Positions 1 to 64,000 of a DNA stretch of 64,000 bases are shown in pieces. The notes under the pieces were generated by a model. The model worked only from the letters and a program-made list of their open reading frames with translations, was not told the DNA's origin and ran no database searches. The stretch's first letter is position 1; each line of letters opens with the position of its first letter. Position numbers and translations under genes: made by a program. The DNA is from Streptomyces sp. Q6 (GTDB taxonomy: Bacteria > Actinomycetota > Actinomycetes > Streptomycetales > Streptomycetaceae), in the NCBI RefSeq assembly GCF_036967205.1, contig NZ_CP146022.1, positions 7,502,001-7,566,000 on the forward strand, read 5' to 3'.

Positions 1-2
1 AC

Positions 3-515
3 AGAGCGGCGGTGCTGCAGCCACTCTCCGACCTGAGCGAGTTGACATCCCTGCCCTCGCTGTCCGCAGGCGGAATGACCTCCTTCACTTCCGCCTTCCG
101 GGTGCTGCGAGACTCCATCGAGAAGGACGTCACCGCGCTGAAGGCCGAGGGCCACGAGGTCTACCGGCCGGTGGTGTTCTTCCTCTCCGACGGCCTGCCC
201 ACCGACTTCGACTGGGAGTCCGCCCTGGACGACCTGAAGGACCAGTCGAAGTTCCGCTACGCCCCGAAAATCATCGCGTTCGGTATCAGCGACGCCGACC
301 CCGCGATCATCGCCCGGGTCGCTAACTTCCGGGCGTTCATGCAGAACAAGGACTCGGTCTCGCCCGCCTCCGCGCTGCGTGAATTCGCCAAGAGCCTGAC
401 CCGGTCCATCGTCACCTCGGCAACAAGCATGGCGGCCCAGGGGGACAACGGCTTCGACCTCCAAGTGGAGGAGAAGATCCCGGACTTCACCACGCTCTCC
501 CTCGACAAACTGTGA
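3..515 (+). CDS. vWA domain protein, TerY-like (5' end outside the window)
   Basis: The reading frame is already open at the left edge, so the N-terminus with the first metal-binding motif lies outside the window. What is visible is the second half of a von Willebrand A fold: a GGMTSFTSAF stretch that would carry the MIDAS threonine, and FFLSDGLPTD with the acidic residue typical of the third MIDAS loop. The protein ends in a short acidic tail. TerY-type vWA proteins are cytosolic metal-binding adaptors. Its stop overlaps the start of a PP2C phosphatase, which is followed by an overlapping kinase gene, and this vWA-PP2C-kinase order is the TerY-P triad known from Ter/stress and phage-conflict loci. 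The fold and family context are well supported; the biological role is inferred. Confidence 0.8.
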   Translation, partial: RAAVLQPLSDLSELTSLPSLSAGGMTSFTSAFRVLRDSIEKDVTALKAEGHEVYRPVVFFLSDGLPTDFDWESALDDLKDQSKFRYAPKIIAFGISDADPAIIARVANFRAFMQNKDSVSPASALREFAKSLTRSIVTSATSMAAQGDNGFDLQVEEKIPDFTTLSLDKL

Positions 516-1591
516 GCGAGTCGATGTACGGAACGGAGATGTCCGGCCGGGAGTCGCACATGGAGTCGGCGCCAATGCTCCCGGAGCAGGCGAAGGAGAC
601 CCCTTCGGCGGACCCCGCAGCCGACCTCAAACAGTCCGTCGATATCGGCGGGCCCCGCCACCCGTTCGCCGGTCTTGGGGCGCCCCCGCACACCGGGAAG
701 CGTCCACCGCGCTACCCGCCGCGCCCACTGCGGACGCCGTCCTTGCACGACGGCGACGAGTTCGCGGCGTTCACTCCTCACGTCCTCCTGGACGGCTGCG
801 AACAGGGACGCCTCGTGGTGCGTGCCACCTCCATACGAGGTGACTCGCACAACTGGGAGGGCACGTGCCGGCAGGACGCGATGCTGGTCACTCGGATCGG
901 CCCGCCGGAAGCGGAGATGCTGCTGCTCGCAGTGGCGGACGGGGTCGGATCGGCGGCGTACTCGCACATTGGCTCCTACCGGATGTCCCGGTTGGCGGCC
1001 GTGCACTTGGAGCGTGACGCGACGAGCCTGTTCAGTGCGCTGTGCGCAGGCGACTCCGCGGAGCTCGGGGCTCTCGCGAACAAGGCTGTGGCCAGTGCGG
1101 TTTCCAAACTGCGGTCGATGCGGGAGAGGAAGGCGGACAATGTTGAGCGCGCCTACTTGGACGCCGACTACGCCACCACCCTCCACGTGCTGCTCGTCCC
1201 CACCGACCCCGCCGTGCGGGAACGGGTCCTGTTCGGGGTCGGCGATGGCGGTCTGTTCCTGCATCACGCGGGGCAGTGGCTGTCGGTCGACGCCGCCGAG
1301 CCCCCCGCCGAGGGAGTCCTCGATACCCGGACCGAGGCGCTGCCGCACGCCTACCGCACGGTCAGGACCCGTCTGATCCGGACCGTACCGAGCGACGTCC
1401 TGCTCCTCGGCACCGACGGGATCACCAATCCCCTGACCCAGAAGGACCCCGAGTTCGCGCAACTCCTCGCCGGCGCTTGGTGCCGCGGCGAGATCCCCTC
1501 GATGTCGGACTTCCTGTGGCAGGCGCAGACGCGCGCGATGTCCTACGACGACGATCGGACCGTGATCTGTCTCTGGGAGGAGACGGCATGA
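512..1591 (+). CDS. PP2C-family serine/threonine phosphatase of a TerY-P triad
   Basis: A 359-aa protein. The GTG start overlaps the TGA of the vWA gene (GTGA), implying translational coupling. The first 80 or so residues are proline-rich and low in complexity. The PP2C domain follows with its metal-binding motifs in order: RQDA near 120-123, ADGVGS at 142-147, FGVGDGG near 241-247, GTDG near 300-303 and YDDDRTV near 345-351. The acidic residues expected to bind two metal ions are all present, so it is probably active. It should remove phosphates from Ser/Thr, most likely those placed by the kinase encoded just downstream. No membrane segment or signal peptide is visible. Confidence 0.9.
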   Translation: MSESMYGTEMSGRESHMESAPMLPEQAKETPSADPAADLKQSVDIGGPRHPFAGLGAPPHTGKRPPRYPPRPLRTPSLHDGDEFAAFTPHVLLDGCEQGRLVVRATSIRGDSHNWEGTCRQDAMLVTRIGPPEAEMLLLAVADGVGSAAYSHIGSYRMSRLAAVHLERDATSLFSALCAGDSAELGALANKAVASAVSKLRSMRERKADNVERAYLDADYATTLHVLLVPTDPAVRERVLFGVGDGGLFLHHAGQWLSVDAAEPPAEGVLDTRTEALPHAYRTVRTRLIRTVPSDVLLLGTDGITNPLTQKDPEFAQLLAGAWCRGEIPSMSDFLWQAQTRAMSYDDDRTVICLWEETA

Positions 1592-2541
1592 CAACCGCGG
1601 ACGGCAGCGACGTCGAACATTCCTCGCTGGCGGTCGGCGGCCGACTGGCCAGCGGGGGCCAGGGAGAGGTGTTCCCCGTCGGCGACGGGGCGCTTCTGTT
1701 CAAGGAGTACAAGAAACCTTCGGAGGTCGACGGGGCCGCGCTCACGGGCCTGGTCGACTTCCGGCAGGCGCTCTCGGCCACCGACCGGGAGCGGCTCGAC
1801 GAGTTGGCCGCGTGGCCGTTGTGCCGGGTCGTGCACGGCGGACGCCCGGTGGGTTTCCTGATGCGGCGCGCGCCGAGCCGGATGACCTGGATGAACTCGG
1901 CCGGAAACAGGAGACTGTTGGAGATGCAGTTTCTGCTCCGAGCCGCGAAGCCAGGCTGGAGGCAGGTCGTCCAGCCACTCCCGGAGCAGCGCAAGGACCT
2001 GGCTCTGGCCTGTGCCGACGCCGTCGCCTGGTTCCACTCCGCGGGCCTGGTGGTGGGGGACATCTCGCACGCCAACACCCTCTGGTCGCTGGCTCCTTCA
2101 CCGTCGGTCCACTTCCTGGACTGCGACGGTTTCCGGCAGGCCGGGCGCAATCCGATCCTGCCCCAGGCAGCGACCCCGGACTGGAACGATCCGCTCGCCG
2201 CGTCCACCGATGCGACCGTGGACACGGATGCATACAAGACCGCGCTGATGGTGGTGCGGATCCTCAGCCAGGACGCCTATGTGCAGCCCCAGGACACGCC
2301 GTCGTTCGTCACGGGTTGCCTTGACGATCGCCGCGAGACGGCCGTGCGTGCCCTCTTCGCCCAGGCGAAGGGCGAGAGGGGAACGCGTCCGCGACCCGCC
2401 GAGTGGCGTGTGGCCCTGAGCGAGCGCGGGGTGATCAAACTGGCGGCCGTCGCACCGCGGAGAAGGCCTGCGATCGACCGCTCGATGTTCGAGGTCGTTC
2501 GGGACAGAAAACCGATCCGGCTTCCGAGGCCCGGTGGTTAG
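1588..2541 (+). CDS. Divergent protein kinase of a TerY-P triad
   Basis: A 317-aa protein whose ATG overlaps the phosphatase stop (ATGA). Kinase landmarks are present in divergent form. There is a glycine loop ASGGQGEVF at 21-29 and a candidate ATP-binding Lys39 in LLFKEY. The catalytic loop reads VVGDISHANTL, with Asp158 and Asn163 replacing HRDLKPxN, and the metal-binding DFG is replaced by DCD at 178-180. The C-terminal 60 residues are basic and contain no recognised domain. The family is the helix-rich kinase seen with vWA and PP2C partners. It probably forms a phospho-switch with the two upstream proteins. The gene is the last of its operon; IS debris follows. Confidence 0.85.
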   Translation: MTTADGSDVEHSSLAVGGRLASGGQGEVFPVGDGALLFKEYKKPSEVDGAALTGLVDFRQALSATDRERLDELAAWPLCRVVHGGRPVGFLMRRAPSRMTWMNSAGNRRLLEMQFLLRAAKPGWRQVVQPLPEQRKDLALACADAVAWFHSAGLVVGDISHANTLWSLAPSPSVHFLDCDGFRQAGRNPILPQAATPDWNDPLAASTDATVDTDAYKTALMVVRILSQDAYVQPQDTPSFVTGCLDDRRETAVRALFAQAKGERGTRPRPAEWRVALSERGVIKLAAVAPRRRPAIDRSMFEVVRDRKPIRLPRPGG

Positions 2542-2828
2542 GCCGGGGCCGGAGAACCCTGGAGGTACGCAGCCCCCAGGGGGACGCCGACCAGCGGGCT
2601 GTTGAGGAGCGAACTGTGTCCCCGGGGAACCGGACTGTCGGAATTCGGAATGATGGTCAAGGTACTCAAGGAATGCCGTCCCGCGTGCCGTGGAGGCAAC
2701 GCCGGGCAACAGCGGTCGCCTCCTGTGCCGCCGTCTGACGGAACGGGCCAGGCCCGCCGGTGAACCTTCCCCTTGATCGTGGACACCTGGAGACTGGGAC
2801 CTTGAGGTTCCAGAGGAAGTAGCACCAG

Positions 2829-3110
2829 GTGGGAAGCAAGTACACGAAGCGGTACACCGAAGAGTTCAAGCGGGACGCGATCGCGCTCGTCGACCCCTCG
2901 GGCAAGACCGTCACGGCCGTCGCCTGTGAACTCGGCATCAGCTCCGAGTCCCTGCGCGGCTGCTACCGCAAGGCCAAGGCCGACCAGGGCGTGGGCGCCC
3001 CGGACGAGCTGACCGGCGCGGAACGCAAGAAACTGCGGCGGCTGCGGCGGGAGAACCGCGAACAGCAGCAGACGATCGAGATCCTGAGAAAAGAAAAGAA
3101 AAGTATCCAG
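2829..3110 (+). pseudogene. IS3-family OrfA remnant
   Basis: The product (GTG start) begins with KYTKRYTEEFKRDAIALV and continues through an HTH and a leucine-rich coiled coil ending in EILRKEKK, which is the IS3 OrfA pattern. The homology stops near 3105 and the frame then runs into unrelated sequence leading up to an IS110 gene. No OrfB follows. The sequence TGAACCTTCCCC near 2761 may be the left terminal repeat of this element. The simplest reading is an IS3 copy cut by the IS110 insertion or a deletion. It should encode no functional transposase. Confidence 0.8.
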
Positions 3111-3407
3111 TGGGCGCCCTTCGGGCTCGCGTCGGCGAGTGATGAGAACCCGCCTCCGTGGGTGGTGACTTCGTGCGCCGTACTGGTTGCTGTCGTGCGC
3201 TCGCGCGATGGTCGCGGACGGTGGAGGAAGCTGGAGTGGGCGTCGTCCGGTAGACGTCGGTGTCGCGTGGTACCGCGAGTCCGGAAAAAGAAGTATGGCG
3301 CTGGGGCTTGAGGGACTTCTGACTGCTGCCGCGAGCGCGAATCTCAGACTCTTTGAACCGGTAGGCCCCTTCGGGCGGTGCCCGCTCGAGTCGGTGCCGG
3401 AGCGGAG

Positions 3408-4634
3408 ATGGTCGTCATGGACGTGGTCGTGGACCGCTGTGCGGGCCTTGATGTGCACCGGGACACGGTGGTGGCCACCGTCCGCTGGCCCGGCAAGCGC
3501 AAGAACAGCCGAGGGCAGGAGACGCGGACGTACGCAACGACCCAGCGGTGATTTGCCGAACTGAGCGACTGGCTCCTGGTGGAGCAGGTCGAGCCCGTTG
3601 GCATGGAGGCGACCGGGGTCTACTGGAGACCGGTGTTCAGCGTGCTGGAGGAGCGGTTCACCTGCTGGCTCCTGAACGCTCAGCACATGCACAACGTGCC
3701 AGGTCGGAAGACGGATGTCTCCGACTCGGTGTGGATCGCCCAGCTTCTGGAGCACGGGCTGGTGCGGCCCTCGTTCGTGCCGCCGCGCGAGATGAGGGAC
3801 CTTCGGGATCTCACGCGTTCGCGGACCGCAGTCACTCAGGAACGCGTCCGGATGATCCAGCGACTGGAGAAGGTGCTGCAGGACGCCGGGATCAAACTGA
3901 CGTCGGTCGCCGCGCAGGCGTACTCGAAGTCGGCGCGGGCGATCCTGGATGCACTGGTGGACGGCGAGCGCGACCCGCACGTGCTGGCTTCCCTGGTCAA
4001 GGGGCGGATGAGGTCCATGCAGGAGCGTCTGGGGGAGGCGCTCGGACATCGCTGCCGGGTCGATCATCACGGGGTTCTGGTCCGCCGGTTGCTGGAGCAC
4101 CTGGACACGCTGGATGCCTCGGTCGAGGACCTCAGCCGGGAGATCGCCCGGCGTCTGGAGCCGCACGCGGACCTGCTGGCGCTGCTGTGCACGATCCCGG
4201 CGGTTGGAGCCAAGACGGTCCAGGTCCTGGCCGCGGAGATCGGTCTGGACATGGAAGTCTTCCCGACGACAGGTCATCTGGCTTCCTGGGCGGGGGTGTG
4301 TCCGGGCAACAAGGCCTCGGGCGGCAAGCGTCGTTCGGGCTCGCGGTGGCTCAAGCAGGCGCTGACCGAGGCCGCCTGGGGCGCGGCCCGCACCAAGGGC
4401 ACCTATCTGTCCGCCCATCACGCGCAGATCCGTGGCCGGGCTGGCCGCTACAAGGCCATCGGCGCCACCCGGCACGACATCATCGTCGCCTACTGGCACA
4501 TCGCCCATGATCGGGTGCCCTACCGCGAGCTCGGTGCCGACTGGGTCAGCCGCCGCTACTCGCCCGAGCACCGGGCCCGTCGCCTGATCTCTCAGCTGGG
4601 CCCCGGCGTTCGGGTCTGCTGCAGGTCAAGATGA
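3408..4634 (+). pseudogene. IS110-family transposase with in-frame TGA
   Basis: The frame starts at an ATG at 3408 with the DEDD-type N-terminus (CAGLDVHRDTVVATV). It meets a TGA at 3549-3551 exactly where relatives read through into FAELSDWL, and continues in the same frame with GMEATGVYWRPVF. The DEDD nuclease half and the C-terminal serine-containing transposase_20 region (LCTIPAVGAKTVQVLAAEIG, then WAGVCPGNKASGGKR) are both recognisable. The last residues (GPGVRVCCRSR) do not look like a normal family C-terminus, so the 3' end is probably truncated where it meets an IS3 remnant. The single nonsense codon and altered end argue for an inactive copy. Confidence 0.85.
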
Positions 4635-4959
4635 CGTGCCCCGGCGTCGACGAGTCGGTCGATCACCGGGTAGGGCCTTTTGGGCGGGGCTTGTCTTCGT
4701 TGAGGAACTTCGCCGCGGGCCGGATGATCCCCAGCTCGGTTTCCAGCGCGCGGATCTGCAGGTGAGCCGCCCGCAGCTCGGCGGACTCGCTCGACGGCGT
4801 TCCCGGTCGCCACCCGTGGTCGATGTCGTCCTGGCGCAGCCACTTCGACAACGGGATGGGATGGATACCGAGCTCGACCGCGGTCTGCTTGGCCTGCTTG
4901 CCCGCGCGGACCAGTGTGATGGCACGTGCCCGGAACTCCGGAGGATAGGGACGAGGCAT
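4592..4959 (-). pseudogene. IS3-family OrfA plus the first codons of OrfB, truncated
   Basis: On the minus strand, a 98-residue OrfA starts MPRPYPPEFRARAITLVRAG. It has an HTH (TAVELGIHPIPLSKWLRQDD) and the heptad-rich ALETELGIIRPAAKFL segment. A -1 frame continues as RPYPVIDRLVDAG, the usual start of OrfB reached by programmed frameshifting at the end of OrfA. OrfB is lost after about 15-30 residues at the IS110 junction. It differs in sequence from the plus-strand OrfA at 2829, so at least two separate IS3 elements landed here. Confidence 0.75.
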
Positions 4960-5364
4960 GACTGCCAGCCTTCCGCGAAGGCCCGTCAGCTAGCCACCAG
5001 AACTGGAACCCGGCACGCGGGGCAGGTCAACCTGGAACCCAGGACATGGGGCAGATCGAGATGTCACCCGATCGTGCAGCAGACCCCTGGCGGCGAGTCG
5101 TTCGAACGACTTCCCCCGGTGCTGGACCGTTCCAGGCACTGAGTCCCGCAGCGCTGCAGGCCGAGCGCTACCGTGCAGCGCTCATGGCCGGAGAGAGGCC
5201 TATCGAACGCGCCCCGGCCTGTACGTTCGCTGTGGCACGCATCGGGCTTCGTCATGGCCGTGAGGAACGGTCGAGGGGGGAGAGCCGAGTTTCGCGGTCG
5301 CGGTCTTCGTCGTGCGTGGCGACGCTGGGGACCTCGTCGAGTTCCTGGGGCTCTGGCGTGAGCT
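4960..5364. other. Non-coding stretch between IS remnants and an orphan gene
   Basis: About 400 bp with only short overlapping frames that lack a convincing ribosome binding site or coherent codon use. I recognise no gene, terminator or repeat. It is probably decayed sequence at the edge of the IS cluster. Confidence 0.5.
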
Positions 5365-5904
5365 CTACACCGCGAGGGTCGTTTCCGTGGATGGTGCCGC
5401 GGTGACGGGCACGGAGCTATACGGCGGGATGGTCCAGCGCAGGACTGTTTCGTCGCCGTGGGCTTGGAGGGCGGCGGGGTAGACCTGGCTGTGGGCTCGC
5501 TCTCCGTGGAGGCGTATTGAGTGGTCCCCGGGGCCGCAGCCGAGTCCGAGCACGGGGCAGCCGTGGAGGTCGATGACGTCGGCCAGGAGTGGGTGGCTCC
5601 AGCCGGCTCGGTTGATCCGGTGGAAGTCGGTGTGGGCGTCCACGGAGACCATCAGGCCGTTGCCGGGCCCGTTTCGGGTCCAGGTTTCGAGCTGTTCGGC
5701 GAGGGCTTGTGCCTCGGCCAGGGGAAGGTCGAGCCATCCGCGTGGGCCGTGTCCGCCGGAGTGCTGGGGGATGCGGGCACCACCGAACTGGGCGTGGACG
5801 GAGTCTTCGTACTTGCCGCAGCAGGTGACGTCCGCGAGGCCGTCGGTCGATTCGCCGTCCAAGCCGATGAAACCGTCGAGGACCCGGGCGTCGCCGAGCA
5901 CCAT
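5365..5904 (-). CDS. Hypothetical protein
   Basis: A 179-residue frame with a protein-like composition but no family I can name. It has a glycine- and histidine-rich middle (VLGLGCGPGDHSIRLHGE), a DAHTDFHRI segment and a C-terminal WTIPPYSS. No signal peptide or membrane helix is visible. The frame stays open upstream of the first ATG (…LPVDRCG-M), so the true start may lie further 5', or the gene may have lost its N-terminus to the FG-GAP fragment that abuts it on the other strand. It sits among IS debris, so it may itself be a remnant. Confidence 0.45.
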   Translation of the reverse strand: MVLGDARVLDGFIGLDGESTDGLADVTCCGKYEDSVHAQFGGARIPQHSGGHGPRGWLDLPLAEAQALAEQLETWTRNGPGNGLMVSVDAHTDFHRINRAGWSHPLLADVIDLHGCPVLGLGCGPGDHSIRLHGERAHSQVYPAALQAHGDETVLRWTIPPYSSVPVTAAPSTETTLAV

Positions 5905-5962
5905 GCCGCATCTGTCGACCGGAAGACCCTGGACCGGAGGTCGGGGCTCGGTGGGGCTGAAG

Positions 5963-6130
5963 GGCGGACCTGGCTTCGAAGTCGACAGCGACCGCTTCGG
6001 GCGGAGTGCGGCTCTCGTGGATCTCGACGCGGACGGATGCGATGACCTGGTGGCGAGGTACGTGAGCCATCACAAACCCCGTGAGGATCAATGCTATTGG
6101 ATCTTCCTGGGCGGCCAGGCCGGGGGTCCG
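5963..6130 (+). pseudogene. FG-GAP (integrin-alpha-like) repeat fragment
   Basis: A plus-strand reading frame contains DRFGRSAALVDLDADGCDDL followed after about 20 residues by CYWIFLGGQAGG. This matches one FG-GAP blade: an FG start, then a calcium-binding DxDxDGxDDL loop. FG-GAP proteins in streptomycetes are usually long secreted beta-propellers. Only one blade survives here, without a start, signal peptide or neighbouring blades. It is a leftover of a deleted gene. Confidence 0.55.
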
Positions 6131-6211
6131 AGAGCGGTGCTCTCACGCCTGGCGAGGAAGGGGCCGCCCGACGGGTCGGATGCCGACGGTGAACAGTCGG
6201 CAGAGATGCCG

Positions 6212-7882
6212 TCACGCCGCGGTGGTGCCGGTGGCGTCCGTTGTCGTCGGCACAGGGACGACCTCGACGCTCATCCCGCGTGCGGTGAGGTCGCGTACTG
6301 TCTGGTGGAGCGTGATCTGTGAGAAGGCGAAGAGTGAGTCGGGGGTGAGGGTGGCCCCGGACTTGTGCCGGACGGCGAGGACCAGCCGGCGGGGTGTGAA
6401 ATCGTCCGCCAGCCTGATTCGCCCGCCGCTGTCCCGTGTGACCCGACGGATGAACTGGGCTCTTGCTTCAGGGGAGTTGAGCAGGACTTCGACAGCTACC
6501 TGGGCCTGCCCGAGGAGGTGGCTGAAGGTGCCCGAGGAACCGGTCTGTTTGACGAGGATCAGGGTTCCGTCCGGCGTCAGCAGGTCGCAGATCTCGACGC
6601 GGTCGGTGCGCTTGAGCGGGTTGTTGATGAATTCGCCGTCGAGGAACAGCCAGTCCGGCCGAGCCTTGGCGACGGCCTTGTTGTAGGTCCTTTCGGTCGC
6701 AGCTCCGGGCCAGGGCGGCAGGCCGTACACGGCAGTGTCGGTGAAGACTCGCCGCAGGCCGTCGCGCACGGAGTCGATGTAGCCGGCGCCGAGCTCGTGC
6801 CAGTTACCGTCCAGGAGGCAGTACTTCCGTGAGCCGAGTGAGATGTCCGCCTGGATCCAGTCCAGGGCATGGGTGGTTGCCAACGGGATGGAGGATCTGG
6901 GCGACGGGTCGCGGTGGAGTGTCACCGTGCCGTCGCGCAGGGCGGTGAGACGGGTGCCGGAGTGGTGGATCCGGGCCCGGGTGAGGACGTAGTCCAGGTC
7001 GAAGTCGTCGGACAGGAAAGAGTCGGTGCTGCCGATACGGGTCCGGTACGCGGTGGCTTCGGCGTACGTGTCGTGCAGGTCGAGAGGGACGGAGAACGAG
7101 ATCCGTCCGTCGGGGGGAGCCCCGAGCAGACGGTCGAGGGCGGCATCGAGTCTGGCGAGGATGACGGTGTCGGTGACCGGGACGATGTGGTCGACGAATT
7201 CCAGCTCGGGGTGCGGAATGTCGTCCTGGCAGACCCGGGTGATCGTGCGCAGGTCCTGGACCAGGTCCGTCGGCTCGATACCGAGAGGAAGTCGCAGGCC
7301 GACGCCGCCCTGGGCGGTGAAGGCCCGGCCGTTCGCGTGGCGGCTGCGGGTGAGCGGGATGTTGTCGAGGTGGCCACCGAGGTGGCGGACCACCCGCGCC
7401 TGGTCGCGGATGCCGAGTGCCGGAACCGAAGTTCCGGCCGGTACCAGTGAGATGTCGGTGCGAGGCCGGCCGAGCGCTTTGGTGATGGCGCCGCTGATGT
7501 GCCGGGGGTCGATCATGCGGATGGCGAAACGGAGGCCGAACCGCTTGTCCTTGAGGGCGTCGGGAACCATGCGGTAGCCGTTGCCGCAGGTCACGGCGTA
7601 CACCTGGCCGGCGACGGCGAGAAGCAGCAGGGCGCCGGTGCGGCGGACCGGCTCGAAGACCGGGATTCCGGTGGTGCGGGCATTGGGGGCGCACCAGGTG
7701 TCGGCTTCGTCCTCCTTGCCGTAGGTGAGATAGACCGCGGGCACACCGAGGACCTCCGGGTGGTGCAGTTCGGCGCCCAGTCGGTCGAGCTGTTCGTGGT
7801 CGAGGGCCTCGAACATGTCCTCCGGGGTCGGAGAGACCGTGGAGAGCCGGTAGACGGTGCGGACTGCGGTGTGGGTGGCCAT
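6212..7882 (-). CDS. DUF6119 / TIGR04141 family protein
   Basis: A 556-aa protein resembling the sporadically distributed TIGR04141 (DUF6119) family, known from defence and mobile loci; its biochemical activity is unknown to me. Typical stretches are PAVYLTYGKEDEADTW near the N-terminus, FAIRMIDPRHISGAI, and a C-terminal YCLLDGNWHELGAGYID, a family hallmark. GGAG sits 8 nt before the ATG at 7882, so I prefer that start to an in-frame start at 7912. No membrane helix or signal peptide is visible. It is divergently transcribed from an N-6 methylase-like gene, and a diverged copy of the island's shared dyad lies between them. Confidence 0.75.
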   Translation of the reverse strand: MATHTAVRTVYRLSTVSPTPEDMFEALDHEQLDRLGAELHHPEVLGVPAVYLTYGKEDEADTWCAPNARTTGIPVFEPVRRTGALLLLAVAGQVYAVTCGNGYRMVPDALKDKRFGLRFAIRMIDPRHISGAITKALGRPRTDISLVPAGTSVPALGIRDQARVVRHLGGHLDNIPLTRSRHANGRAFTAQGGVGLRLPLGIEPTDLVQDLRTITRVCQDDIPHPELEFVDHIVPVTDTVILARLDAALDRLLGAPPDGRISFSVPLDLHDTYAEATAYRTRIGSTDSFLSDDFDLDYVLTRARIHHSGTRLTALRDGTVTLHRDPSPRSSIPLATTHALDWIQADISLGSRKYCLLDGNWHELGAGYIDSVRDGLRRVFTDTAVYGLPPWPGAATERTYNKAVAKARPDWLFLDGEFINNPLKRTDRVEICDLLTPDGTLILVKQTGSSGTFSHLLGQAQVAVEVLLNSPEARAQFIRRVTRDSGGRIRLADDFTPRRLVLAVRHKSGATLTPDSLFAFSQITLHQTVRDLTARGMSVEVVPVPTTTDATGTTAA

Positions 7883-7952
7883 GACGATGTCTCCGAGCGT
7901 CCGTGGGGGCATGGTGCGAGAAGGCAGACGAGATCTCGTCTGTGTACGTGGA

Positions 7953-7983
7953 ATGATGACGGTGGCATGTGTACGATGTCAAC
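7953..7983 (-). promoter_or_regulatory. Candidate promoter for the DUF6119 gene with a diverged shared dyad
   Basis: On the minus strand TTGACA (7982-7977) is followed after 18 nt by CATCAT (7958-7953), a plausible sigma-70-type pair. The -35 overlaps 7969-7983 (plus strand GTGTAC-GAT-GTCAAC), which keeps one perfect half-site of the GTTGAC-N3-GTCAAC dyad seen at three other promoters in the island. Basis: sequence pattern only. Confidence 0.5.
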
Positions 7984-8031
7984 ACGCTTCCAGGGTTCCC
8001 GGGTTTCTGGTGCTGCGTGTACGGTGGCCCC

Positions 8032-9696
8032 ATGCCGGATCAAGCCGCACCTGCCATCGGCCCTCTCGTCACTGGGTCGGAGATCGCCAGGATCGCCGGG
8101 GTCACCCGCGCCGCCGTGTCCAACTGGCGGCGTCGCTACGACGACTTCCCCGCCCCTTCGGGTGGCGCGGCGAGCAGCCCGTTGTTCGCGCTCGCCGAGG
8201 TCCAGGCGTGGCTGGAGAAGCAGCGGAAGGGGCAGGACGTCTCGGCCGAGGTCCAGGTGTGGCAGGAGCTGCGGGCCGCCTACGGAGACGACATGGTCGC
8301 TGGCCTCGCGGATGTGGCCGAGCTGCTCTCCAAGGGGCAAGGGCGTCGCCCGCCGGGGTTGCGCCTGCCGCGAGAGGCGGTGGCCCGGGTGCGCGCACTC
8401 GTCGAATCCGAGCGGCCCGTTGACGTCGTGAACGCACTGATCGACCGTTTTACCGACGCCGTCCGCCGCGCCGGGTCGGACCAGCTGACATCGCCTCGCC
8501 TTGCCCGCGCCGTACGCCACTTCGCACCGCCGCCGGCGCCCGGAGCGACGGTCTTCGATCCTGCCTGCGGCATCGGTCTGCTGCTCCTCGCCGTCGCCGG
8601 GCAGACCGGGGCGCACTGCCGTGGACAGGAGTCCGATGCCGACTCAGCGCGGCTTGCCACGGTGCGCGCCGCCCTGTCCTCGGTGCCCGACACCCGGATC
8701 GAGACGGGTGACTCGCTGCGCGACGACCGCTGGCCCGACCTCCGGGCCGAACTGGTGGTCTGCGATCCGCCAGTGGGAGTCACCGGATGGGGCCGCGAGG
8801 AACTCCTGCTCGATCCACGCTGGGAACTCGGTACACCCTCCAAGGCTGAGGGCGAACTCGCCTGGCTGCAGCACGCCTACGCACACACCGCGCCGGGCGG
8901 GCACGTCGTGATCGTGCTGCCCGCCTCCGTCGCCTACCGCAAGGCCGGGCGAAGGATCAGGGCCGAACTGGTCCGCCGAGGCATCCTCACCCAGGTCGTG
9001 GCCCTGCCTCCGGGTACGGCCTCCTCGCATGCCCTCCCCATCCACCTCTGGACCCTGCGCCGCCCCGGGCCGGGCGACACCCCGCCGGCCACGGTGCGCA
9101 TGGTCGACCTCACCGCCAACGATCCCGACGGCGACCTGGACCCGCGCCCCGAGCAGACCGGAGACATCCCCCCGATCAACCTTCTCGACGACACGGTCGA
9201 CCTCACGCCGGGCAGCCACCTCCAGGCCGGGCACCGCGACTATCCCGGCGAGTTCACGGCCCTGCGCGGCGACCTGGAGGAGCAGCTGCACCGTCTGACC
9301 GCACTGCTGCCACAGCTCCGGCCCGGTGCCGGGGCGGGCTCGCTCGACGGCGCCACGGCGGGCGTCGCCGAACTCCTGCGGGAGGGCCTCGTGACCTTCG
9401 AAGGCCCGGACCCCGTCTCCGCCAGCGACCAGCTCGACACCGACTACCTCCAGGGCTTTCTGCGCAGCCCGGCCAACACTCGCCGAGCCACCAGCGCCTC
9501 CGGCACCTACCGGATGGAGGCCAAGGGCGCCAGGATCCCGCAGATGGCCATCGAGGAACAGCGCCGCTACGGTGCGGCCTTCCGCGGCCTCACCGAATTC
9601 GAGGCGTCGATGCGGACCGTGTCCGAGCTCAGCCGCCGACTCGCCGACCTGGCCCGCGACGGCCTCTCCTCCGGTGCCCTGGCCCCGGAGGACTGA
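8032..9696 (+). CDS. N-6 adenine DNA methylase-like protein with N-terminal HTH
   Basis: A 554-aa protein. Residues 10-40 form an HTH (GSEIARIAGVTRAAVSNWRRR). An HsdM-like methyltransferase core follows, with SAM-binding motif I FDPACGIG at 175-182. The catalytic (N/D)PP(Y/F) motif reads CDPPVG at 244-249, so the aromatic fourth residue is missing and methyl transfer is uncertain. The C-terminal region (RGDLEEQLHRLTALLPQL and on) is helical and could be a specificity or partner-binding part. The ATG at 8032 follows a GGTGG sequence. The gene is divergent from the DUF6119 gene and convergent with the McrBC-helicase operon, separated from the latter by a strong hairpin. It could methylate DNA as the self-marking arm of the neighbouring McrBC module, or act as a non-catalytic DNA reader. 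Confidence 0.8.
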   Translation: MPDQAAPAIGPLVTGSEIARIAGVTRAAVSNWRRRYDDFPAPSGGAASSPLFALAEVQAWLEKQRKGQDVSAEVQVWQELRAAYGDDMVAGLADVAELLSKGQGRRPPGLRLPREAVARVRALVESERPVDVVNALIDRFTDAVRRAGSDQLTSPRLARAVRHFAPPPAPGATVFDPACGIGLLLLAVAGQTGAHCRGQESDADSARLATVRAALSSVPDTRIETGDSLRDDRWPDLRAELVVCDPPVGVTGWGREELLLDPRWELGTPSKAEGELAWLQHAYAHTAPGGHVVIVLPASVAYRKAGRRIRAELVRRGILTQVVALPPGTASSHALPIHLWTLRRPGPGDTPPATVRMVDLTANDPDGDLDPRPEQTGDIPPINLLDDTVDLTPGSHLQAGHRDYPGEFTALRGDLEEQLHRLTALLPQLRPGAGAGSLDGATAGVAELLREGLVTFEGPDPVSASDQLDTDYLQGFLRSPANTRRATSASGTYRMEAKGARIPQMAIEEQRRYGAAFRGLTEFEASMRTVSELSRRLADLARDGLSSGALAPED

Positions 9697-9708
9697 GGAC
9701 ACCCGCCG

Positions 9709-9749
9709 GGCGGCTCCGAAGGCGGTGCATCCGCAGCCCCGGAGCCGCC
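9709..9749. terminator. Bidirectional hairpin terminator
   Basis: A perfect 10-bp stem (GGCGGCTCCG at 9709-9718 with CGGAGCCGCC at 9740-9749) lies between two convergent genes. There is no T-tract, as is usual in high-GC actinobacteria. Confidence 0.65.
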
Positions 9750-9795
9750 GGTTCCTCCGGGATCGGAAGGAACCGGCTCGGCTGCCCGCTCCAGT

Positions 9796-11931
9796 TCATT
9801 CCTGGGCCGGCAGGAACTCGCTCGGCTGCCCGCTCCAGCTCACGCTCAGCGCCTCGCGCGCCCTCGTACAGGCGACGAAGAGCAGGCAGCGCTCGCGCAG
9901 CAGATCGGCTTCGTGCTGCGGTGCATCCGCCTCCAGCGGGGTGATCTCCCGGGCGAAGGGCACCGTTCCGGTCGTGACGCCGAGTACGGAGACCGCCCTG
10001 AACTCCAGCCCCTTCATGGCGTGCATCGTCGCCAGCCGGATCCCCGGCGTCTGAGCCGCGACCTGCCCCTTCACCCGCACCACCGGGATCCCGGCGGCCT
10101 TCAGCCTGGCCTCTGCCGCGTCGAGTGCCAGGTTGAACCGTGCGCAGACTCCGATCTCGTGCGGGGCGAGCCCTTCGCCGAGCCAGGCCCGCACCCGCTC
10201 CACGAGCGCGGTGTGCTCCTCCGCCTGGGTGGTGTACCCGCCGGCCTCGGGACGGCGCCCGTGCAGCAGCGAGCGGTAGCCGGCCAGGGAGTCGGCTCCT
10301 TCGCCTTCCAGCGCGTCCACGCTGACCGGGGCGAGCAGTCGCGCCGACCAGACCAGGATCTCCTCGGTGGAGCGGTAGTTGAGGCGCAGTCGGAAGCTGC
10401 GCCCTGCGGTGGCGATGCCCAGCGAGCCGAGCGTCACCCGGGAGTCGTAGATCCGCTGGTGCGGGTCGCCGGTGAGGAACAGATCGTCGGGGCCGGGAGC
10501 GACGGCGGCTCGGAGCACCCGCCACTGCGCGGGGTGCAGGTCCTGCGCCTCGTCCACCACGACATGGTCGTACGGGGTCGGACCGGCGGCGAGCAGGTCG
10601 GCCGCTCGGGCGCAGACCCGCAGGTGTGTGGTGGCGCCACGCTCCTGCAGCAGCTTCTCGAACCGCTCGACGCCGCTCCACACCAGCTCGCGCCGGGCCG
10701 CTCCGAGTCCCGTGCCGCGTCCGCGCCGGCTCGCCGCGAGGTAGCCGTCCAGATCGCGGATGTCCTGCCCGAGAACCACATGTCGGTACTCCTGTGCCAG
10801 GAAGCGGTCCTGGAACGGCAGGGCCAGCTGCTTGACCGCCTTCTCCCACAGCTGCCGCTGATCGCGGTCGCCCACCGGCTTCGGTGCGGAGCCGGTGTGC
10901 TGTCGCACCACGCCGTTGGCGTAGGCGTCGACCGTCGTCACATCGACCCGGGCGAGCAGGTGCTCGTCCTCTTCGAGAAGAAGACCGAGCATGTCGCGCA
11001 GCCCGGCGGCCAGCGCGTTGGTGTACGTCGTCAGCAGGATCCGGCTGTCCGGCGACCGCCCGAGCAGGTGCTTCACACGGTGCAGCGCGGCCACCGTCTT
11101 GCCTGTTCCGGGACCGCCGGTGACCTGCACCGGTCCGCCGTACGACGTGCGGAGGGCGACCCTGCGCTGGGACGGGTGCAGAAAGACCCGCCAGGCCGCG
11201 AACGGCTTCGCCAGGACCTCCTCCAGTTCCTGGGGGCCGGTGACCAGGCGGATCCGGGCGGTGGTGTTGCTGATGACGGTGGCGAGGTCCTCGACCGGCT
11301 CGGGCGGTGCGTCCACCGGGCGGCGCACCGCCACCACGTCCCGGTAGACCTCCTCCGGTGAGAAGCCCTCCGCGAGGTACTGCAGGACCTCCAGCTGATC
11401 CTCTGGCAGTAGTGTCGCGAACGCCTCCAGCTGTGCCTTGTCCGCCATCGAGCGCGCGGCGCGCAGCACCTGTGCGTCGATGCCCAGTTCGCGCAGGACC
11501 CCGTCGGAGACGCCGGAGAACAGCAGCTTCGGCGCCTTGCGGGACGCCGTCTCGTACAGCGGCGTCAGTTCGTCGAGCGCGACCGCGTCACGTACCTCCA
11601 GACCTCGGGTGGCGGTGTTCGCGCTGTACAGGCGCTTTGCCGCCCACGTGTACGCGTCGTCGTGCGGCAGCACATGGACGAGGAGGAACAGATCGCTGCT
11701 GTCGTCCGGCGCGAGGACCACACCGCGCCAGAAGTCGGTGATCCGTATGGTGCGCATCCGCCGGTCGCGGGCGTTCTCCACGGATTCCAGGTGCAGGCCC
11801 TTGTCCGCGTTGAGTTCGGCAGCGGTGAGGGCCTGGAACTTGGCCATGGCCTTGCGGACGCCGGCTCTGACCGGCTTCTCCAGAGTTTCGTATCCGTCCC
11901 AGAAGCTCTGGGCGAAGGCGAGTCGGGGCAT
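9796..11931 (-). CDS. UvrD/Rep-like SF1 helicase with a RelE/ParE-like N-terminal domain
   Basis: A 711-aa protein. Residues 1-100 resemble a RelE/ParE toxin fold (LAFAQSFWDGYETL, then LLVHVLPHDDAYTWAAKR), a known N-terminal fusion in some UvrD-like proteins. The SF1A helicase core follows with Walker A GGPGTGKT at 272-279, VVDEAQD at 458-464, LNYRST (motif IV region) and VACTRARE (motif VI). It should translocate 3'-5' on single-stranded DNA. The ATG at 11931 follows AAGGGGG. The frame also opens at 11952. It is the third gene of the mcrB-mcrC operon, 33 nt after mcrC, so it probably processes DNA recognised or cut by McrBC. Whether the RelE-like domain keeps nuclease activity cannot be told. 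Confidence 0.85.
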   Translation of the reverse strand: MPRLAFAQSFWDGYETLEKPVRAGVRKAMAKFQALTAAELNADKGLHLESVENARDRRMRTIRITDFWRGVVLAPDDSSDLFLLVHVLPHDDAYTWAAKRLYSANTATRGLEVRDAVALDELTPLYETASRKAPKLLFSGVSDGVLRELGIDAQVLRAARSMADKAQLEAFATLLPEDQLEVLQYLAEGFSPEEVYRDVVAVRRPVDAPPEPVEDLATVISNTTARIRLVTGPQELEEVLAKPFAAWRVFLHPSQRRVALRTSYGGPVQVTGGPGTGKTVAALHRVKHLLGRSPDSRILLTTYTNALAAGLRDMLGLLLEEDEHLLARVDVTTVDAYANGVVRQHTGSAPKPVGDRDQRQLWEKAVKQLALPFQDRFLAQEYRHVVLGQDIRDLDGYLAASRRGRGTGLGAARRELVWSGVERFEKLLQERGATTHLRVCARAADLLAAGPTPYDHVVVDEAQDLHPAQWRVLRAAVAPGPDDLFLTGDPHQRIYDSRVTLGSLGIATAGRSFRLRLNYRSTEEILVWSARLLAPVSVDALEGEGADSLAGYRSLLHGRRPEAGGYTTQAEEHTALVERVRAWLGEGLAPHEIGVCARFNLALDAAEARLKAAGIPVVRVKGQVAAQTPGIRLATMHAMKGLEFRAVSVLGVTTGTVPFAREITPLEADAPQHEADLLRERCLLFVACTRAREALSVSWSGQPSEFLPAQE

Positions 11932-11964
11932 GGGCCGAGGCCCCCTTTCCATCGGTATCAGATG

Positions 11965-13218
11965 TCAGTCGGCGGATCCGGCGAGGCGGGCGGCGAGTTC
12001 CCGGAACGTCCGCAGCAGCGCCGCGGGTTCCGAGGTGAGGTCGAGGCTGTGCTGGAGCAGCCGCAGACCGCCGGTTCCGCGTACCTCGGTGGCCCGCTCG
12101 GGCAGCCGGCCCGCCGCGTACACCAGATGCGCCTCGCGCAGGCCGAGCACGGTGGCGTAGGCGAGCGCCTGGTACAGGTCGGCGTTCGGATAGCCGTCGG
12201 ACTTGTACGGCTTCTCGGTCTTGTACTTGGCGTCGACGACGGCGACGGGTGTGCGGCCGTCCGCGGCGTACACCACCAGATCGGGCTTCATCCGGACCCG
12301 GCCGCCGAGGTCGAGGTGGTGTACGTCCTGCAGCCGCGCCGTCAGACCGTGTTCCCGGAGGGCCTCGCGCAGCGCGACCGTCACGAAGTCCTCGAAGAGC
12401 TTGTTCATGTCCAGCAGGAAGCCGTCCAGAGCGAGCGGCCCGGGCCGGTGCTCCGGCGAGGTGGAGCGCAGTACGGCTTCGGCGAGGCGCAGGGCGGGCT
12501 GGTACCGGGAGTTGAGACGGGACGGCTGCCAGAGCGGCAGTTCCTGGCCGCGTACCAGGGGACCGGCGTCCGCGAGGCGGACCCTCTGGTGGGCGAGGCG
12601 GCGCCGCACAGGCCCTGGCACGTGCGGCAGCCGCAGCAGCCTCTCCACCGCGGCGCGCAGGATGCGGTTCTCGGCGGTGTCAGCGGTGTACGCGTCGTAG
12701 ACGATCTCGACGGGCGGGGTGCGGCCGAAGTGCCGCCGGATCTGCTCGGCCTCCCGCAGCCGGCCGCGTACCACCAGCGCGGACTCCGCCACCTCCCGGT
12801 AGCCCTGGAGCACCCCCTGGCGCAGTGCTCCGTCGATCTGCCGCTCCACCGCGTACGCGAGAGCGGGCACCATGTCGTCGTGCGCACCGGTACCGACCGC
12901 GCCCTCACGGCTGTCACGCCAGGCGCCGGCCGGGTTCAGGCTGAAGCCGAGCAGGAAGAACAGCCGCCCCACCGGCGTCTTCGGCGCGATCCGCAGGACC
13001 GTCCCGCCGGGCAGCCGGACCGCACCGACCTGGTTGCCCGCCCGCAGCCGCCAGTGTCCGGGCCGCTCGGGATCCGGCGCGACGCTGTCGAGGAACCGCG
13101 ATGCGACGAGGGCCCGCCCGACGGCCGCGTCGAGCGGCACGGACACGGTGTCGCCGTACTCCCACAGCGTGATCTCGTCAGAGATGTCCCTCTGCTGCTC
13201 CGGGGCCGTGCCGCTCAT
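11965..13218 (-). CDS. mcrC: McrC-family nuclease subunit of a modification-dependent restriction system
   Basis: A 417-aa protein. It has the McrC N-terminal barrel region, the signature YDAYTADTAENRILR near 174-188, MNKLFEDFV at 271-279 and a PD-(D/E)xK nuclease core. The catalytic pattern is complete: MKPDLVV at 310-316 with Asp313, then VVDAKYK at 327-333 supplying the D-x-K. In McrBC this subunit binds the McrB ring, stimulates its NTPase and cleaves DNA near modified cytosine. Its ATG overlaps the mcrB stop (ATGA), so the two subunits are probably made in a fixed ratio. Length is normal to slightly long for the family. Confidence 0.92.
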   Translation of the reverse strand: MSGTAPEQQRDISDEITLWEYGDTVSVPLDAAVGRALVASRFLDSVAPDPERPGHWRLRAGNQVGAVRLPGGTVLRIAPKTPVGRLFFLLGFSLNPAGAWRDSREGAVGTGAHDDMVPALAYAVERQIDGALRQGVLQGYREVAESALVVRGRLREAEQIRRHFGRTPPVEIVYDAYTADTAENRILRAAVERLLRLPHVPGPVRRRLAHQRVRLADAGPLVRGQELPLWQPSRLNSRYQPALRLAEAVLRSTSPEHRPGPLALDGFLLDMNKLFEDFVTVALREALREHGLTARLQDVHHLDLGGRVRMKPDLVVYAADGRTPVAVVDAKYKTEKPYKSDGYPNADLYQALAYATVLGLREAHLVYAAGRLPERATEVRGTGGLRLLQHSLDLTSEPAALLRTFRELAARLAGSAD

Positions 13219-15017
13219 GCCCGTCGGATCCGCTCGCGCAGCGCGTCCAGGCCGTAGCGGGCGGCGATGTCGAGGCCCTCGCCGTAGTGGTGTTCCTCAA
13301 GCAGCGGGAGGATCTTGGTGCGCCAGGTCCGGTCGAGCCCGCCCTCGCGGTAGACGCCGGGCTTCATCAGATAGGACGGGCCGATGGCGAAGTCGGGGTC
13401 GTCGATCGCCTCGTTGAGGGCGTCGAGCAGGCTGGCCGGCTCGGGGTCCTTGCCCTCGCGCTCCAGCCAGCGGGTGAGCAGGCCCGCCGTGGGCTCCACC
13501 CGCGGGGAGAGCTCCACGAACGCGAAACGGCGCCGCATCGCCGCGTCCACCAACGCGATCGACCGGTCCGCGGTGTTCATGGTGCCGATCACGTACAGGT
13601 TCGGCGGCAGCCCGAAGTCGTCCCCCGAGTAGGTCAGGCGCACCGAGCGCGTGCGGTACTCCAGGAGGAAGTACAGCTCGCCGAAGACCTTCGCAAGATT
13701 GGCCCGGTTGATCTCGTCGATGATCAGGAAGTGCGGCACATGCCGATTGCCCTCGCGCGAAGCGGTGTCGGCGAGTTCCCGCAGCGGTCCCGCCGTCAGC
13801 CGGAACGCGACCTCCCGGGTCTCAGGGTCCTCGACCGGCCGGAAGCCCTCGAAGAAGTCCTCGTACGCGTACGACGGATGGAACTGGACGATCTTGACTT
13901 GTTCCGGGCCGCCGCCGAAGTACTCGGCCAGCTGCAGCGCCAGATACGTCTTTCCGGTGCCGGGCGGCCCGTAGAGCACCATCTGCCGCTCGTCGAGGAG
14001 GAGTTCACGCAGTTCGTCGACGAAGGACCGGTCGTGGACGAGCAGCTTGTGGGCGAACTCCTCGGTGACCTCGGGGAGCGTCAGGACGCGCTGCTCGGTG
14101 GAGGAGTCCAGGACCTGCCCGGCCTCCTCCGAGGCGGTCCCTGCGCCGCCGGTGAGCGCGGCGAGCTGCTCCAGGACGGAGGTCAGGTCGACCACGTCGT
14201 GCTGGGCGGAGAGCTTCTGCTGTATTTCCTCCGGCAGTTCCTCGTACGGGTGGCTCGTCTCCTGCCAGGACACCGTGCGCCGCAGGTTGGAGAGCCCGCC
14301 GGGAGAGCCCGACTGCACCAGGTCGCCGGTGATCCGCCCAAGGTGGAGCAGACCGTCGCTGAGGGTGGCGACGGTGTCGCCGATTCGCATCTGGGTGATG
14401 AAGGCGTGCAGTTCGTCGACGAGTCCGCGCTTCTGGTGGTAGGTCGCCGAGCCCTCATAGCCTTCCTCGACGAAGCGACGCAGCACGCTCTTGGTCGGGT
14501 CGGGCTCGTCCACCTGCGGAAGGTGTGCCGCATCGAGTGAGACGACGCCCTCCTTCAGCCAGAGCTGACGGACCAGGTTGTGCCCGGAGACGTTGTTCCC
14601 CCGCACCAGCCAGGCCTTCTGCGGAGCCCGCCAGCTCTGCGGCAGGAAGTCGCCGAGGCGGTGCCCGTCGTCGGTGCTGCGCCAGGTGCCGGGCCCTGTG
14701 GCTCCGTAGCCGAGAACCAGTGCGGCCGCGGCGGACGGCGAGTTGCACTCGATGTCGCGGGACGCGGTCCACGTGTCGGAGCGGGGCCCATCGGCCAGCG
14801 TCCCGCTGTCCCGCAGTTCGGCACGGAGCCGGCGGGCGGCAGGGGGCAGCCCCGGCCAGTCCTCCGCCGATACCGCCGATCCCGCGGTCACCAGGAACTT
14901 GTGCGATCCGTTGTCACCGATCTCGGTGAGCAGATGACCGCGGGCCTCCCCGGCGTCCTTGGGCAGGGCGATCCGGAAGTCCGGGAAGCCGGGAAGGCGG
15001 TCGGGGAGCTGCGGCAT
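13215..15017 (-). CDS. mcrB: McrB-family AAA+ NTPase with DUF4357-like and PUA-like N-terminal regions
   Basis: A 600-aa protein. Residues about 90-127 (NSPSAAAALVLGYGATG) resemble DUF4357. Residues about 205-280 (MRIGDTVATLS…GRITGDLV…LRRTVSW) resemble the EVE/PUA-like fold that reads modified bases. The AAA+ motor follows: Walker A GPPGTGKT at 350-357, Walker B IIDEINRANL at 431-440 and the McrB signature GTMNTADRS at 477-485 with the AAMRRRF arginine finger. In this family the N-terminus selects the modified or foreign DNA and the hexameric motor drives McrC. The N-terminus differs from E. coli McrB, so the recognised modification is open. It is the first gene of its operon and lies 57 nt from the island dyad at 15074. 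Confidence 0.9.
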   Translation of the reverse strand: MPQLPDRLPGFPDFRIALPKDAGEARGHLLTEIGDNGSHKFLVTAGSAVSAEDWPGLPPAARRLRAELRDSGTLADGPRSDTWTASRDIECNSPSAAAALVLGYGATGPGTWRSTDDGHRLGDFLPQSWRAPQKAWLVRGNNVSGHNLVRQLWLKEGVVSLDAAHLPQVDEPDPTKSVLRRFVEEGYEGSATYHQKRGLVDELHAFITQMRIGDTVATLSDGLLHLGRITGDLVQSGSPGGLSNLRRTVSWQETSHPYEELPEEIQQKLSAQHDVVDLTSVLEQLAALTGGAGTASEEAGQVLDSSTEQRVLTLPEVTEEFAHKLLVHDRSFVDELRELLLDERQMVLYGPPGTGKTYLALQLAEYFGGGPEQVKIVQFHPSYAYEDFFEGFRPVEDPETREVAFRLTAGPLRELADTASREGNRHVPHFLIIDEINRANLAKVFGELYFLLEYRTRSVRLTYSGDDFGLPPNLYVIGTMNTADRSIALVDAAMRRRFAFVELSPRVEPTAGLLTRWLEREGKDPEPASLLDALNEAIDDPDFAIGPSYLMKPGVYREGGLDRTWRTKILPLLEEHHYGEGLDIAARYGLDALRERIRRA

Positions 15018-15073
15018 GGGGACCTTCCGTGGCGTGGGCGGATCGGGCGGTACGAAGCACGTCCAGCGTACGT

Positions 15074-15088
15074 GTTGACGGTGTCAAT
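15074..15088. promoter_or_regulatory. Shared dyad (operator candidate) upstream of mcrB
   Basis: GTTGACGGTGTCAAT is a TTGAC-N3-GTCAA palindrome. It has the same arms and spacing as the site at 36190 and near matches at 20864 and 7969. On the minus strand the right arm reads TTGACA and could be a -35 element, but I see no convincing -10 at the correct distance. Its position says the mcrB operon has its own promoter rather than relying on read-through from the hsp70 gene. Confidence 0.6.
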
Positions 15089-15130
15089 GGGTGTGTGCGG
15101 CGTGTAGAGCGCTCACCACACCCCGTTCAC

Positions 15131-17647
<2,517 letters not shown>

Positions 17648-17696
17648 GGCGTGCCCTTCGGGCTGTCTGGACGGGGCAGGGGTGTGCGGTGCGTGC

Positions 17697-18326
17697 TCAG
17701 CGGCGGCGCTTGGAGGGCTTGCGGGGCAGTGGCTGCCGACGCCGGGCGCGGCTGGTGCGGCGCGGCTGGTTCCGGCGTTCTCGCGTGGGCCCGGCTTTTG
17801 GCGGCCCGTCGTGTGCTGCTGGTTCGGTGGCGGGCACGGGTACGGGTTGAGGTGCTGGTACTGGTTCCGGTGTGGGCGCGGGCCCGGGTACGGCGAGGAC
17901 GACGTCGGCCCGGCGCAGGCAGTCGGTCCCGTGCCGGAAGCCGGTGACGGTCTCCCGTAGGACGGTGCCCTCGGGGGCGGTCGGGTGTGGTTCCACGCCC
18001 GTCACCCGCGCCTCCACCGGGTCGGGGGTCTTCCCCGTCAGGTCCATGGGGCGGACGTCGTGGCGGGCGAGTTCGGCCCGGAGCATCCGGTGGGCGGCGT
18101 CCGTCTGCTGCTGCACGGCGGCAGCGAGCCGTCCGGTGGGGTCTGCTTCGGACCGTCCGAGCTCCTCGGACCGGGCCGCCGTGTCGGCGAGGAGGTCGTC
18201 GAGCGGCAGCAGCGCGGTGAGCAGGCCGGTCAGCCGGGCTTCGGCGTCGTCGCGCTTACGGGAGAGCGCCGCGACGCGGACGCGCAGCTTGCTCAGCTCG
18301 TCGGGGCCGGGCGGGGGAGTGGTCAC
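17697..18326 (-). CDS. GrpE-like nucleotide-exchange factor
   Basis: A 209-aa protein. The GTG start overlaps the preceding stop (GTGA). Residues 11-60 form a charged helical segment (KLRVRVAALSRKRDDAEARL…LLPLDDLL). Residues 118-145 (PEGTVLRETVTGFRHG…LRRADVVLA) match the GrpE beta-wing pattern GTVxxVxxxGY…RVLRPAxVxV. The last 60 residues are proline-rich, then very rich in Arg/Lys, which is not usual for GrpE and could bind nucleic acid. It should release ADP from the adjacent Hsp70-like ATPase. The similarity is modest but the position next to hsp70 supports it. Confidence 0.7.
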   Translation of the reverse strand: MTTPPPGPDELSKLRVRVAALSRKRDDAEARLTGLLTALLPLDDLLADTAARSEELGRSEADPTGRLAAAVQQQTDAAHRMLRAELARHDVRPMDLTGKTPDPVEARVTGVEPHPTAPEGTVLRETVTGFRHGTDCLRRADVVLAVPGPAPTPEPVPAPQPVPVPATEPAAHDGPPKAGPTRERRNQPRRTSRARRRQPLPRKPSKRRR

Positions 18327-18595
18327 TGCGGTGCGGGGCCTTCCGGTGCGGCGGTGGACGGGAGGGGAGGGGTGAGCAGTTCGGCGACGAGGGAGTCGGC
18401 TGGGGTGCGGGCTGCGTCGTGGGCGGCCTTCAGGGCGCGCTCGCGGTCCGTGTCCCGGGCACGGCGAGCCCGGGAGATCGCCACGCCTGCCGCCTTCGCG
18501 AGGTCCCCCTGACCGATGCCCGGCCGGGTGTTCGGAACGAGCTCGAAGACGGTGGGGCCGAAGTAGGGCATGGGTGTGCGGGAGTGCGCGGTCAC
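18323..18595 (-). CDS. Small hypothetical protein in the Hsp70 operon
   Basis: A 90-aa protein starting at GTG, overlapping the TPR-gene stop at one end and the GrpE-like start at the other (both GTGA). The N-terminus contains YFGPTVFELVPNTRPGIGQG, and the middle (DLAKAAGVAISRARRARDTD) is basic and helical. No known J-domain HPD motif is present, so it is not an obvious DnaJ. Conserved overlap on both sides argues that it is translated and works with its neighbours. Function unknown. Confidence 0.65.
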   Translation of the reverse strand: MTAHSRTPMPYFGPTVFELVPNTRPGIGQGDLAKAAGVAISRARRARDTDRERALKAAHDAARTPADSLVAELLTPPLPSTAAPEGPAPQ

Positions 18596-20814
18596 AGGGT
18601 CTCCTGGGTGTACGGCGGCCGACCGTCCTGGTCCGGCGGCGGTTCGGGGCAGTCGAAGAGCCCGGGAAACAGCTCTGATTCGAAGTCGAAGTCGAAGTCG
18701 AGGGCGATCTGCTGCTCGGTCTCCATGTGCAGCGCGTCGGCGGTGCGTTCGTCGCGTACGGCACCGGCGGGGTCGCCGTTGGCGCGGCGGTCGCGGGCGC
18801 GCCGGTGGTGCGCGACGGCGACGAGCTGGTCGTACTCCACGTGGCGACCCGGGGTGATGAGCAATCCGGCTTGCAGGGCGATGAGGTCGGACGGGCGTCC
18901 GGCGTCTACCAGTTCCGCGGCATGCGGCAGGACGGTCTCCAACGCCTGCTGTTCGGCCTCCGCCCCGGTGAGCCGGGCGAAGGACGCGGCGGCGGCGAGC
19001 AGCAGGGGCACCTGCCGGGTGTAGCCGTCGGCCCGTGCTTCGAGCTGTCGGACGGCCGTCTCGCGCAGGCTATGGGCGAGGTCACCGTCGCTGACACGGT
19101 CTGCCCGTTCGTCCCAGGAGGGATGTACTTCCTCCCGCTGCCGCAGGGCCCTGCGCGCCTCGGTCTTCTTCCCGGCAAGGGCCTTCTCCGCGATCCGTTC
19201 CGTCATCCGGGCGCGGTACCACGCGTGCACCTCACGCAGTTCGTCGACCGGTTCCTCGGCACGGAATCCGCGGTGCAGGAGTTCCCGGACCCGCTCAAGC
19301 CCGGGCTGCCTGCCTCGCCTGGCTCCCGTGATGACGGCGGCGACCTCGGAGAGTTCCAGGGCGTCAAGCGCGCGCAGTGCCTCTGCGGCCGCCGGATCGC
19401 CCGGCAGCACGCTCAGTGCCCGCTGGAAGCGGGCACGGCTCTGCCTCCTGTCCTTCCGGCGCAGCACCTCGGTGCCGCGCCGGACCAGTGCGGCCGCCAA
19501 CTCCGTGGCGAGAACGGTGTCTTCGGGAGCGAGCGCGTGCGCGGACTCCAGCCAGTGGATGCGCTGGACGAGCGAGGCCCGCTGGTAGCCGTTGCCGTCC
19601 TGGCCCGCGCTCAGCCCGGCTTTGCGGGCCATCTCGTGGTGCCACGGGTCGAGTACGAAGCCGAGACGGGCGGCTGCCGTGAGGTCGTCGAGGGTGTCCC
19701 GCCACTCGCCTTTCTCGAACTGCTCATGGGCTCTGGTGGCCAGGGCCCGGGCGAGGTGCGGCGCACAGGCTCGGTGGGCGTCGGACTCCGCCTGCCAGGT
19801 GGCGGGTTCGCCGTGGCGGCGGGTGTACGCGGTGAGGAGAGCGCGGTGCTCGCCGCACTCCTCCAGCTGCCGGGCGGCTGCGTCCACGGTGACGGGCGAA
19901 CCCATCCACAACCGGCCGCCGAACAGCAGTCCCGAACAGGGGGGAGCGGTCTCGCGTGTGGGCAGCGGCCAGGCGTCGGCTGGGCACAGGCAGCCAAAGC
20001 CGTCGACGCAGCTGCCGAAGCAGTCCTCCATGCGCAGGTAGCCGCGTTCGCCGCGGACGAGCTCGCCGCTGTACTCGTACTCCTCGACGTTCCAGGCGGT
20101 CTCCCAGGCGTCGAGGACGTCGTGGCCGTCGCGTTCGTCGACCGAGCGGAGCGCTGTACGGATCCGGCCGGCCAGCGTGTCGCGAGCGGACCGCCACTCC
20201 TGGGCGCCGATGGGAGCGCCACGCCGGGCCGTCACCAGTGCTTCGAAGCGGAGCGGGTCCTCTTCGTGGAGCAGCAGGTGCCAGACACCGATGGTGAAGA
20301 CCGCGTCTGCCGGAGCGACCGCCTCTCCTGTCGCGAGCGAGCGCAGAGTGCCGATCGCGAGCGCGTGTACCAGGGCGGTGCGGCGGTTCCCGGACGGGTC
20401 CGGGACGGCGTCCAGGACCTGACCGATCGTCCCCTCAAGGGCCGCCTGCCACACCAGCCGCCACAGCACATGCGCCGGGCAGCACAGGCAGGGCGTCTCG
20501 CCGGATGCGGCCTCCGGGGCGTCGAGCACGGTGCGGACGTCGCAGTGGCAGCCGATGTCGCAGGGCTGGTCCTCGCCGCTCGCGGGCGGGGTGTCGCCGA
20601 ACACCGCGAGCCAACTGCGGGCCGCCCCGGGCCAGTTGCCCGCGCGTTCGGCAAGCAGGGCGCGCAGTGCGTAGTAGGAGGCGCGGTCGCCGTCGGACAG
20701 GCCGGTGCGGGCTGTGGAGATGCGGTCCAGCAGGTTGAGCGAGTACGCGAATGTGCCCGTGCCGTAGGCGCGTTCAGCCTGACGGAGCATGCGGGTGGCG
20801 TCGGTGATGTTCAA
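18592..20814 (-). CDS. Large TPR-like helical protein, first gene of the Hsp70 operon
   Basis: A 740-aa protein. The TTG at 20814 is chosen because GGGGGA sits 5 nt upstream; the next in-frame ATG is at 20790. The N-terminus (ATRMLRQAERAYGTGTFAYS) and many later Ala/Leu/Arg-rich segments fit tetratricopeptide-type helical repeats. Two cysteine-rich patches, CDIGCHCDV…CLCC and DCFGSCVDGFGCLCP, could bind metal. The C-terminus is acidic (LDFDFDFESELFPGLF). No catalytic motif is visible. It probably is a scaffold or sensor that presents clients to the Hsp70-GrpE pair. A good sigma-70-like promoter lies just upstream. Confidence 0.7.
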   Translation of the reverse strand: MNITDATRMLRQAERAYGTGTFAYSLNLLDRISTARTGLSDGDRASYYALRALLAERAGNWPGAARSWLAVFGDTPPASGEDQPCDIGCHCDVRTVLDAPEAASGETPCLCCPAHVLWRLVWQAALEGTIGQVLDAVPDPSGNRRTALVHALAIGTLRSLATGEAVAPADAVFTIGVWHLLLHEEDPLRFEALVTARRGAPIGAQEWRSARDTLAGRIRTALRSVDERDGHDVLDAWETAWNVEEYEYSGELVRGERGYLRMEDCFGSCVDGFGCLCPADAWPLPTRETAPPCSGLLFGGRLWMGSPVTVDAAARQLEECGEHRALLTAYTRRHGEPATWQAESDAHRACAPHLARALATRAHEQFEKGEWRDTLDDLTAAARLGFVLDPWHHEMARKAGLSAGQDGNGYQRASLVQRIHWLESAHALAPEDTVLATELAAALVRRGTEVLRRKDRRQSRARFQRALSVLPGDPAAAEALRALDALELSEVAAVITGARRGRQPGLERVRELLHRGFRAEEPVDELREVHAWYRARMTERIAEKALAGKKTEARRALRQREEVHPSWDERADRVSDGDLAHSLRETAVRQLEARADGYTRQVPLLLAAAASFARLTGAEAEQQALETVLPHAAELVDAGRPSDLIALQAGLLITPGRHVEYDQLVAVAHHRRARDRRANGDPAGAVRDERTADALHMETEQQIALDFDFDFESELFPGLFDCPEPPPDQDGRPPYTQETL

Positions 20815-20843
20815 GCAGGTCCCCCATGTGCACGTGGTGCACG

Positions 20844-20878
20844 GTTGACCTTATGGGGCCCCTGTTGGCGTGGTCAAC
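20844..20878 (-). promoter_or_regulatory. Promoter and shared dyad of the Hsp70 operon
   Basis: On the minus strand TTGACC (20877-20872) is followed after 18 nt by TAAGGT (20853-20848), placing transcription about 30 nt before the TTG start. The -35 lies in a GTTGAC-CAC-GCCAAC dyad (20878-20864), one base off the island consensus. A further GTTGACC at 20844-20850 makes a 7-bp inverted repeat with GGTCAAC at 20872-20878, so a repressor could bridge the promoter. Confidence 0.6.
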
Positions 20879-20884
20879 GGACCG

Positions 20885-21331
20885 TCAGATATCGGACGGC
20901 GTGGCCAGTTCCGCTCGTACGGTCTTGCCGCCCGGCGAGCGGGCCACGGTTTCCCAGTGGTCGGCGAGGAGGGTTACGAGGGTGAGGCCCCGGCCGCCGG
21001 TGGAGAGGTCGTGGTTCTCGGGGGCGGAGTGGGGGAGACGGTCGCCGCGGGCGTCGGAGACCTCGATGAGAAGGCGGCCGGGGTGGGGCAACGGGGCGTA
21101 GATCAGGGCGAGTTCGAAGTCCCGGCCGGGAACGCGGCCGTGCAGGACGGCGTTGGCGGCGAGTTCGGCGACTACGAGTTCGGCACGCTCCGTGACGTCT
21201 GGCTGGAGGCCCCAGGTGTGGAGTTCGGTGACGGCGAGGAGCCGGGCGAGGCGTGCGCCGCGACGGGTGGACGACAGTCGCTGCCTGAACGTCAGTGTGG
21301 AGGTGGCGAGTTGGGGTGCGGTGCGGTTCAT
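20885..21331 (-). CDS. ATP-binding protein of the RsbW/HATPase_c anti-sigma type
   Basis: A 148-aa protein from ATG 21331 (the frame is open further upstream). It has the GHKL fold landmarks: AELVVAELAANAVLHG (N-box with the Mg-binding Asn), VSDARGDRLP (G1 box) and STGGRGLTLVTLLADHW (G2 box). Such proteins are small cytosolic kinases or anti-sigma regulators. In streptomycetes they often accompany a DUF5753 XRE regulator and a DUF397 protein, as here. It lies between two operons that carry the shared dyad and could regulate them, but that is inference. Confidence 0.85.
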   Translation of the reverse strand: MNRTAPQLATSTLTFRQRLSSTRRGARLARLLAVTELHTWGLQPDVTERAELVVAELAANAVLHGRVPGRDFELALIYAPLPHPGRLLIEVSDARGDRLPHSAPENHDLSTGGRGLTLVTLLADHWETVARSPGGKTVRAELATPSDI

Positions 21332-21477
21332 GAGGCCAGCGTGGCCCGCGCGGGCGTGGAACGGTGAGAGGCGCGGCCCGTACGGGGGGTCACCGTACGG
21401 GCACATGGGGTGGACAGTACGGGGCGTACGCCGTCACTCTGAGTGCGTGTGATCGTGCGGGCGGGAAGGGGTGGCGG

Positions 21478-22347
21478 ATGACCATCGTCGGAGAAGGGGC
21501 CGGAGTGCTTCCCGAGGGGGAAGGGGACGGGGAGCGGGAACCGCATCCGTCGGACAGTCTGCGGACGTTCGGCGCGGTCGTACAGGCGCTGCGCGAGCAC
21601 GCGGGGCTGAGCCGGGTGGAGTTCGGGGAGAAGGTGCGGTTCTCGAAGCACACCGTGGAGTCCGTGGAGCTGGGACGCCGGATGCCGGACGAGTCGTTCG
21701 TGGAGCTCGGGGAGGAGGCTACGGGGAACACGGGGGCGCTACGGAAGTCGGCGCGGTATCTGTCGCGGGGGGAGGTGGGGTTGGCGGCGTGGTTTCGGGA
21801 GTGGGCTCGGCTGGAGCGGACGGCGGTGAGTCTGTGTACGTACGAGTGCAGGCTGGTGCCGGGGTTGTTGCAGTCGGAGGCGTATGCGCGGGCGGTGTTC
21901 GAGGGCACGATTCCGGTGGTGACGGACGAGCGGCTCGAAGCGCTGTCGGCGGCGCGGGCGGAACGGCAGCGGATGCTGGTGGAGCGGCCGACGACGTTGT
22001 TCAGCTTCATCGTGGAGGAGCACGTGTTCAGGCGGCGGTTCGGGGGTGCGGAGGCCATGCGCGGGATGCTTGATCACGTGCTTGAGCTGACGTCTCGGCG
22101 GAACGTGACGTTGCAGGTGGTGCCGTTGGACTCGGCGCTGCACGCGTGCCTGGACGGCCCGGTGCGCCTGCTGGAGACGCCGGAGCGGCGGAGGGTCGGA
22201 TACGCCGAGGGGCAGCAGAGCGGCCGACTCATCTCGGACGCAAATGAGGTGAGCCTCCTCCACCAGCGCTATGACACACTGCGCTCGCAGGCCCTCAACC
22301 CACAGGAAACCAGGGCCCTTCTGGAGAGACTGCGAGGAGAGCGATGA
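21478..22347 (+). CDS. XRE-family regulator with DUF5753 sensor domain
   Basis: A 289-aa protein. Residues about 30-75 hold an XRE HTH (VVQALREHAGLSRVEFGEKV…KHTVESVELGRR). The rest is the DUF5753 effector region (RLVPGLLQSEAYARAVF, VTLQVVPLD, and so on). ATG 21478 follows AAGGGG. The next gene, DUF397, overlaps by ATGA. These pairs act as developmental or secondary-metabolism switches in streptomycetes. It is the only intact DNA-binding regulator inside the island and so a candidate for binding the GTTGAC-N3-GTCAAC dyad, although no such site lies directly upstream of its own gene. Confidence 0.9.
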   Translation: MTIVGEGAGVLPEGEGDGEREPHPSDSLRTFGAVVQALREHAGLSRVEFGEKVRFSKHTVESVELGRRMPDESFVELGEEATGNTGALRKSARYLSRGEVGLAAWFREWARLERTAVSLCTYECRLVPGLLQSEAYARAVFEGTIPVVTDERLEALSAARAERQRMLVERPTTLFSFIVEEHVFRRRFGGAEAMRGMLDHVLELTSRRNVTLQVVPLDSALHACLDGPVRLLETPERRRVGYAEGQQSGRLISDANEVSLLHQRYDTLRSQALNPQETRALLERLRGER

Positions 22348-22535
22348 CGAGCGGTACAGCGGAACTGTTCTGGTTCAAGTCCAGCTACAGCGGCAGTCAG
22401 GGCGACGACTGTGTCGAGATCGCGATCGCCGAGCGGGCCGTCCACGTAAGGGATTCCAAGGATGTGGCGCGTCCGGCCTTCGCTGTTGGCCATGAAGGCT
22501 GGGGACGGTTCGTGCGGTTCGCGTCGGAGCGCTGA
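22344..22535 (+). CDS. DUF397 domain protein
   Basis: A 63-aa protein with the complete family signature: WFKSSYSGSQGDDCVEIA near the N-terminus and VHVRDSKD in the middle. The ATG overlaps the XRE stop, so the pair is coupled. DUF397 proteins often act with the adjacent XRE regulator, possibly as its antagonist. A strong terminator follows. Confidence 0.92.
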   Translation: MTSGTAELFWFKSSYSGSQGDDCVEIAIAERAVHVRDSKDVARPAFAVGHEGWGRFVRFASER

Positions 22536-22542
22536 TACGTCG

Positions 22543-22581
22543 AAGGGGCGCCGTCCGCTGGGTAGCGGGCGGCGCCCCTTT
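22543..22581. terminator. Bidirectional terminator
   Basis: AAGGGGCGCCG-TCCGCT pairs with AGCGGGCGGCGCCCCTT around a short GGT loop (one mismatch), with T residues on the right. It lies between convergent DUF397 and methylase genes. Confidence 0.8.
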
Positions 22582-22595
22582 GCGTTGTCCGGACG

Positions 22596-25500
22596 TCAGC
22601 CGTCCTGGCGGGCCGGGTGGCGCGGGCCCTGACCCGGCGGCGGGGTGAGCGTGGACCGGTACGTGCCGGAGTCGCTCTCGTCGAGTGGGGTCTCCAGCGT
22701 GAGGCCGGCGGCGGCCATGCGGTCGTACTCGGCGAGGATCAGGTCCTTGGTGCGGAAGGTGCCGTGGGCCGCTTCGTCCTTGCGTTTCACGATGGGGAAG
22801 GTGTTGAGGATGTACGACACATCGTCACGGGTGATGCCGTAGAGGTGGAAGAAGAGGGCGTCGAGTTCGGCACGGATGATGACGCGTCGGGATTCGTCCC
22901 AGCGGAAGGGGGTGCCGGTGTCGCCGAGGTCTCGGGCGAAGGACTTCATGTCGTGCGCGGTGTAGGTGAGTTCGAGGACGCGCGAGGTGATCGTAGAGGT
23001 GTGAATGGTCAGTTGAGTTGGGGACGGGACGGGAAGTTGCTTGACGATGAAGAAGGACATGGAAGTGCCGCCGATGGCCTGGCGAGAGGCGTAGTCCAGT
23101 GCGAATGAAGAGAGCGCGGCGGCGAGCAACTCGGGACTCTTGACTAGAGCCAGAAGGAACTTATGGCCGACTCCGGTGGCAGGCGCAAGGGAAGCGATCA
23201 TGGTGCGTACATCTGTGGCCCGACACATGTCGCGCCAACCCAGCAGCCATTCGGTATCCCACCCCTTGTTGGCCAGCCGGCTCCTCACACCGTCCGCCTT
23301 GATGTCGACACCGTGTTGATCGCTGGCGCCTGTCCTGATGTCTGATTCGCCTACCCAATAACGAGGAAGGGCGAGGACGTTCGGATCTTGCTTCTCGCTG
23401 ATACGAAGCTCCTGGGGGTCGCCCTCAGAGGTGTACGTGGCCCAGCGGTGATCGAAGTGGTGGAGCATCTTCGCCTCGTACAGAGGCAGCAGTCGTTCCT
23501 CCCCACGTACCAGTACGTTCCCGTCAAGGCGCCAGCCGTCTGCAAGCATCGAGTCGAGGGTTTCGCTGTCGGCGGGCGAGGGGCGGAAGAGGTGGGAGTC
23601 ATGGGACATGTCGAACATACGCAGGAACGACACACCCCACGGGTTCCCATTCGTCTTGTCGGACTCCTTGAGGAGAACCGGCACTCGGCGGTAGATGCCG
23701 AGGGTGATTTCGGCGTCGCGGCGAGAGCGGAAGACCGGGCACGTACCGGTGTTGGGGTTGAGGAGGGTGATCTCCTCGGGGGTGAGGGTGAAGACCTTGT
23801 CGGGGGCCTCCAGATCCGCTGGGTCGTGGGCGAAGAAGGCGAATCGGGCGGCCGGTTCGCGTAGGGAGCGGCCTGCGAGGGAGAGCACGCAGAACTTGAA
23901 CGAGCGGTGTACGCCGGGGAAGAGGGGCTGCGCGTTCTCAAAGTCGAAAAGTGCAGTCAGCGACCCCTTCGACACCAGGTCCTTGAAGAAGTACTGCGTA
24001 CGAGCATCCGTCGCGATACCTGTCGGCACGATGACACCGGTACGCCCCCGACTGCCGGTCAGAATGCGGTCAGCCTCGGCGAACAGCGCGTACAGATTGA
24101 GATTCCCCTGCCCCGTCAGGGGATAGCGCCCGGAGATGCGAAGGAAGTGGCTCTCGCCATACACCCTGCGCTTGCCAGCCTCGTACTCGTTGAACAACCC
24201 CACAGTGTCGGGGTCGTCCCCGAGCGCCTGAATCTTCTTCTTCCGGGCCGCCGTGTTGTTGGTCGCCGCGATGTCCGGTGCTCGTACGGCAAAGAACTCC
24301 GTCTCCGGGAAGTTGATGCTGTCCCACGGCGGATTCCCCACCACCACATCGAACCCGCCAGCCCACCCCGTAGCCGGATCGACACCCGCCCCCGACTCCG
24401 GAACCGCGAACACCTCCGGGAACTCCAGATGCCAGTGGAAGAACCGGTACTGCTCGCTCAGCGCGAGCACCTCCGTGAGCGTCGCGTCGTTCACCGCCGC
24501 CGTGTCCCCGGCAAGCAGGTTCCGTACGACGTCGTGCGTCGGCGCCTCGGGCGCGCCCTGCTGCTTCGGCCAGACGAAGGCGGCACACCACGTGTCCGCC
24601 GTCTCGCGGTCGCGCGTGTACGCGGAGGAGCTCACGTACGCCTCGTACGCCGCCTCCTGGGCGTTGACGTCACTGAGGTCGTCGGCCGGAGCATTGGTGA
24701 TCCGGCTGAGCTGAGCCGCGAGGCGCGCATTGCTCGGCACCGTGACCTCGGACTCGGCGAACAGGTCGCCCTGGCCGCTGCGTTGGGCCTTGTTGCGCTT
24801 CTTGAGGGCTGCCGCGTACTTCTTGTCGTCGCCCTCGATCGCATCGAACGCCTCGTCGGGCACGCCGCCCGCGAGGAGTGACGGCGTCGTGCCGAGCAGC
24901 GCGTTGCCGTGCCGGACATGCGCGTCCAGGAACCCCAGCGCCTTCCCCGGCTCCATCGCCTCCAGCCACAGCGACACTTTCGCCAGCTCGACCGCCATCG
25001 GGTTGAGGTCGACGCCGTAGATGCATCGCGCCACAACCTCCCGCAGCGCATGCCGTACCGCGTCCACCGTCGGCTCCGGGTTGTGCTCGCGTACCGCCGC
25101 GACCCGCTTGGCGATCCGCCGTGCCGAGGCGACCAGGAAGTGCCCGGACCCGCACGCCGGGTCGCACACCGTGAGGCCGAGCAGCTCCTCGACGATGTCG
25201 TCCGCCGGATCGGGGCGACCGCCCGCCGAGGCCCGCTGCTCGCCGCGCTTGACCGCGTCGTCGATGACCGGGTCGAGCGTCGTGTCGAGAAGGCACTCGA
25301 TCAGCGAGGACGGGGTGTAGTAACTGCCCGTCGTCTTACGGCTGTTGCCCGCCACCTCGACCAGTTCGAACGACCGGTCCGTCGCTGAGTGCTTCGGCTC
25401 CAGTTCGAGGAGCGACTCGTACACCGAGCCGAGTTCCTCCGCGTCCAGGTGCCGGTAGTCGACGGCCCGCCATCGCCGAGCCCCCGGGTCGCGTACCTGC

Positions 25501-26711
25501 GCCAGGTGCTCGACGGCCGTGAGGAGCGCTTCGTTGGTCAGCTTCAGGCCGTCCAGCGGCTTGTCCGCCTCCTTGCGCGAGAACAGTCCGCCGAGTCCGG
25601 GCAGGGCCAGCTCGGGCCGGCCGCCCTCGGTGCCGAGCGCGTCGAGAACGAGCCGCAACGCCTCGTACTGGTCGCCGTGCGCGGTGCCCTGGCGTCGCCG
25701 CGCCCGCCTGCGAAGCCGGGCCGAGGAGAAGTAGCGGGCGTAGGCGTCCTTGGCCTGCTCGTCCGCCTCCGGGTCGAGGAGCGCGTCACGGTCCTCGGCG
25801 ACGAACACGAACAGCAGCCGGTAGACGAGTCGCAGGAGCGCCGCTTGGAGCGCCTTCGGGTCGGTGTTCTCGCGCAGCCGCGTGTTGTCCGGGTGGCGCA
25901 GGAAGCCCGTACCGAGAACCGTCAGAGCCTTCTGCACACCGAGCCGCAATTGGTCCAGGGCCCGCGCGCCGGAGGTGACGGCCTCGGTCCGCCACTTCTC
26001 CAGCCAGCACCCGGACGCCGCCGTACCCTCCGCCACCTCGAACCGTGACGCGTGCAGCACGCAGTACAGCAGCACGAACTCGCTGAACAGCTCGCCGTCG
26101 AAGATCGCCTCCAGGTCGAACTCGACGTACGCGGCTGTCGCGAACGACGACGAGTCGCGGAGCAGGCGCAGGGTTCGACCGTTGGTGAGGACCGCCCAGA
26201 GGTGGGCCTCGACCCGGTTGAGGCAGTCCTGGACCAGGGACTGCGGCGGGACCTGCCCGGCCGCCGGCCGCTTGTCCGGCTCCTGGTTCCACGGGATCAG
26301 GTGGAGCAGGGCGGGTCCGTGCCGGTGCGAGATGCGGAACCTGGTCTCCGTATCGGAATCGGCGCGGATCCCGTCCGGCCCGACCTCCGTCAGCGTCCCG
26401 AAGTCCAGCTTGCGGAAGAGCTGGGAGAGCCAGTCGGAGGAGGCGCGGCCCGTCGGGTCGGCGGCGGGCGCTCCGGTCGCCGGGTCGGCGGGCAGCGCGG
26501 TGCGCAGTTCGCGCCAGAGGGGCTTGAGGTACTCCCAGGCGCGTTCGGCCTCGTCGCGGACGGCTACCGAGCCCGGAAGGCCGTAGTCGGCGGACTTGGT
26601 GCCCGGCAGGTTCCTCGCCTCGGCGATACGGACGAGCATGTCGCCGGGGAGCAGCCCGCCGACGGTGGTGACGGCGGTGAAGACCGGTGCGGTGCGGGTG
26701 GCGGCGGACAT
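22596..26711 (-). CDS. Large class I-type adenine methylase, DrmMI / Eco57I-like
   Basis: A 1371-aa protein. After about 500 helical residues it has SAM motif I VCDPACGSGHFLVA near 514-527, preceded by TTGSYYTPSSLI, a common lead-in of N6-adenine methylases. The catalytic motif GNPPWD lies near 791-796. About 580 residues follow, containing a target-recognition-like region (RTGVIVPTGIATDARTQYFF, then QAIGGTSMSFFIVKQLPVP). Size and motif order fit class 1 DISARM DrmMI and Eco57I-type enzymes. It should methylate adenine in host DNA and mark it as self. No nuclease motif stands out. The ATG overlaps the stop of the SNF2 helicase gene (TGATG). Confidence 0.88.
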   Translation of the reverse strand: MSAATRTAPVFTAVTTVGGLLPGDMLVRIAEARNLPGTKSADYGLPGSVAVRDEAERAWEYLKPLWRELRTALPADPATGAPAADPTGRASSDWLSQLFRKLDFGTLTEVGPDGIRADSDTETRFRISHRHGPALLHLIPWNQEPDKRPAAGQVPPQSLVQDCLNRVEAHLWAVLTNGRTLRLLRDSSSFATAAYVEFDLEAIFDGELFSEFVLLYCVLHASRFEVAEGTAASGCWLEKWRTEAVTSGARALDQLRLGVQKALTVLGTGFLRHPDNTRLRENTDPKALQAALLRLVYRLLFVFVAEDRDALLDPEADEQAKDAYARYFSSARLRRRARRRQGTAHGDQYEALRLVLDALGTEGGRPELALPGLGGLFSRKEADKPLDGLKLTNEALLTAVEHLAQVRDPGARRWRAVDYRHLDAEELGSVYESLLELEPKHSATDRSFELVEVAGNSRKTTGSYYTPSSLIECLLDTTLDPVIDDAVKRGEQRASAGGRPDPADDIVEELLGLTVCDPACGSGHFLVASARRIAKRVAAVREHNPEPTVDAVRHALREVVARCIYGVDLNPMAVELAKVSLWLEAMEPGKALGFLDAHVRHGNALLGTTPSLLAGGVPDEAFDAIEGDDKKYAAALKKRNKAQRSGQGDLFAESEVTVPSNARLAAQLSRITNAPADDLSDVNAQEAAYEAYVSSSAYTRDRETADTWCAAFVWPKQQGAPEAPTHDVVRNLLAGDTAAVNDATLTEVLALSEQYRFFHWHLEFPEVFAVPESGAGVDPATGWAGGFDVVVGNPPWDSINFPETEFFAVRAPDIAATNNTAARKKKIQALGDDPDTVGLFNEYEAGKRRVYGESHFLRISGRYPLTGQGNLNLYALFAEADRILTGSRGRTGVIVPTGIATDARTQYFFKDLVSKGSLTALFDFENAQPLFPGVHRSFKFCVLSLAGRSLREPAARFAFFAHDPADLEAPDKVFTLTPEEITLLNPNTGTCPVFRSRRDAEITLGIYRRVPVLLKESDKTNGNPWGVSFLRMFDMSHDSHLFRPSPADSETLDSMLADGWRLDGNVLVRGEERLLPLYEAKMLHHFDHRWATYTSEGDPQELRISEKQDPNVLALPRYWVGESDIRTGASDQHGVDIKADGVRSRLANKGWDTEWLLGWRDMCRATDVRTMIASLAPATGVGHKFLLALVKSPELLAAALSSFALDYASRQAIGGTSMSFFIVKQLPVPSPTQLTIHTSTITSRVLELTYTAHDMKSFARDLGDTGTPFRWDESRRVIIRAELDALFFHLYGITRDDVSYILNTFPIVKRKDEAAHGTFRTKDLILAEYDRMAAAGLTLETPLDESDSGTYRSTLTPPPGQGPRHPARQDG

Positions 26712-29674
26712 CAGGCTTCGGCTCCGGTCACGGTAGAGGCGGCAGAAGGCGTAGAAGGAGAGGCGGGCTGCTGCGGCAGGTACACGTACACGCCGAGGAC
26801 GTCGGCAGGCTCCTGCGGTACGACCTTCAGGCCGCGCACGATCTCATCGCCGGCCTTGCGCACCCGCCGGTGCGAGGCGTCGAGGTCGGCGGCGAGCGCG
26901 ACACCGTACTCCGCGATGTGGCCGGACAGGTCCGGCAGTCCGTCCAGGGTGCGGGTGATCTGGTTGCGGGCCAGCTGCTCGTGGGTGTTGGCGGCGGCCC
27001 GCGCCCCGAGGAGCGAGGCCGCCGCGTCGTCGTCGAGCCAGCGCGCCCGCGCCGGGAGACCCTCGAAGGCGAGCAGGCGGGCGTCCTCCGCGACGATCTG
27101 CCGCTCGCCGTTGCGGGACGGCAGCGTCAGGTGGAAGCGGTAGCGCACCAGGAGGAGCGTGGTGCGGGTGGTGACCGCGTCCGTCGTCACGACGCCGCAG
27201 CGGCGGGCCGGACGCGGCCCCGGAGTGTTCGCGTCGAGGGCCGAGTCGAGGACGTACGAGGCAAGTGCGCCGACCGCCGGGTCGGTGCGGACCAGGGCCG
27301 CCTCGCCGCGACCGATCGCCGGACTGGTGCGGAACGGGATCTCCCGGTCCTCCTCCACGATCCGCCCGCCGAGCACCGCAGCGAGCCCGTCGCGCACCCC
27401 GGCCGGGGTGCCGCCGACCTGCGCGGCGAAGTCGCCGGAGCCGTCGCGCGGGTCGCGGACCTGGGCCTCCAGGTCGCGCAGTGCCTCCAGGACGAAACCG
27501 CGGACCTCCTCCGAGCCACCGAGCGCGGCCCGTACGGCGGTGACCTCGCGGGCCACCTCCTCCGGGTGGATGGCGCGCTGCGCGTACTTCGAACGTGACG
27601 TCCGCTCGCGCTCGGCGGCCGAGTTCCACTCCCGTTCCATGCGGTCGAAGGACTCCTGGTGGCCGTCGAACTCGAAGAGGCTCTCCTGAGTGCCCTGCCT
27701 GCCGTGCAGGAGCAGCCATTCGACGACCGCGTCGGTGACACCGGAGGCCGTCTCGTCGGGGACGGAGACCGAGATGCCGAGGTCCTTCTTGATCTGCCGG
27801 TGCTTGGCGAAGAGGACTTCGAGGACCTTGCCGTCGATGCCGTTGTCCTCACCGAACATGGTGATCACCCGGACCTGGTCGCGTTTTTGCCCGTACCGGT
27901 CGACACGGCCCTCCCGCTGGTCGTGCCGGGTCGGGTTCCACGCCAGGTCGTAGTGGATCACCGCGTCGAAGGAGTGCTGGAGGTTGACACCCTCGGAGAG
28001 GCAGTCCGTGGCGATCAGGACACGGCGGACGGCCGGATCGTCCGCGTTCTCGGCGGCCAGCTTCTCGATGCGCTCCAGGCGCTGCTGCGGGGAGAGCGTG
28101 CCGGTGACGGACGCGATCAGTGTCTTCGTCCCCAGCTTCTTCTCCAGCTGCTCCGCCAGGTACTCGGCGGTGGGGATGTAGCGGCAGAAGACGATCGGGC
28201 TGTAGCCGTCCGCGATCAGCGACTTGAGGTGCTTGGTGAGGGCCTTGAGTTTGGTGTCGGACGCCGGGCCGTACAACTCGGCGGCTCGGGTGGAGAGTTC
28301 ACGCAGGCGCGGGTCGCCCTGCTCGCTCTCCGCCGCGCCCGGTGCGACATCCATGCCCTCAAGCCGGTCGCTGTCCGAGGAGTCGCGAGTCAGCGGGGCG
28401 CCGAGGGCGTCCGCCTCGGCGGCGGTCCGGGCGGCGGCGGACTCGGAGCGGGTCTTCAGGGTGCTGGCCGCGGCGGCCGGCGAGGACACCATCGAGCGGA
28501 GCAGCGCGATCACCGACCACCAGGCGATCCTGGCCTCCCGCTTGCCCTGCAACTTGGCCGTCTCCACCCGGTCGTTGGCGTAGGCGATGGCGTCGTCGAG
28601 CAGCGCCCGGTAGGCGGGAGCCAGCTTGTACGGCTCGTCCTTGGTCCACCGGTCGGAGGGGAACGCGGTCCGCTCGGCGAGGGAGTCGTCGGCGAGACCG
28701 TCCTCCTTGGTGAGGTACTCGCGGACGTCGGCGCGCTTGCGAGCGACGAAGTGCTCGGCGAGACGGGCCCGGCCCGCCGGGCTCTCCAGGTCGACCGTGG
28801 CCAGGTCAGGGCGGACCAGACCGAGCAGATTGCGGAACGCGGACTCCTTGCCGGAGTGCGGGGTGGCCGTGAGCAGCAGCAGATGTCGGTCCTCGTCGGC
28901 GGCGATCCGCCGCAGGAGCTCGTAGCGGAGCTGACTGGTGGCCGAGGAGGACGCCGGGCCCTGCGCGTCGTCAGCCGCGACACACGTGTGCGCCTCGTCC
29001 ACCACCACCAGGTCCGGACAGTGCCGTACGAAGTCCTCGCGATGCCGGGTCGACTTGATGAAGTCCGTCGAGATGATCGTGAACGGGTGGCGGTCGAAGA
29101 GCGACTGACCCAGTTCCAGGCCGCGCTCCAGACGCGACACGGTGGAGGCGAGAACCAGCTCGGCGTCGATGCCGAACTTCTCCCGCAGCTCCCCCTGCCA
29201 CTGCTCGGCGAGCGCGGGAGAGCAGAGCACCGCGAGGCGGCTCGCCTCGCCCTGCGCGAGGAGCTCCTTGACGATCAGACCGGCCTCGACGGTCTTGCCG
29301 ATGCCCACGTCGTCCGAGATAAGGAGTCGCACCGTGCGTTGCCGCAACGCCATCAGCAGCGGCACCAGCTGGTACGCGCGCGGCTCCACGGCGATCGACG
29401 CCAGCGCGCGGAACGGGCCGGCCCCGGAACGGAAACCGATCCGCAGCGCGGTCCGCAGCAGGCCCGCCGCCCGCTGGTCACCCAGGTCGGCCGGGCTCGG
29501 CGCCGCGAACTGCGCGGGCCGCACCTCCTCGAAGGCGGGAAAGACCGCCGCGACATCGTCCTCGCCGCCGCCCAGCGGGCGCAGCACCAGCATGCCGGAG
29601 GCGCTCTCGGGGAGCACCACCCATTCCCGGCCGCGGGCGGTCACCAGCGAACCGGCCGTGTACGTGGGGCTCAT
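26711..29674 (-). CDS. SNF2-type helicase, DrmD-like
   Basis: A 987-aa protein from ATG 29674, where GAGAG precedes the start by 5 nt and the N-terminus (YTAGSLVTARGREWVVLP) reads as a natural beginning. The frame is open to a TTG at 29743. SF2 motifs: DDVGIGKT at 121-128, VVVDEAH near 223-229, TATPHSG, IATDCLSEGVNLQ and HDQREGRVDRYGQ. This is the HepA/SNF2-like architecture of class 1 DISARM DrmD, and its gene is directly followed by a DrmMI-like methylase, as in that system. It probably translocates on double-stranded DNA or remodels bound complexes. Confidence 0.88.
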   Translation of the reverse strand: MSPTYTAGSLVTARGREWVVLPESASGMLVLRPLGGGEDDVAAVFPAFEEVRPAQFAAPSPADLGDQRAAGLLRTALRIGFRSGAGPFRALASIAVEPRAYQLVPLLMALRQRTVRLLISDDVGIGKTVEAGLIVKELLAQGEASRLAVLCSPALAEQWQGELREKFGIDAELVLASTVSRLERGLELGQSLFDRHPFTIISTDFIKSTRHREDFVRHCPDLVVVDEAHTCVAADDAQGPASSSATSQLRYELLRRIAADEDRHLLLLTATPHSGKESAFRNLLGLVRPDLATVDLESPAGRARLAEHFVARKRADVREYLTKEDGLADDSLAERTAFPSDRWTKDEPYKLAPAYRALLDDAIAYANDRVETAKLQGKREARIAWWSVIALLRSMVSSPAAAASTLKTRSESAAARTAAEADALGAPLTRDSSDSDRLEGMDVAPGAAESEQGDPRLRELSTRAAELYGPASDTKLKALTKHLKSLIADGYSPIVFCRYIPTAEYLAEQLEKKLGTKTLIASVTGTLSPQQRLERIEKLAAENADDPAVRRVLIATDCLSEGVNLQHSFDAVIHYDLAWNPTRHDQREGRVDRYGQKRDQVRVITMFGEDNGIDGKVLEVLFAKHRQIKKDLGISVSVPDETASGVTDAVVEWLLLHGRQGTQESLFEFDGHQESFDRMEREWNSAAERERTSRSKYAQRAIHPEEVAREVTAVRAALGGSEEVRGFVLEALRDLEAQVRDPRDGSGDFAAQVGGTPAGVRDGLAAVLGGRIVEEDREIPFRTSPAIGRGEAALVRTDPAVGALASYVLDSALDANTPGPRPARRCGVVTTDAVTTRTTLLLVRYRFHLTLPSRNGERQIVAEDARLLAFEGLPARARWLDDDAAASLLGARAAANTHEQLARNQITRTLDGLPDLSGHIAEYGVALAADLDASHRRVRKAGDEIVRGLKVVPQEPADVLGVYVYLPQQPASPSTPSAASTVTGAEA

Positions 29675-29739
29675 GAGGTCTCTCGGTTCCTTCGGGATCG
29701 TGGGGATGGTCGGGAGGGGCGCGGTGCCGGGCGTACGGA

Positions 29740-36093
<6,354 letters not shown>

Positions 36094-36189
36094 TGCTGCT
36101 CCCCGTCTCATGCGTTGTGCTCGAAGTCGAAGGTGAGTATCCCGTACGGAGCGTACACTTTGAATCGACTAAAGCGTGCGTGAATTGCT

Positions 36190-36220
36190 GTTGACACTGT
36201 CAACGCAAATCTCGTACGCT
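36190..36220. promoter_or_regulatory. Divergent promoter region centred on the best copy of the shared dyad
   Basis: GTTGAC-ACT-GTCAAC at 36190-36204 is a perfect dyad. Each arm doubles as a TTGACA -35, one per strand. On the plus strand TTGACA (36191-36196) and TACGCT (36215-36220) are 18 nt apart and lead to the sigma-like gene starting at 36250. The minus-strand TTGACA faces the kinase-helicase operon; its -10 is unclear. A protein on the dyad would cover both -35 elements, which suggests repression. Confidence 0.65.
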
Positions 36221-36249
36221 CGTCTCGCACCGTGAAGGAGGGGGTAGCC

Positions 36250-37690
36250 GTGGCGCTTGGGGCGGCAGGTGGAGAGGCCGGGCCGGGGGGCCTGCGAGCG
36301 ATGGCGGAGCTCCTTGCGGGGCTGCGGCGCTCGGCGGTCGGCGGAGTGGTGCCGGAGACGGTCTTCCGGGTGCGGGCGCGTGCGCTGGGGCTCGGCGAGC
36401 AGGAGCAGGGCCGGCTCCGCGCGGAGCTCGGGAAGATGGGGCTGCCGGTGCGTCAGATTGCGGTGCATGACGAGGACGACCCACAGGCTGGGCGCACGGT
36501 TGCACAGAGAAGTGAAGAAATTGTGCGCATGGCGGAAATGGTGCCCTTCCGGGACGCCGTGGTGAGGCAACTGCTCGCGCGCTACCGGGACTCCGAGGGG
36601 TATGTGACGGCGCGTGCGCTGGACGGAGTGGCCCGGCTGTGCGGTCTTTCGCCGCGCGAGGCCGCGGAGCTGCGGCGTGCGGTGCGGGTGCGGGACGGGG
36701 GAGCGGCGGACGCCCCGGTGCAGGATGCGGGGCCCCCGGGCGGGCGGCGGATGCACAGAGGAACGGGACCGGTGCCGTCCCTGCCGCGCAGGTGAAGGCT
36801 TCTGCCGTTGGCGCCAGCGGCGTGAGGGAAGCGAAACCCCGTGACGTCCTTGGTCCTGCCGTGACGGTCCCGGTCTCCGCCGCGCCTGTCTCCGCACAGG
36901 GGGTGCGGCCCCTTGCCACGCTTGATGCCGCCGTGGCGGCTGCGCACGCCGTGTGCGCGGCGGACCGCGTCTCATCGGGCAGGAGCCGGATGCGAAGGAA
37001 CTGGCGAGCCTGGAGCGCGACCACGTCAGGGGCCGTGCCCAGCACTGCCTGGTCCAACACAATCAACGGCTGGTGCAGCAGGTGCCCCAGTCTTACCAGG
37101 GGCAGGGGCTCTGCTACGAGGATCTGATCCAGCACGGCATGCTGGGGCTGATGCGGGCCGTCGTGAAGTTCGACGCCTCCAAGGGGTTCAAGTTCTCGAC
37201 GTATGCGACGTGGTGGAACGGGTAGGCGATCACCCGGTCGATCGCCGACTACGTCTCTCTCATCCGTATCCCGGTGCACATGCACGAGCAGATACGGAAG
37301 GTCGCGAACACCGAGCGCACCTTGATCGGCCAGGGGAAGCGGGCCGGGGTCGTCGAAGTGGCCGTGTTCTGCGACATGTCGGTGGGGCGAGTCGAGGAGA
37401 CCCGCCGTCTCAGCCAGCGCACCGACTCGCTGGATCGGATCATCCGGGACGGGGTGACGCTCGGCGACTTCCTGGGGCAGGAGCGTCCCGTAGCGGCGCC
37501 GGACGCGCTGGTGATGAGTGCGATGGTCATGGACCAGGTCTCGGGCATCATCTACGACAACTTCTCGCACCGCGACGCACGCGTGCTATGGGCACGCCTG
37601 GCGCTGGACGGCGACGAAGCGTCGACCCTGGAAGACCTGGGGTAGGGGTTCGGGGCCACGTGGGAGCGCACCTGCTCGCTCAGCGCCTTC
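36250..37690 (+). pseudogene. Sigma-70 family factor, broken by frameshifts and two TAG stops
   Basis: An intact promoter and ribosome binding site (AAGGAGG) lead into a GTG at 36250. The first 181 codons look like a sigma N-terminal region (VFRVRARALGLGEQEQGRLR) and end at 36795. The coherent sequence then moves to another frame (AKPRDVLGPAVTVPVSAAPV) and near 36960 to a third. That third frame carries sigma region 1.2-2: AQHCLVQHNQRLVQ, YEDLIQHGMLGLMRAV and GFKFSTYATWW. It is cut by TAG at 37223, resumes with ITRSIADYVSLIRIPVHMHEQ and region 3, then meets TAG at 37642 inside region 4 (LEDLG*GFGATWERT). Both stops are TAG. The simplest view is a decaying regulator. The 181-aa N-terminal part may still be made. 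Near 37690 the frame passes into an unrelated fragment. Confidence 0.75.
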
Positions 37691-38394
37691 GCTGCCCGCG
37701 TGCTCGGTGACGCCCATGCCCTCGACGACGGCAGGCCGCCGGCCACTGTGGTGCTCTCCGGGTGCACGCACTCACCGGACACGTCCAGGATGCCGGCGTG
37801 CAGGGGCGCCGCGACGCTTGGGCTGCTCAAGGGCGACGTCTCCTCGACGGTGCTCACGCTGGGCCTGCGCGGCACACCCGCCCTCGACTGGCATGCGGAC
37901 GCGGGCGAACCCGCCGTACTGACGCTGCGTCAACTCTCACATCGCGTCGTCCACCTGCACCACTCGTCGCTGTGGATCTGCGAGATTCCGGCGGTTCTGT
38001 CGGGTGCTGCGGACGCCTGCGGTCCCGCCTGTCCGCCGCTGGTCTGTCTTCAGGGGCAACCGTCGGCAACGGCCCTTGCCCTGCTGCGCCGGGCGCACGA
38101 ACAGGGGATCACCCTGCGCTACCACGGCGACTTCGGCTGGGGGGTGTCAGGATCGCCGCCAGGCTTCTGCCGCACGTGCCCTGGCGGCCATGGCGCTACC
38201 GCACGGCCGACTACCGTCGGGCTGCCTGCCGCCCGGATCTGCCGTCGCTCGTCGGCGCGCCCGCTACAGCTCCCTGGGATTCCGAACTGGCGCCAATCCT
38301 GCCCGAATTGGGCGTCCGAGTGGAGGAGAAGGCGGTCAATGACGACCTGATCGAGGATCTCGGCGCGCGCAGCACGAATACCGCGGAGTCTTGA
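37691..38394 (+). pseudogene. DUF2399 / TIGR02679 (Wadjet JetD-like) C-terminal fragment, frameshifted
   Basis: Starting around GDAHALDDG, the frame carries family-type stretches: SSTVLTLGLRG, then HSSLWICEIPAVLSGAAD, PLVCLQGQPSATALALLRRA and LRYHGDFGWG. A one-base slip near 38145 moves the rest to another frame, which continues properly as VRIAARLLPHVPWRPWRY, PWDSELAPILPELG and VEEKAVNDDLIEDLG. This is the toprim-like C-terminal half of TIGR02679 proteins, the nuclease partner in DUF2397/DUF2398/SMC/DUF2399 Wadjet-type systems (I believe type II). The N-terminal half and the three partner genes are missing. It is a dead remnant of an earlier defence system. Confidence 0.75.
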
Positions 38395-38466
38395 TGCCTC
38401 GTCCTGGATCCACAGCGTGACCGTGGGGCTGCGGACGCGACGAAGAGGTTCCGTCACGCTTGCGGT

Positions 38467-39581
38467 ATGCCGCCGATCTCCCTGGCCGAGCCCACCGGCC
38501 GCTACCTGACTTTCGAGGAGCGCGAGGAGATCGCGATTCCGCGAGCCCAGGGCAAGGGTGTGAGGGAGATAGCCCGAGCGATCGGGCGTGCCCCGAGGAC
38601 GATCTCACGCGAGTTGCGCCGCAACGCCGCCACCCGCAGCGGGAAGGGTCACGGTCGCTCAGGGGAAGGCGCAGCAGGCCGTGAAGCTTCCAAAGGCAGC
38701 CAGGCTCGCAGGCAACGAGAGGCTGCGTGAATACGTACAGGAACGGCTCGCTGGCAGTGTCCGTCGTCCCGACGGCCCGATCATCACCGGGCCCAAGACG
38801 CCCGCGTGGAAAGGGCTGAACAAGCCGCACCGGCAGGACAGAAGATGGGCGACGGCATGGAGTCCGGAGAAGATCTCACACCAGCTCCACGCCGAGTTCC
38901 CCGATGATGAATCCATGCGCATCAGCCACGAAGCGAGCTACCAGGCGCTGTTCATCAAGGGCCGTGGCGCGCTCAAGCGGGAGCTGGTCACCTGTCTGCG
39001 TACCGGCCGGGCGCTGCGGACTCCTCGGGCACAGTCGCAGAACACGCCGCAAGGGCAAGTCACCGCAGACGTCATCCTCAGCCAACGCCCCGACGCGGCA
39101 GGGGACCGCGCGGTCCCTGGACGCTGGGAAGGTGACTTGACCATCGGGACGGTCCGCTCCGCGATCGGCACGCTTGTCGAGCGCAGCAGCCGCTCACCGC
39201 TCCTGGTGCACCTACCCGGGCTCGCAGGCTGGGGCGAGAACCCGCCCGTGAACAACGGCACCTCGCTCGCGGGCTATGGCGCGATCGCGATGAACGCGGC
39301 GCTTACCACGTCGATGGCGCAGCTGCCCGAGCAGCTACGCAAGACCCTCACGTGGGACCGTGGGGAGGAACTCTCCGGTCATGCCCAGTTCGCTATCAAC
39401 GCCGAGACGAAGGTGCTCTTCGCCGATCGGCACTCGCCCTGGCAACGACCGACGAACGAGAACACGAACAGGCTGCTGCGTCATTATTCCCCGAAGGGCG
39501 CCGATCTCCCGGTGGTCGTCCGCGGACTTCGAGGCTAAGCAGGCACAGCACCCAATGCCTTCACGAGTTCAACCTCAGTGA
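38467..39581 (+). pseudogene. IS30-family transposase, frameshifted and 3'-altered
   Basis: The start (PTGRYLTFEEREEIAI, then ARAIGRAPRTISRELRRN) is the IS30 N-terminal HTH. Near 38648 the frame shifts and continues as VAQGKAQQAVKL, LREYVQERLAG and WSPEKISHQL. The DDE domain follows: GRWEGDLTIG with the first Asp, LTWDRGEEL with the second Asp, then RPTNENTNRLLRHYSPKG with the catalytic Glu. Near 39520 it shifts again (RWSSADFEAKQAQ) and the usual C-terminal RPRKTLGW region is absent. There is extra sequence (LPGLAGWGENPPVNNGTSLAG) before the second Asp compared with relatives. Inactive copy at the right edge of the defence island. Confidence 0.8.
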
Positions 39582-39771
39582 ACAGCACAGTGCGGGAGCT
39601 GTCGGCGATGGCTTTCTGTGCCGCGGCCGTCGCGATCCGGAGCTGGCCCCGGTCCTCCTCGGTGGCGAGTCGCACGTACCCGTTCACGAGGCGGGTCGGC
39701 TCCTTGGACTGCACCTTGATGGCGTCGCGGAGAGGGATGACGGAGTTGCTGGCGCCGCTGGCCTTCCCCAT
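39535..39771 (-). CDS. Small hypothetical protein or C-terminal fragment
   Basis: The last 78 codons of a minus-strand frame have protein-like composition (VIPLRDAIKVQSKEPTRLVN, then VRLATEEDRGQLRIATAAAQ and RTVLFTEVELVKALG). Upstream the same frame turns Pro/Ser/Arg-rich and is unlikely to code. ATG 39771 has no strong ribosome binding site. I do not recognise a family. It overlaps the tail of the broken IS30 gene, so it is probably the 3' end of a gene truncated by the insertion. Confidence 0.4.
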   Translation of the reverse strand: MGKASGASNSVIPLRDAIKVQSKEPTRLVNGYVRLATEEDRGQLRIATAAAQKAIADSSRTVLFTEVELVKALGAVPA

Positions 39772-40501
39772 GGGCTTGCGCTTGATCTCAGCCCGGCCTG
39801 CGTAGAGTCCTTGAAGGCATGCGCTTCGGGCTGGGGTGCTGGCGCACCCTTCGAGAGGGCGTACGCCATCGGACCAGTGTGCCGCTCTATCTGTCGAGCT
39901 GTGGGCGGTCTGCCGGAAGTGCTCATGGTGCAGGTTGCACTTGGATGGCGCTGAATATGTCGTTGACCGGCCAGGCCGGCAAGCGCGGGGTCTTGGGTCG
40001 GATCGCCTCGGCGAGCCTGCGGTGTGCGTCGCGCTACCTGCGCCCCTGGGAAAGGCCGGCGATGAAGTGACCGACTCAGCAGGAGAAGGCGTTGGGTGCG
40101 GCCTGTCGGGTGGCGTCGTCGGACTCGGTGTCGCGTACGAAGAACCGCCCGCCCCTGTGCGAGAGCGTCGACGCGGGGGTGACCACGGCCGGCATCGAAA
40201 CCTGCTCCCACCTGCATGGGTGAGGTTACCGGCAAGGGTGACCCGCGGCGGCGAGGGTGGCCTGGATGGCCAGTTCATTCCAGTCGATCATGGCTGATTC
40301 CCTGCTGGTGATCGCCAGATGGCAAAGGTAATAGACTCCGGAATCCTTCATCCCAGTTAAAGGAAAAGCCGCAATGGAAAAGCCTGGCCAAGTCCACATG
40401 AGCTCCATTGACAACGGGCGTCACCTCCGGCTTCACTTCGGAACGGCCATGCATGTCGGTCTTGGTGGCCATCACCCGAAAATAAAGGAGGGGGCATATC
40501 C
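39772..40501. other. Gene-poor stretch upstream of the RiPP precursor
   Basis: No convincing gene. Local AT content rises after about 40300, as expected near a promoter. TTGACA at 40408-40413 is a possible -35 with only a weak -10 (TTCACT) 18 nt on. AAAGGAGG just before 40502 is an unusually good ribosome binding site for the precursor peptide. Confidence 0.45.
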
Positions 40502-40585
40502 ATGTCGAAGTTCCTCACCGCTCTGCGGTCCGTCAAGAAGAGCGAGCCGAGTCTCAAGAAGAGCGCCTGGTATTTCTGGTACTAA
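40502..40585 (+). CDS. Atropopeptide-type RiPP precursor peptide (27 aa, C-terminus AWYFWY)
   Basis: ATG TCG AAG … TGG TAC TAA encodes 27 residues behind a strong AAAGGAGG ribosome binding site. Residues 1-21 are a basic leader (MSKFLTALRSV, then two KKS blocks). The last six residues are Ala-Trp-Tyr-Phe-Trp-Tyr. Tryptorubin A, the founding atropopeptide, is built from Ala-Trp-Tyr-Ile-Trp-Tyr at the C-terminus of a short precursor and is cross-linked by a cytochrome P450. Here only position 4 differs (Phe for Ile), and two P450 genes follow. The expected product is a hexapeptide with aryl-aryl and aryl-carbon or aryl-nitrogen bridges between the Trp and Tyr side chains, released by removal of the leader. 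No dedicated protease or exporter gene is adjacent. The gene is easily missed because of its size. Confidence 0.9.
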   Translation: MSKFLTALRSVKKSEPSLKKSAWYFWY

Positions 40586-40603
40586 ACCAGTAGATCCAGC
40601 ACC

Positions 40604-40668
40604 GGGCCCGAACCCGGCCGAGCCGAATAGCCAACTGGCCCCGCCGAGTTCGGGCCCTCTTCTTTTCT
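40604..40668 (+). terminator. Attenuator/terminator between RiPP precursor and P450 genes
   Basis: GGGCCCGAAC (40604-40613) pairs perfectly with GTTCGGGCCC (40648-40657) and is followed by TCTTCTTTTCT. It starts 18 nt after the precursor stop, and the P450 ribosome binding site (GGAG at 40671) lies just beyond. Partial termination here would give many precursor transcripts per enzyme transcript, as seen in other RiPP clusters. Confidence 0.8.
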
Positions 40669-40681
40669 CCGGAGATCACCT

Positions 40682-41764
40682 GTGTCCGTCGTTTCCCCAT
40701 CGCTTTCCCGTGCCCGACGCGCGACCGTATTCGCCCCGCGACTTCAGGCGCTCATCGACGACCATCTCGGCAAGGACCTCGTCCGACTGGAACCGGACAC
40801 GATAGGCATCGCGGGCGCGGAACTCTCCGACCGTATTCTCTCTGCCCGGAAAGCCACCGAGACCGAGCGGCCGACGTTCAAACCGCTGCACGGGCGGTCC
40901 ATCGCCAAGTCCGAGGCGTCGTCCGTGATCCGGACCATCGGCAAGGACGTGCGCGAGGCGCTGGAGCGGCCGTTGCCGGCGGGGATGGAGGGTGCGGATC
41001 TGTCGGGGCCGTGGCCCCTCACCGGGCACCTCTTCCTGCGCGACCTCGTCCTGCGCGACGATCCGTACCGACTGCGCATCCTGATGTCCCGCAAGTTGGA
41101 GATCGACCCCCGGCTGACGTGGTCGACGATCGTCGCGGGCGCCGCCCTGCCGTTCCGGCCCGAGCCCGGCCCGCATCTGACGCACATCGCCAACCTGTTC
41201 GCCGAGGCGAGCGGCTACCACGACCGCCGCTACGCGATGGGCATGTACCGGCGCGCGGCGGCCCCCGTCTGCTTCACCGTCTCCACCCTCGTCGCCAACG
41301 CCCTCTGGCTCGGCTCGCCCTTCGACGCGGAGACCTCGAACCGGAACATCCTGTACGAGGCGATGCGACTGCTGCCCCCGTCCTGGAACCTGCTGCGCAA
41401 CCGCAGTCCCGAATACCCCGCGATCGATCCCCGGATCGGGCCCGGCGACGACATCCTCATGCTGCCGCTGCTCACCCACCGCGACCCCACCCTGTGGGAC
41501 GCCCCGGACGAGTTCCGCCCCGAGCGATGGGACGCCCTCGACCCGGACAGCACGCCCGGATACATGCCGTTCGGGCACGTCAGCGAGCGCTGCTGGGGAC
41601 GCCACATGGTGCTGCCGCTGGCGGAGCTGCTGCTGGACCGCGTCCGGCGGGACGGCCTCGTCGTGGCTCCCGGGCAGCGGACCGCCGAGGTGCCGCTCGT
41701 CGGGCTCCTCGGGGTGCGGACCGTCCACGTCGGGCACCGGAACCGGATACGCCATGTCGGCTAG
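40682..41764 (+). CDS. Short, divergent cytochrome P450, probable peptide cross-linking enzyme
   Basis: A 360-aa protein (GTG start, GGAG 7 nt upstream), shorter than the usual 400. The ExxR pair is E226-R229 (EAMRL), the PERW motif is near 280-283, and the heme loop reads FGHVSERCWG with Cys304. The fourth position, normally Gly (FGxGxxxC), is Val. I see no clear AGxxTT oxygen-activation motif in helix I; the corresponding area reads TVSTLVANALWL. This atypical architecture and the position next to the precursor make it the likelier enzyme for the Trp/Tyr ring bridges. Redox partners are not encoded nearby. It overlaps the next P450 by 11 nt. Confidence 0.88.
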   Translation: MSVVSPSLSRARRATVFAPRLQALIDDHLGKDLVRLEPDTIGIAGAELSDRILSARKATETERPTFKPLHGRSIAKSEASSVIRTIGKDVREALERPLPAGMEGADLSGPWPLTGHLFLRDLVLRDDPYRLRILMSRKLEIDPRLTWSTIVAGAALPFRPEPGPHLTHIANLFAEASGYHDRRYAMGMYRRAAAPVCFTVSTLVANALWLGSPFDAETSNRNILYEAMRLLPPSWNLLRNRSPEYPAIDPRIGPGDDILMLPLLTHRDPTLWDAPDEFRPERWDALDPDSTPGYMPFGHVSERCWGRHMVLPLAELLLDRVRRDGLVVAPGQRTAEVPLVGLLGVRTVHVGHRNRIRHVG

Positions 41765-42956
41765 CCGCGGCGTCGTCCTCGGCGAGGGCTGGCAGGACCG
41801 GGTGCACGACCTCTACCGCGAGGTGCGTGAGGACGGCGGGATCCGTCACATCCGCTACCCGGGCCGGGCGCCGGTCGAAGGCTGGGTGGTGACCGGGTAT
41901 GCCGAGGCGAAGGCGCTGCTCGCCGACCCCCGGCTGTCGAAGAACCAGGCGGTGCAGCGGTTGGGGCAGCACATCGGTCTCGACCATGGGCCGGGCGGCG
42001 GCCTGTTCACGCACATGCTCAACGCGGATCCGCCCGACCACACCCGGCTGCGGAGGCTCGTCCAGCAGGTGTTCACCGTGCGCCGCACCGCGGCCCTGCG
42101 CCCCTCGATCGAGCGGCATGTCGACGGGCTCCTCGACGCCCTCGACGGAGCGGCCGAGGCGGAGCTGATCTCCGAGTTCGCGCTGCCACTGCCGGTCGCG
42201 GTCGTCTTCGACCTCTTCGGGGCCTCGGACGCGGACCACGAGAAACTGCGCGTACGGGGCAACACCTTCGACGGCGGGCCGGGCGACGGCGAGGTCTCCG
42301 TCGTCACCGCCGAGAGCATGCACGCCTACCTCCGCGCACTCATCGCCCTCAAACGCGAACAGCCCGACGACGGCCTGTTGTCGGAGCTGCTCACCGCCCA
42401 GGAGGACGACCGACTGACCGAGGACGAGATCACCTCGATGGCGTTCCTGCTCGTGATCGCCGGTCACCAGACGACCGTCAACCTGATCGCCAACGCCCTC
42501 CACTCCCTCCTTATCCACCCCGCCGAACTCGCCGCACTGCGCGCCGACCCGTCGTTGGCACGGGGCACGGTCGAAGAGGTGCTGCGCTACGAGTCGCCGT
42601 CCGGACTCGCATCGCTCCGGTACGCCACCGAACCCGTCAGGATCGGTGAAGTGACGGTCCAGGAGGGTGAGTTCGTGCAGATCTCGCTGCTGGGAGCGGA
42701 CCGTGACCCTGCGGTGTTCCCCGACCCGGATCGGTTCGACATCCGGCGCGCCGACTCGAGGCACCTCGCGTTCGGCCACGGCATCCACCACTGCCTCGGC
42801 GCCCCGCTGGCCCGCCTCCAGGCGGAGATCGCGCTCACCCGGATCGTGGAACGCTTCCCCGGGCTCCGCCTGCACGAGGAGCACGAGGCTCGCTGGCAGC
42901 CGAATCCCCGCCACAGGGGACTGCTCAGCCTGCCCGTGCGCTTGCGGCAGAGCTGA
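41754..42956 (+). CDS. Canonical bacterial cytochrome P450 (class I, CYP105/107-like)
   Basis: A 400-aa protein of normal length. Motifs: helix I AGHQT at 236-240, ExxR E275-R278 within EEVLRYESP, and heme loop FGHGIHHCLG with Cys347. The N-terminus is soluble, so it would take electrons from a ferredoxin. Its ATG lies inside the end of the preceding P450 gene, so the two are co-translated. The minimal tryptorubin-type cluster needs one P450. This second one could install an extra bridge or a hydroxyl on the same peptide. A different substrate cannot be ruled out. Confidence 0.92.
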   Translation: MSASRGVVLGEGWQDRVHDLYREVREDGGIRHIRYPGRAPVEGWVVTGYAEAKALLADPRLSKNQAVQRLGQHIGLDHGPGGGLFTHMLNADPPDHTRLRRLVQQVFTVRRTAALRPSIERHVDGLLDALDGAAEAELISEFALPLPVAVVFDLFGASDADHEKLRVRGNTFDGGPGDGEVSVVTAESMHAYLRALIALKREQPDDGLLSELLTAQEDDRLTEDEITSMAFLLVIAGHQTTVNLIANALHSLLIHPAELAALRADPSLARGTVEEVLRYESPSGLASLRYATEPVRIGEVTVQEGEFVQISLLGADRDPAVFPDPDRFDIRRADSRHLAFGHGIHHCLGAPLARLQAEIALTRIVERFPGLRLHEEHEARWQPNPRHRGLLSLPVRLRQS

Positions 42957-43316
42957 CTACCCGGTGCGCAGCGCCGTCGCGGTCCGTGTCCTGGCCGTTC
43001 GGGCGGCGGTGTGCGTGCCGAAAATCCCGTCCGTGCAGGTCGGGCTGTTGAGCGGTGGTAGTCGCGGTGGATGCCTCCGAGGTGGTCGCGGCGGCGGATG
43101 CCGAGGTGTCGCGGTGTGCTGTTGAGGCGTGATCGATACGCGGCAGACGCTGCCGGGTGCCGTGGCGCGCTCCTCGCGGAGGTGGCGTCAGGCGAGCATG
43201 CCGGGGACAGGGCGCCGCACAAGATTCACATCCTGTCGTCCCGACAGAGATGTCGGCTTGTCGTATCAGGTCGCAGGCCATCTCCTCGTATCGAGAGGAT
43301 GGCCTTGCGCAGGGGC
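42957..43316. other. Intergenic region between convergent P450 and orphan genes
   Basis: A minus-strand frame runs across it, with a cysteine-bearing start (MACDLIRQADISVGTTGCE), but it becomes Ala/Thr/Arg-rich and runs into the P450 gene. I see no supported gene, terminator or repeat here. Confidence 0.4.
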
Positions 43317-44222
43317 TCAGCGGCACGCGTGGAGCAGGTCGGCGCCCGGATGGGGGTGTTCCCGGGCCGGTCCGTGGGGGGTCGAGGTGTCCTGGAGCGG
43401 CGGTGGGGTGGCGCGGCGGGCCGCTGTGCGGAGTGCGAGGGCTGACGCGCCGGGGCGCCGTCGCGGAAGGCGTGGTCTGGCGGTGGCGGCGGGTTCCGGA
43501 TCCGGCCACGCGTGCGCGGGGTCGTGGAGGTTGAGGGCGCGGATGTGCGCGGTGAACGTGTCGTCGGGCAGGGGGAGTTCGAGGTCGTCGTCGACGAAGG
43601 ACACGGCCCGGGTGATGTAGTCGATGGTGTTCTGCCGGAGCGGCGGCGGGGGAGGGGTGCGCAGCGACCGCTGGAGCTTCAGCTGGCGCAGGACGCGCAG
43701 GGTGGTGGGGAGGTGCGCGGTGTCGAACTCGAGCTGGGGATCGTGCGGAGGCGGGCTGGAGTTCGGGACGGTCTGCGCCTGCCACCAGGCGGCCGGGTCC
43801 ACCTCCTCCAGGGACAGATGGTGGAGGTAGAGGCAGAAGGCCGCGGCGTGGTCGCCGGCTCCGGCGGCGAACTGCCACCAGAAGCGCGCGCCGTCGTGGG
43901 CGTTCCCGAGGTGGAGGTAGCAGCCCAGGGTGCGGGCGCTCTCGGGTTCGGGGAGCAGCGTGTCGTCGAGGAACTCGGTGAGGTGATCCGCGCCGGCCAG
44001 GATGATGGCCGTGTGGCACAGGGTGGTCAGATCGCGGCGGGCGCCCACCGCGTTGGCGCGACGCGCTCGGCGCTCCAGGTCTCCTTCCGACGAGCCGGTC
44101 CGCAGCGGTACCGGGGCCGGTGGTTCGTCCGTGTCCGGCAGGGCGGACGGAAGGTAGTGGTAGGCGAAGTCGTCGTCGCGCAGGCGTGCGCGCGAGAGGA
44201 CCTCGTCAATCGGTGAGGTCAT
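43317..44222 (-). CDS. Hypothetical protein in an XRE-sigma operon
   Basis: A 301-aa protein. ATG 44222 follows AAGGA by 7 nt and lies inside the end of the sigma-like gene (17-nt overlap), so the two are coupled. The first 200 residues are helical with aromatic clusters (DDFAYHYLPSALPD, GCYLHLGNAHDGARFWWQFA, FCLYLHHLSLEEVDPAAWW). The last 70 are Pro/Arg-rich. No membrane span or catalytic motif is visible. The GNAHDGARFWWQFAAGAGD stretch recalls short helical-repeat proteins. It may be the effector or antagonist of the adjacent regulator. Family not recognised. Confidence 0.7.
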   Translation of the reverse strand: MTSPIDEVLSRARLRDDDFAYHYLPSALPDTDEPPAPVPLRTGSSEGDLERRARRANAVGARRDLTTLCHTAIILAGADHLTEFLDDTLLPEPESARTLGCYLHLGNAHDGARFWWQFAAGAGDHAAAFCLYLHHLSLEEVDPAAWWQAQTVPNSSPPPHDPQLEFDTAHLPTTLRVLRQLKLQRSLRTPPPPPLRQNTIDYITRAVSFVDDDLELPLPDDTFTAHIRALNLHDPAHAWPDPEPAATARPRLPRRRPGASALALRTAARRATPPPLQDTSTPHGPAREHPHPGADLLHACR

Positions 44223-45111
44223 CACAGGGTCCTTCCTCGAAGGTGGGGCTGGGGAAGCGGTCGGCGAGGGTGCGGCGGGCGTGCATCACGCAGGAGCGGA
44301 CGTCCGGCAGGGACAGCCCCATCAGGTCCTGCACGGTCTCCTCGGGGAGGCCGAGGATGAACTGGAGGACCATGACGTCGAGCTGCTTGGGGGGAAGCCG
44401 GCGGATGCCGTCGTACAGGCGCAGTGTCTCCCGCAACTGGCGCACGCGGTCGGTGTGGGTGCTCTGCCGGCGCAGGGCCTGGCTCGCGTAGGCGGTCTCG
44501 TCCAGGGCCGGGTGGCCGTCGCGTCGCGGGGCACGTTCCAGGACGGTGTCCCGCAGCATCTGCCAGGCGAAGTGCGAGGCGTTGGCGCTGGCCAGGGCGT
44601 CGTCCCAGACGATGCGGAGCAGGTTGAAGTCGTCCTCGACCGCGCGACGGGCCTGGGCCGGGCGGCGCAGGAACGTTGCGGCGTAGGCATGGAAATGGCC
44701 CTCCCGGCGTGCCCGGAACGCGCTGAAATCCACCGGCGGCGGGCTCCCGTCGACTCCCGCCTGGACGCAGCCGCTGATCCAGCCGGGACGCTTGCGGGCT
44801 TCCTGGGCGGCCCGGATCCACAGGTTGCGCAGGTTCAGGATGGCGCTGTTCGGCCAGCCCAGCGCGCTGAGCAGGGTATGTATGGGCTCCCAGCGGGGGT
44901 ACCTGCCCGCCGCCCGCAGCAGCTCGCTGATCTTGGAGCGTGACCAGTTGGTGTCGCGCTCCAGGTCGAGCAGGGTTTTGCCGCTGGCCTCGAAGGCGTC
45001 GCGCACCTGCTGCAACCAGGCACGGTGGGTGGGCCCGGCCGACGGGGCGATCGGTCCGAGCCGTCGCCCGGGTCTGCCGCCTCCGGATGTCGACGCCGGT
45101 GGAGGGGTCAC
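44206..45111 (-). CDS. XRE HTH and sigma-70 region 4 hybrid regulator
   Basis: A 301-aa protein from GTG 45111, which overlaps the stop of the upstream membrane-protein gene (GTGA). The N-terminal third has an XRE-like HTH (TLLDLERDTNWSRSKISELL). The C-terminal 70 residues resemble sigma region 4 (RLPPKQLDVMVLQFILGLPEETVQDLMGLSLPDVRSCVMHARRTL). The middle is helical, and I see no clear region 2, so it may not bind a -10 element by itself. It could be a one-component regulator that uses two HTH units. Its stop overlaps the start of the 301-aa orphan gene. Confidence 0.75.
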   Translation of the reverse strand: MTPPPASTSGGGRPGRRLGPIAPSAGPTHRAWLQQVRDAFEASGKTLLDLERDTNWSRSKISELLRAAGRYPRWEPIHTLLSALGWPNSAILNLRNLWIRAAQEARKRPGWISGCVQAGVDGSPPPVDFSAFRARREGHFHAYAATFLRRPAQARRAVEDDFNLLRIVWDDALASANASHFAWQMLRDTVLERAPRRDGHPALDETAYASQALRRQSTHTDRVRQLRETLRLYDGIRRLPPKQLDVMVLQFILGLPEETVQDLMGLSLPDVRSCVMHARRTLADRFPSPTFEEGPCDDLTD

Positions 45112-45308
45112 CGCTCGTGCTCGGTCTGCGTGGACGTGGGCCGAGGACAGCCGGGGCCGCAGACCGACAGGATCTGCTGCACGCACAGGCCGACGGAGGA
45201 GACCACGGCGATGACGGCGGCGGTCGTCTGCCCGAGCGCGGTCAAGGCGACACACAGGCCCGCCAGCGCTGTCAGCGCGGCGACGGCCACAACGGTTCTA
45301 CTGATCAT
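45108..45308 (-). CDS. Small membrane protein, first gene of the XRE-sigma operon
   Basis: A 66-aa protein from ATG 45308 (AAGGA 11 nt upstream; an alternative ATG lies at 45338). Residues 4-48 are hydrophobic and can form two short membrane helices (VVAVAALTALAGLCVALTAL, then AAVIAVVSSVGLCVQQIL). The tail is polar with CGPGC. Coupling to a sigma-like regulator suggests a membrane sensor or anti-sigma-like partner, but this is inferred from position only. Confidence 0.65.
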   Translation of the reverse strand: MISRTVVAVAALTALAGLCVALTALGQTTAAVIAVVSSVGLCVQQILSVCGPGCPRPTSTQTEHER

Positions 45309-45626
45309 GGATAGCGGCGTCCTTGCCTGAGGGAACATCAACTCTGTTACAGCTATGGGTAGTTGCCCCTCTTGGGGTGTGGTTCAGGTCCAAGGTCGAG
45401 GCTCGCATCAGCATGGATATCGCGAGGGTCGTGCACGCGGGAAATCACCGATCCGGGAACAATCGCGCCACCGGGCCGCCGGGGCGCGCGTGGGTCGGAC
45501 CGGGTTCGCCGGAGTGTGATCCGTCCGTTCACCGCGGGGCGACAAAGCGGTCACGGACGTCTCGTAGAATTTGAATGATCAAGCTCACGGGTTCGGGTGG
45601 GCGCACGGTGTGAGGACGGGGGCTGG

Positions 45627-47915
45627 GTGGGCGCTGAACAGGTGTCGTTCGGGGCCGTGCTGCGGGAATTGCGGCTGGCCGCGTCGTTGACCATGGAGGG
45701 CCTGGCGGAGGCGTCGGGCGTGAGCGTGCGGGGCATCGGGGACCTGGAGCGCGGGCGGCGTGCCGCGCCGCAGCGACGGACCGTGGCCGCGCTCGCCGAC
45801 GGTCTCGGGCTGAGGGACGCGGACCGGGAGCGGCTTCTGGAGGTCGCCCGGAGCGGGCGCAGCGCGGGCTACAGCCCTGTGGGGGTTCGGACCTTTCCCC
45901 GGGGCACGGACGACTTCGTCGGGCGTGAGCAGGAGCTCGCCCGGCTCACCAAGCTGGCCGAGCGGGCTGCTTCCCGGAGTCTGACCGAGGTGACCAGCGG
46001 TCCGGGGAGCGGGCGTTCCCAGCCGGTGGCGGTCGCCGTGTCCGGGCCACCGGGCACCGGCAAGACGACGCTCGTGCTCCACGCGGCCAGGGAACTCGCC
46101 GACCGGTTCCCGGACGGGCAGCTGGTCCTCGACCTGCGCGGCATGGACGATGTCCCGCCGGGCCCCGCCGAGTTGATGGTCGGTGTGCTCAAGGCGCTCC
46201 AGGTCGCCGACCGGGAGCTCGCGAAGGCCGGACCGCAGGGCCACGCCGGGCTGTACCGGCGTCTGCTGGCCGATCGGCGGGTCCTGCTGGTCCTCGACAA
46301 CGCCCGCGACGAGGCGCAGGTGCGTCCGCTGCTGCCGGGCGCCGGGGCGGGGATGGTCGTGGTGACGAGCCGCCGCATGCTCACGGGCCTGGAGAGCGTG
46401 CACCGCATCCCACTGGGCGAGCTGAGTCCTGACGAGGCCGGCACCTTCCTGACCACGCTCGTCGGGCCGGAGCGGGCGGAGGCCGATCCGGCCGCCCTCG
46501 CCGAGGTCGCCCGGCGCTGCGGACATCTGCCGCTGGCGCTACGGGTGGCGGGCAACTGGCTCGCGACCCGCACCGGTTGGTCGCTACGGCGCCTCGCCGA
46601 CCGCCTCGCGCTCGACGAGCGGCGCCTGGACGCGCTGGCCGCCGGAGACATACGGGTCTCCGCCGCGTTCGACCTGTCGTACCGGCAGCTCACCCCGACG
46701 GCCGCCCGCCTCTTCCGCCGCCTGTCCCTCGTCCCGGGGCCGGACGCCGGCGCTCCTCCGGCGGCGCAGCTGACCGGACAGCACCTGTTCGACGCCGAGG
46801 ACACGCTCGAGGAACTGGTGGAGGCCGGACTGCTCGGTACCGACCGGGACCGCTACCGGCTGCACGACCTGCTGTGCCTGTTCGCCCGCAACCGGCTGGA
46901 GGCCGAGGAGAGCGCGGACGCCATCCATCGGACGCGCACGGATCTGCACCGCTGGCTGCTGGAGACCGCGGTGGTCGCAGGCCGCTGGTTCGAGCCGGGC
47001 CACGGCGCCCCGCCGGCCACCTGGCGCGGGACCGTGGACCTGTCCTCCTCGGACAAGGCGCTGCTGTGGCTGAAGGCCGAGAGCGCCAACTGGCTGGCCG
47101 CCTACCGCGCGGCCGCGGCGGCGGGTGAGCACGCCACGGTCGTGGAGGTGGCCGAGGCGCTGCACTGGTTCTCCGACCAGTGGATCTTCTGGGGGTACTG
47201 GCCCGAGGTCTTCGCCACCGCGGCGCGGGCCGCGCGGGCGCTGGACGATCCGCTGCTGGAAGCGACCCAGACCAACTACCACGCCTGGGCGCAGATCGTG
47301 TGCGAAGGGCGTCCGCGCGACGGCGTCGACCGTGCCACCGAGGCCCTCGCCGCGGCCCGGCGGGCGGGCGACGCGGCGCAGCAGGCCTGGGCCCACAACT
47401 ACCGGGCCTGGGGCCGGCGCAAGGCAGGCGATCAGAGGGCCGGTCTCGACGACGTCCGTAAGGCAGCGGAACTCTTCGAAGTCGCGGGGGACCTGCACGG
47501 CAGCCTCCAGGCGAAGCAGGGCCAGGCCCTGGCGCTCGTGGAACAGGGCAGGAGCGAAGAGGCCCTCACCGCCTTCCAGGAGGTCGATGCTTTCCTGAAG
47601 GACGCCGGTGAGCGCGTCGAACCGCATGTCGCCGTCATCACCCGGCTCGAACTGCACTCGAACATCGGCGTGACGTACGCGCAGCTCGAACGGTGGGACG
47701 AGGCGGTCGCGCACCTGCGGATCGCCGTGGACCTCTACAACGAGAACGGCAATACGGCGATGGAGAGCCGCCGCCTCTACACCCTGGGCACCGTGCTGCT
47801 CGACGCCGGACGAACGGCCGAGGCGCACGAGGTGTTCCGGCGCACCGCCGCCATGGGTCCCGGCGCCGACCCACGCGTCCTCACCGACGCCCGCGATCGT
47901 GTCGCTCGCCTCTGA
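45627..47915 (+). CDS. XRE-NB-ARC-TPR (STAND) regulator
   Basis: A 762-aa protein from GTG 45627. Residues 8-62 form an XRE HTH (LRELRLAASLTMEGLAEAS…GDLERGRR). The NB-ARC ATPase follows with P-loop GPPGTGKTT at 140-148, Walker B LLVLDN near 220-225, a GHLPLALRVAG-type GxP motif, and a winged-helix segment (YRLHDLLCLFARNR). From about residue 450 the chain is TPR-like and ends with regular helical repeats. Streptomycetes use such proteins to switch on secondary metabolism after ligand binding to the repeats. It is divergent from the XRE-sigma operon. The frame is open 10 codons upstream, so the start is uncertain. Confidence 0.88.
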   Translation: MGAEQVSFGAVLRELRLAASLTMEGLAEASGVSVRGIGDLERGRRAAPQRRTVAALADGLGLRDADRERLLEVARSGRSAGYSPVGVRTFPRGTDDFVGREQELARLTKLAERAASRSLTEVTSGPGSGRSQPVAVAVSGPPGTGKTTLVLHAARELADRFPDGQLVLDLRGMDDVPPGPAELMVGVLKALQVADRELAKAGPQGHAGLYRRLLADRRVLLVLDNARDEAQVRPLLPGAGAGMVVVTSRRMLTGLESVHRIPLGELSPDEAGTFLTTLVGPERAEADPAALAEVARRCGHLPLALRVAGNWLATRTGWSLRRLADRLALDERRLDALAAGDIRVSAAFDLSYRQLTPTAARLFRRLSLVPGPDAGAPPAAQLTGQHLFDAEDTLEELVEAGLLGTDRDRYRLHDLLCLFARNRLEAEESADAIHRTRTDLHRWLLETAVVAGRWFEPGHGAPPATWRGTVDLSSSDKALLWLKAESANWLAAYRAAAAAGEHATVVEVAEALHWFSDQWIFWGYWPEVFATAARAARALDDPLLEATQTNYHAWAQIVCEGRPRDGVDRATEALAAARRAGDAAQQAWAHNYRAWGRRKAGDQRAGLDDVRKAAELFEVAGDLHGSLQAKQGQALALVEQGRSEEALTAFQEVDAFLKDAGERVEPHVAVITRLELHSNIGVTYAQLERWDEAVAHLRIAVDLYNENGNTAMESRRLYTLGTVLLDAGRTAEAHEVFRRTAAMGPGADPRVLTDARDRVARL

Positions 47916-48281
47916 TCCGAACGCAAGGTTATGGCGGGACGGCGGGGAGATCCGTTCTCTGCGTGCACTGGTTCCGTTCTCTCAGCGCACAGCGCACAGC
48001 GCACAGCGCACAGCGCCGGCCGCGACAGGGGCGTACGACGGGGACGTACGCGTCAGGCATCCGCACCGGCAGGAGTTTCTGCCTGCTTTCTGCCTGGAGG
48101 TCGGTGTAACCGACTGATTGTCTGGACATGGCGGAGAAACCGGGCGCCGACGTCGTCGTCCGGACATCCGCGCAGGACCAGGTACCGGCCGTCGCCCTTC
48201 GCGGCAGCGGCGCTCGCCCGGATTCATGTGCGCTCGGATCCGAGGTCTCCGCCACGGTGCGTGGAGGGAGAGGAGAACCGG
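47916..48281. other. Intergenic region with promoter of the AraC gene
   Basis: No supported gene. It contains a 4 x 7-bp tandem repeat (47986-48013). An open plus-strand frame here is only the upstream extension of the AraC gene and has no good start. Confidence 0.5.
47986..48013. repeat. Tandem repeat, 7-bp unit CGCACAG x 4
   Basis: Four perfect head-to-tail copies of CGCACAG, followed by a partial one. Located about 270 bp upstream of the AraC-type gene. Confidence 0.9.
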
Positions 48282-49331
48282 ATGAGCCCGATGGCGACCA
48301 CTGCCGCGGTTCCCGAGAACGAACAACTGGCCTACTGGAGCGAGGTGCTGGCCGGGACACGGGTCCCCATGGCCGTCACGTCGAGGGACGAGGGGCCGTT
48401 CGCCGGCCGGATCACCACCGCACGGGTGGGGTACCTCCGGGTGGCCTCGGTGGAGGCGGACGCCTACCGAGCCGGACGGACGGCGTCGCACATCGCGCGG
48501 TCGGCCGAGCAGTTCGTGGGGATCGGCGTGCAGGTCTCGGGCCGGACGACCATCTCCCAGGGCGGCCGCCGGGTGGACGCGGGTCCGGGCGACCTCTTCG
48601 TGTACGACACCGCGCACCCGTACTTCCTTGACCACCCGGAGCCGTTCTCCGTGCGGATCGTGCACATGCCGCGCCGTGCCCTCGGCCTGTCCGACGCGGA
48701 ACTGCGGGGTGTCACCGGCACCGCGATCGGTGCCGGGCAGGGGTGTGCCGCGGTCCTGATGCCCTTCCTGACGACGCTGGTCGACTCCGCGGACTCGTAC
48801 TCGCCGTCGGCCGCGGGCAGGCTGGCCGCCAGTGTCATCGACCTGTTCGTCACGATGGTGGCCGAGACGGCGCGGGCCACGGACACCGAGGAGGAGAGTT
48901 CGCGCGGTCACCTGGTGGCGCGTATCCGCGACCACATCGACCGTCATCTGGGAGATCCCTCCCTGGCGCCGGAGGGGATCGCGAAGGCGCACCACATCTC
49001 CGTGCGCTACCTGCACCGGCTGTTCGAGGACGAGGGGATCACGGTCGGGCGCCTCGTCCAGCGGCGCCGACTGGAGGAGTGCGCCCGTGAGTTGGGCCGG
49101 GGCGCGCGGGTCGCCCCGACCGTGGCGTCCGTCGCGCAGCGCTGGGGATTCGTCAACCCCGCCCACTTCAGCCGGGTGTTCCGCGGCGCCTACGGGATCT
49201 CGCCCCGCGAATGGCGCAGCGTGCGGACCGCGTGGAACGGTGAGGGGAGCGCCCCCTTCGTCGTCCCCGAGCGCCCGTTGCCTCCCCGTGCGGACGGCGC
49301 GGCCGCACGCCGGGTCGACGTCGCCGGATGA
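48282..49331 (+). CDS. AraC-family transcriptional regulator
   Basis: A 349-aa protein; ATG 48282 follows GGAGGGAGAGGAG. Residues 1-200 fit the AraC_binding_2 sensor type (AEQFVGIGVQVSGRTTISQG, DLFVYDTAHPYFLD). The C-terminal 110 residues hold the double HTH (LAPEGIAKAHHISVRYLHRL, then VASVAQRWGFVNPAHFSRVF…YGISPREWR). Such proteins activate nearby catabolic or stress genes. The adjacent hydrolase and amidohydrolase genes are candidate targets. A perfect hairpin ends the gene. Confidence 0.92.
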   Translation: MSPMATTAAVPENEQLAYWSEVLAGTRVPMAVTSRDEGPFAGRITTARVGYLRVASVEADAYRAGRTASHIARSAEQFVGIGVQVSGRTTISQGGRRVDAGPGDLFVYDTAHPYFLDHPEPFSVRIVHMPRRALGLSDAELRGVTGTAIGAGQGCAAVLMPFLTTLVDSADSYSPSAAGRLAASVIDLFVTMVAETARATDTEEESSRGHLVARIRDHIDRHLGDPSLAPEGIAKAHHISVRYLHRLFEDEGITVGRLVQRRRLEECARELGRGARVAPTVASVAQRWGFVNPAHFSRVFRGAYGISPREWRSVRTAWNGEGSAPFVVPERPLPPRADGAAARRVDVAG

Positions 49332-49433
49332 CCGGCGCGTGAGTGCCCGGCGGCGGGGGCGTCGGGTCGGTCGCGGAACGATCGACCGCCGGACGCCCCG
49401 TGCCTGGAGCCGGGCCGTGTCATCGGCAGCGCG

Positions 49434-49464
49434 GGTCGGGACCGGTCCAGGACCGGTCCCGACC
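49434..49464. terminator. Bidirectional hairpin terminator
   Basis: A 15-bp perfect inverted repeat (GGTCGGGACCGGTCC and its complement) separated by one base, between convergent AraC and hydrolase genes. No T-tract. Confidence 0.75.
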
Positions 49465-49470
49465 TCGTGC

Positions 49471-50325
49471 TCAGTGACCCGTGTGTACGGACCGGACGGC
49501 GCGCAGGATCAGCTCGGTGACGGGCGCGGGGTCGCTCACGGAGACCGCGTGCGGCGCCTGGACCTCGACCGTGCGGGCGCCCGCGCGGTGGGCCATCCAC
49601 CGCTCGGCGGCGGGCGGGATGTTGCGGTCCTCGCCGGCCACCAGGTACCAGCTGGGAATCTTCTTCCAGGCGGCGACGGTGGCCTCCTCCTGGAGCGCGG
49701 CCAGCGCGATCGGGCGCTGGCCCGCCGCCATCACCTGAGCGGTCGTGACGGGGACACCGGCCGCGAACTGTTCGCGGAACAGCTCCTTCTTGATGACGAG
49801 TTCCTCGCCCTGGCCACCGCCGGGCAGCGGGTACGTCTGACTGTCGGTCGTCGGGCCCAGGGTGCTCCCGGGGTACTTGTCGGTGAGGCCGAGCGCGCTC
49901 TCGCCGACGTCCGGCACGAACGCGGCGATGTAGACCAGCGCCTCCACGCCCTCGGCACCGTCGGCGGCGGTGCTGATGACCGACCCGCCGTAGGAGTGCC
50001 CGACGAGGACGACAGGGCCGGTGACGCTGTCCAGGACGCTGCGGATGTAGGCCGCGTCGCTGGCGAGCCCGCGCAGCGGCAGGGCGGGCGCGAGAACGGG
50101 GTGCCCGTCGCGTTGCAGGCGCTCGATGACGCCGCTCCAGCTGGAGGCGTCGGCGAAGGCGCCGTGGACGAGGACGACGGTGGGGCGCGGCGACGGCCGG
50201 TGCCCCCGGTCCGACGGTTCGGCCGCCGACGCCGGGGCGGCGGTCGTGACGCCCGCGGTCCCGAGGGCTGCGGCCCCGGCCAGGAGCGACGCGGTCACGG
50301 TACGACGGGGGATCGGTGGGTTCAT
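49471..50325 (-). CDS. Secreted alpha/beta hydrolase with signal peptide
   Basis: A 284-aa protein. The N-terminus (IPRRTVTASLLAGAAALG, then APASA) looks like a Tat or Sec signal with cleavage after ASA near residue 34. The mature part is an alpha/beta hydrolase: oxyanion-hole region VLVHGAFADASSW, nucleophile elbow GHSYGG, and C-terminal His in EVQAPHAVSVSDP. It resembles the EstC/salicylate-esterase-like family. It is a close paralogue of the cytoplasmic hydrolase encoded 86 nt upstream, with the same FADASS block, so the pair arose by duplication. Substrate unknown. Confidence 0.88.
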   Translation of the reverse strand: MNPPIPRRTVTASLLAGAAALGTAGVTTAAPASAAEPSDRGHRPSPRPTVVLVHGAFADASSWSGVIERLQRDGHPVLAPALPLRGLASDAAYIRSVLDSVTGPVVLVGHSYGGSVISTAADGAEGVEALVYIAAFVPDVGESALGLTDKYPGSTLGPTTDSQTYPLPGGGQGEELVIKKELFREQFAAGVPVTTAQVMAAGQRPIALAALQEEATVAAWKKIPSWYLVAGEDRNIPPAAERWMAHRAGARTVEVQAPHAVSVSDPAPVTELILRAVRSVHTGH

Positions 50326-50410
50326 GAGTTCAGTTCCTCGACAGGGCGGGCGGTGACGGGCGTGGTGGTCGGTGGGGTGGTGGTCAGGGGCATGGTGAGC
50401 GTCGGTGGGG

Positions 50411-51136
50411 TCAGGCGGTGGTGGCCCGGACGGCGTCCTCGATGAGGTCGACGACCGCCTCGGGGTGGGCGAGCATCACCAGGTGCGAGGAGTCGACCTC
50501 GACGGTGGTCATGCCGGCCCGCTCGTAGCCGAAGCGCTCCACATCGGGGTTGATGGTGTGGTCGGACGAGGAGACCAGACCCCACGACGGCTTCGTCTTC
50601 CACGCGGCTGCCGGGGCCGCCTCGGTGAACGCCTGCGCGGCCAGGGGGCGTTGGGACACGGCGAGCACCGCGGCCAGCTTCGGGTCGACGTCGGCGGCGA
50701 AGATGGCCGGGAACCTGTCGGCGCGCACGGACACGTCGGTGCCGGGAGTCGTCGAACCCTCGACCGGGAAGGGCGTCTGGACGAGCGCGGAGGCGAGGTC
50801 CGAGTCCGGGAAGCGGCCCTGGAGCTCGCCGAGGCTCTCGCCCTTCTCCAGCGCGTAACCGGCCAGGTAGACGAGCGCCCGTACGTTGTCCTCCACGCCG
50901 GCGACGGTGATCACGGCGCCGCCGTACGAGTGCCCCACCAGGACGACGGGGCCGGGGATCTGACGGACGATCGAGGCGACGTACGCGGCGTCCCCGATCA
51001 GGCTGCGGTTGGGGACGGCGGGCGCGACGACGTCGAGTCCGCGGGCGATCAGCTCGGGGATGACGCGGGCGTAGCTGGAGGCGTCGGCGAAGGCGCCGTG
51101 GACCAGGACGACGGTCGGCTTCTCGGTGGTGGACAT
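50411..51136 (-). CDS. Cytoplasmic alpha/beta hydrolase
   Basis: A 241-aa protein from ATG 51136, preceded by GGGAG; a TTG two codons upstream is less likely. Motifs: VLVHGAFADASSYARV, nucleophile GHSYGGAV and catalytic His in EVDSSHLVMLAHPEAV. There is no signal peptide, unlike its downstream paralogue. Related enzymes are annotated as esterases or haloperoxidase-like hydrolases. Confidence 0.88.
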   Translation of the reverse strand: MSTTEKPTVVLVHGAFADASSYARVIPELIARGLDVVAPAVPNRSLIGDAAYVASIVRQIPGPVVLVGHSYGGAVITVAGVEDNVRALVYLAGYALEKGESLGELQGRFPDSDLASALVQTPFPVEGSTTPGTDVSVRADRFPAIFAADVDPKLAAVLAVSQRPLAAQAFTEAAPAAAWKTKPSWGLVSSSDHTINPDVERFGYERAGMTTVEVDSSHLVMLAHPEAVVDLIEDAVRATTA

Positions 51137-51302
51137 GGGCAACTCCCTTGAGGGGCGGTTCGGTCGAGGGGTGCTCTCGCGAGGGCCGCGGCGGCCCGGA
51201 GACCGCCGCGGTCCGGCTGTGCGAGGCGTGAGGGACCGGCCGCGCGGGGGCGACCGCGCGACCGGTGGCTGTGTGGGGTGGTGGCGTACGGGTGGTGGCG
51301 CG

Positions 51303-52274
51303 TCAGCGCGCGGCGAGGGTCGTACGCAGAGTCGAGACCGCCAGCGCGATGGCGGCCTCGGCGGCGTGCGTCTCGCGCAGGGCGTTGAGCATCACGAAGT
51401 CGTGGATGACGCCCTGGAAGCGGACCGCGGTGACCGCGACGCCGGCCTGGCGCAGCTTGTTGGCGTACGCCTCGCCCTCGTCGCGCAGGACGTCGGCCTC
51501 ACCGGTGATGACCAGCGCGGGCGGCAGACCGGTCAGCTGCTCGGTGGTGGCACGCAGCGGGGACGCGGTGATCTGCGCCCGCTCGGCCTCGTCGATCGTG
51601 TACTGGTCCCAGAACCACTGCATGCCGTCGCGGCGCAGGAAGTAGCCCTCGGCGAACTGGCGGTACGAGCCGGTGTCGAAGTGCGCGTCGGTGACCGGGT
51701 AGAACAGCACCTGGCCCAGCAGCGGGACGTCACCGCGCTCCTTCGCCATCAGCGTCAGCGCGGCACTCATGTTGCCGCCCACCGAGTCGCCCGCCACCGC
51801 GAGGCGCGCGGCGTCCAGGCCGAACGTGGCGCCCTGGTCGACGATCCAGCGCGCCACCGCGTAGTTCTGCTCGATGGCCACCGGGTAGCGGGCCTCCGGC
51901 GAGAGGTCGTACTCGGGGAACACGACGGCCGCGCCGACGCCCACCGAGAGCTCGCGGACCAGTCGGTCATGGGTGTGCGCGTTGCCGAACACCCAGCCCG
52001 CCCCGTGGATGTAGAGGATGACCGGCAGCGGCCCCGCGAGGCCCGCGGGCCGCACGATCCGCGCCCGCACGCTTCCCGTCGGACCACCGGAGACCGTGAC
52101 CCACTCCTCGTCCACCTCCGGCAGCTCCACCGGACCGGACTGCACCTCGTCGACCGCCTTGCGCCCCTCCTCCGGCGCCAGGTCGAACAGGAACGGGGGA
52201 CGGGACGTGGCCTCCGCGAACGCGGCCGCCGCAGGTTCGAGCACCGGCACGACCGGCTCCACAGCATCCGACAT
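51303..52274 (-). CDS. Hormone-sensitive-lipase-type alpha/beta hydrolase
   Basis: A 323-aa protein. The HSL signature HGAGW at 90-94 replaces the more common HGGGW. The nucleophile is Ser164 in GDSVGG, the acid is Asp261 in GEADVLRDEG, and the base is His291 in GVIHDF. It probably hydrolyses short-chain esters or lactones. It heads a minus-strand run of three hydrolases and is divergent from the amidohydrolase gene across a 490-bp gap that carries a perfect dyad. Confidence 0.92.
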   Translation of the reverse strand: MSDAVEPVVPVLEPAAAAFAEATSRPPFLFDLAPEEGRKAVDEVQSGPVELPEVDEEWVTVSGGPTGSVRARIVRPAGLAGPLPVILYIHGAGWVFGNAHTHDRLVRELSVGVGAAVVFPEYDLSPEARYPVAIEQNYAVARWIVDQGATFGLDAARLAVAGDSVGGNMSAALTLMAKERGDVPLLGQVLFYPVTDAHFDTGSYRQFAEGYFLRRDGMQWFWDQYTIDEAERAQITASPLRATTEQLTGLPPALVITGEADVLRDEGEAYANKLRQAGVAVTAVRFQGVIHDFVMLNALRETHAAEAAIALAVSTLRTTLAAR

Positions 52275-52564
52275 GAAAGCTCCTCAGAAAATCGGCGCAC
52301 ACCGGTCCGTCCGGCGCGACGACCTCCGGCCGGAAACGACAACGGCTCGGAGGGATGCCGCAAAGCTAAAGGCGCCGGAACGCGGTGAATTGCCCAGCAG
52401 TGCACCGCGTATGCCCTGACAGCGCACTGCGCCCGGCCGGTGCGCTCTCGGTATCGGCGCAGTGCGCTGCGGGGAAACTCGGGCGACCTGGACCCGCATA
52501 ACGTGGTGGTGCAGTCGCGGGCCGCCTGTTCCTCCGGGAAACCGGTGGCCGCCGGGAGAAAGAA

Positions 52565-52589
52565 GCGTGAATTCCCGCGGAATTCACGC
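52565..52589. promoter_or_regulatory. Perfect 10-bp inverted repeat, operator candidate
   Basis: GCGTGAATTC (52565-52574), a 5-nt spacer, then GAATTCACGC (52580-52589). It lies in the 490-bp gap between divergent hydrolase and amidohydrolase genes, is more AT-rich than its surroundings and has no T-tract, so a protein-binding site fits better than a terminator. The rest of the gap (52275-52765) holds no gene. Confidence 0.6.
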
Positions 52590-52638
52590 CACTCGTTCAC
52601 GTCACGAGCCGCGCCTCGGGTCGATCCAGGTGATTCCC

Positions 52639-52690
52639 GTGCGAGCCGGTGCGAGCCGAGGGCGTGCCAGTGCGAGCCGAGGGCGTGCCG
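52639..52690. repeat. Tandem repeat, 21-bp unit, 2.5 copies
   Basis: A 10-bp partial copy (GTGCGAGCCG) is followed by two 21-bp copies (52649-52669 and 52670-52690) that differ only in the last base. It lies about 75 bp upstream of the amidohydrolase gene. Confidence 0.85.
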
Positions 52691-52765
52691 CCCTTTTCTT
52701 CTCCGCCGCGCTGCTGACAGCCGAACGCAATCGACGTTGTTCATCCCGCAGGAGGGTGTCGAAAG

Positions 52766-54655
52766 GTGTCGACGATGCCGGCCGGGGGACTCATGCCCCG
52801 GGCCACCGACGACGCGGCGGACCTGATCGTCCGCAACGCGAAGATACATACGGGCGATCCGTCCAGGCCGCAGGCCGAGGCGCTCGCCATCAAGGACGGA
52901 GTCATCACGGTCGTCGGCGACGACAACGACGTGGCCCCACAGGTCGGTCCGGGCACGACCGTGGTCGACGGCCTCGGCCGCCGGATGATCCCCGGGCTCA
53001 ACGACGCGCACCTGCACGTCATCCGGGGCGGCCTCAACTACGTACTGGAGCTGCGCTGGGACGGCGTGCCCACGCTCCGGCAGGGCCTGGCGATGCTGCG
53101 CGAGCAGGCCGCCCGCACCCCGAAGGGCCAGTGGGTACGGGTGGTCGGCGGCTGGTCGGCCGAGCAGTTCGCCGAACGCCGGCTGCCGACCGTCGCCGAG
53201 CTGAACGCGGCGGCGCCGGACACCCCGGTCTTCGTCCTGCACCTGTACCAGGCCGCGGTCCTCAACCGCGCGGCGCTCAAGGCGGCCGGCTTCACCCGGG
53301 ACACCCCGGACCCCAGGGGCGGGCAGATCGTCCGGGGCCGGGACGGCGAGCCGACCGGCATGCTCCTCGCCGCCCCCAGCGCGCTGATCCTCTATGCGAC
53401 CCTGGCCAAGGCGCCGGTGCTCGAAGGAGAGGACAGGAAGACCTCCACCCGGCATTTCCTGCGCGAGCTGAACCGATTCGGGCTCACCTCCGCCATCGAC
53501 GCCGCCGGCGGATTCCAGAATTTCCCCGACAACTACAGCACCGTCGTGGAACTCGCCGAAGCCGGCCAGCTCTCCGTACGCATCGCCTATCACCTGTTCC
53601 CGCAGACCGCGGGCCAGGAGATCGACGATCTCACCCGTTGGGTCGAGACCGTCAGGCCCGAGGACGGCGACGCATGGCTGCGCCTCAACGGCGCGGGCGA
53701 GAATCTCACCTGGGCCGCCGCCGATTTCGAGAATTTCGCGCAGCCCCGTCCCGCGCTCGCCTCCGGATACGAGGAACAATTCGAGAAGGCCGTACGCCTC
53801 CTCATGGAGAACGGCTGGGGTTTCCGGCTGCACGCCACCTACGACGAGACGATCCGCCGCGATCTCGCCGTGTTCGAGAAACTGGCCGCCGAAGGGCTCT
53901 TCCCGGCGGGCAACCGCTGGTTGTTCGACCACGCGGAGACCGTCTCGGCGGACAGCCTCGACCGCATCACCGCGCTCGGCGGCGCGCTGTCCGTGCAGAA
54001 CCGGCTGTCGTTCCAGGGTGAGGCGTTCCTGCGCCGCTACGGGCCGGGCATCGCGGCGGACGCCCCGCCGATCGGCGCCATGCTGGAGCGCGGTCTGACC
54101 GTCGGCGCCGGCACCGACGCCACCCGGGTCTCCTCCTACAACCCGTGGCTCGCCCTGCACTGGCTGGTCACCGGACGCAGCGTCGGCGACCTCGTGCTGC
54201 GCCCGCCGCACAACCGCGTCGACCGGCGCACCGCCCTGGCCATGTTCACCGAGGCGGGCGCCTCGCTGACCGGCGAGCAGGACGTCAAGGGCGTGCTGCG
54301 CCCGGGGTTCCTGGGCGACCTGGCGCTGCTGTCCGAGGACTACTTCACCGTGCCCGAGCCGGACATCGTGCACATCGAGTCCCTGCTGACCGTCGTCGGC
54401 GGCCGCATCGTGCACGCCGTGGCCGAGTACGAGGGACTCGACGAGGAACTTCCGCCGGTCAGCCCTGCCTGGAGCCCGGTGGCCCACTACGGCGGCTACC
54501 AGGCGACGCCGCCCACCGGTCTCTCGGGCACCCGCCAGGCCGAACTCCTGGGCCAGGCCGTCGCGGAGTCCGAGCAGCACCGCCAGTGGCGTGCCCGCCG
54601 GGGCCTCACGCCGCCGACCGCGACCACCTCCTTCGACCCCTGCTTCGCGCTCTGA
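52766..54655 (+). CDS. YtcJ-like amidohydrolase (amidohydrolase_3 family)
   Basis: A 629-aa protein. AGGAGGG precedes the GTG at 52766; an ATG nine bases on is possible. Metal-ligand pattern: NDAHLHV (HxH) after the VDGLGRRMIPGL entry strand, FRLHAT, LFDHAET and a late AGTDATRVSSYNPW supplying the Asp. A beta-sandwich frames the barrel (ADLIVRNAKIHTGD, GDLALLSEDYF). These are cytosolic metal-dependent hydrolases of amide or cyclic C-N bonds. With the isochorismatase-type gene that follows and the hydrolases opposite, it suggests a small catabolic unit. Substrate unknown. Confidence 0.9.
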   Translation: MSTMPAGGLMPRATDDAADLIVRNAKIHTGDPSRPQAEALAIKDGVITVVGDDNDVAPQVGPGTTVVDGLGRRMIPGLNDAHLHVIRGGLNYVLELRWDGVPTLRQGLAMLREQAARTPKGQWVRVVGGWSAEQFAERRLPTVAELNAAAPDTPVFVLHLYQAAVLNRAALKAAGFTRDTPDPRGGQIVRGRDGEPTGMLLAAPSALILYATLAKAPVLEGEDRKTSTRHFLRELNRFGLTSAIDAAGGFQNFPDNYSTVVELAEAGQLSVRIAYHLFPQTAGQEIDDLTRWVETVRPEDGDAWLRLNGAGENLTWAAADFENFAQPRPALASGYEEQFEKAVRLLMENGWGFRLHATYDETIRRDLAVFEKLAAEGLFPAGNRWLFDHAETVSADSLDRITALGGALSVQNRLSFQGEAFLRRYGPGIAADAPPIGAMLERGLTVGAGTDATRVSSYNPWLALHWLVTGRSVGDLVLRPPHNRVDRRTALAMFTEAGASLTGEQDVKGVLRPGFLGDLALLSEDYFTVPEPDIVHIESLLTVVGGRIVHAVAEYEGLDEELPPVSPAWSPVAHYGGYQATPPTGLSGTRQAELLGQAVAESEQHRQWRARRGLTPPTATTSFDPCFAL

Positions 54656-54703
54656 GAACGGTCGCGCTCTGAGAACGGTCGAGCGCAGAGAACGGTCGAG
54701 CGC
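54653..54703. repeat. Tandem repeat, 17-bp unit x 3, starting in the amidohydrolase stop codon
   Basis: Three copies of (T/A)GAGAACGGTCG(C/A)GC(T/G)C at 54653-54669, 54670-54686 and 54687-54703. The first copy includes the TGA stop. Confidence 0.85.
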
Positions 54704-54777
54704 CGCGGACCATCGCGCTCCGCGCACGTCCGGGCGCTCGGCTCAACCCCTCCATCCCCCTCATGAAAGGCATCCCC

Positions 54778-55440
54778 ATGGTCGACATCTCCGAGGTCAC
54801 CGCAACCCCCGCCCCCGACCTGCTGACCCCCGACAACTGCGCCGTGCTGTTCGTGGACCACCAGCCGCAGATGTTCTTCGCCGCCGGGAGCGCCGACCGC
54901 TCCTCGGTCATCAACGCCACCGTCGGACTCGCCAAGGCGGCCAAGGTCTTCGGCGTACCCGTGGTGCTGAGCACGGTGGCCGCCGAATCGTTCTCCGGGC
55001 CGCTCATGCCGCAGCTCACCGACGTCCACCCCGACCAGAAGATCATCGACCGTACGTCGATGAACGCCTGGGAGGACGTCCCCTTCGTGGAGGCCGTCAA
55101 GGCGACCGGGCGCAAGAAGCTCGTCATCGCCGGTCTGTGGACCGAGGTCTGCGTCGTCCTGCCGACCCTCTCCGCGCTCGCCCAGGGATACGAGGTCTAC
55201 GTCGTCACCGACGCGTCCGCCGGCGTCAGCCCGCAGGCGCACGAGCACGCCGTGCAGCGCATGATCCAGGCCGGTGCCGTTCCCGTGACCTGGGTGCAGG
55301 TGCTCCTCGAACTCCAGCGGGACTGGGCGCGCACCGAGACCTATGTGCCGGTCACGGACGTCGTGAAGGAGCACGCGGGCGCCTACGGCCTCGGCGTCGT
55401 CTACGCGCAGGCCGTCATCGGAGCCCACGCGGCCGGCTGA
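54778..55440 (+). CDS. YcaC-like isochorismatase-family hydrolase
   Basis: A 220-aa protein. ATG 54778 follows GAAAGG; an ATG five codons upstream lacks a ribosome binding site. The catalytic triad pattern is complete: Asp in AVLFVDHQ, Lys in the ATGRKKLVIAGLW strand, and Cys in TEVCVVLP with the cis-peptide region before it. The family hydrolyses amides or is of unknown substrate (YcaC). No signal peptide. It lies 122 bp after the amidohydrolase gene, with a 17-bp repeat between them. Confidence 0.9.
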   Translation: MVDISEVTATPAPDLLTPDNCAVLFVDHQPQMFFAAGSADRSSVINATVGLAKAAKVFGVPVVLSTVAAESFSGPLMPQLTDVHPDQKIIDRTSMNAWEDVPFVEAVKATGRKKLVIAGLWTEVCVVLPTLSALAQGYEVYVVTDASAGVSPQAHEHAVQRMIQAGAVPVTWVQVLLELQRDWARTETYVPVTDVVKEHAGAYGLGVVYAQAVIGAHAAG

Positions 55441-55486
55441 TCCGGCCGGCAGGGACCGGCCGTCGGAAGCGGCGGCCACGAAGCGA

Positions 55487-55570
55487 CCAGCAGTGAACAG
55501 CCAGCAATGAACAGCCAGCAGTGAACAGCCAGCAGTGAACAACCAGCAGTGAACAGCCCGCAGCGAGCAG
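55487..55570. repeat. Tandem repeat, 14-bp unit x 6
   Basis: Units of CCAGCAGTGAACAG, five nearly perfect and a sixth degenerate, fill most of the gap between the YcaC-like and DoxX genes. Single-base variants mark units 2 and 4. Confidence 0.92.
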
Positions 55571-55594
55571 GCAGTCAGGAACAGGTGGGAGCCA

Positions 55595-56119
55595 ATGGAC
55601 AGCGGACTCTTGGTGCTGCGCCTGGTGGTGGGAGTTCTCATCGCCGGGCACGGAGTGCAGAAGGTCAGTTTCCGGCTGGGCGGCAAGGGCCTCGCCGGCG
55701 GAACCGACGAGTTCCGGCGCGACGGCTTCCGTGGCGGGCGGCTCACGGCGCTGGCCGCCGGCACCAGCCAGATCGGGGCCGGCCTGTTCCTGGCGGCCGG
55801 GCTGCTCACCCCCTTGGCGGGCATGGCGGCCATGGGCGTCATGACCGTGGCGAGCACCGTGAAGTGGAGTAGGGGACTGTGGGTGCAGGACGACGGCTAC
55901 GAGTACCCGATGGTGCTCGTCGTCGTCGGAGCGGTCCTCGCGCTCACCGGCCCCGGTCGGTTCTCGGTCGACCACGTGCTCGGCGTCGACCCCTGGCCCG
56001 TGTGGACCGGGGTCGCCGCGATCGTGCTGGGTCCGGCCGGAGGACTGCTCACCCGTGTGACCCTGCGCCGCCCCGCCGTACCGGAAGGAACACCCCGTCA
56101 TGCGCAAGCTGCTGACTGA
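55595..56119 (+). CDS. DoxX-family membrane protein
   Basis: A 174-aa protein preceded by GGTGGGAG. Four hydrophobic segments are visible (LLVLRLVVGVLIAGHGVQKV, IGAGLFLAAGLLTPLAGMAA, MVLVVVGAVLALTG, WTGVAAIVLGPAGGLL). The first ends in GHGVQK, typical of the DoxX family. DoxX-like proteins sit in the inner membrane and are linked to redox or thiol stress. The DUF1275 gene starts inside its last codons. Confidence 0.88.
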   Translation: MDSGLLVLRLVVGVLIAGHGVQKVSFRLGGKGLAGGTDEFRRDGFRGGRLTALAAGTSQIGAGLFLAAGLLTPLAGMAAMGVMTVASTVKWSRGLWVQDDGYEYPMVLVVVGAVLALTGPGRFSVDHVLGVDPWPVWTGVAAIVLGPAGGLLTRVTLRRPAVPEGTPRHAQAAD

Positions 56120-56837
56120 CGCGGCCCACACGCTGGTCCCGCCCAAGGGGGACCGGCACGGCCCGCTCATGCCGCTGATGCTGACGCTGACGGTGGTGAC
56201 CGGCGTCGTCGACGCGGTGAGCTATTTGTCGCTCGGCCACGTCTTCGTCGCCAACATGACCGGCAACGTGGTCTTCCTCGGGTTCGCCCTGGCGGGCGCC
56301 GCCGGCCTGTCCGCGTCCGCCTCGGTCGTCGCCATGGCGTCGTTCCTCGTCGGCGCGCTGGCGGGAGGCCGGTTCGGCACGCGGTTCGCCGCGCACCGGG
56401 GACGGCTGCTGACCGTCGCCACGGCGCTCCAGACGCTGCTGGTCGCCGGAGCCGTCGTGGCGGCCGCCGTCACGCACGGCACTCCGGGAACCGGGGTCCG
56501 GTACACCCTGATCGTGCTGCTCGGCCTGGCCATGGGGTCGCAGAACGCGGTCGCGCGGCGCCTCGGCGTCCCGGACCTGACCACGACCGTCCTCACGCTG
56601 ACCCTGACGGGGCTCGCCGCGGACTCGCTCCCGGCGGGAGGGGAGGCTCCCCGTCCGGGGCGGCGCCTGCTCTCCGTCCTCGCGATGTTCGTCGGGGCCC
56701 TGGCGGGCGCGCTGGCGCTGCTCCACGCCGACCTCGTGCTCGCCCTCGGCCTGGCGCTGGCGCTGCTCGTCGTAACCTCGGTCGCCGTGCACCGTCTCTC
56801 CGGCTCGGACGCGCCGTGGATCAAGCCGCTGGGCTGA
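56100..56837 (+). CDS. DUF1275 (YoaK-like) membrane protein
   Basis: A 245-aa protein with a 20-nt overlap with the DoxX gene. Six hydrophobic segments; the family motifs VTGVVDAVSYLSLGHVFVANM and TGNVVFLG are intact, as is GSQNAVARRLGVPDLTTTVL in the second half. Cytoplasmic membrane; transport function suspected but unproven. Confidence 0.9.
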   Translation: MRKLLTDAAHTLVPPKGDRHGPLMPLMLTLTVVTGVVDAVSYLSLGHVFVANMTGNVVFLGFALAGAAGLSASASVVAMASFLVGALAGGRFGTRFAAHRGRLLTVATALQTLLVAGAVVAAAVTHGTPGTGVRYTLIVLLGLAMGSQNAVARRLGVPDLTTTVLTLTLTGLAADSLPAGGEAPRPGRRLLSVLAMFVGALAGALALLHADLVLALGLALALLVVTSVAVHRLSGSDAPWIKPLG

Positions 56838-57153
56838 CGCGGCGTTCGTGCGCCCCTGCCCGCGGTGCGGAAACCGGGGGCGCAGCAGCGGGCCACGACC
56901 CCCGCCCCGCGAGCCGACGGGCCCGTTCCTGGCTGACCGGAAGGCCATCAGCTACGTCCGCCCGTACAGCTACCCGTACAGCCGCCCCGCACGGCGGGGG
57001 AGTACGACGCTGCACTCGGGGACCAGAATCCGTGCGCTCTCGGTCATGACGTACCCGCCGGCCCGGCCTACCGTGACCGAGGCCTGCATCCCGCACGGCA
57101 CGGGCGACCCGCACCGCCGGCGGCCCGCACTCCCCCCATCGGCAGGGACCAGC
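56838..57153. other. Intergenic region upstream of the MFS gene
   Basis: No gene, terminator or repeat recognised in about 315 bp. A plus-strand frame is open through it but lacks coding character before ATG 57154. Confidence 0.5.
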
Positions 57154-58833
57154 ATGAGCACCGCACCATCGGCGAAGGGCGCCCCGGCGGGGGACTCGCC
57201 CTGGGCGCCCCTCGCGGCCCGCGTCTTCCGCGCGCTGTGGATCGCCCAACTCGTGTCCAACGTCGGCAGTTGGATGCAGACGGTCGGCGCCCAGTGGCTG
57301 CTCATCGGGCACGACGCCACGCTGGTGACGCTCGTGCAGACGGCCGCCGGCCTCCCCGTCGTGCTGCTGGCCCTGCCGTCCGGGGTGCTGGCCGACCGCT
57401 ACGACCGCCGCGCGGTGCTGATCACCGCTCAGGTCGCCATGCTGGCCGTCTCGACGAGCCTGACCGTGCTGGCGTTCCGCGACGCGCTCACCCCCGCGCT
57501 GCTGCTCGGCCTGACCTTCCTGCTGGGCTGCGGCACCGCCCTGATGGGCCCGGCCTGGCAGGCCGTCCAGCCCGAACTGGTGGAACGCCGACAGCTCGGG
57601 CAGGCGGCCGCGCTCGGCGCCGTGAACATGAACCTGGCCCGTGCCGTCGGACCGGCGCTCGGCGGCGCGGTGGTCGCGGCGGCCGGCGCGGGCTGGGTCT
57701 TCGCCTTCAACGCACTGTCGTACCTCGGCATCACCGCCGTACTGGCGCTCTGGCGGCGACCGGCCCCCGAACTCCCCGTCGCCCGGGGCGAGAAGCTCCT
57801 GGCCGCCACGCACGCCGCCCGCCGCTACGTCCTGAACGCGCCCGGGGTCCGCCGCGTCCTGCTCCGCACGGCCCTGTTCATCCCCGGCGGCGCCGCCTTG
57901 TGGTCCCTGCTGCCCCTGGTCGCGAGCCGCTCGCTCGGGCTCGGCTCGGGCGGGTACGGGCTGCTGCTCGGTGTGGTCGGGGGCGGCGCGGTCGCCGGGG
58001 CCTTCGCGCTGCCCGCGATCCGGCGGCGCTGCGGCGTCAACGGGCTGCTCGCGGCGGGGCCGCTCGTCCTCGCCTGCGTGCTGGTGGTGCTGGCCACGGT
58101 TCGCACGCCCTGGGTGGCCGCGGTGGCGCTGCTGCCCGCCGGCCTCGCCTGGATCGCCGTCCTGTCGACGCTGAACGCGGCCGTCCAGGCGCGGCTGCCC
58201 GGCTGGGTCAGGGCCCGTGGCCTCGCCGTCTATCTGCTGGTCTTCCAGGGCGGGCAGGCGCTCGCGGCGCCGCTGTGGGGCCTGCTGGCCGAGTGGCTGG
58301 GGGTGACCAGTGCCCTGTTCATCGGCGGCGCACTGCTGCTGGCCGGAGCCGCGACCCTGCGGCGGTGGCCGCTGGGCGGCACGGACGACATCGACCCGAC
58401 GCCGTCGGACCACTGGCCCGAGCCGCCCCTGGTGTTCGTGCCGGGGCAGGACGACGGGCCCGTGCTCGTGACCGTCGTCCACCGCGTCCCGTCCGCCAAC
58501 TGGGCGGCGTTCACCGGCCGCATGGACCGTGTCGCCCGCTCGCGCCGACGGGCCGAGGCCCTGTCCTGGGGTCTCTACCAGGACGGCAAGGAGCCGGAGC
58601 GGTTCATCGAGACCTACCTGGTCGCCTCCTGGGCGGAGCATCTCGACCAGCACCACACGCGGACCACGGCCACGGACCGCCGCCAGGAGGAACTGGCCCG
58701 CGCGCTCACCGAGCCGGGCACGACGCCCGAGGTGACCCACGCCTTCGACGCCACGGCCGGTCCGGTGGTCACCGAAACGGATCCGGCACGACCGGGACCG
58801 GACGCCGAACGCGTGCCGAGCGCCACGTCCTGA
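57154..58833 (+). CDS. MFS_3-type exporter with C-terminal soluble domain
   Basis: A 559-aa protein. Residues 20-420 contain 10-12 hydrophobic segments starting with FRALWIAQLVSNVGSWMQTV, and the MFS loop GVLADRYDRRAVL between helices 2 and 3. Residues about 430-540 are soluble (LVTVVHRVPSANWAAFTGRM, FIETYLVASWAEHLDQH), like the ABM-type extension common in this subfamily. These proteins usually export siderophores or drugs. It begins 320 nt after the DUF1275 gene and is the nearest exporter to the RiPP cluster, though 14 kb away. Confidence 0.9.
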   Translation: MSTAPSAKGAPAGDSPWAPLAARVFRALWIAQLVSNVGSWMQTVGAQWLLIGHDATLVTLVQTAAGLPVVLLALPSGVLADRYDRRAVLITAQVAMLAVSTSLTVLAFRDALTPALLLGLTFLLGCGTALMGPAWQAVQPELVERRQLGQAAALGAVNMNLARAVGPALGGAVVAAAGAGWVFAFNALSYLGITAVLALWRRPAPELPVARGEKLLAATHAARRYVLNAPGVRRVLLRTALFIPGGAALWSLLPLVASRSLGLGSGGYGLLLGVVGGGAVAGAFALPAIRRRCGVNGLLAAGPLVLACVLVVLATVRTPWVAAVALLPAGLAWIAVLSTLNAAVQARLPGWVRARGLAVYLLVFQGGQALAAPLWGLLAEWLGVTSALFIGGALLLAGAATLRRWPLGGTDDIDPTPSDHWPEPPLVFVPGQDDGPVLVTVVHRVPSANWAAFTGRMDRVARSRRRAEALSWGLYQDGKEPERFIETYLVASWAEHLDQHHTRTTATDRRQEELARALTEPGTTPEVTHAFDATAGPVVTETDPARPGPDAERVPSATS

Positions 58834-58938
58834 CGCGGTCCCGGCGCGCGGCGCGTGAGGATGGCCGCCGAGGAGCCAGGGTTTACCATCAGGCATACTC
58901 GTTGAATCATGAACTAGTTTGGAGAGGGAGGGTGTGCG

Positions 58939-59928
58939 ATGAGCAACGTCGAAGCGGACCCCGCGGAGCTGCGGTGCGGGGCCACCGAGCACGGTGAACC
59001 CGGGCCACGGGTCGACGTGTTGTCGGCGAGGGACGTGCCGCTGGGCGGCCCCCGCGCGATGACCGTACGGCGCACGCTGCCGCAGCGGGCCCGGACGCTC
59101 ATCGGCGCCTGGTGCTTCGCCGACCACTACGGACCCGACGACGTGACGGTCTCGGGCGGCATGGACGTGGCGCCTCATCCGCACACCGGGTTGCAGACCG
59201 TGAGCTGGCTGTTCAGCGGGGAGATCGAGCACCGCGACAGCATGGGCAACCACGCCATGGTGCGGCCCGGTGAAGTCAACCTGATGACCGGCGGACTCGG
59301 CATCGCCCACACGGAGGTCTCCACCCCCGACACCACCATCCTGCACGGCGTGCAGTTGTGGGTCGCGCTCCCGGCGGAACACCGTGACACCGCACGGGAC
59401 TTCCGGCACCACGCGCCGCCCGCGGTCCGGGTCGGGGGAGCGGACATCCGCGTCTTCCTCGGCTCCCTCGCCGGAGACACCTCGCCCGTGCCGACCTTCA
59501 CCGCGCTGCTCGGCGCCGAACTCGTCCTCGACCCGGGAACGACCACCACCCTGACGATCGACGCCACCTTCGAGCACGGTCTCCTCGTCGACCGGGGCAC
59601 GGTCCGGATGGCCGGAACCTCCCTGGAACAGGCCGAGTTGGGCTACCTGGCCCCCGGCCACGACACCCTGACGCTCACGAACGAGACGGACGAACCCGCG
59701 CGCGTCGTCCTGCTCGGCGGCGAGCCGTTCGAGGAAGAGATCGTCATGTGGTGGAACTTCGTCGGCCGCAGCCACGCGGACATCGTCGAAGCCAGGGAAG
59801 CGTGGCAGAACGCCTCCGACCGCTTCGGCCACGTCGAGGGCTACGACGGCGACCGGATCCCGGCGCCCGCCCTCCCCAACGCCACCATCGCCCCCCGCTC
59901 CAACCCGACCCGACCGAAAGGCGCCTGA
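58939..59928 (+). CDS. Pirin-family protein
   Basis: A 329-aa protein behind GGAGAGGGAGG. It contains the N-terminal cupin metal site (MDVAPHPHTGLQTVSWLFSG, then the HTEVS histidine) and the EIEHRDSMGNHAMVRPGEVN block, with a C-terminal pirin_C domain (GEPFEEEIVMWWNFVG). Pirins are iron-binding redox sensors or quercetinase-like dioxygenases. Its stop overlaps the GNAT start (TGATG). Confidence 0.93.
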   Translation: MSNVEADPAELRCGATEHGEPGPRVDVLSARDVPLGGPRAMTVRRTLPQRARTLIGAWCFADHYGPDDVTVSGGMDVAPHPHTGLQTVSWLFSGEIEHRDSMGNHAMVRPGEVNLMTGGLGIAHTEVSTPDTTILHGVQLWVALPAEHRDTARDFRHHAPPAVRVGGADIRVFLGSLAGDTSPVPTFTALLGAELVLDPGTTTTLTIDATFEHGLLVDRGTVRMAGTSLEQAELGYLAPGHDTLTLTNETDEPARVVLLGGEPFEEEIVMWWNFVGRSHADIVEAREAWQNASDRFGHVEGYDGDRIPAPALPNATIAPRSNPTRPKGA

Positions 59929-60272
59929 TGACCCAGCAGCCCACCCCCGCCCCGCTCGTCCTGCGGGTGGACCCGCGACACCGCTACGAGATCTGCGTCT
60001 CCGACACCACCGCGGGCTTCACCGCCTACCGCGACCGTGACGACCGCCGTGTCTTCTTCCACACCGAGATCGACGAGGCGTTCGCCGGACAGGGCCTGGC
60101 CTCGGTCCTCGTCCGGGAGGCGCTGACCGACACGCGCGCGGCGGGCCTGCGGATCGTGCCCGTCTGCCCGTACGTGGACAAGTTCCTGAAGACCCACGAC
60201 GAGTTCGCCGACATCACCGACCCCGTGACGCCGGAGATCGTCGAGTGGCTGGAGGCCGAACTCGCCCGCTGA
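59928..60272 (+). CDS. YjdJ-type GNAT N-acetyltransferase
   Basis: A 114-aa protein with the short GNAT core: RVFFHTEIDEAFAGQGLASVLVREAL, including the acetyl-CoA loop GQGLAS, and IVPVCPYVDKFL. The ATG overlaps the pirin stop. A strong hairpin follows. Substrate unknown. Confidence 0.9.
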   Translation: MTQQPTPAPLVLRVDPRHRYEICVSDTTAGFTAYRDRDDRRVFFHTEIDEAFAGQGLASVLVREALTDTRAAGLRIVPVCPYVDKFLKTHDEFADITDPVTPEIVEWLEAELAR

Positions 60273-60278
60273 ACCACC

Positions 60279-60305
60279 GCCCGCCGGAGCGACGCTCCGG
60301 CGGGC
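60279..60305. terminator. Bidirectional hairpin terminator
   Basis: A perfect 12-bp stem (GCCCGCCGGAGC and complement) with a GAC loop between convergent GNAT and flavoprotein genes. Confidence 0.8.
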
Positions 60306-60336
60306 CCGTGCGACGACGGCGTCGCTCGCTGTCATG

Positions 60337-61731
60337 TCACCTGGGGTCCGGCCCCGCGTGCAGGGCGGCGAGTGCCGACTCGACCGCCCGGTGGAAGGTC
60401 GGGTACGTGTAGATCATGTGCCGCAGCCGGGCGACGGGCACCTCGGCGTGCACGGCCACGTTCAGGCCGTACAGCACCTCGCCGCCCGCGGGACCCGCCG
60501 ACGTCGCGCCGACGAGAACCCCTCGGTCGGCGTCCTCGACCAGCTTGATGAACCCCTCGCCGCCCGGCCCGTGGAGCCAGCCGCGGGTGGAGGACGAGAG
60601 CGGCACCACGGACGTACGCACCCGCAGCCCCCGCTCCCGCGCCCGGCGCTCCGTCAGACCCACGGCGCCGATCTCCGGATCGGTGAACGTGACCCGGGGC
60701 AGCGCCCGGTAGTCGGCGTCCGGCCCCGGCTGCCCGAGCAGGTCCCGCACGGCGATCTCGGCCTGGTACATGGACACATGGGTGAAGGCACCCCGGCCCG
60801 TGACGTCGCCCACCGCCCACAGACCCTCCGCGACCCGCATCCGGCCGTCGGTCTCCAGGGCCCCGGCCGCCGGATCGAGCCCCACCGTGTCCACGCCGAG
60901 CGCGGCCAGGTCGGCGTACCGTCCGGTGGCGACGAGGAGCCGCTCCGCGCGCAGGGGTTCGCCACCGCTCTCCAGCGCGACGGTGAACCCGGCACCGTCG
61001 TGACCGACCTGCCGCACCCGAGCGGCGGTCAGGACCGTGACGCCGTCCTCCCGCAGCGCCCGCTCGGCCAGCTCGCCCGCCTCCGGCTCCTCCTGCGACA
61101 GCAGCCGGTCCTGCCCCTCCACGACGGTCACCGCACAGCTGAACCGGGCGAAGACCTGGGCGAGTTCGACACCGATGGCGCCCCCGCCGAGCACCAGCAT
61201 CGACGCGGGCAGCTCCTTGGCCGCCATGGCGTCCCGGTTCGTCCAGTACGGCGTCCCGGCCAGGCCCGGCACCGCGGGCGTCCGAGGCCGTGTGCCGGTG
61301 GCCAGCACGACACCGCGCCGCGCCGCGAACGTACGCGCGCCGACGGTGACCTGCCGAGGGCCGCGCAGGCGTCCCCTGCCGCGGACGAGCCGGACGCCCT
61401 TGGCGGTCAGCCGGTCCGCCGCGACCCGGTCGTTCCAGTCGTCGGTGGCCTCGCCACTGATCCGGCCGGCCACCGTGCCCCAGTCGGCGGCCACCGTCGC
61501 ACCGCCGGCCAGGGCGGCCACCCGTCCCGCCTCGGCGAGCACGTTCCCGGCCCGGACCATCATCTTGCTGGGCACACAGCCCCAGTACGGACACTCGCCG
61601 CCGACGAGCTCCGCCTCCACCCCGACGACGTCGAGGCCCGCCTCGGCCAGCGTGCCCGCGAGGTACTCCCCGCCGGGCCCCAGACCGACGACCACCACGT
61701 CGACCCGCTCGATCCGCTCGTCCGTATTCAT
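60337..61731 (-). CDS. Pyridine nucleotide-disulfide oxidoreductase (Lpd/MerA-like)
   Basis: A 464-aa protein from ATG 61731 (AGGAG upstream). FAD site VVVVGLGPGGEYLA at 12-25, redox-active disulfide CPYWGC with Cys47 and Cys52, NAD(P) site LVLGGGAIGVELA, second FAD site VAEGLWAVGDVTG, and the C-terminal dimerisation domain. The usual HPT-type active-site motif reads YTYPTFHRAVE, so the His-Glu pair is altered. It is not near pyruvate dehydrogenase or mer genes, so a general thiol or dye reductase is likely. Confidence 0.9.
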   Translation of the reverse strand: MNTDERIERVDVVVVGLGPGGEYLAGTLAEAGLDVVGVEAELVGGECPYWGCVPSKMMVRAGNVLAEAGRVAALAGGATVAADWGTVAGRISGEATDDWNDRVAADRLTAKGVRLVRGRGRLRGPRQVTVGARTFAARRGVVLATGTRPRTPAVPGLAGTPYWTNRDAMAAKELPASMLVLGGGAIGVELAQVFARFSCAVTVVEGQDRLLSQEEPEAGELAERALREDGVTVLTAARVRQVGHDGAGFTVALESGGEPLRAERLLVATGRYADLAALGVDTVGLDPAAGALETDGRMRVAEGLWAVGDVTGRGAFTHVSMYQAEIAVRDLLGQPGPDADYRALPRVTFTDPEIGAVGLTERRARERGLRVRTSVVPLSSSTRGWLHGPGGEGFIKLVEDADRGVLVGATSAGPAGGEVLYGLNVAVHAEVPVARLRHMIYTYPTFHRAVESALAALHAGPDPR

Positions 61732-61952
61732 GTCACTCCTCACCATGGGCTGTCCCGAGGACGCTAGGAGCGGGAAGCGGGACCCCCGTGCCCGTCGGCG
61801 CACGGGCACTTGCCCCAGAGCGAACCCCTCGGCCGCCAGCGCGACGCAGTGCGCCGACAGGCATCCGCGCATGCGCTCGACGACAAGTCGGCCCGCCCGT
61901 ACGCGCCTAGCGTCACCGGCGTACGCACAGCACGAACCGCAGGAGGCGGACC

Positions 61953-62531
61953 ATGACCAGCAACTCCCGACCCGCGAACGGCAGCCAGCCGTGGCTGCAC
62001 CAGAAGGGGGAGGTCATCCAGGAGTTCGGAACCGTCAAGCAGTTCCCCGTCGGCCTCACCTACGAGGCCCGGATGTACGCCTGCCAGCGGCTGAACAAGG
62101 CCCTGGCGGACACCCAGATCCTCTACGGCCTCTACAAGAAGCACCACTGGCTGATGCGCGGCGCCACCTTCTACCAACTCCACCTGGTCCTGGACAAGCA
62201 CGCCACGGAACAGCTCGAACTCGTCGACACCCTCGCCGAACGGGTCCAGTCCCTGGGCGGGGTCGCGGTCGGCGACCCCCGGCACGTCGCCGAGATCACC
62301 TCGATCCCGCGGCCCCCGGACGGCGTGGAGGAGGTGCCGGTCATGCTGTCGCGGCTCCTGGAGGCACACGAGGCCATTCTCGTCGAGGCCCACGACGCGG
62401 CCGCCAGGACAGCCGAACTCGGCGACGACGGCACCAACGACCTGCTGGTCTCCCAGGTGATCAGGACCGGGGAGCGCCAAGCGTGGTTCCTGGCCGAGCA
62501 CTTGGTGGACACCCCGCTCGTCCGCTCCTGA
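61953..62531 (+). CDS. Dps-family ferritin-like protein
   Basis: A 192-aa protein behind AGGAGG. Helices with the Dps ferroxidase pattern: LYGLYKKHHWLMRGATFYQLHLVLDKH, read as H-x3-RG then LH-x2-D, and LEAHEAILVEAHDAAA. It probably stores iron or protects DNA under oxidative stress, which fits the neighbouring redox genes. Confidence 0.88.
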   Translation: MTSNSRPANGSQPWLHQKGEVIQEFGTVKQFPVGLTYEARMYACQRLNKALADTQILYGLYKKHHWLMRGATFYQLHLVLDKHATEQLELVDTLAERVQSLGGVAVGDPRHVAEITSIPRPPDGVEEVPVMLSRLLEAHEAILVEAHDAAARTAELGDDGTNDLLVSQVIRTGERQAWFLAEHLVDTPLVRS

Positions 62532-62659
62532 ACAGGGCGCCCGCGTGCGGCAGTTCGATGGGGTGACTTTCGACGATTCCCCTCGCGGGGCGAACAGATG
62601 AGCGCTTCGTGGATACAGTCGATGGCGGCCCAGCGGTGATCAACTGAGGGAGACGCGCA

Positions 62660-64000
62660 TTGTCGGGACAGGTCGACACCGGTGGTCGTCGGTTGCCCGG
62701 ACTGTCCGGGCCGCGCTTCGTCGGACGGGAGAGCGAGGTCGCCGCGCTCGAAGCCGCACTCGGGCAGCCGGCCGTGATCCTGGTCGAGGGCGAGGCGGGG
62801 ATCGGGAAGACCAGGCTGCTGCGGGAGTTCCTCGCCGCGCAGGCCGCACGCGGTCACCGCGCCCTGGCCGGAGCCTGCCCCGAGCTGCGCGTGCCCTACA
62901 CGCTCGGCGCGGTCGTCGACGCGGTGCGCGACGGGGTCGACGGCGTCGCCCGGCTGGGACTCAGCGGCCTGGGCGGCGCGCTCCGCCCGCTGTTCCCCGA
63001 ATGGGCGGCCGAACTGCCGCCCGCCCCCGAGCTGTTGGACGACGCGTCCGCCGCCCGGCACCGGCTGTTCCGCGCCTTCGTCGAGGTCCTCGACCGGCTC
63101 GACGTGGCCCTGCTCGTCCTGGAGGACGTGCACTGGGCCGACGAGGCCACCCTGGAGTTCCTGCTGTTCCTCGTCTCCCGAAGACCCCAGCCGGTGAGCC
63201 TGGTGCTGACGTACCGGCGCGAGGACGTGCCGTCCGACTCGCTGCTGCTGCGCCTCTCCTCCCGGCTGCCGGCCGAAGCCCACCTGGTCAGGCTCGCGTT
63301 GCGGCCGCTGGACATCGGCGAGACCGCGGAGGTCGTCTCCTCGATGCTGGCGGACGAGTACGTCTCCGCCGAGTTCGCGACCTTCCTGCACGAGCGCACG
63401 GAGGGCGTGCCGCTCGCCGTGGAGGAGTCGGTGCGGCTGCTCCACGACCGGGCCGACCTCATCCGGCACAACGGCGCCTGGGCACGCCGCCGCCTCGACC
63501 GCATCGAGGTGCCGCCCACGATCCGCGACGGCGTCCTGGAACGGGTCAGACGGCTCGACCCCGACACCCGGACCGTGCTCCACGCGATGTCGGTGCTCTC
63601 CGGATCGGCCGACCACGCGACGCTGCGCGAGGTGACGGGCCTGTCCGAGGACCGGCTTCCCGCGGCGGTCGCCGACGCGCTGACCGGCAGCCTGCTGCGC
63701 GAGGACCGGCCCGGCCAGTGGTCGTTCCGGCACTCCCTGACCGGGCACGCCCTGTACGAGGCCGTGCCCGCCGAGGAGCGGCGGGCCATGCACCGGCGGG
63801 CCGGGCGCGCGTTGGAGAGGTGGCCCGCGCCGCCCGTGGCCGAACTGGCCCGGCACTTCCGGCTGGCCGGCGAGACCGAGGCCGCGCGCGGGTACACCGA
63901 GGAGGCCGTCGCCCTGTGCGTGCAGTCCGGAGACGTCGCCACGTCGTCGCTGCTGCTGCACAGCCTGGTCACGACCGTCGAACTGCCCGCCGAGCCGCTG
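62660..64000 (+). CDS. LuxR/LAL-type AAA regulator, 3' end outside the window
   Basis: TTG at 62660 follows GAGGGAG by 7 nt; no ATG or GTG gives a better start. P-loop VEGEAGIGKTRLL lies near residues 35-47, and LLVLEDVHWADE gives Walker B. TPR-like helices begin before the window edge. The C-terminal HTH expected for a LuxR-type or BTAD regulator would lie outside the window. The family is a large ATP-dependent activator of secondary metabolism or stress genes. Confidence 0.85.
   Translation, partial: MSGQVDTGGRRLPGLSGPRFVGRESEVAALEAALGQPAVILVEGEAGIGKTRLLREFLAAQAARGHRALAGACPELRVPYTLGAVVDAVRDGVDGVARLGLSGLGGALRPLFPEWAAELPPAPELLDDASAARHRLFRAFVEVLDRLDVALLVLEDVHWADEATLEFLLFLVSRRPQPVSLVLTYRREDVPSDSLLLRLSSRLPAEAHLVRLALRPLDIGETAEVVSSMLADEYVSAEFATFLHERTEGVPLAVEESVRLLHDRADLIRHNGAWARRRLDRIEVPPTIRDGVLERVRRLDPDTRTVLHAMSVLSGSADHATLREVTGLSEDRLPAAVADALTGSLLREDRPGQWSFRHSLTGHALYEAVPAEERRAMHRRAGRALERWPAPPVAELARHFRLAGETEAARGYTEEAVALCVQSGDVATSSLLLHSLVTTVELPAEPL

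Follow-up and report, generated by a model that had tools for sequence, protein, structure and literature searches.

A probable two-P450 atropopeptide cluster of the laurentirubin type in Streptomyces sp. Q6, with predicted Phe4 analogues

Introduction

The lau cluster is an atropopeptide gene cluster with two cytochrome P450s, and both the cluster and its product were published by Biermann et al. (2024) (PMC11450843). The related MMG1121 cluster was found with AtropoFinder and then used to find lau, which led to laurentirubin (PMC11450843). Formation of laurentirubin needs both LauB1 and LauB2: the first P450 makes the tryptorubin scaffold, after which LauB2 adds an aryl ether between Trp5 and Tyr6 (PMC11450843). 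By the part of PMC11450843 drawn on here, a further modifying P450 has been characterised only in lau and in two exceptional clusters cited from Liu et al. (2024). One of those credited to Liu et al. may already have the core AWYFWY. Aryl ether formation is also the activity of the P450 DmlH, an aryl-aryl ether former (PMC12910431).

The window analysed here is a stretch of 64,000 nucleotides from Streptomyces sp. Q6. It contains what is probably, at roughly 75%, a three-gene RiPP cluster for an atropopeptide, on the laurentirubin-type branch that has two P450s, with Phe4 analogues of laurentirubin as its predicted products.

Results

Table 1. Features of the cluster, in positions of the window
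Feature	Coordinates	Strand	Basis
Conserved cassette (upstream region, precursor, B1, B2)	40242..42960	+	blastn against L063
Precursor gene, 27 aa; leader PSLK at residues 16-19, core AWYFWY at residues 22-27	40502..40585	+	ORF translation, NF038372 match
GC-rich hairpin between precursor stop and B1	40604..40657	+	folding z score, covariation
B1, atropopeptide class-defining cytochrome P450 (predicted scaffold cross-linking)	40682..41764	+	Pfam p450, relatives, alignment
B2, second cytochrome P450, of the type seen in MMG1121 (a Trp5-Tyr6 aryl ether is predicted, by analogy with LauB2)	41754..42956	+	Pfam p450, clade, profile search

Cassette and precursor

The cluster consists of a precursor gene followed by B1 and B2, which overlap by 11 bases. 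An earlier note had described two P450 genes after the precursor; both match Pfam p450, and the span that it gave, 40502-42956, is exact. With the whole window as blastn query, locus L063 from Streptomyces sp. VRA16 (11.2 kb) aligns with 40242-42960 only (90.6%), and locus L039 (12 kb) aligns with 40450-41756 only, its alignment stopping at the end of B1. The same gene order of precursor, B1 and B2 is found again in many other genomes. A search of its own genome with the cassette DNA gives 22 matches, the cassette itself counted.

The precursor ORF encodes the 27-residue peptide MSKFLTALRSVKKSEPSLKKSAWYFWY, followed by a stop, and by eye a ribosome-binding-site-like stretch, aaaggaggggg, lies immediately upstream. 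Tryptorubin A has the core AWYIWY, and the core AWYFWY is indeed one substitution away from it, Phe4 for Ile4. The peptide matches the NCBIfam profile NF038372 ("tryptorubin family RiPP precursor") over positions 2-26 of 26 (E 2.5e-7), scoring 30.8 bits in hmmscan and 28.1 bits in a six-frame search, both below the curated cut-off of 33 bits. This profile under-scores the leader subclade of the window's precursor: genome G304 is not among the six-frame matches, though its locus has a precursor. The PSLK leader motif, present in 13 of the 68 precursors of the locus set, is an accepted variant of KSLK, and both such a motif and the Trp at core position 2 belong to the atropopeptide definition as revised in PMC11450843.

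The class-defining P450

B1 is a 360-residue P450 with a GTG start. It scores 44.1 bits against Pfam p450, above the gathering score of 22.8, and the profile covers residues 222-309 only. When 67 relatives are aligned with the window's copy (68 rows), conservation reaches 97% or more at 130 of its positions, including heme Cys304 and Glu226/Arg229 of the ExxR motif. The window's B1 has no substitution at strongly conserved positions, so the short protein looks complete. A comparison with known atropopeptide P450s, which the earlier note had proposed, gives 74% identity to its counterpart in the MMG1121 cluster and 56-95% to B1 of other loci, with 56-94% across one set of 59 other distinct loci; the class-defining P450 that belongs to the definition in PMC11450843 is recognised here by that identity. 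Identity at this level to P450s that adjoin tryptorubin-type precursors elsewhere marks the locus as an atropopeptide cluster and not a chance arrangement, and with the NF038372 match it bears out the earlier assignment. Among solved structures B1 has no close relative (best match 37.4 bits), and a structure prediction was set aside (mean pLDDT 34.6 with 13 close relatives).

The second P450

B2 is a 400-residue P450 with an ATG start, a Pfam p450 score of 106.6 bits (gathering score 22.8), the heme-binding stretch FGHGIHHCLG from residue 340 and the ExxR motif, as EVLR, from residue 275. It belongs to a family of 29 distinct full-length members, the window's included and duplicates of one genome merged, and in 29 of 29 loci its gene follows B1 immediately and in the same orientation, at a spacing of about -26 to +76 bases as extrapolated from alignment ends. 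The 29 proteins form a single clade (SH-aLRT 100), separate from the 22 that score best among 87 other P450s, and distances between B1 proteins track those between B2 proteins with r 0.91, a value that none of 2000 permutations reached. At E 1e-90 the B2 profile proved too loose a filter, matching 389 of 392 Streptomyces genomes. The score gap alone was used: six genomes exceed 700 bits and the next stands at 522.

Against 177635 PDB sequences, a profile from a 12-row B2 alignment finds DmlH (8w6z), which carries out aryl-ether coupling in cihanmycin and is not known as a RiPP enzyme, as its best match at 411.9 bits, followed by TamI (404.6), CYP107L2 (388.7) and PikC (387.2). In a single-sequence search with B2, CYP107L2 and PikC outscore DmlH, and the nearest solved folds to the B2 model (pLDDT 74.3) are CYP107L2, which ranks first, and DmlH. 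B2 is CYP107-like by sequence and fold searches, but its clade is a separate one linked to atropopeptide loci. The earlier note's own test, whether the P450s group with unrelated hydroxylases, leaves the proposal unrefuted.

The I-helix of B2 carries Gln (Gln239 in the window's copy) in 29 of 29 members, where the 87 compared P450s have Glu or Asp. This residue is a small new observation, for which the parts of the literature consulted, including those of PMC9023744 and PMC11843346, hold no precedent. It was ruled out as proof of coupling, since DmlH keeps Glu in its I-helix (AGYETT) and couples with it in place.

Core residues and B2 presence

AWYFWY is the commonest core among B2 loci (23 of 29), with Ile4 in five and Val4 in one. 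All 29 keep Trp5 and Tyr6, which the ether of laurentirubin links, and Tyr6 is missing in 7 of the 37 loci that have neither B2 nor a remnant. The seven loci lacking Tyr6 group together at 83/64 and may represent one event.

Within the 68-locus set, Phe4 occurs in 23 B2 loci, in two loci with a B2 remnant, and in L039, nested among B2 holders but itself lacking a B2 match. The tree has four changes of Phe4 and four of B2, and an independent-pairs test on an earlier 60-row tree is not significant (three pairs on well-supported branches, median p 0.5). Co-evolution of Phe4 and B2 is attractive in raw counts and not significant once ancestry is used. Two loci entered neither the 68-row tree nor the counts of hairpins and cores: L029, whose KNLK motif was missed by the search pattern and which has an AWYIWY core and no B2 match in a locus ending 292 bases past the B1 alignment, and L186, whose B1 and B2 are broken into frames.

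Hairpin between precursor and B1

The hairpin has a 10-bp outer stem, GGGCCCGAAC/GTTCGGGCCC, followed by a C/T-rich stretch. The region 40583-40690 folds with a z score of -3.15 (0 of 200 shuffles as low), and the hairpin shows covariation in 11 sequences; it is a small new observation. A scan of 40200-43100 for promoters and terminators gave a single promoter-like match, which lies on the minus strand, and nothing resembling a terminator, so by that scan the hairpin does not count as a U-tract terminator of the classical kind. It likely sets the ratio of precursor to enzyme.

Discussion

Reaction of the second P450

The least probable account of B2 is that it is an unrelated small-molecule P450 merely neighbouring the cluster. 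P450-like sequence is common in this genome, as the matches to cassette DNA indicate, and the loose profile search reached nearly every Streptomyces genome, but the whole family adjoins B1, the two genes overlap in the window, B2 forms its own clade and is co-inherited with B1, and homology with L063 stops at the end of B2. Hydroxylation of the B1 product (mass +16) instead of coupling would suit a CYP107-like enzyme whose nearest solved relatives besides DmlH are mostly described as hydroxylases or monooxygenases. It is nonetheless unlikely: LauB2 forms an ether (PMC11450843), the top profile match is the ether-forming DmlH, and the exchange of the I-helix acid for Gln throughout the family, suggestive at most given that DmlH couples with Glu, points the same way. 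Given what LauB2 does and the relationship to DmlH, an ether is the likelier outcome and a hydroxyl the less likely one.

B2 of the Phe4 branch might also be functionally matched to Phe4, oxidising or cross-linking that residue or joining other positions. The confinement of Phe4 to B2 holders, remnants and the nested L039 (26 of 26) speaks for this, but the changes on the tree are few and the pairs test gives no support. A plain Phe ring has no phenol or indole N-H, unlike the residues of known bonds. The characterised lau core also has Ile4 (PMC11450843), and a matched pair is improbable. Slightly more doubtful still is a retuned B2 that, with its I-helix Gln, has become a purely dehydrogenative coupler using the additional aromatic ring at position 4 for a fourth or fifth bridge unlike the laurentirubin ether. 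The extra bridge is expected at Trp5-Tyr6 and not at Phe4, because B2 also occurs with Ile4 (5/29) and Val4 (1/29) and Phe4 persists in L039 without a B2 match; this goes against the earlier suggestion that the Phe4 ring could be cross-linked.

Predicted pathway and product

With a Trp5-Tyr6 ether, the most likely product is predicted to be Phe4 laurentirubin, AWYFWY minus 6 H ([M+H]+ 929.3617), or its pentapeptide (858.3246). Calculated in the same way, the masses of varsorubin B1 and of both laurentirubins come out correctly. The precursor would be produced in larger amounts than the enzymes, with the hairpin contributing, and its PSLK leader would dock the peptide on B1, as in the published AlphaFold model of tryptorubin's pair. 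By analogy with the family, B1 would form Trp2-Trp5 C-C, Trp2-Tyr3 C-N and Trp5-backbone C-N bonds in AWYFWY (net -4 H). B2 would then add one Trp5-Tyr6 aryl ether (-2 H more), as the example of LauB2 and the relationship to DmlH suggest, and peptidases encoded elsewhere would remove the leader and perhaps Ala1. A congener with one additional bridge or hydroxyl had been forecast; one bridge more than tryptorubin is probable, and the hydroxyl is the weaker part.

The locus offers a compact 2.5-kb cassette for a predicted four-bridge atropopeptide with an aromatic residue 4, and its B2 is one of at least 29 second P450s, most of which occur together with an AWYFWY core. Its natural variants (Phe, Ile or Val at position 4; B2 present, decayed or absent) allow asking what the second P450 needs. 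Two minor traits, the I-helix Gln and the hairpin, also lend themselves to testing.

Comparison with known systems

Neither the two P450s nor the core is a novelty: lau is in print (PMC11450843), and AWYFWY recurs across most of the 29 two-P450 loci, MMG1121 included. The cluster falls in a branch described before, and the precise compound that it makes may still await isolation. The trp cluster of tryptorubin A has one P450 and three bridges (PMC11450843). It shares the leader-core layout and the class P450, and its core, with Ile4, is one residue apart. The lau cluster of S. laurentii ATCC 31255, which makes laurentirubin B, has the same set of precursor, class P450 and second P450, whereas its LauA core gives WYIWY with Ile4 (PMC11450843). 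LauB2 of S. laurentii was not found among the retrieved loci, and the putative orthology of B2 with LauB2 runs via the MMG1121 second P450, with which B2 shares one clade, and the statement in PMC11450843.

The MMG1121 locus (L075), for whose cluster the available part of PMC11450843 reports no product, has the window's core and gene order, with B1 74% and B2 64% identical; its leader ends in QKSLKAS (KSLK motif), whereas the window's ends in SEPSLKKS (PSLK). The nearest relative with all parts is L063 of Streptomyces sp. VRA16, which has the same core, a B1 95% and a B2 90% identical, and, within its 11.2 kb, alignment to the window confined to the cassette.

The cassette and its precursor

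The cassette is a two-P450 atropopeptide cluster and a further member of that group. The earlier note described an AWYFWY precursor followed by two P450 genes, and this arrangement is confirmed: both enzymes, the class-defining B1 and the second P450 B2, match Pfam p450, and their genes overlap by 11 bases.

Features of the cassette, its surroundings and the remnant loci
Feature	Sequence	Coordinates	Strand	Remarks
Precursor gene	window	40502-40585	+	ORF translating to MSKFLTALRSVKKSEPSLKKSAWYFWY
Hairpin	window	40604-40657	+	GC-rich, between precursor stop and B1
B1	window	40682-41764	+	P450, 360 aa, GTG start
B2	window	41754-42956	+	P450, 400 aa
UvrD-like helicase, McrBC component (PF10117), AAA protein with DUF4357	window	9796-15017	-	McrBC-like restriction genes
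2123-aa protein	window	within 22596-36111	-	N-terminal protein kinase plus DruE-like helicase part with MZB domain
1010-aa helicase	window	within 22596-36111	-	PADLOC model DpdE, 1641 bits
1371-aa methylase	window	within 22596-36111	-	DrmMI/type IIG-like
Sigma factor regions 2 and 3	window	36953-37645	+	two separate adjoining ORFs
Transposase-like frames	window	38467-39538	+	just 5' of the cassette, apparently split over frames
Decayed second P450	L054	5667-6293	-	after B1, AWYFWY locus; roughly the final quarter (query residues 294-398) left, in open frame behind a GC-rich repeat
Decayed second P450	L055	4594-5061	+	after B1, AWYFWY locus; about the first third (residues 18-132) left

The NCBIfam tryptorubin-family model scores the precursor at 30.8 bits, against a cut-off of 33. 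At E up to 1 the cassette is its sole match in the window's own genome; at that threshold 4 of 14 control genomes contain matches, none over the cut-off. At E 0.001 it matches 44/392 Streptomyces genomes versus 0/14 controls, in 45 places, one being the cassette here and the remaining 44 lying elsewhere, with two in G358. All 44 other loci carry a close relative of B1.

B1 is 56 to 95% identical to its relatives at other loci. In an alignment of 68 rows that counts the window's own, conservation reaches at least 97% at 130 positions of window B1, and flagged differences occur only at the protein ends and in a three-residue insertion.

Homology to Streptomyces sp. VRA16 (L063) is confined to 40242-42960, and homology to L039, a locus without B2, to 40450-41756, stopping at the end of B1. 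The cassette is thus compact, with flanks not common to these three loci. Protease and transporter families have no match among the six nearest predicted neighbors scanned (36953-39535, 43317-47912), and an MFS transporter lies at 56848, 14 kb away.

B2 and its predicted reaction

Judged from gene position and phylogeny, B2 appears to be an enzyme dedicated to atropopeptides and inherited together with B1. A non-exhaustive scan of the genome_contigs collection with a four-B2 alignment and two peptide patterns placed B1 and a precursor at 16 (L063-L077, L106) of the best 80 of 279 B2-related stretches. B2 exceeds 700 bits in six of 392 Streptomyces genomes, its own included; the next, G121, scores 522 bits and lacks B1 in flanks of 1.5 kb. 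At 1e-140, B2 matched 12/394 genomes of the family and 4/395 relatives, yielding 12 new loci with B1 in all, in broken frames at L186.

Merging duplicates and leaving out L186 gives 29 distinct full-length B2 with B1 at the same locus, all on B1's strand and about -26 to +76 bases from it. The earlier note would have been refuted by P450s that group with unrelated small-molecule hydroxylases; the 29 B2 fall together in a single clade (SH-aLRT 100), separate from the 22 highest-scoring among 87 P450s without B1. B1 and B2 distances correlate with r 0.91, a value reached by 0/2000 permutations. At the two-P450 locus L186 and G799:C1:7313874-7315757, the reading frames of both P450 genes are broken, through either sequencing error or pseudogenization, and recall the sequencing artifact that PMC11450843 reports for the S. 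laurentii laurentirubin (lau) cluster.

The B2 I-helix reads AGHQT or AGHQS in 29/29. Of the other P450s, 87 are validly aligned (the L054 remnant, an 88th row, is misaligned), and at the Gln position 85 of them have Glu and two Asp; this position normally carries the acid residue of the oxygen-activating pair. The corresponding B1 segment is CFT[VI][SA], with no acid, in 68/68 rows.

Of the 162 PDB sequences that a 12-B2 profile finds at E up to 1e-60, DmlH (8w6z) ranks first with 411.9 bits, followed by TamI (404.6), CYP107L2 (388.7), and PikC (387.2). CYP107L2 comes first in both the single-sequence search, where DmlH falls behind PikC, and the fold search, where DmlH is second. DmlH is listed as an aryl-aryl ether former in cihanmycin biosynthesis (PMC12910431, in excerpt). 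It keeps the I-helix Glu (AGYETT) where B2 has Gln, so Gln is not required for coupling. By analogy, the relationship to DmlH, together with the lau second P450 LauB2, credited with a Trp5-Tyr6 aryl ether, favors that ether as the B2 reaction. Both residues are kept in 29/29 B2 loci; Tyr6 is absent from 7/37 loci without B2 or remnant, and those seven cluster together (83/64).

The product is likely a Phe4 laurentirubin, perhaps new to the literature. The string AWYFWY occurs in the main text of none of the four papers listed by a search with core sequences and two compound names. Predicted [M+H]+ values are 931.3774 (minus 4 H) and 929.3617 (minus 6 H) for AWYFWY, and 860.3402 and 858.3246 for WYFWY. 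Calculated in the same way, varsorubin B1 comes to 791.3511 and the two laurentirubins to 895.3774 and 824.3402; PMC11450843 gives 791.3511 (calculated) and 895.3760 and 824.3401 (observed).

Core residue 4 and B2

In the 68 tree loci, a set biased because many were fetched by way of B2, Phe4 occurs with B2 in 23, with a B2 remnant in two (L015/L054 and L018/L055), and without B2 in one (L039, whose B1 is 91% identical to the window's). B2 also accompanies Ile4 (five) and Val4 (one), and the other loci without B2 carry Ile (14), Leu (11), Gly (6), or His (5). A Streptomyces-only sample of 45 loci from 392 genomes (precursor-model loci minus L029, plus a G304 locus found by B2) has Phe4 with B2 in five, with a remnant in two, and with neither in one; Ile4 with B2 in one; and neither Phe4 nor B2 in 36.

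On the B1 tree, every B2 holder falls inside one 47-row clade (99/97), within which B2 is absent from a 14-row group, L028, and L039. L028, nested among B2 holders, has the core SWYIWY (Ser1) and no B2 match. B2 looks ancestral to this clade and would have been lost repeatedly; the counts of changes, four for B2 with remnants taken as present and four for Phe4, carry no direction. An independent-pairs test on the first 60-row tree finds three pairs on well-supported branches (four on all), with median p 0.5. With so few pairs significance is out of reach, so a functional tie between Phe4 and B2 cannot be claimed, nor is it excluded. The earlier interpretation is partly supported: the atropopeptide cluster stands, and an extra bridge is probable, predicted as the Trp5-Tyr6 ether and not at Phe4, since B2 also accompanies Ile4 and Val4.

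A hairpin between precursor and B1

The 108-base stretch across the precursor-B1 gap has a folding z of -3.15, with 0/200 shuffles as low. Against 60 dinucleotide shuffles, the gap's z is below -2 in 57/68 loci and between -1.99 and -0.70 in eight; the 43-base gaps of L025, L030, and L032 fold worse than shuffles. Covariation was scored over 19 pairs in 11 sequences whose leaders are of the PSLK type (the window and ten others of its subclade). Paired cells (93.3% versus a shuffled mean of 82.1%), two-sided changes (21 cells versus 8.5), and covariation score (0.259 versus 0.098) were each reached by 0/500 shuffles, pairs with two-sided change (7 versus 4.8) by 28/500, and further pair types (12 versus 10.4) by 107/500. 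Pairing falls to 21-46% when the 3' side is shifted by 1-3 columns, a control that leans towards the hairpin because the structure derives from the same sequences.

A terminator scan found no U-tract terminator at the hairpin. The hairpin would likely hold back readthrough or stabilize the precursor message, so that peptide would exceed enzyme. Such a role is in keeping with the 100-fold yield gain from a ribosome-binding site added before the sva P450 (PMC11450843, in excerpt). Among the RiPP papers listed by one search for this kind of feature, titles and abstract beginnings show no evident precedent for such a precursor-enzyme hairpin.

Neighboring genes

The three long genes encoding the 2123-, 1010-, and 1371-aa proteins look like a phage-defense operon with an unusual kinase-helicase fusion, and the McrBC-like genes lie upstream of it. 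The 316-aa transposase-like frame has no Pfam match; by eye, these frames are presumably IS30-like. The sigma factor ORFs are perhaps one broken gene.

Comparison with published systems

Biermann et al. 2024 (PMC11450843) redefine the family by its class P450, a motif resembling KSLK, and Trp2. The earlier note contrasted the two P450s here with the single one of the founding cluster; two P450s are also present in a cluster that the same paper describes from Streptomyces sp. MMG1121, then used to find lau. The paper reports that LauB1 alone gives tryptorubin B and the whole lau cluster gives laurentirubin B with a Trp-Tyr aryl ether added; it states that lau is the only characterized cluster with an additional modifying P450 apart from two exceptions credited to Liu et al. 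2024. Tan et al. 2025 (PMC12352619, in excerpt) mention a tree of 288 atropopeptide-type P450s and give the LauA product as WYIWY, with Ile where the window's core has Phe4. The MMG1121 cluster (L075) shares the core AWYFWY with the window, and its B1 and B2 are 74% and 64% identical to the window's.
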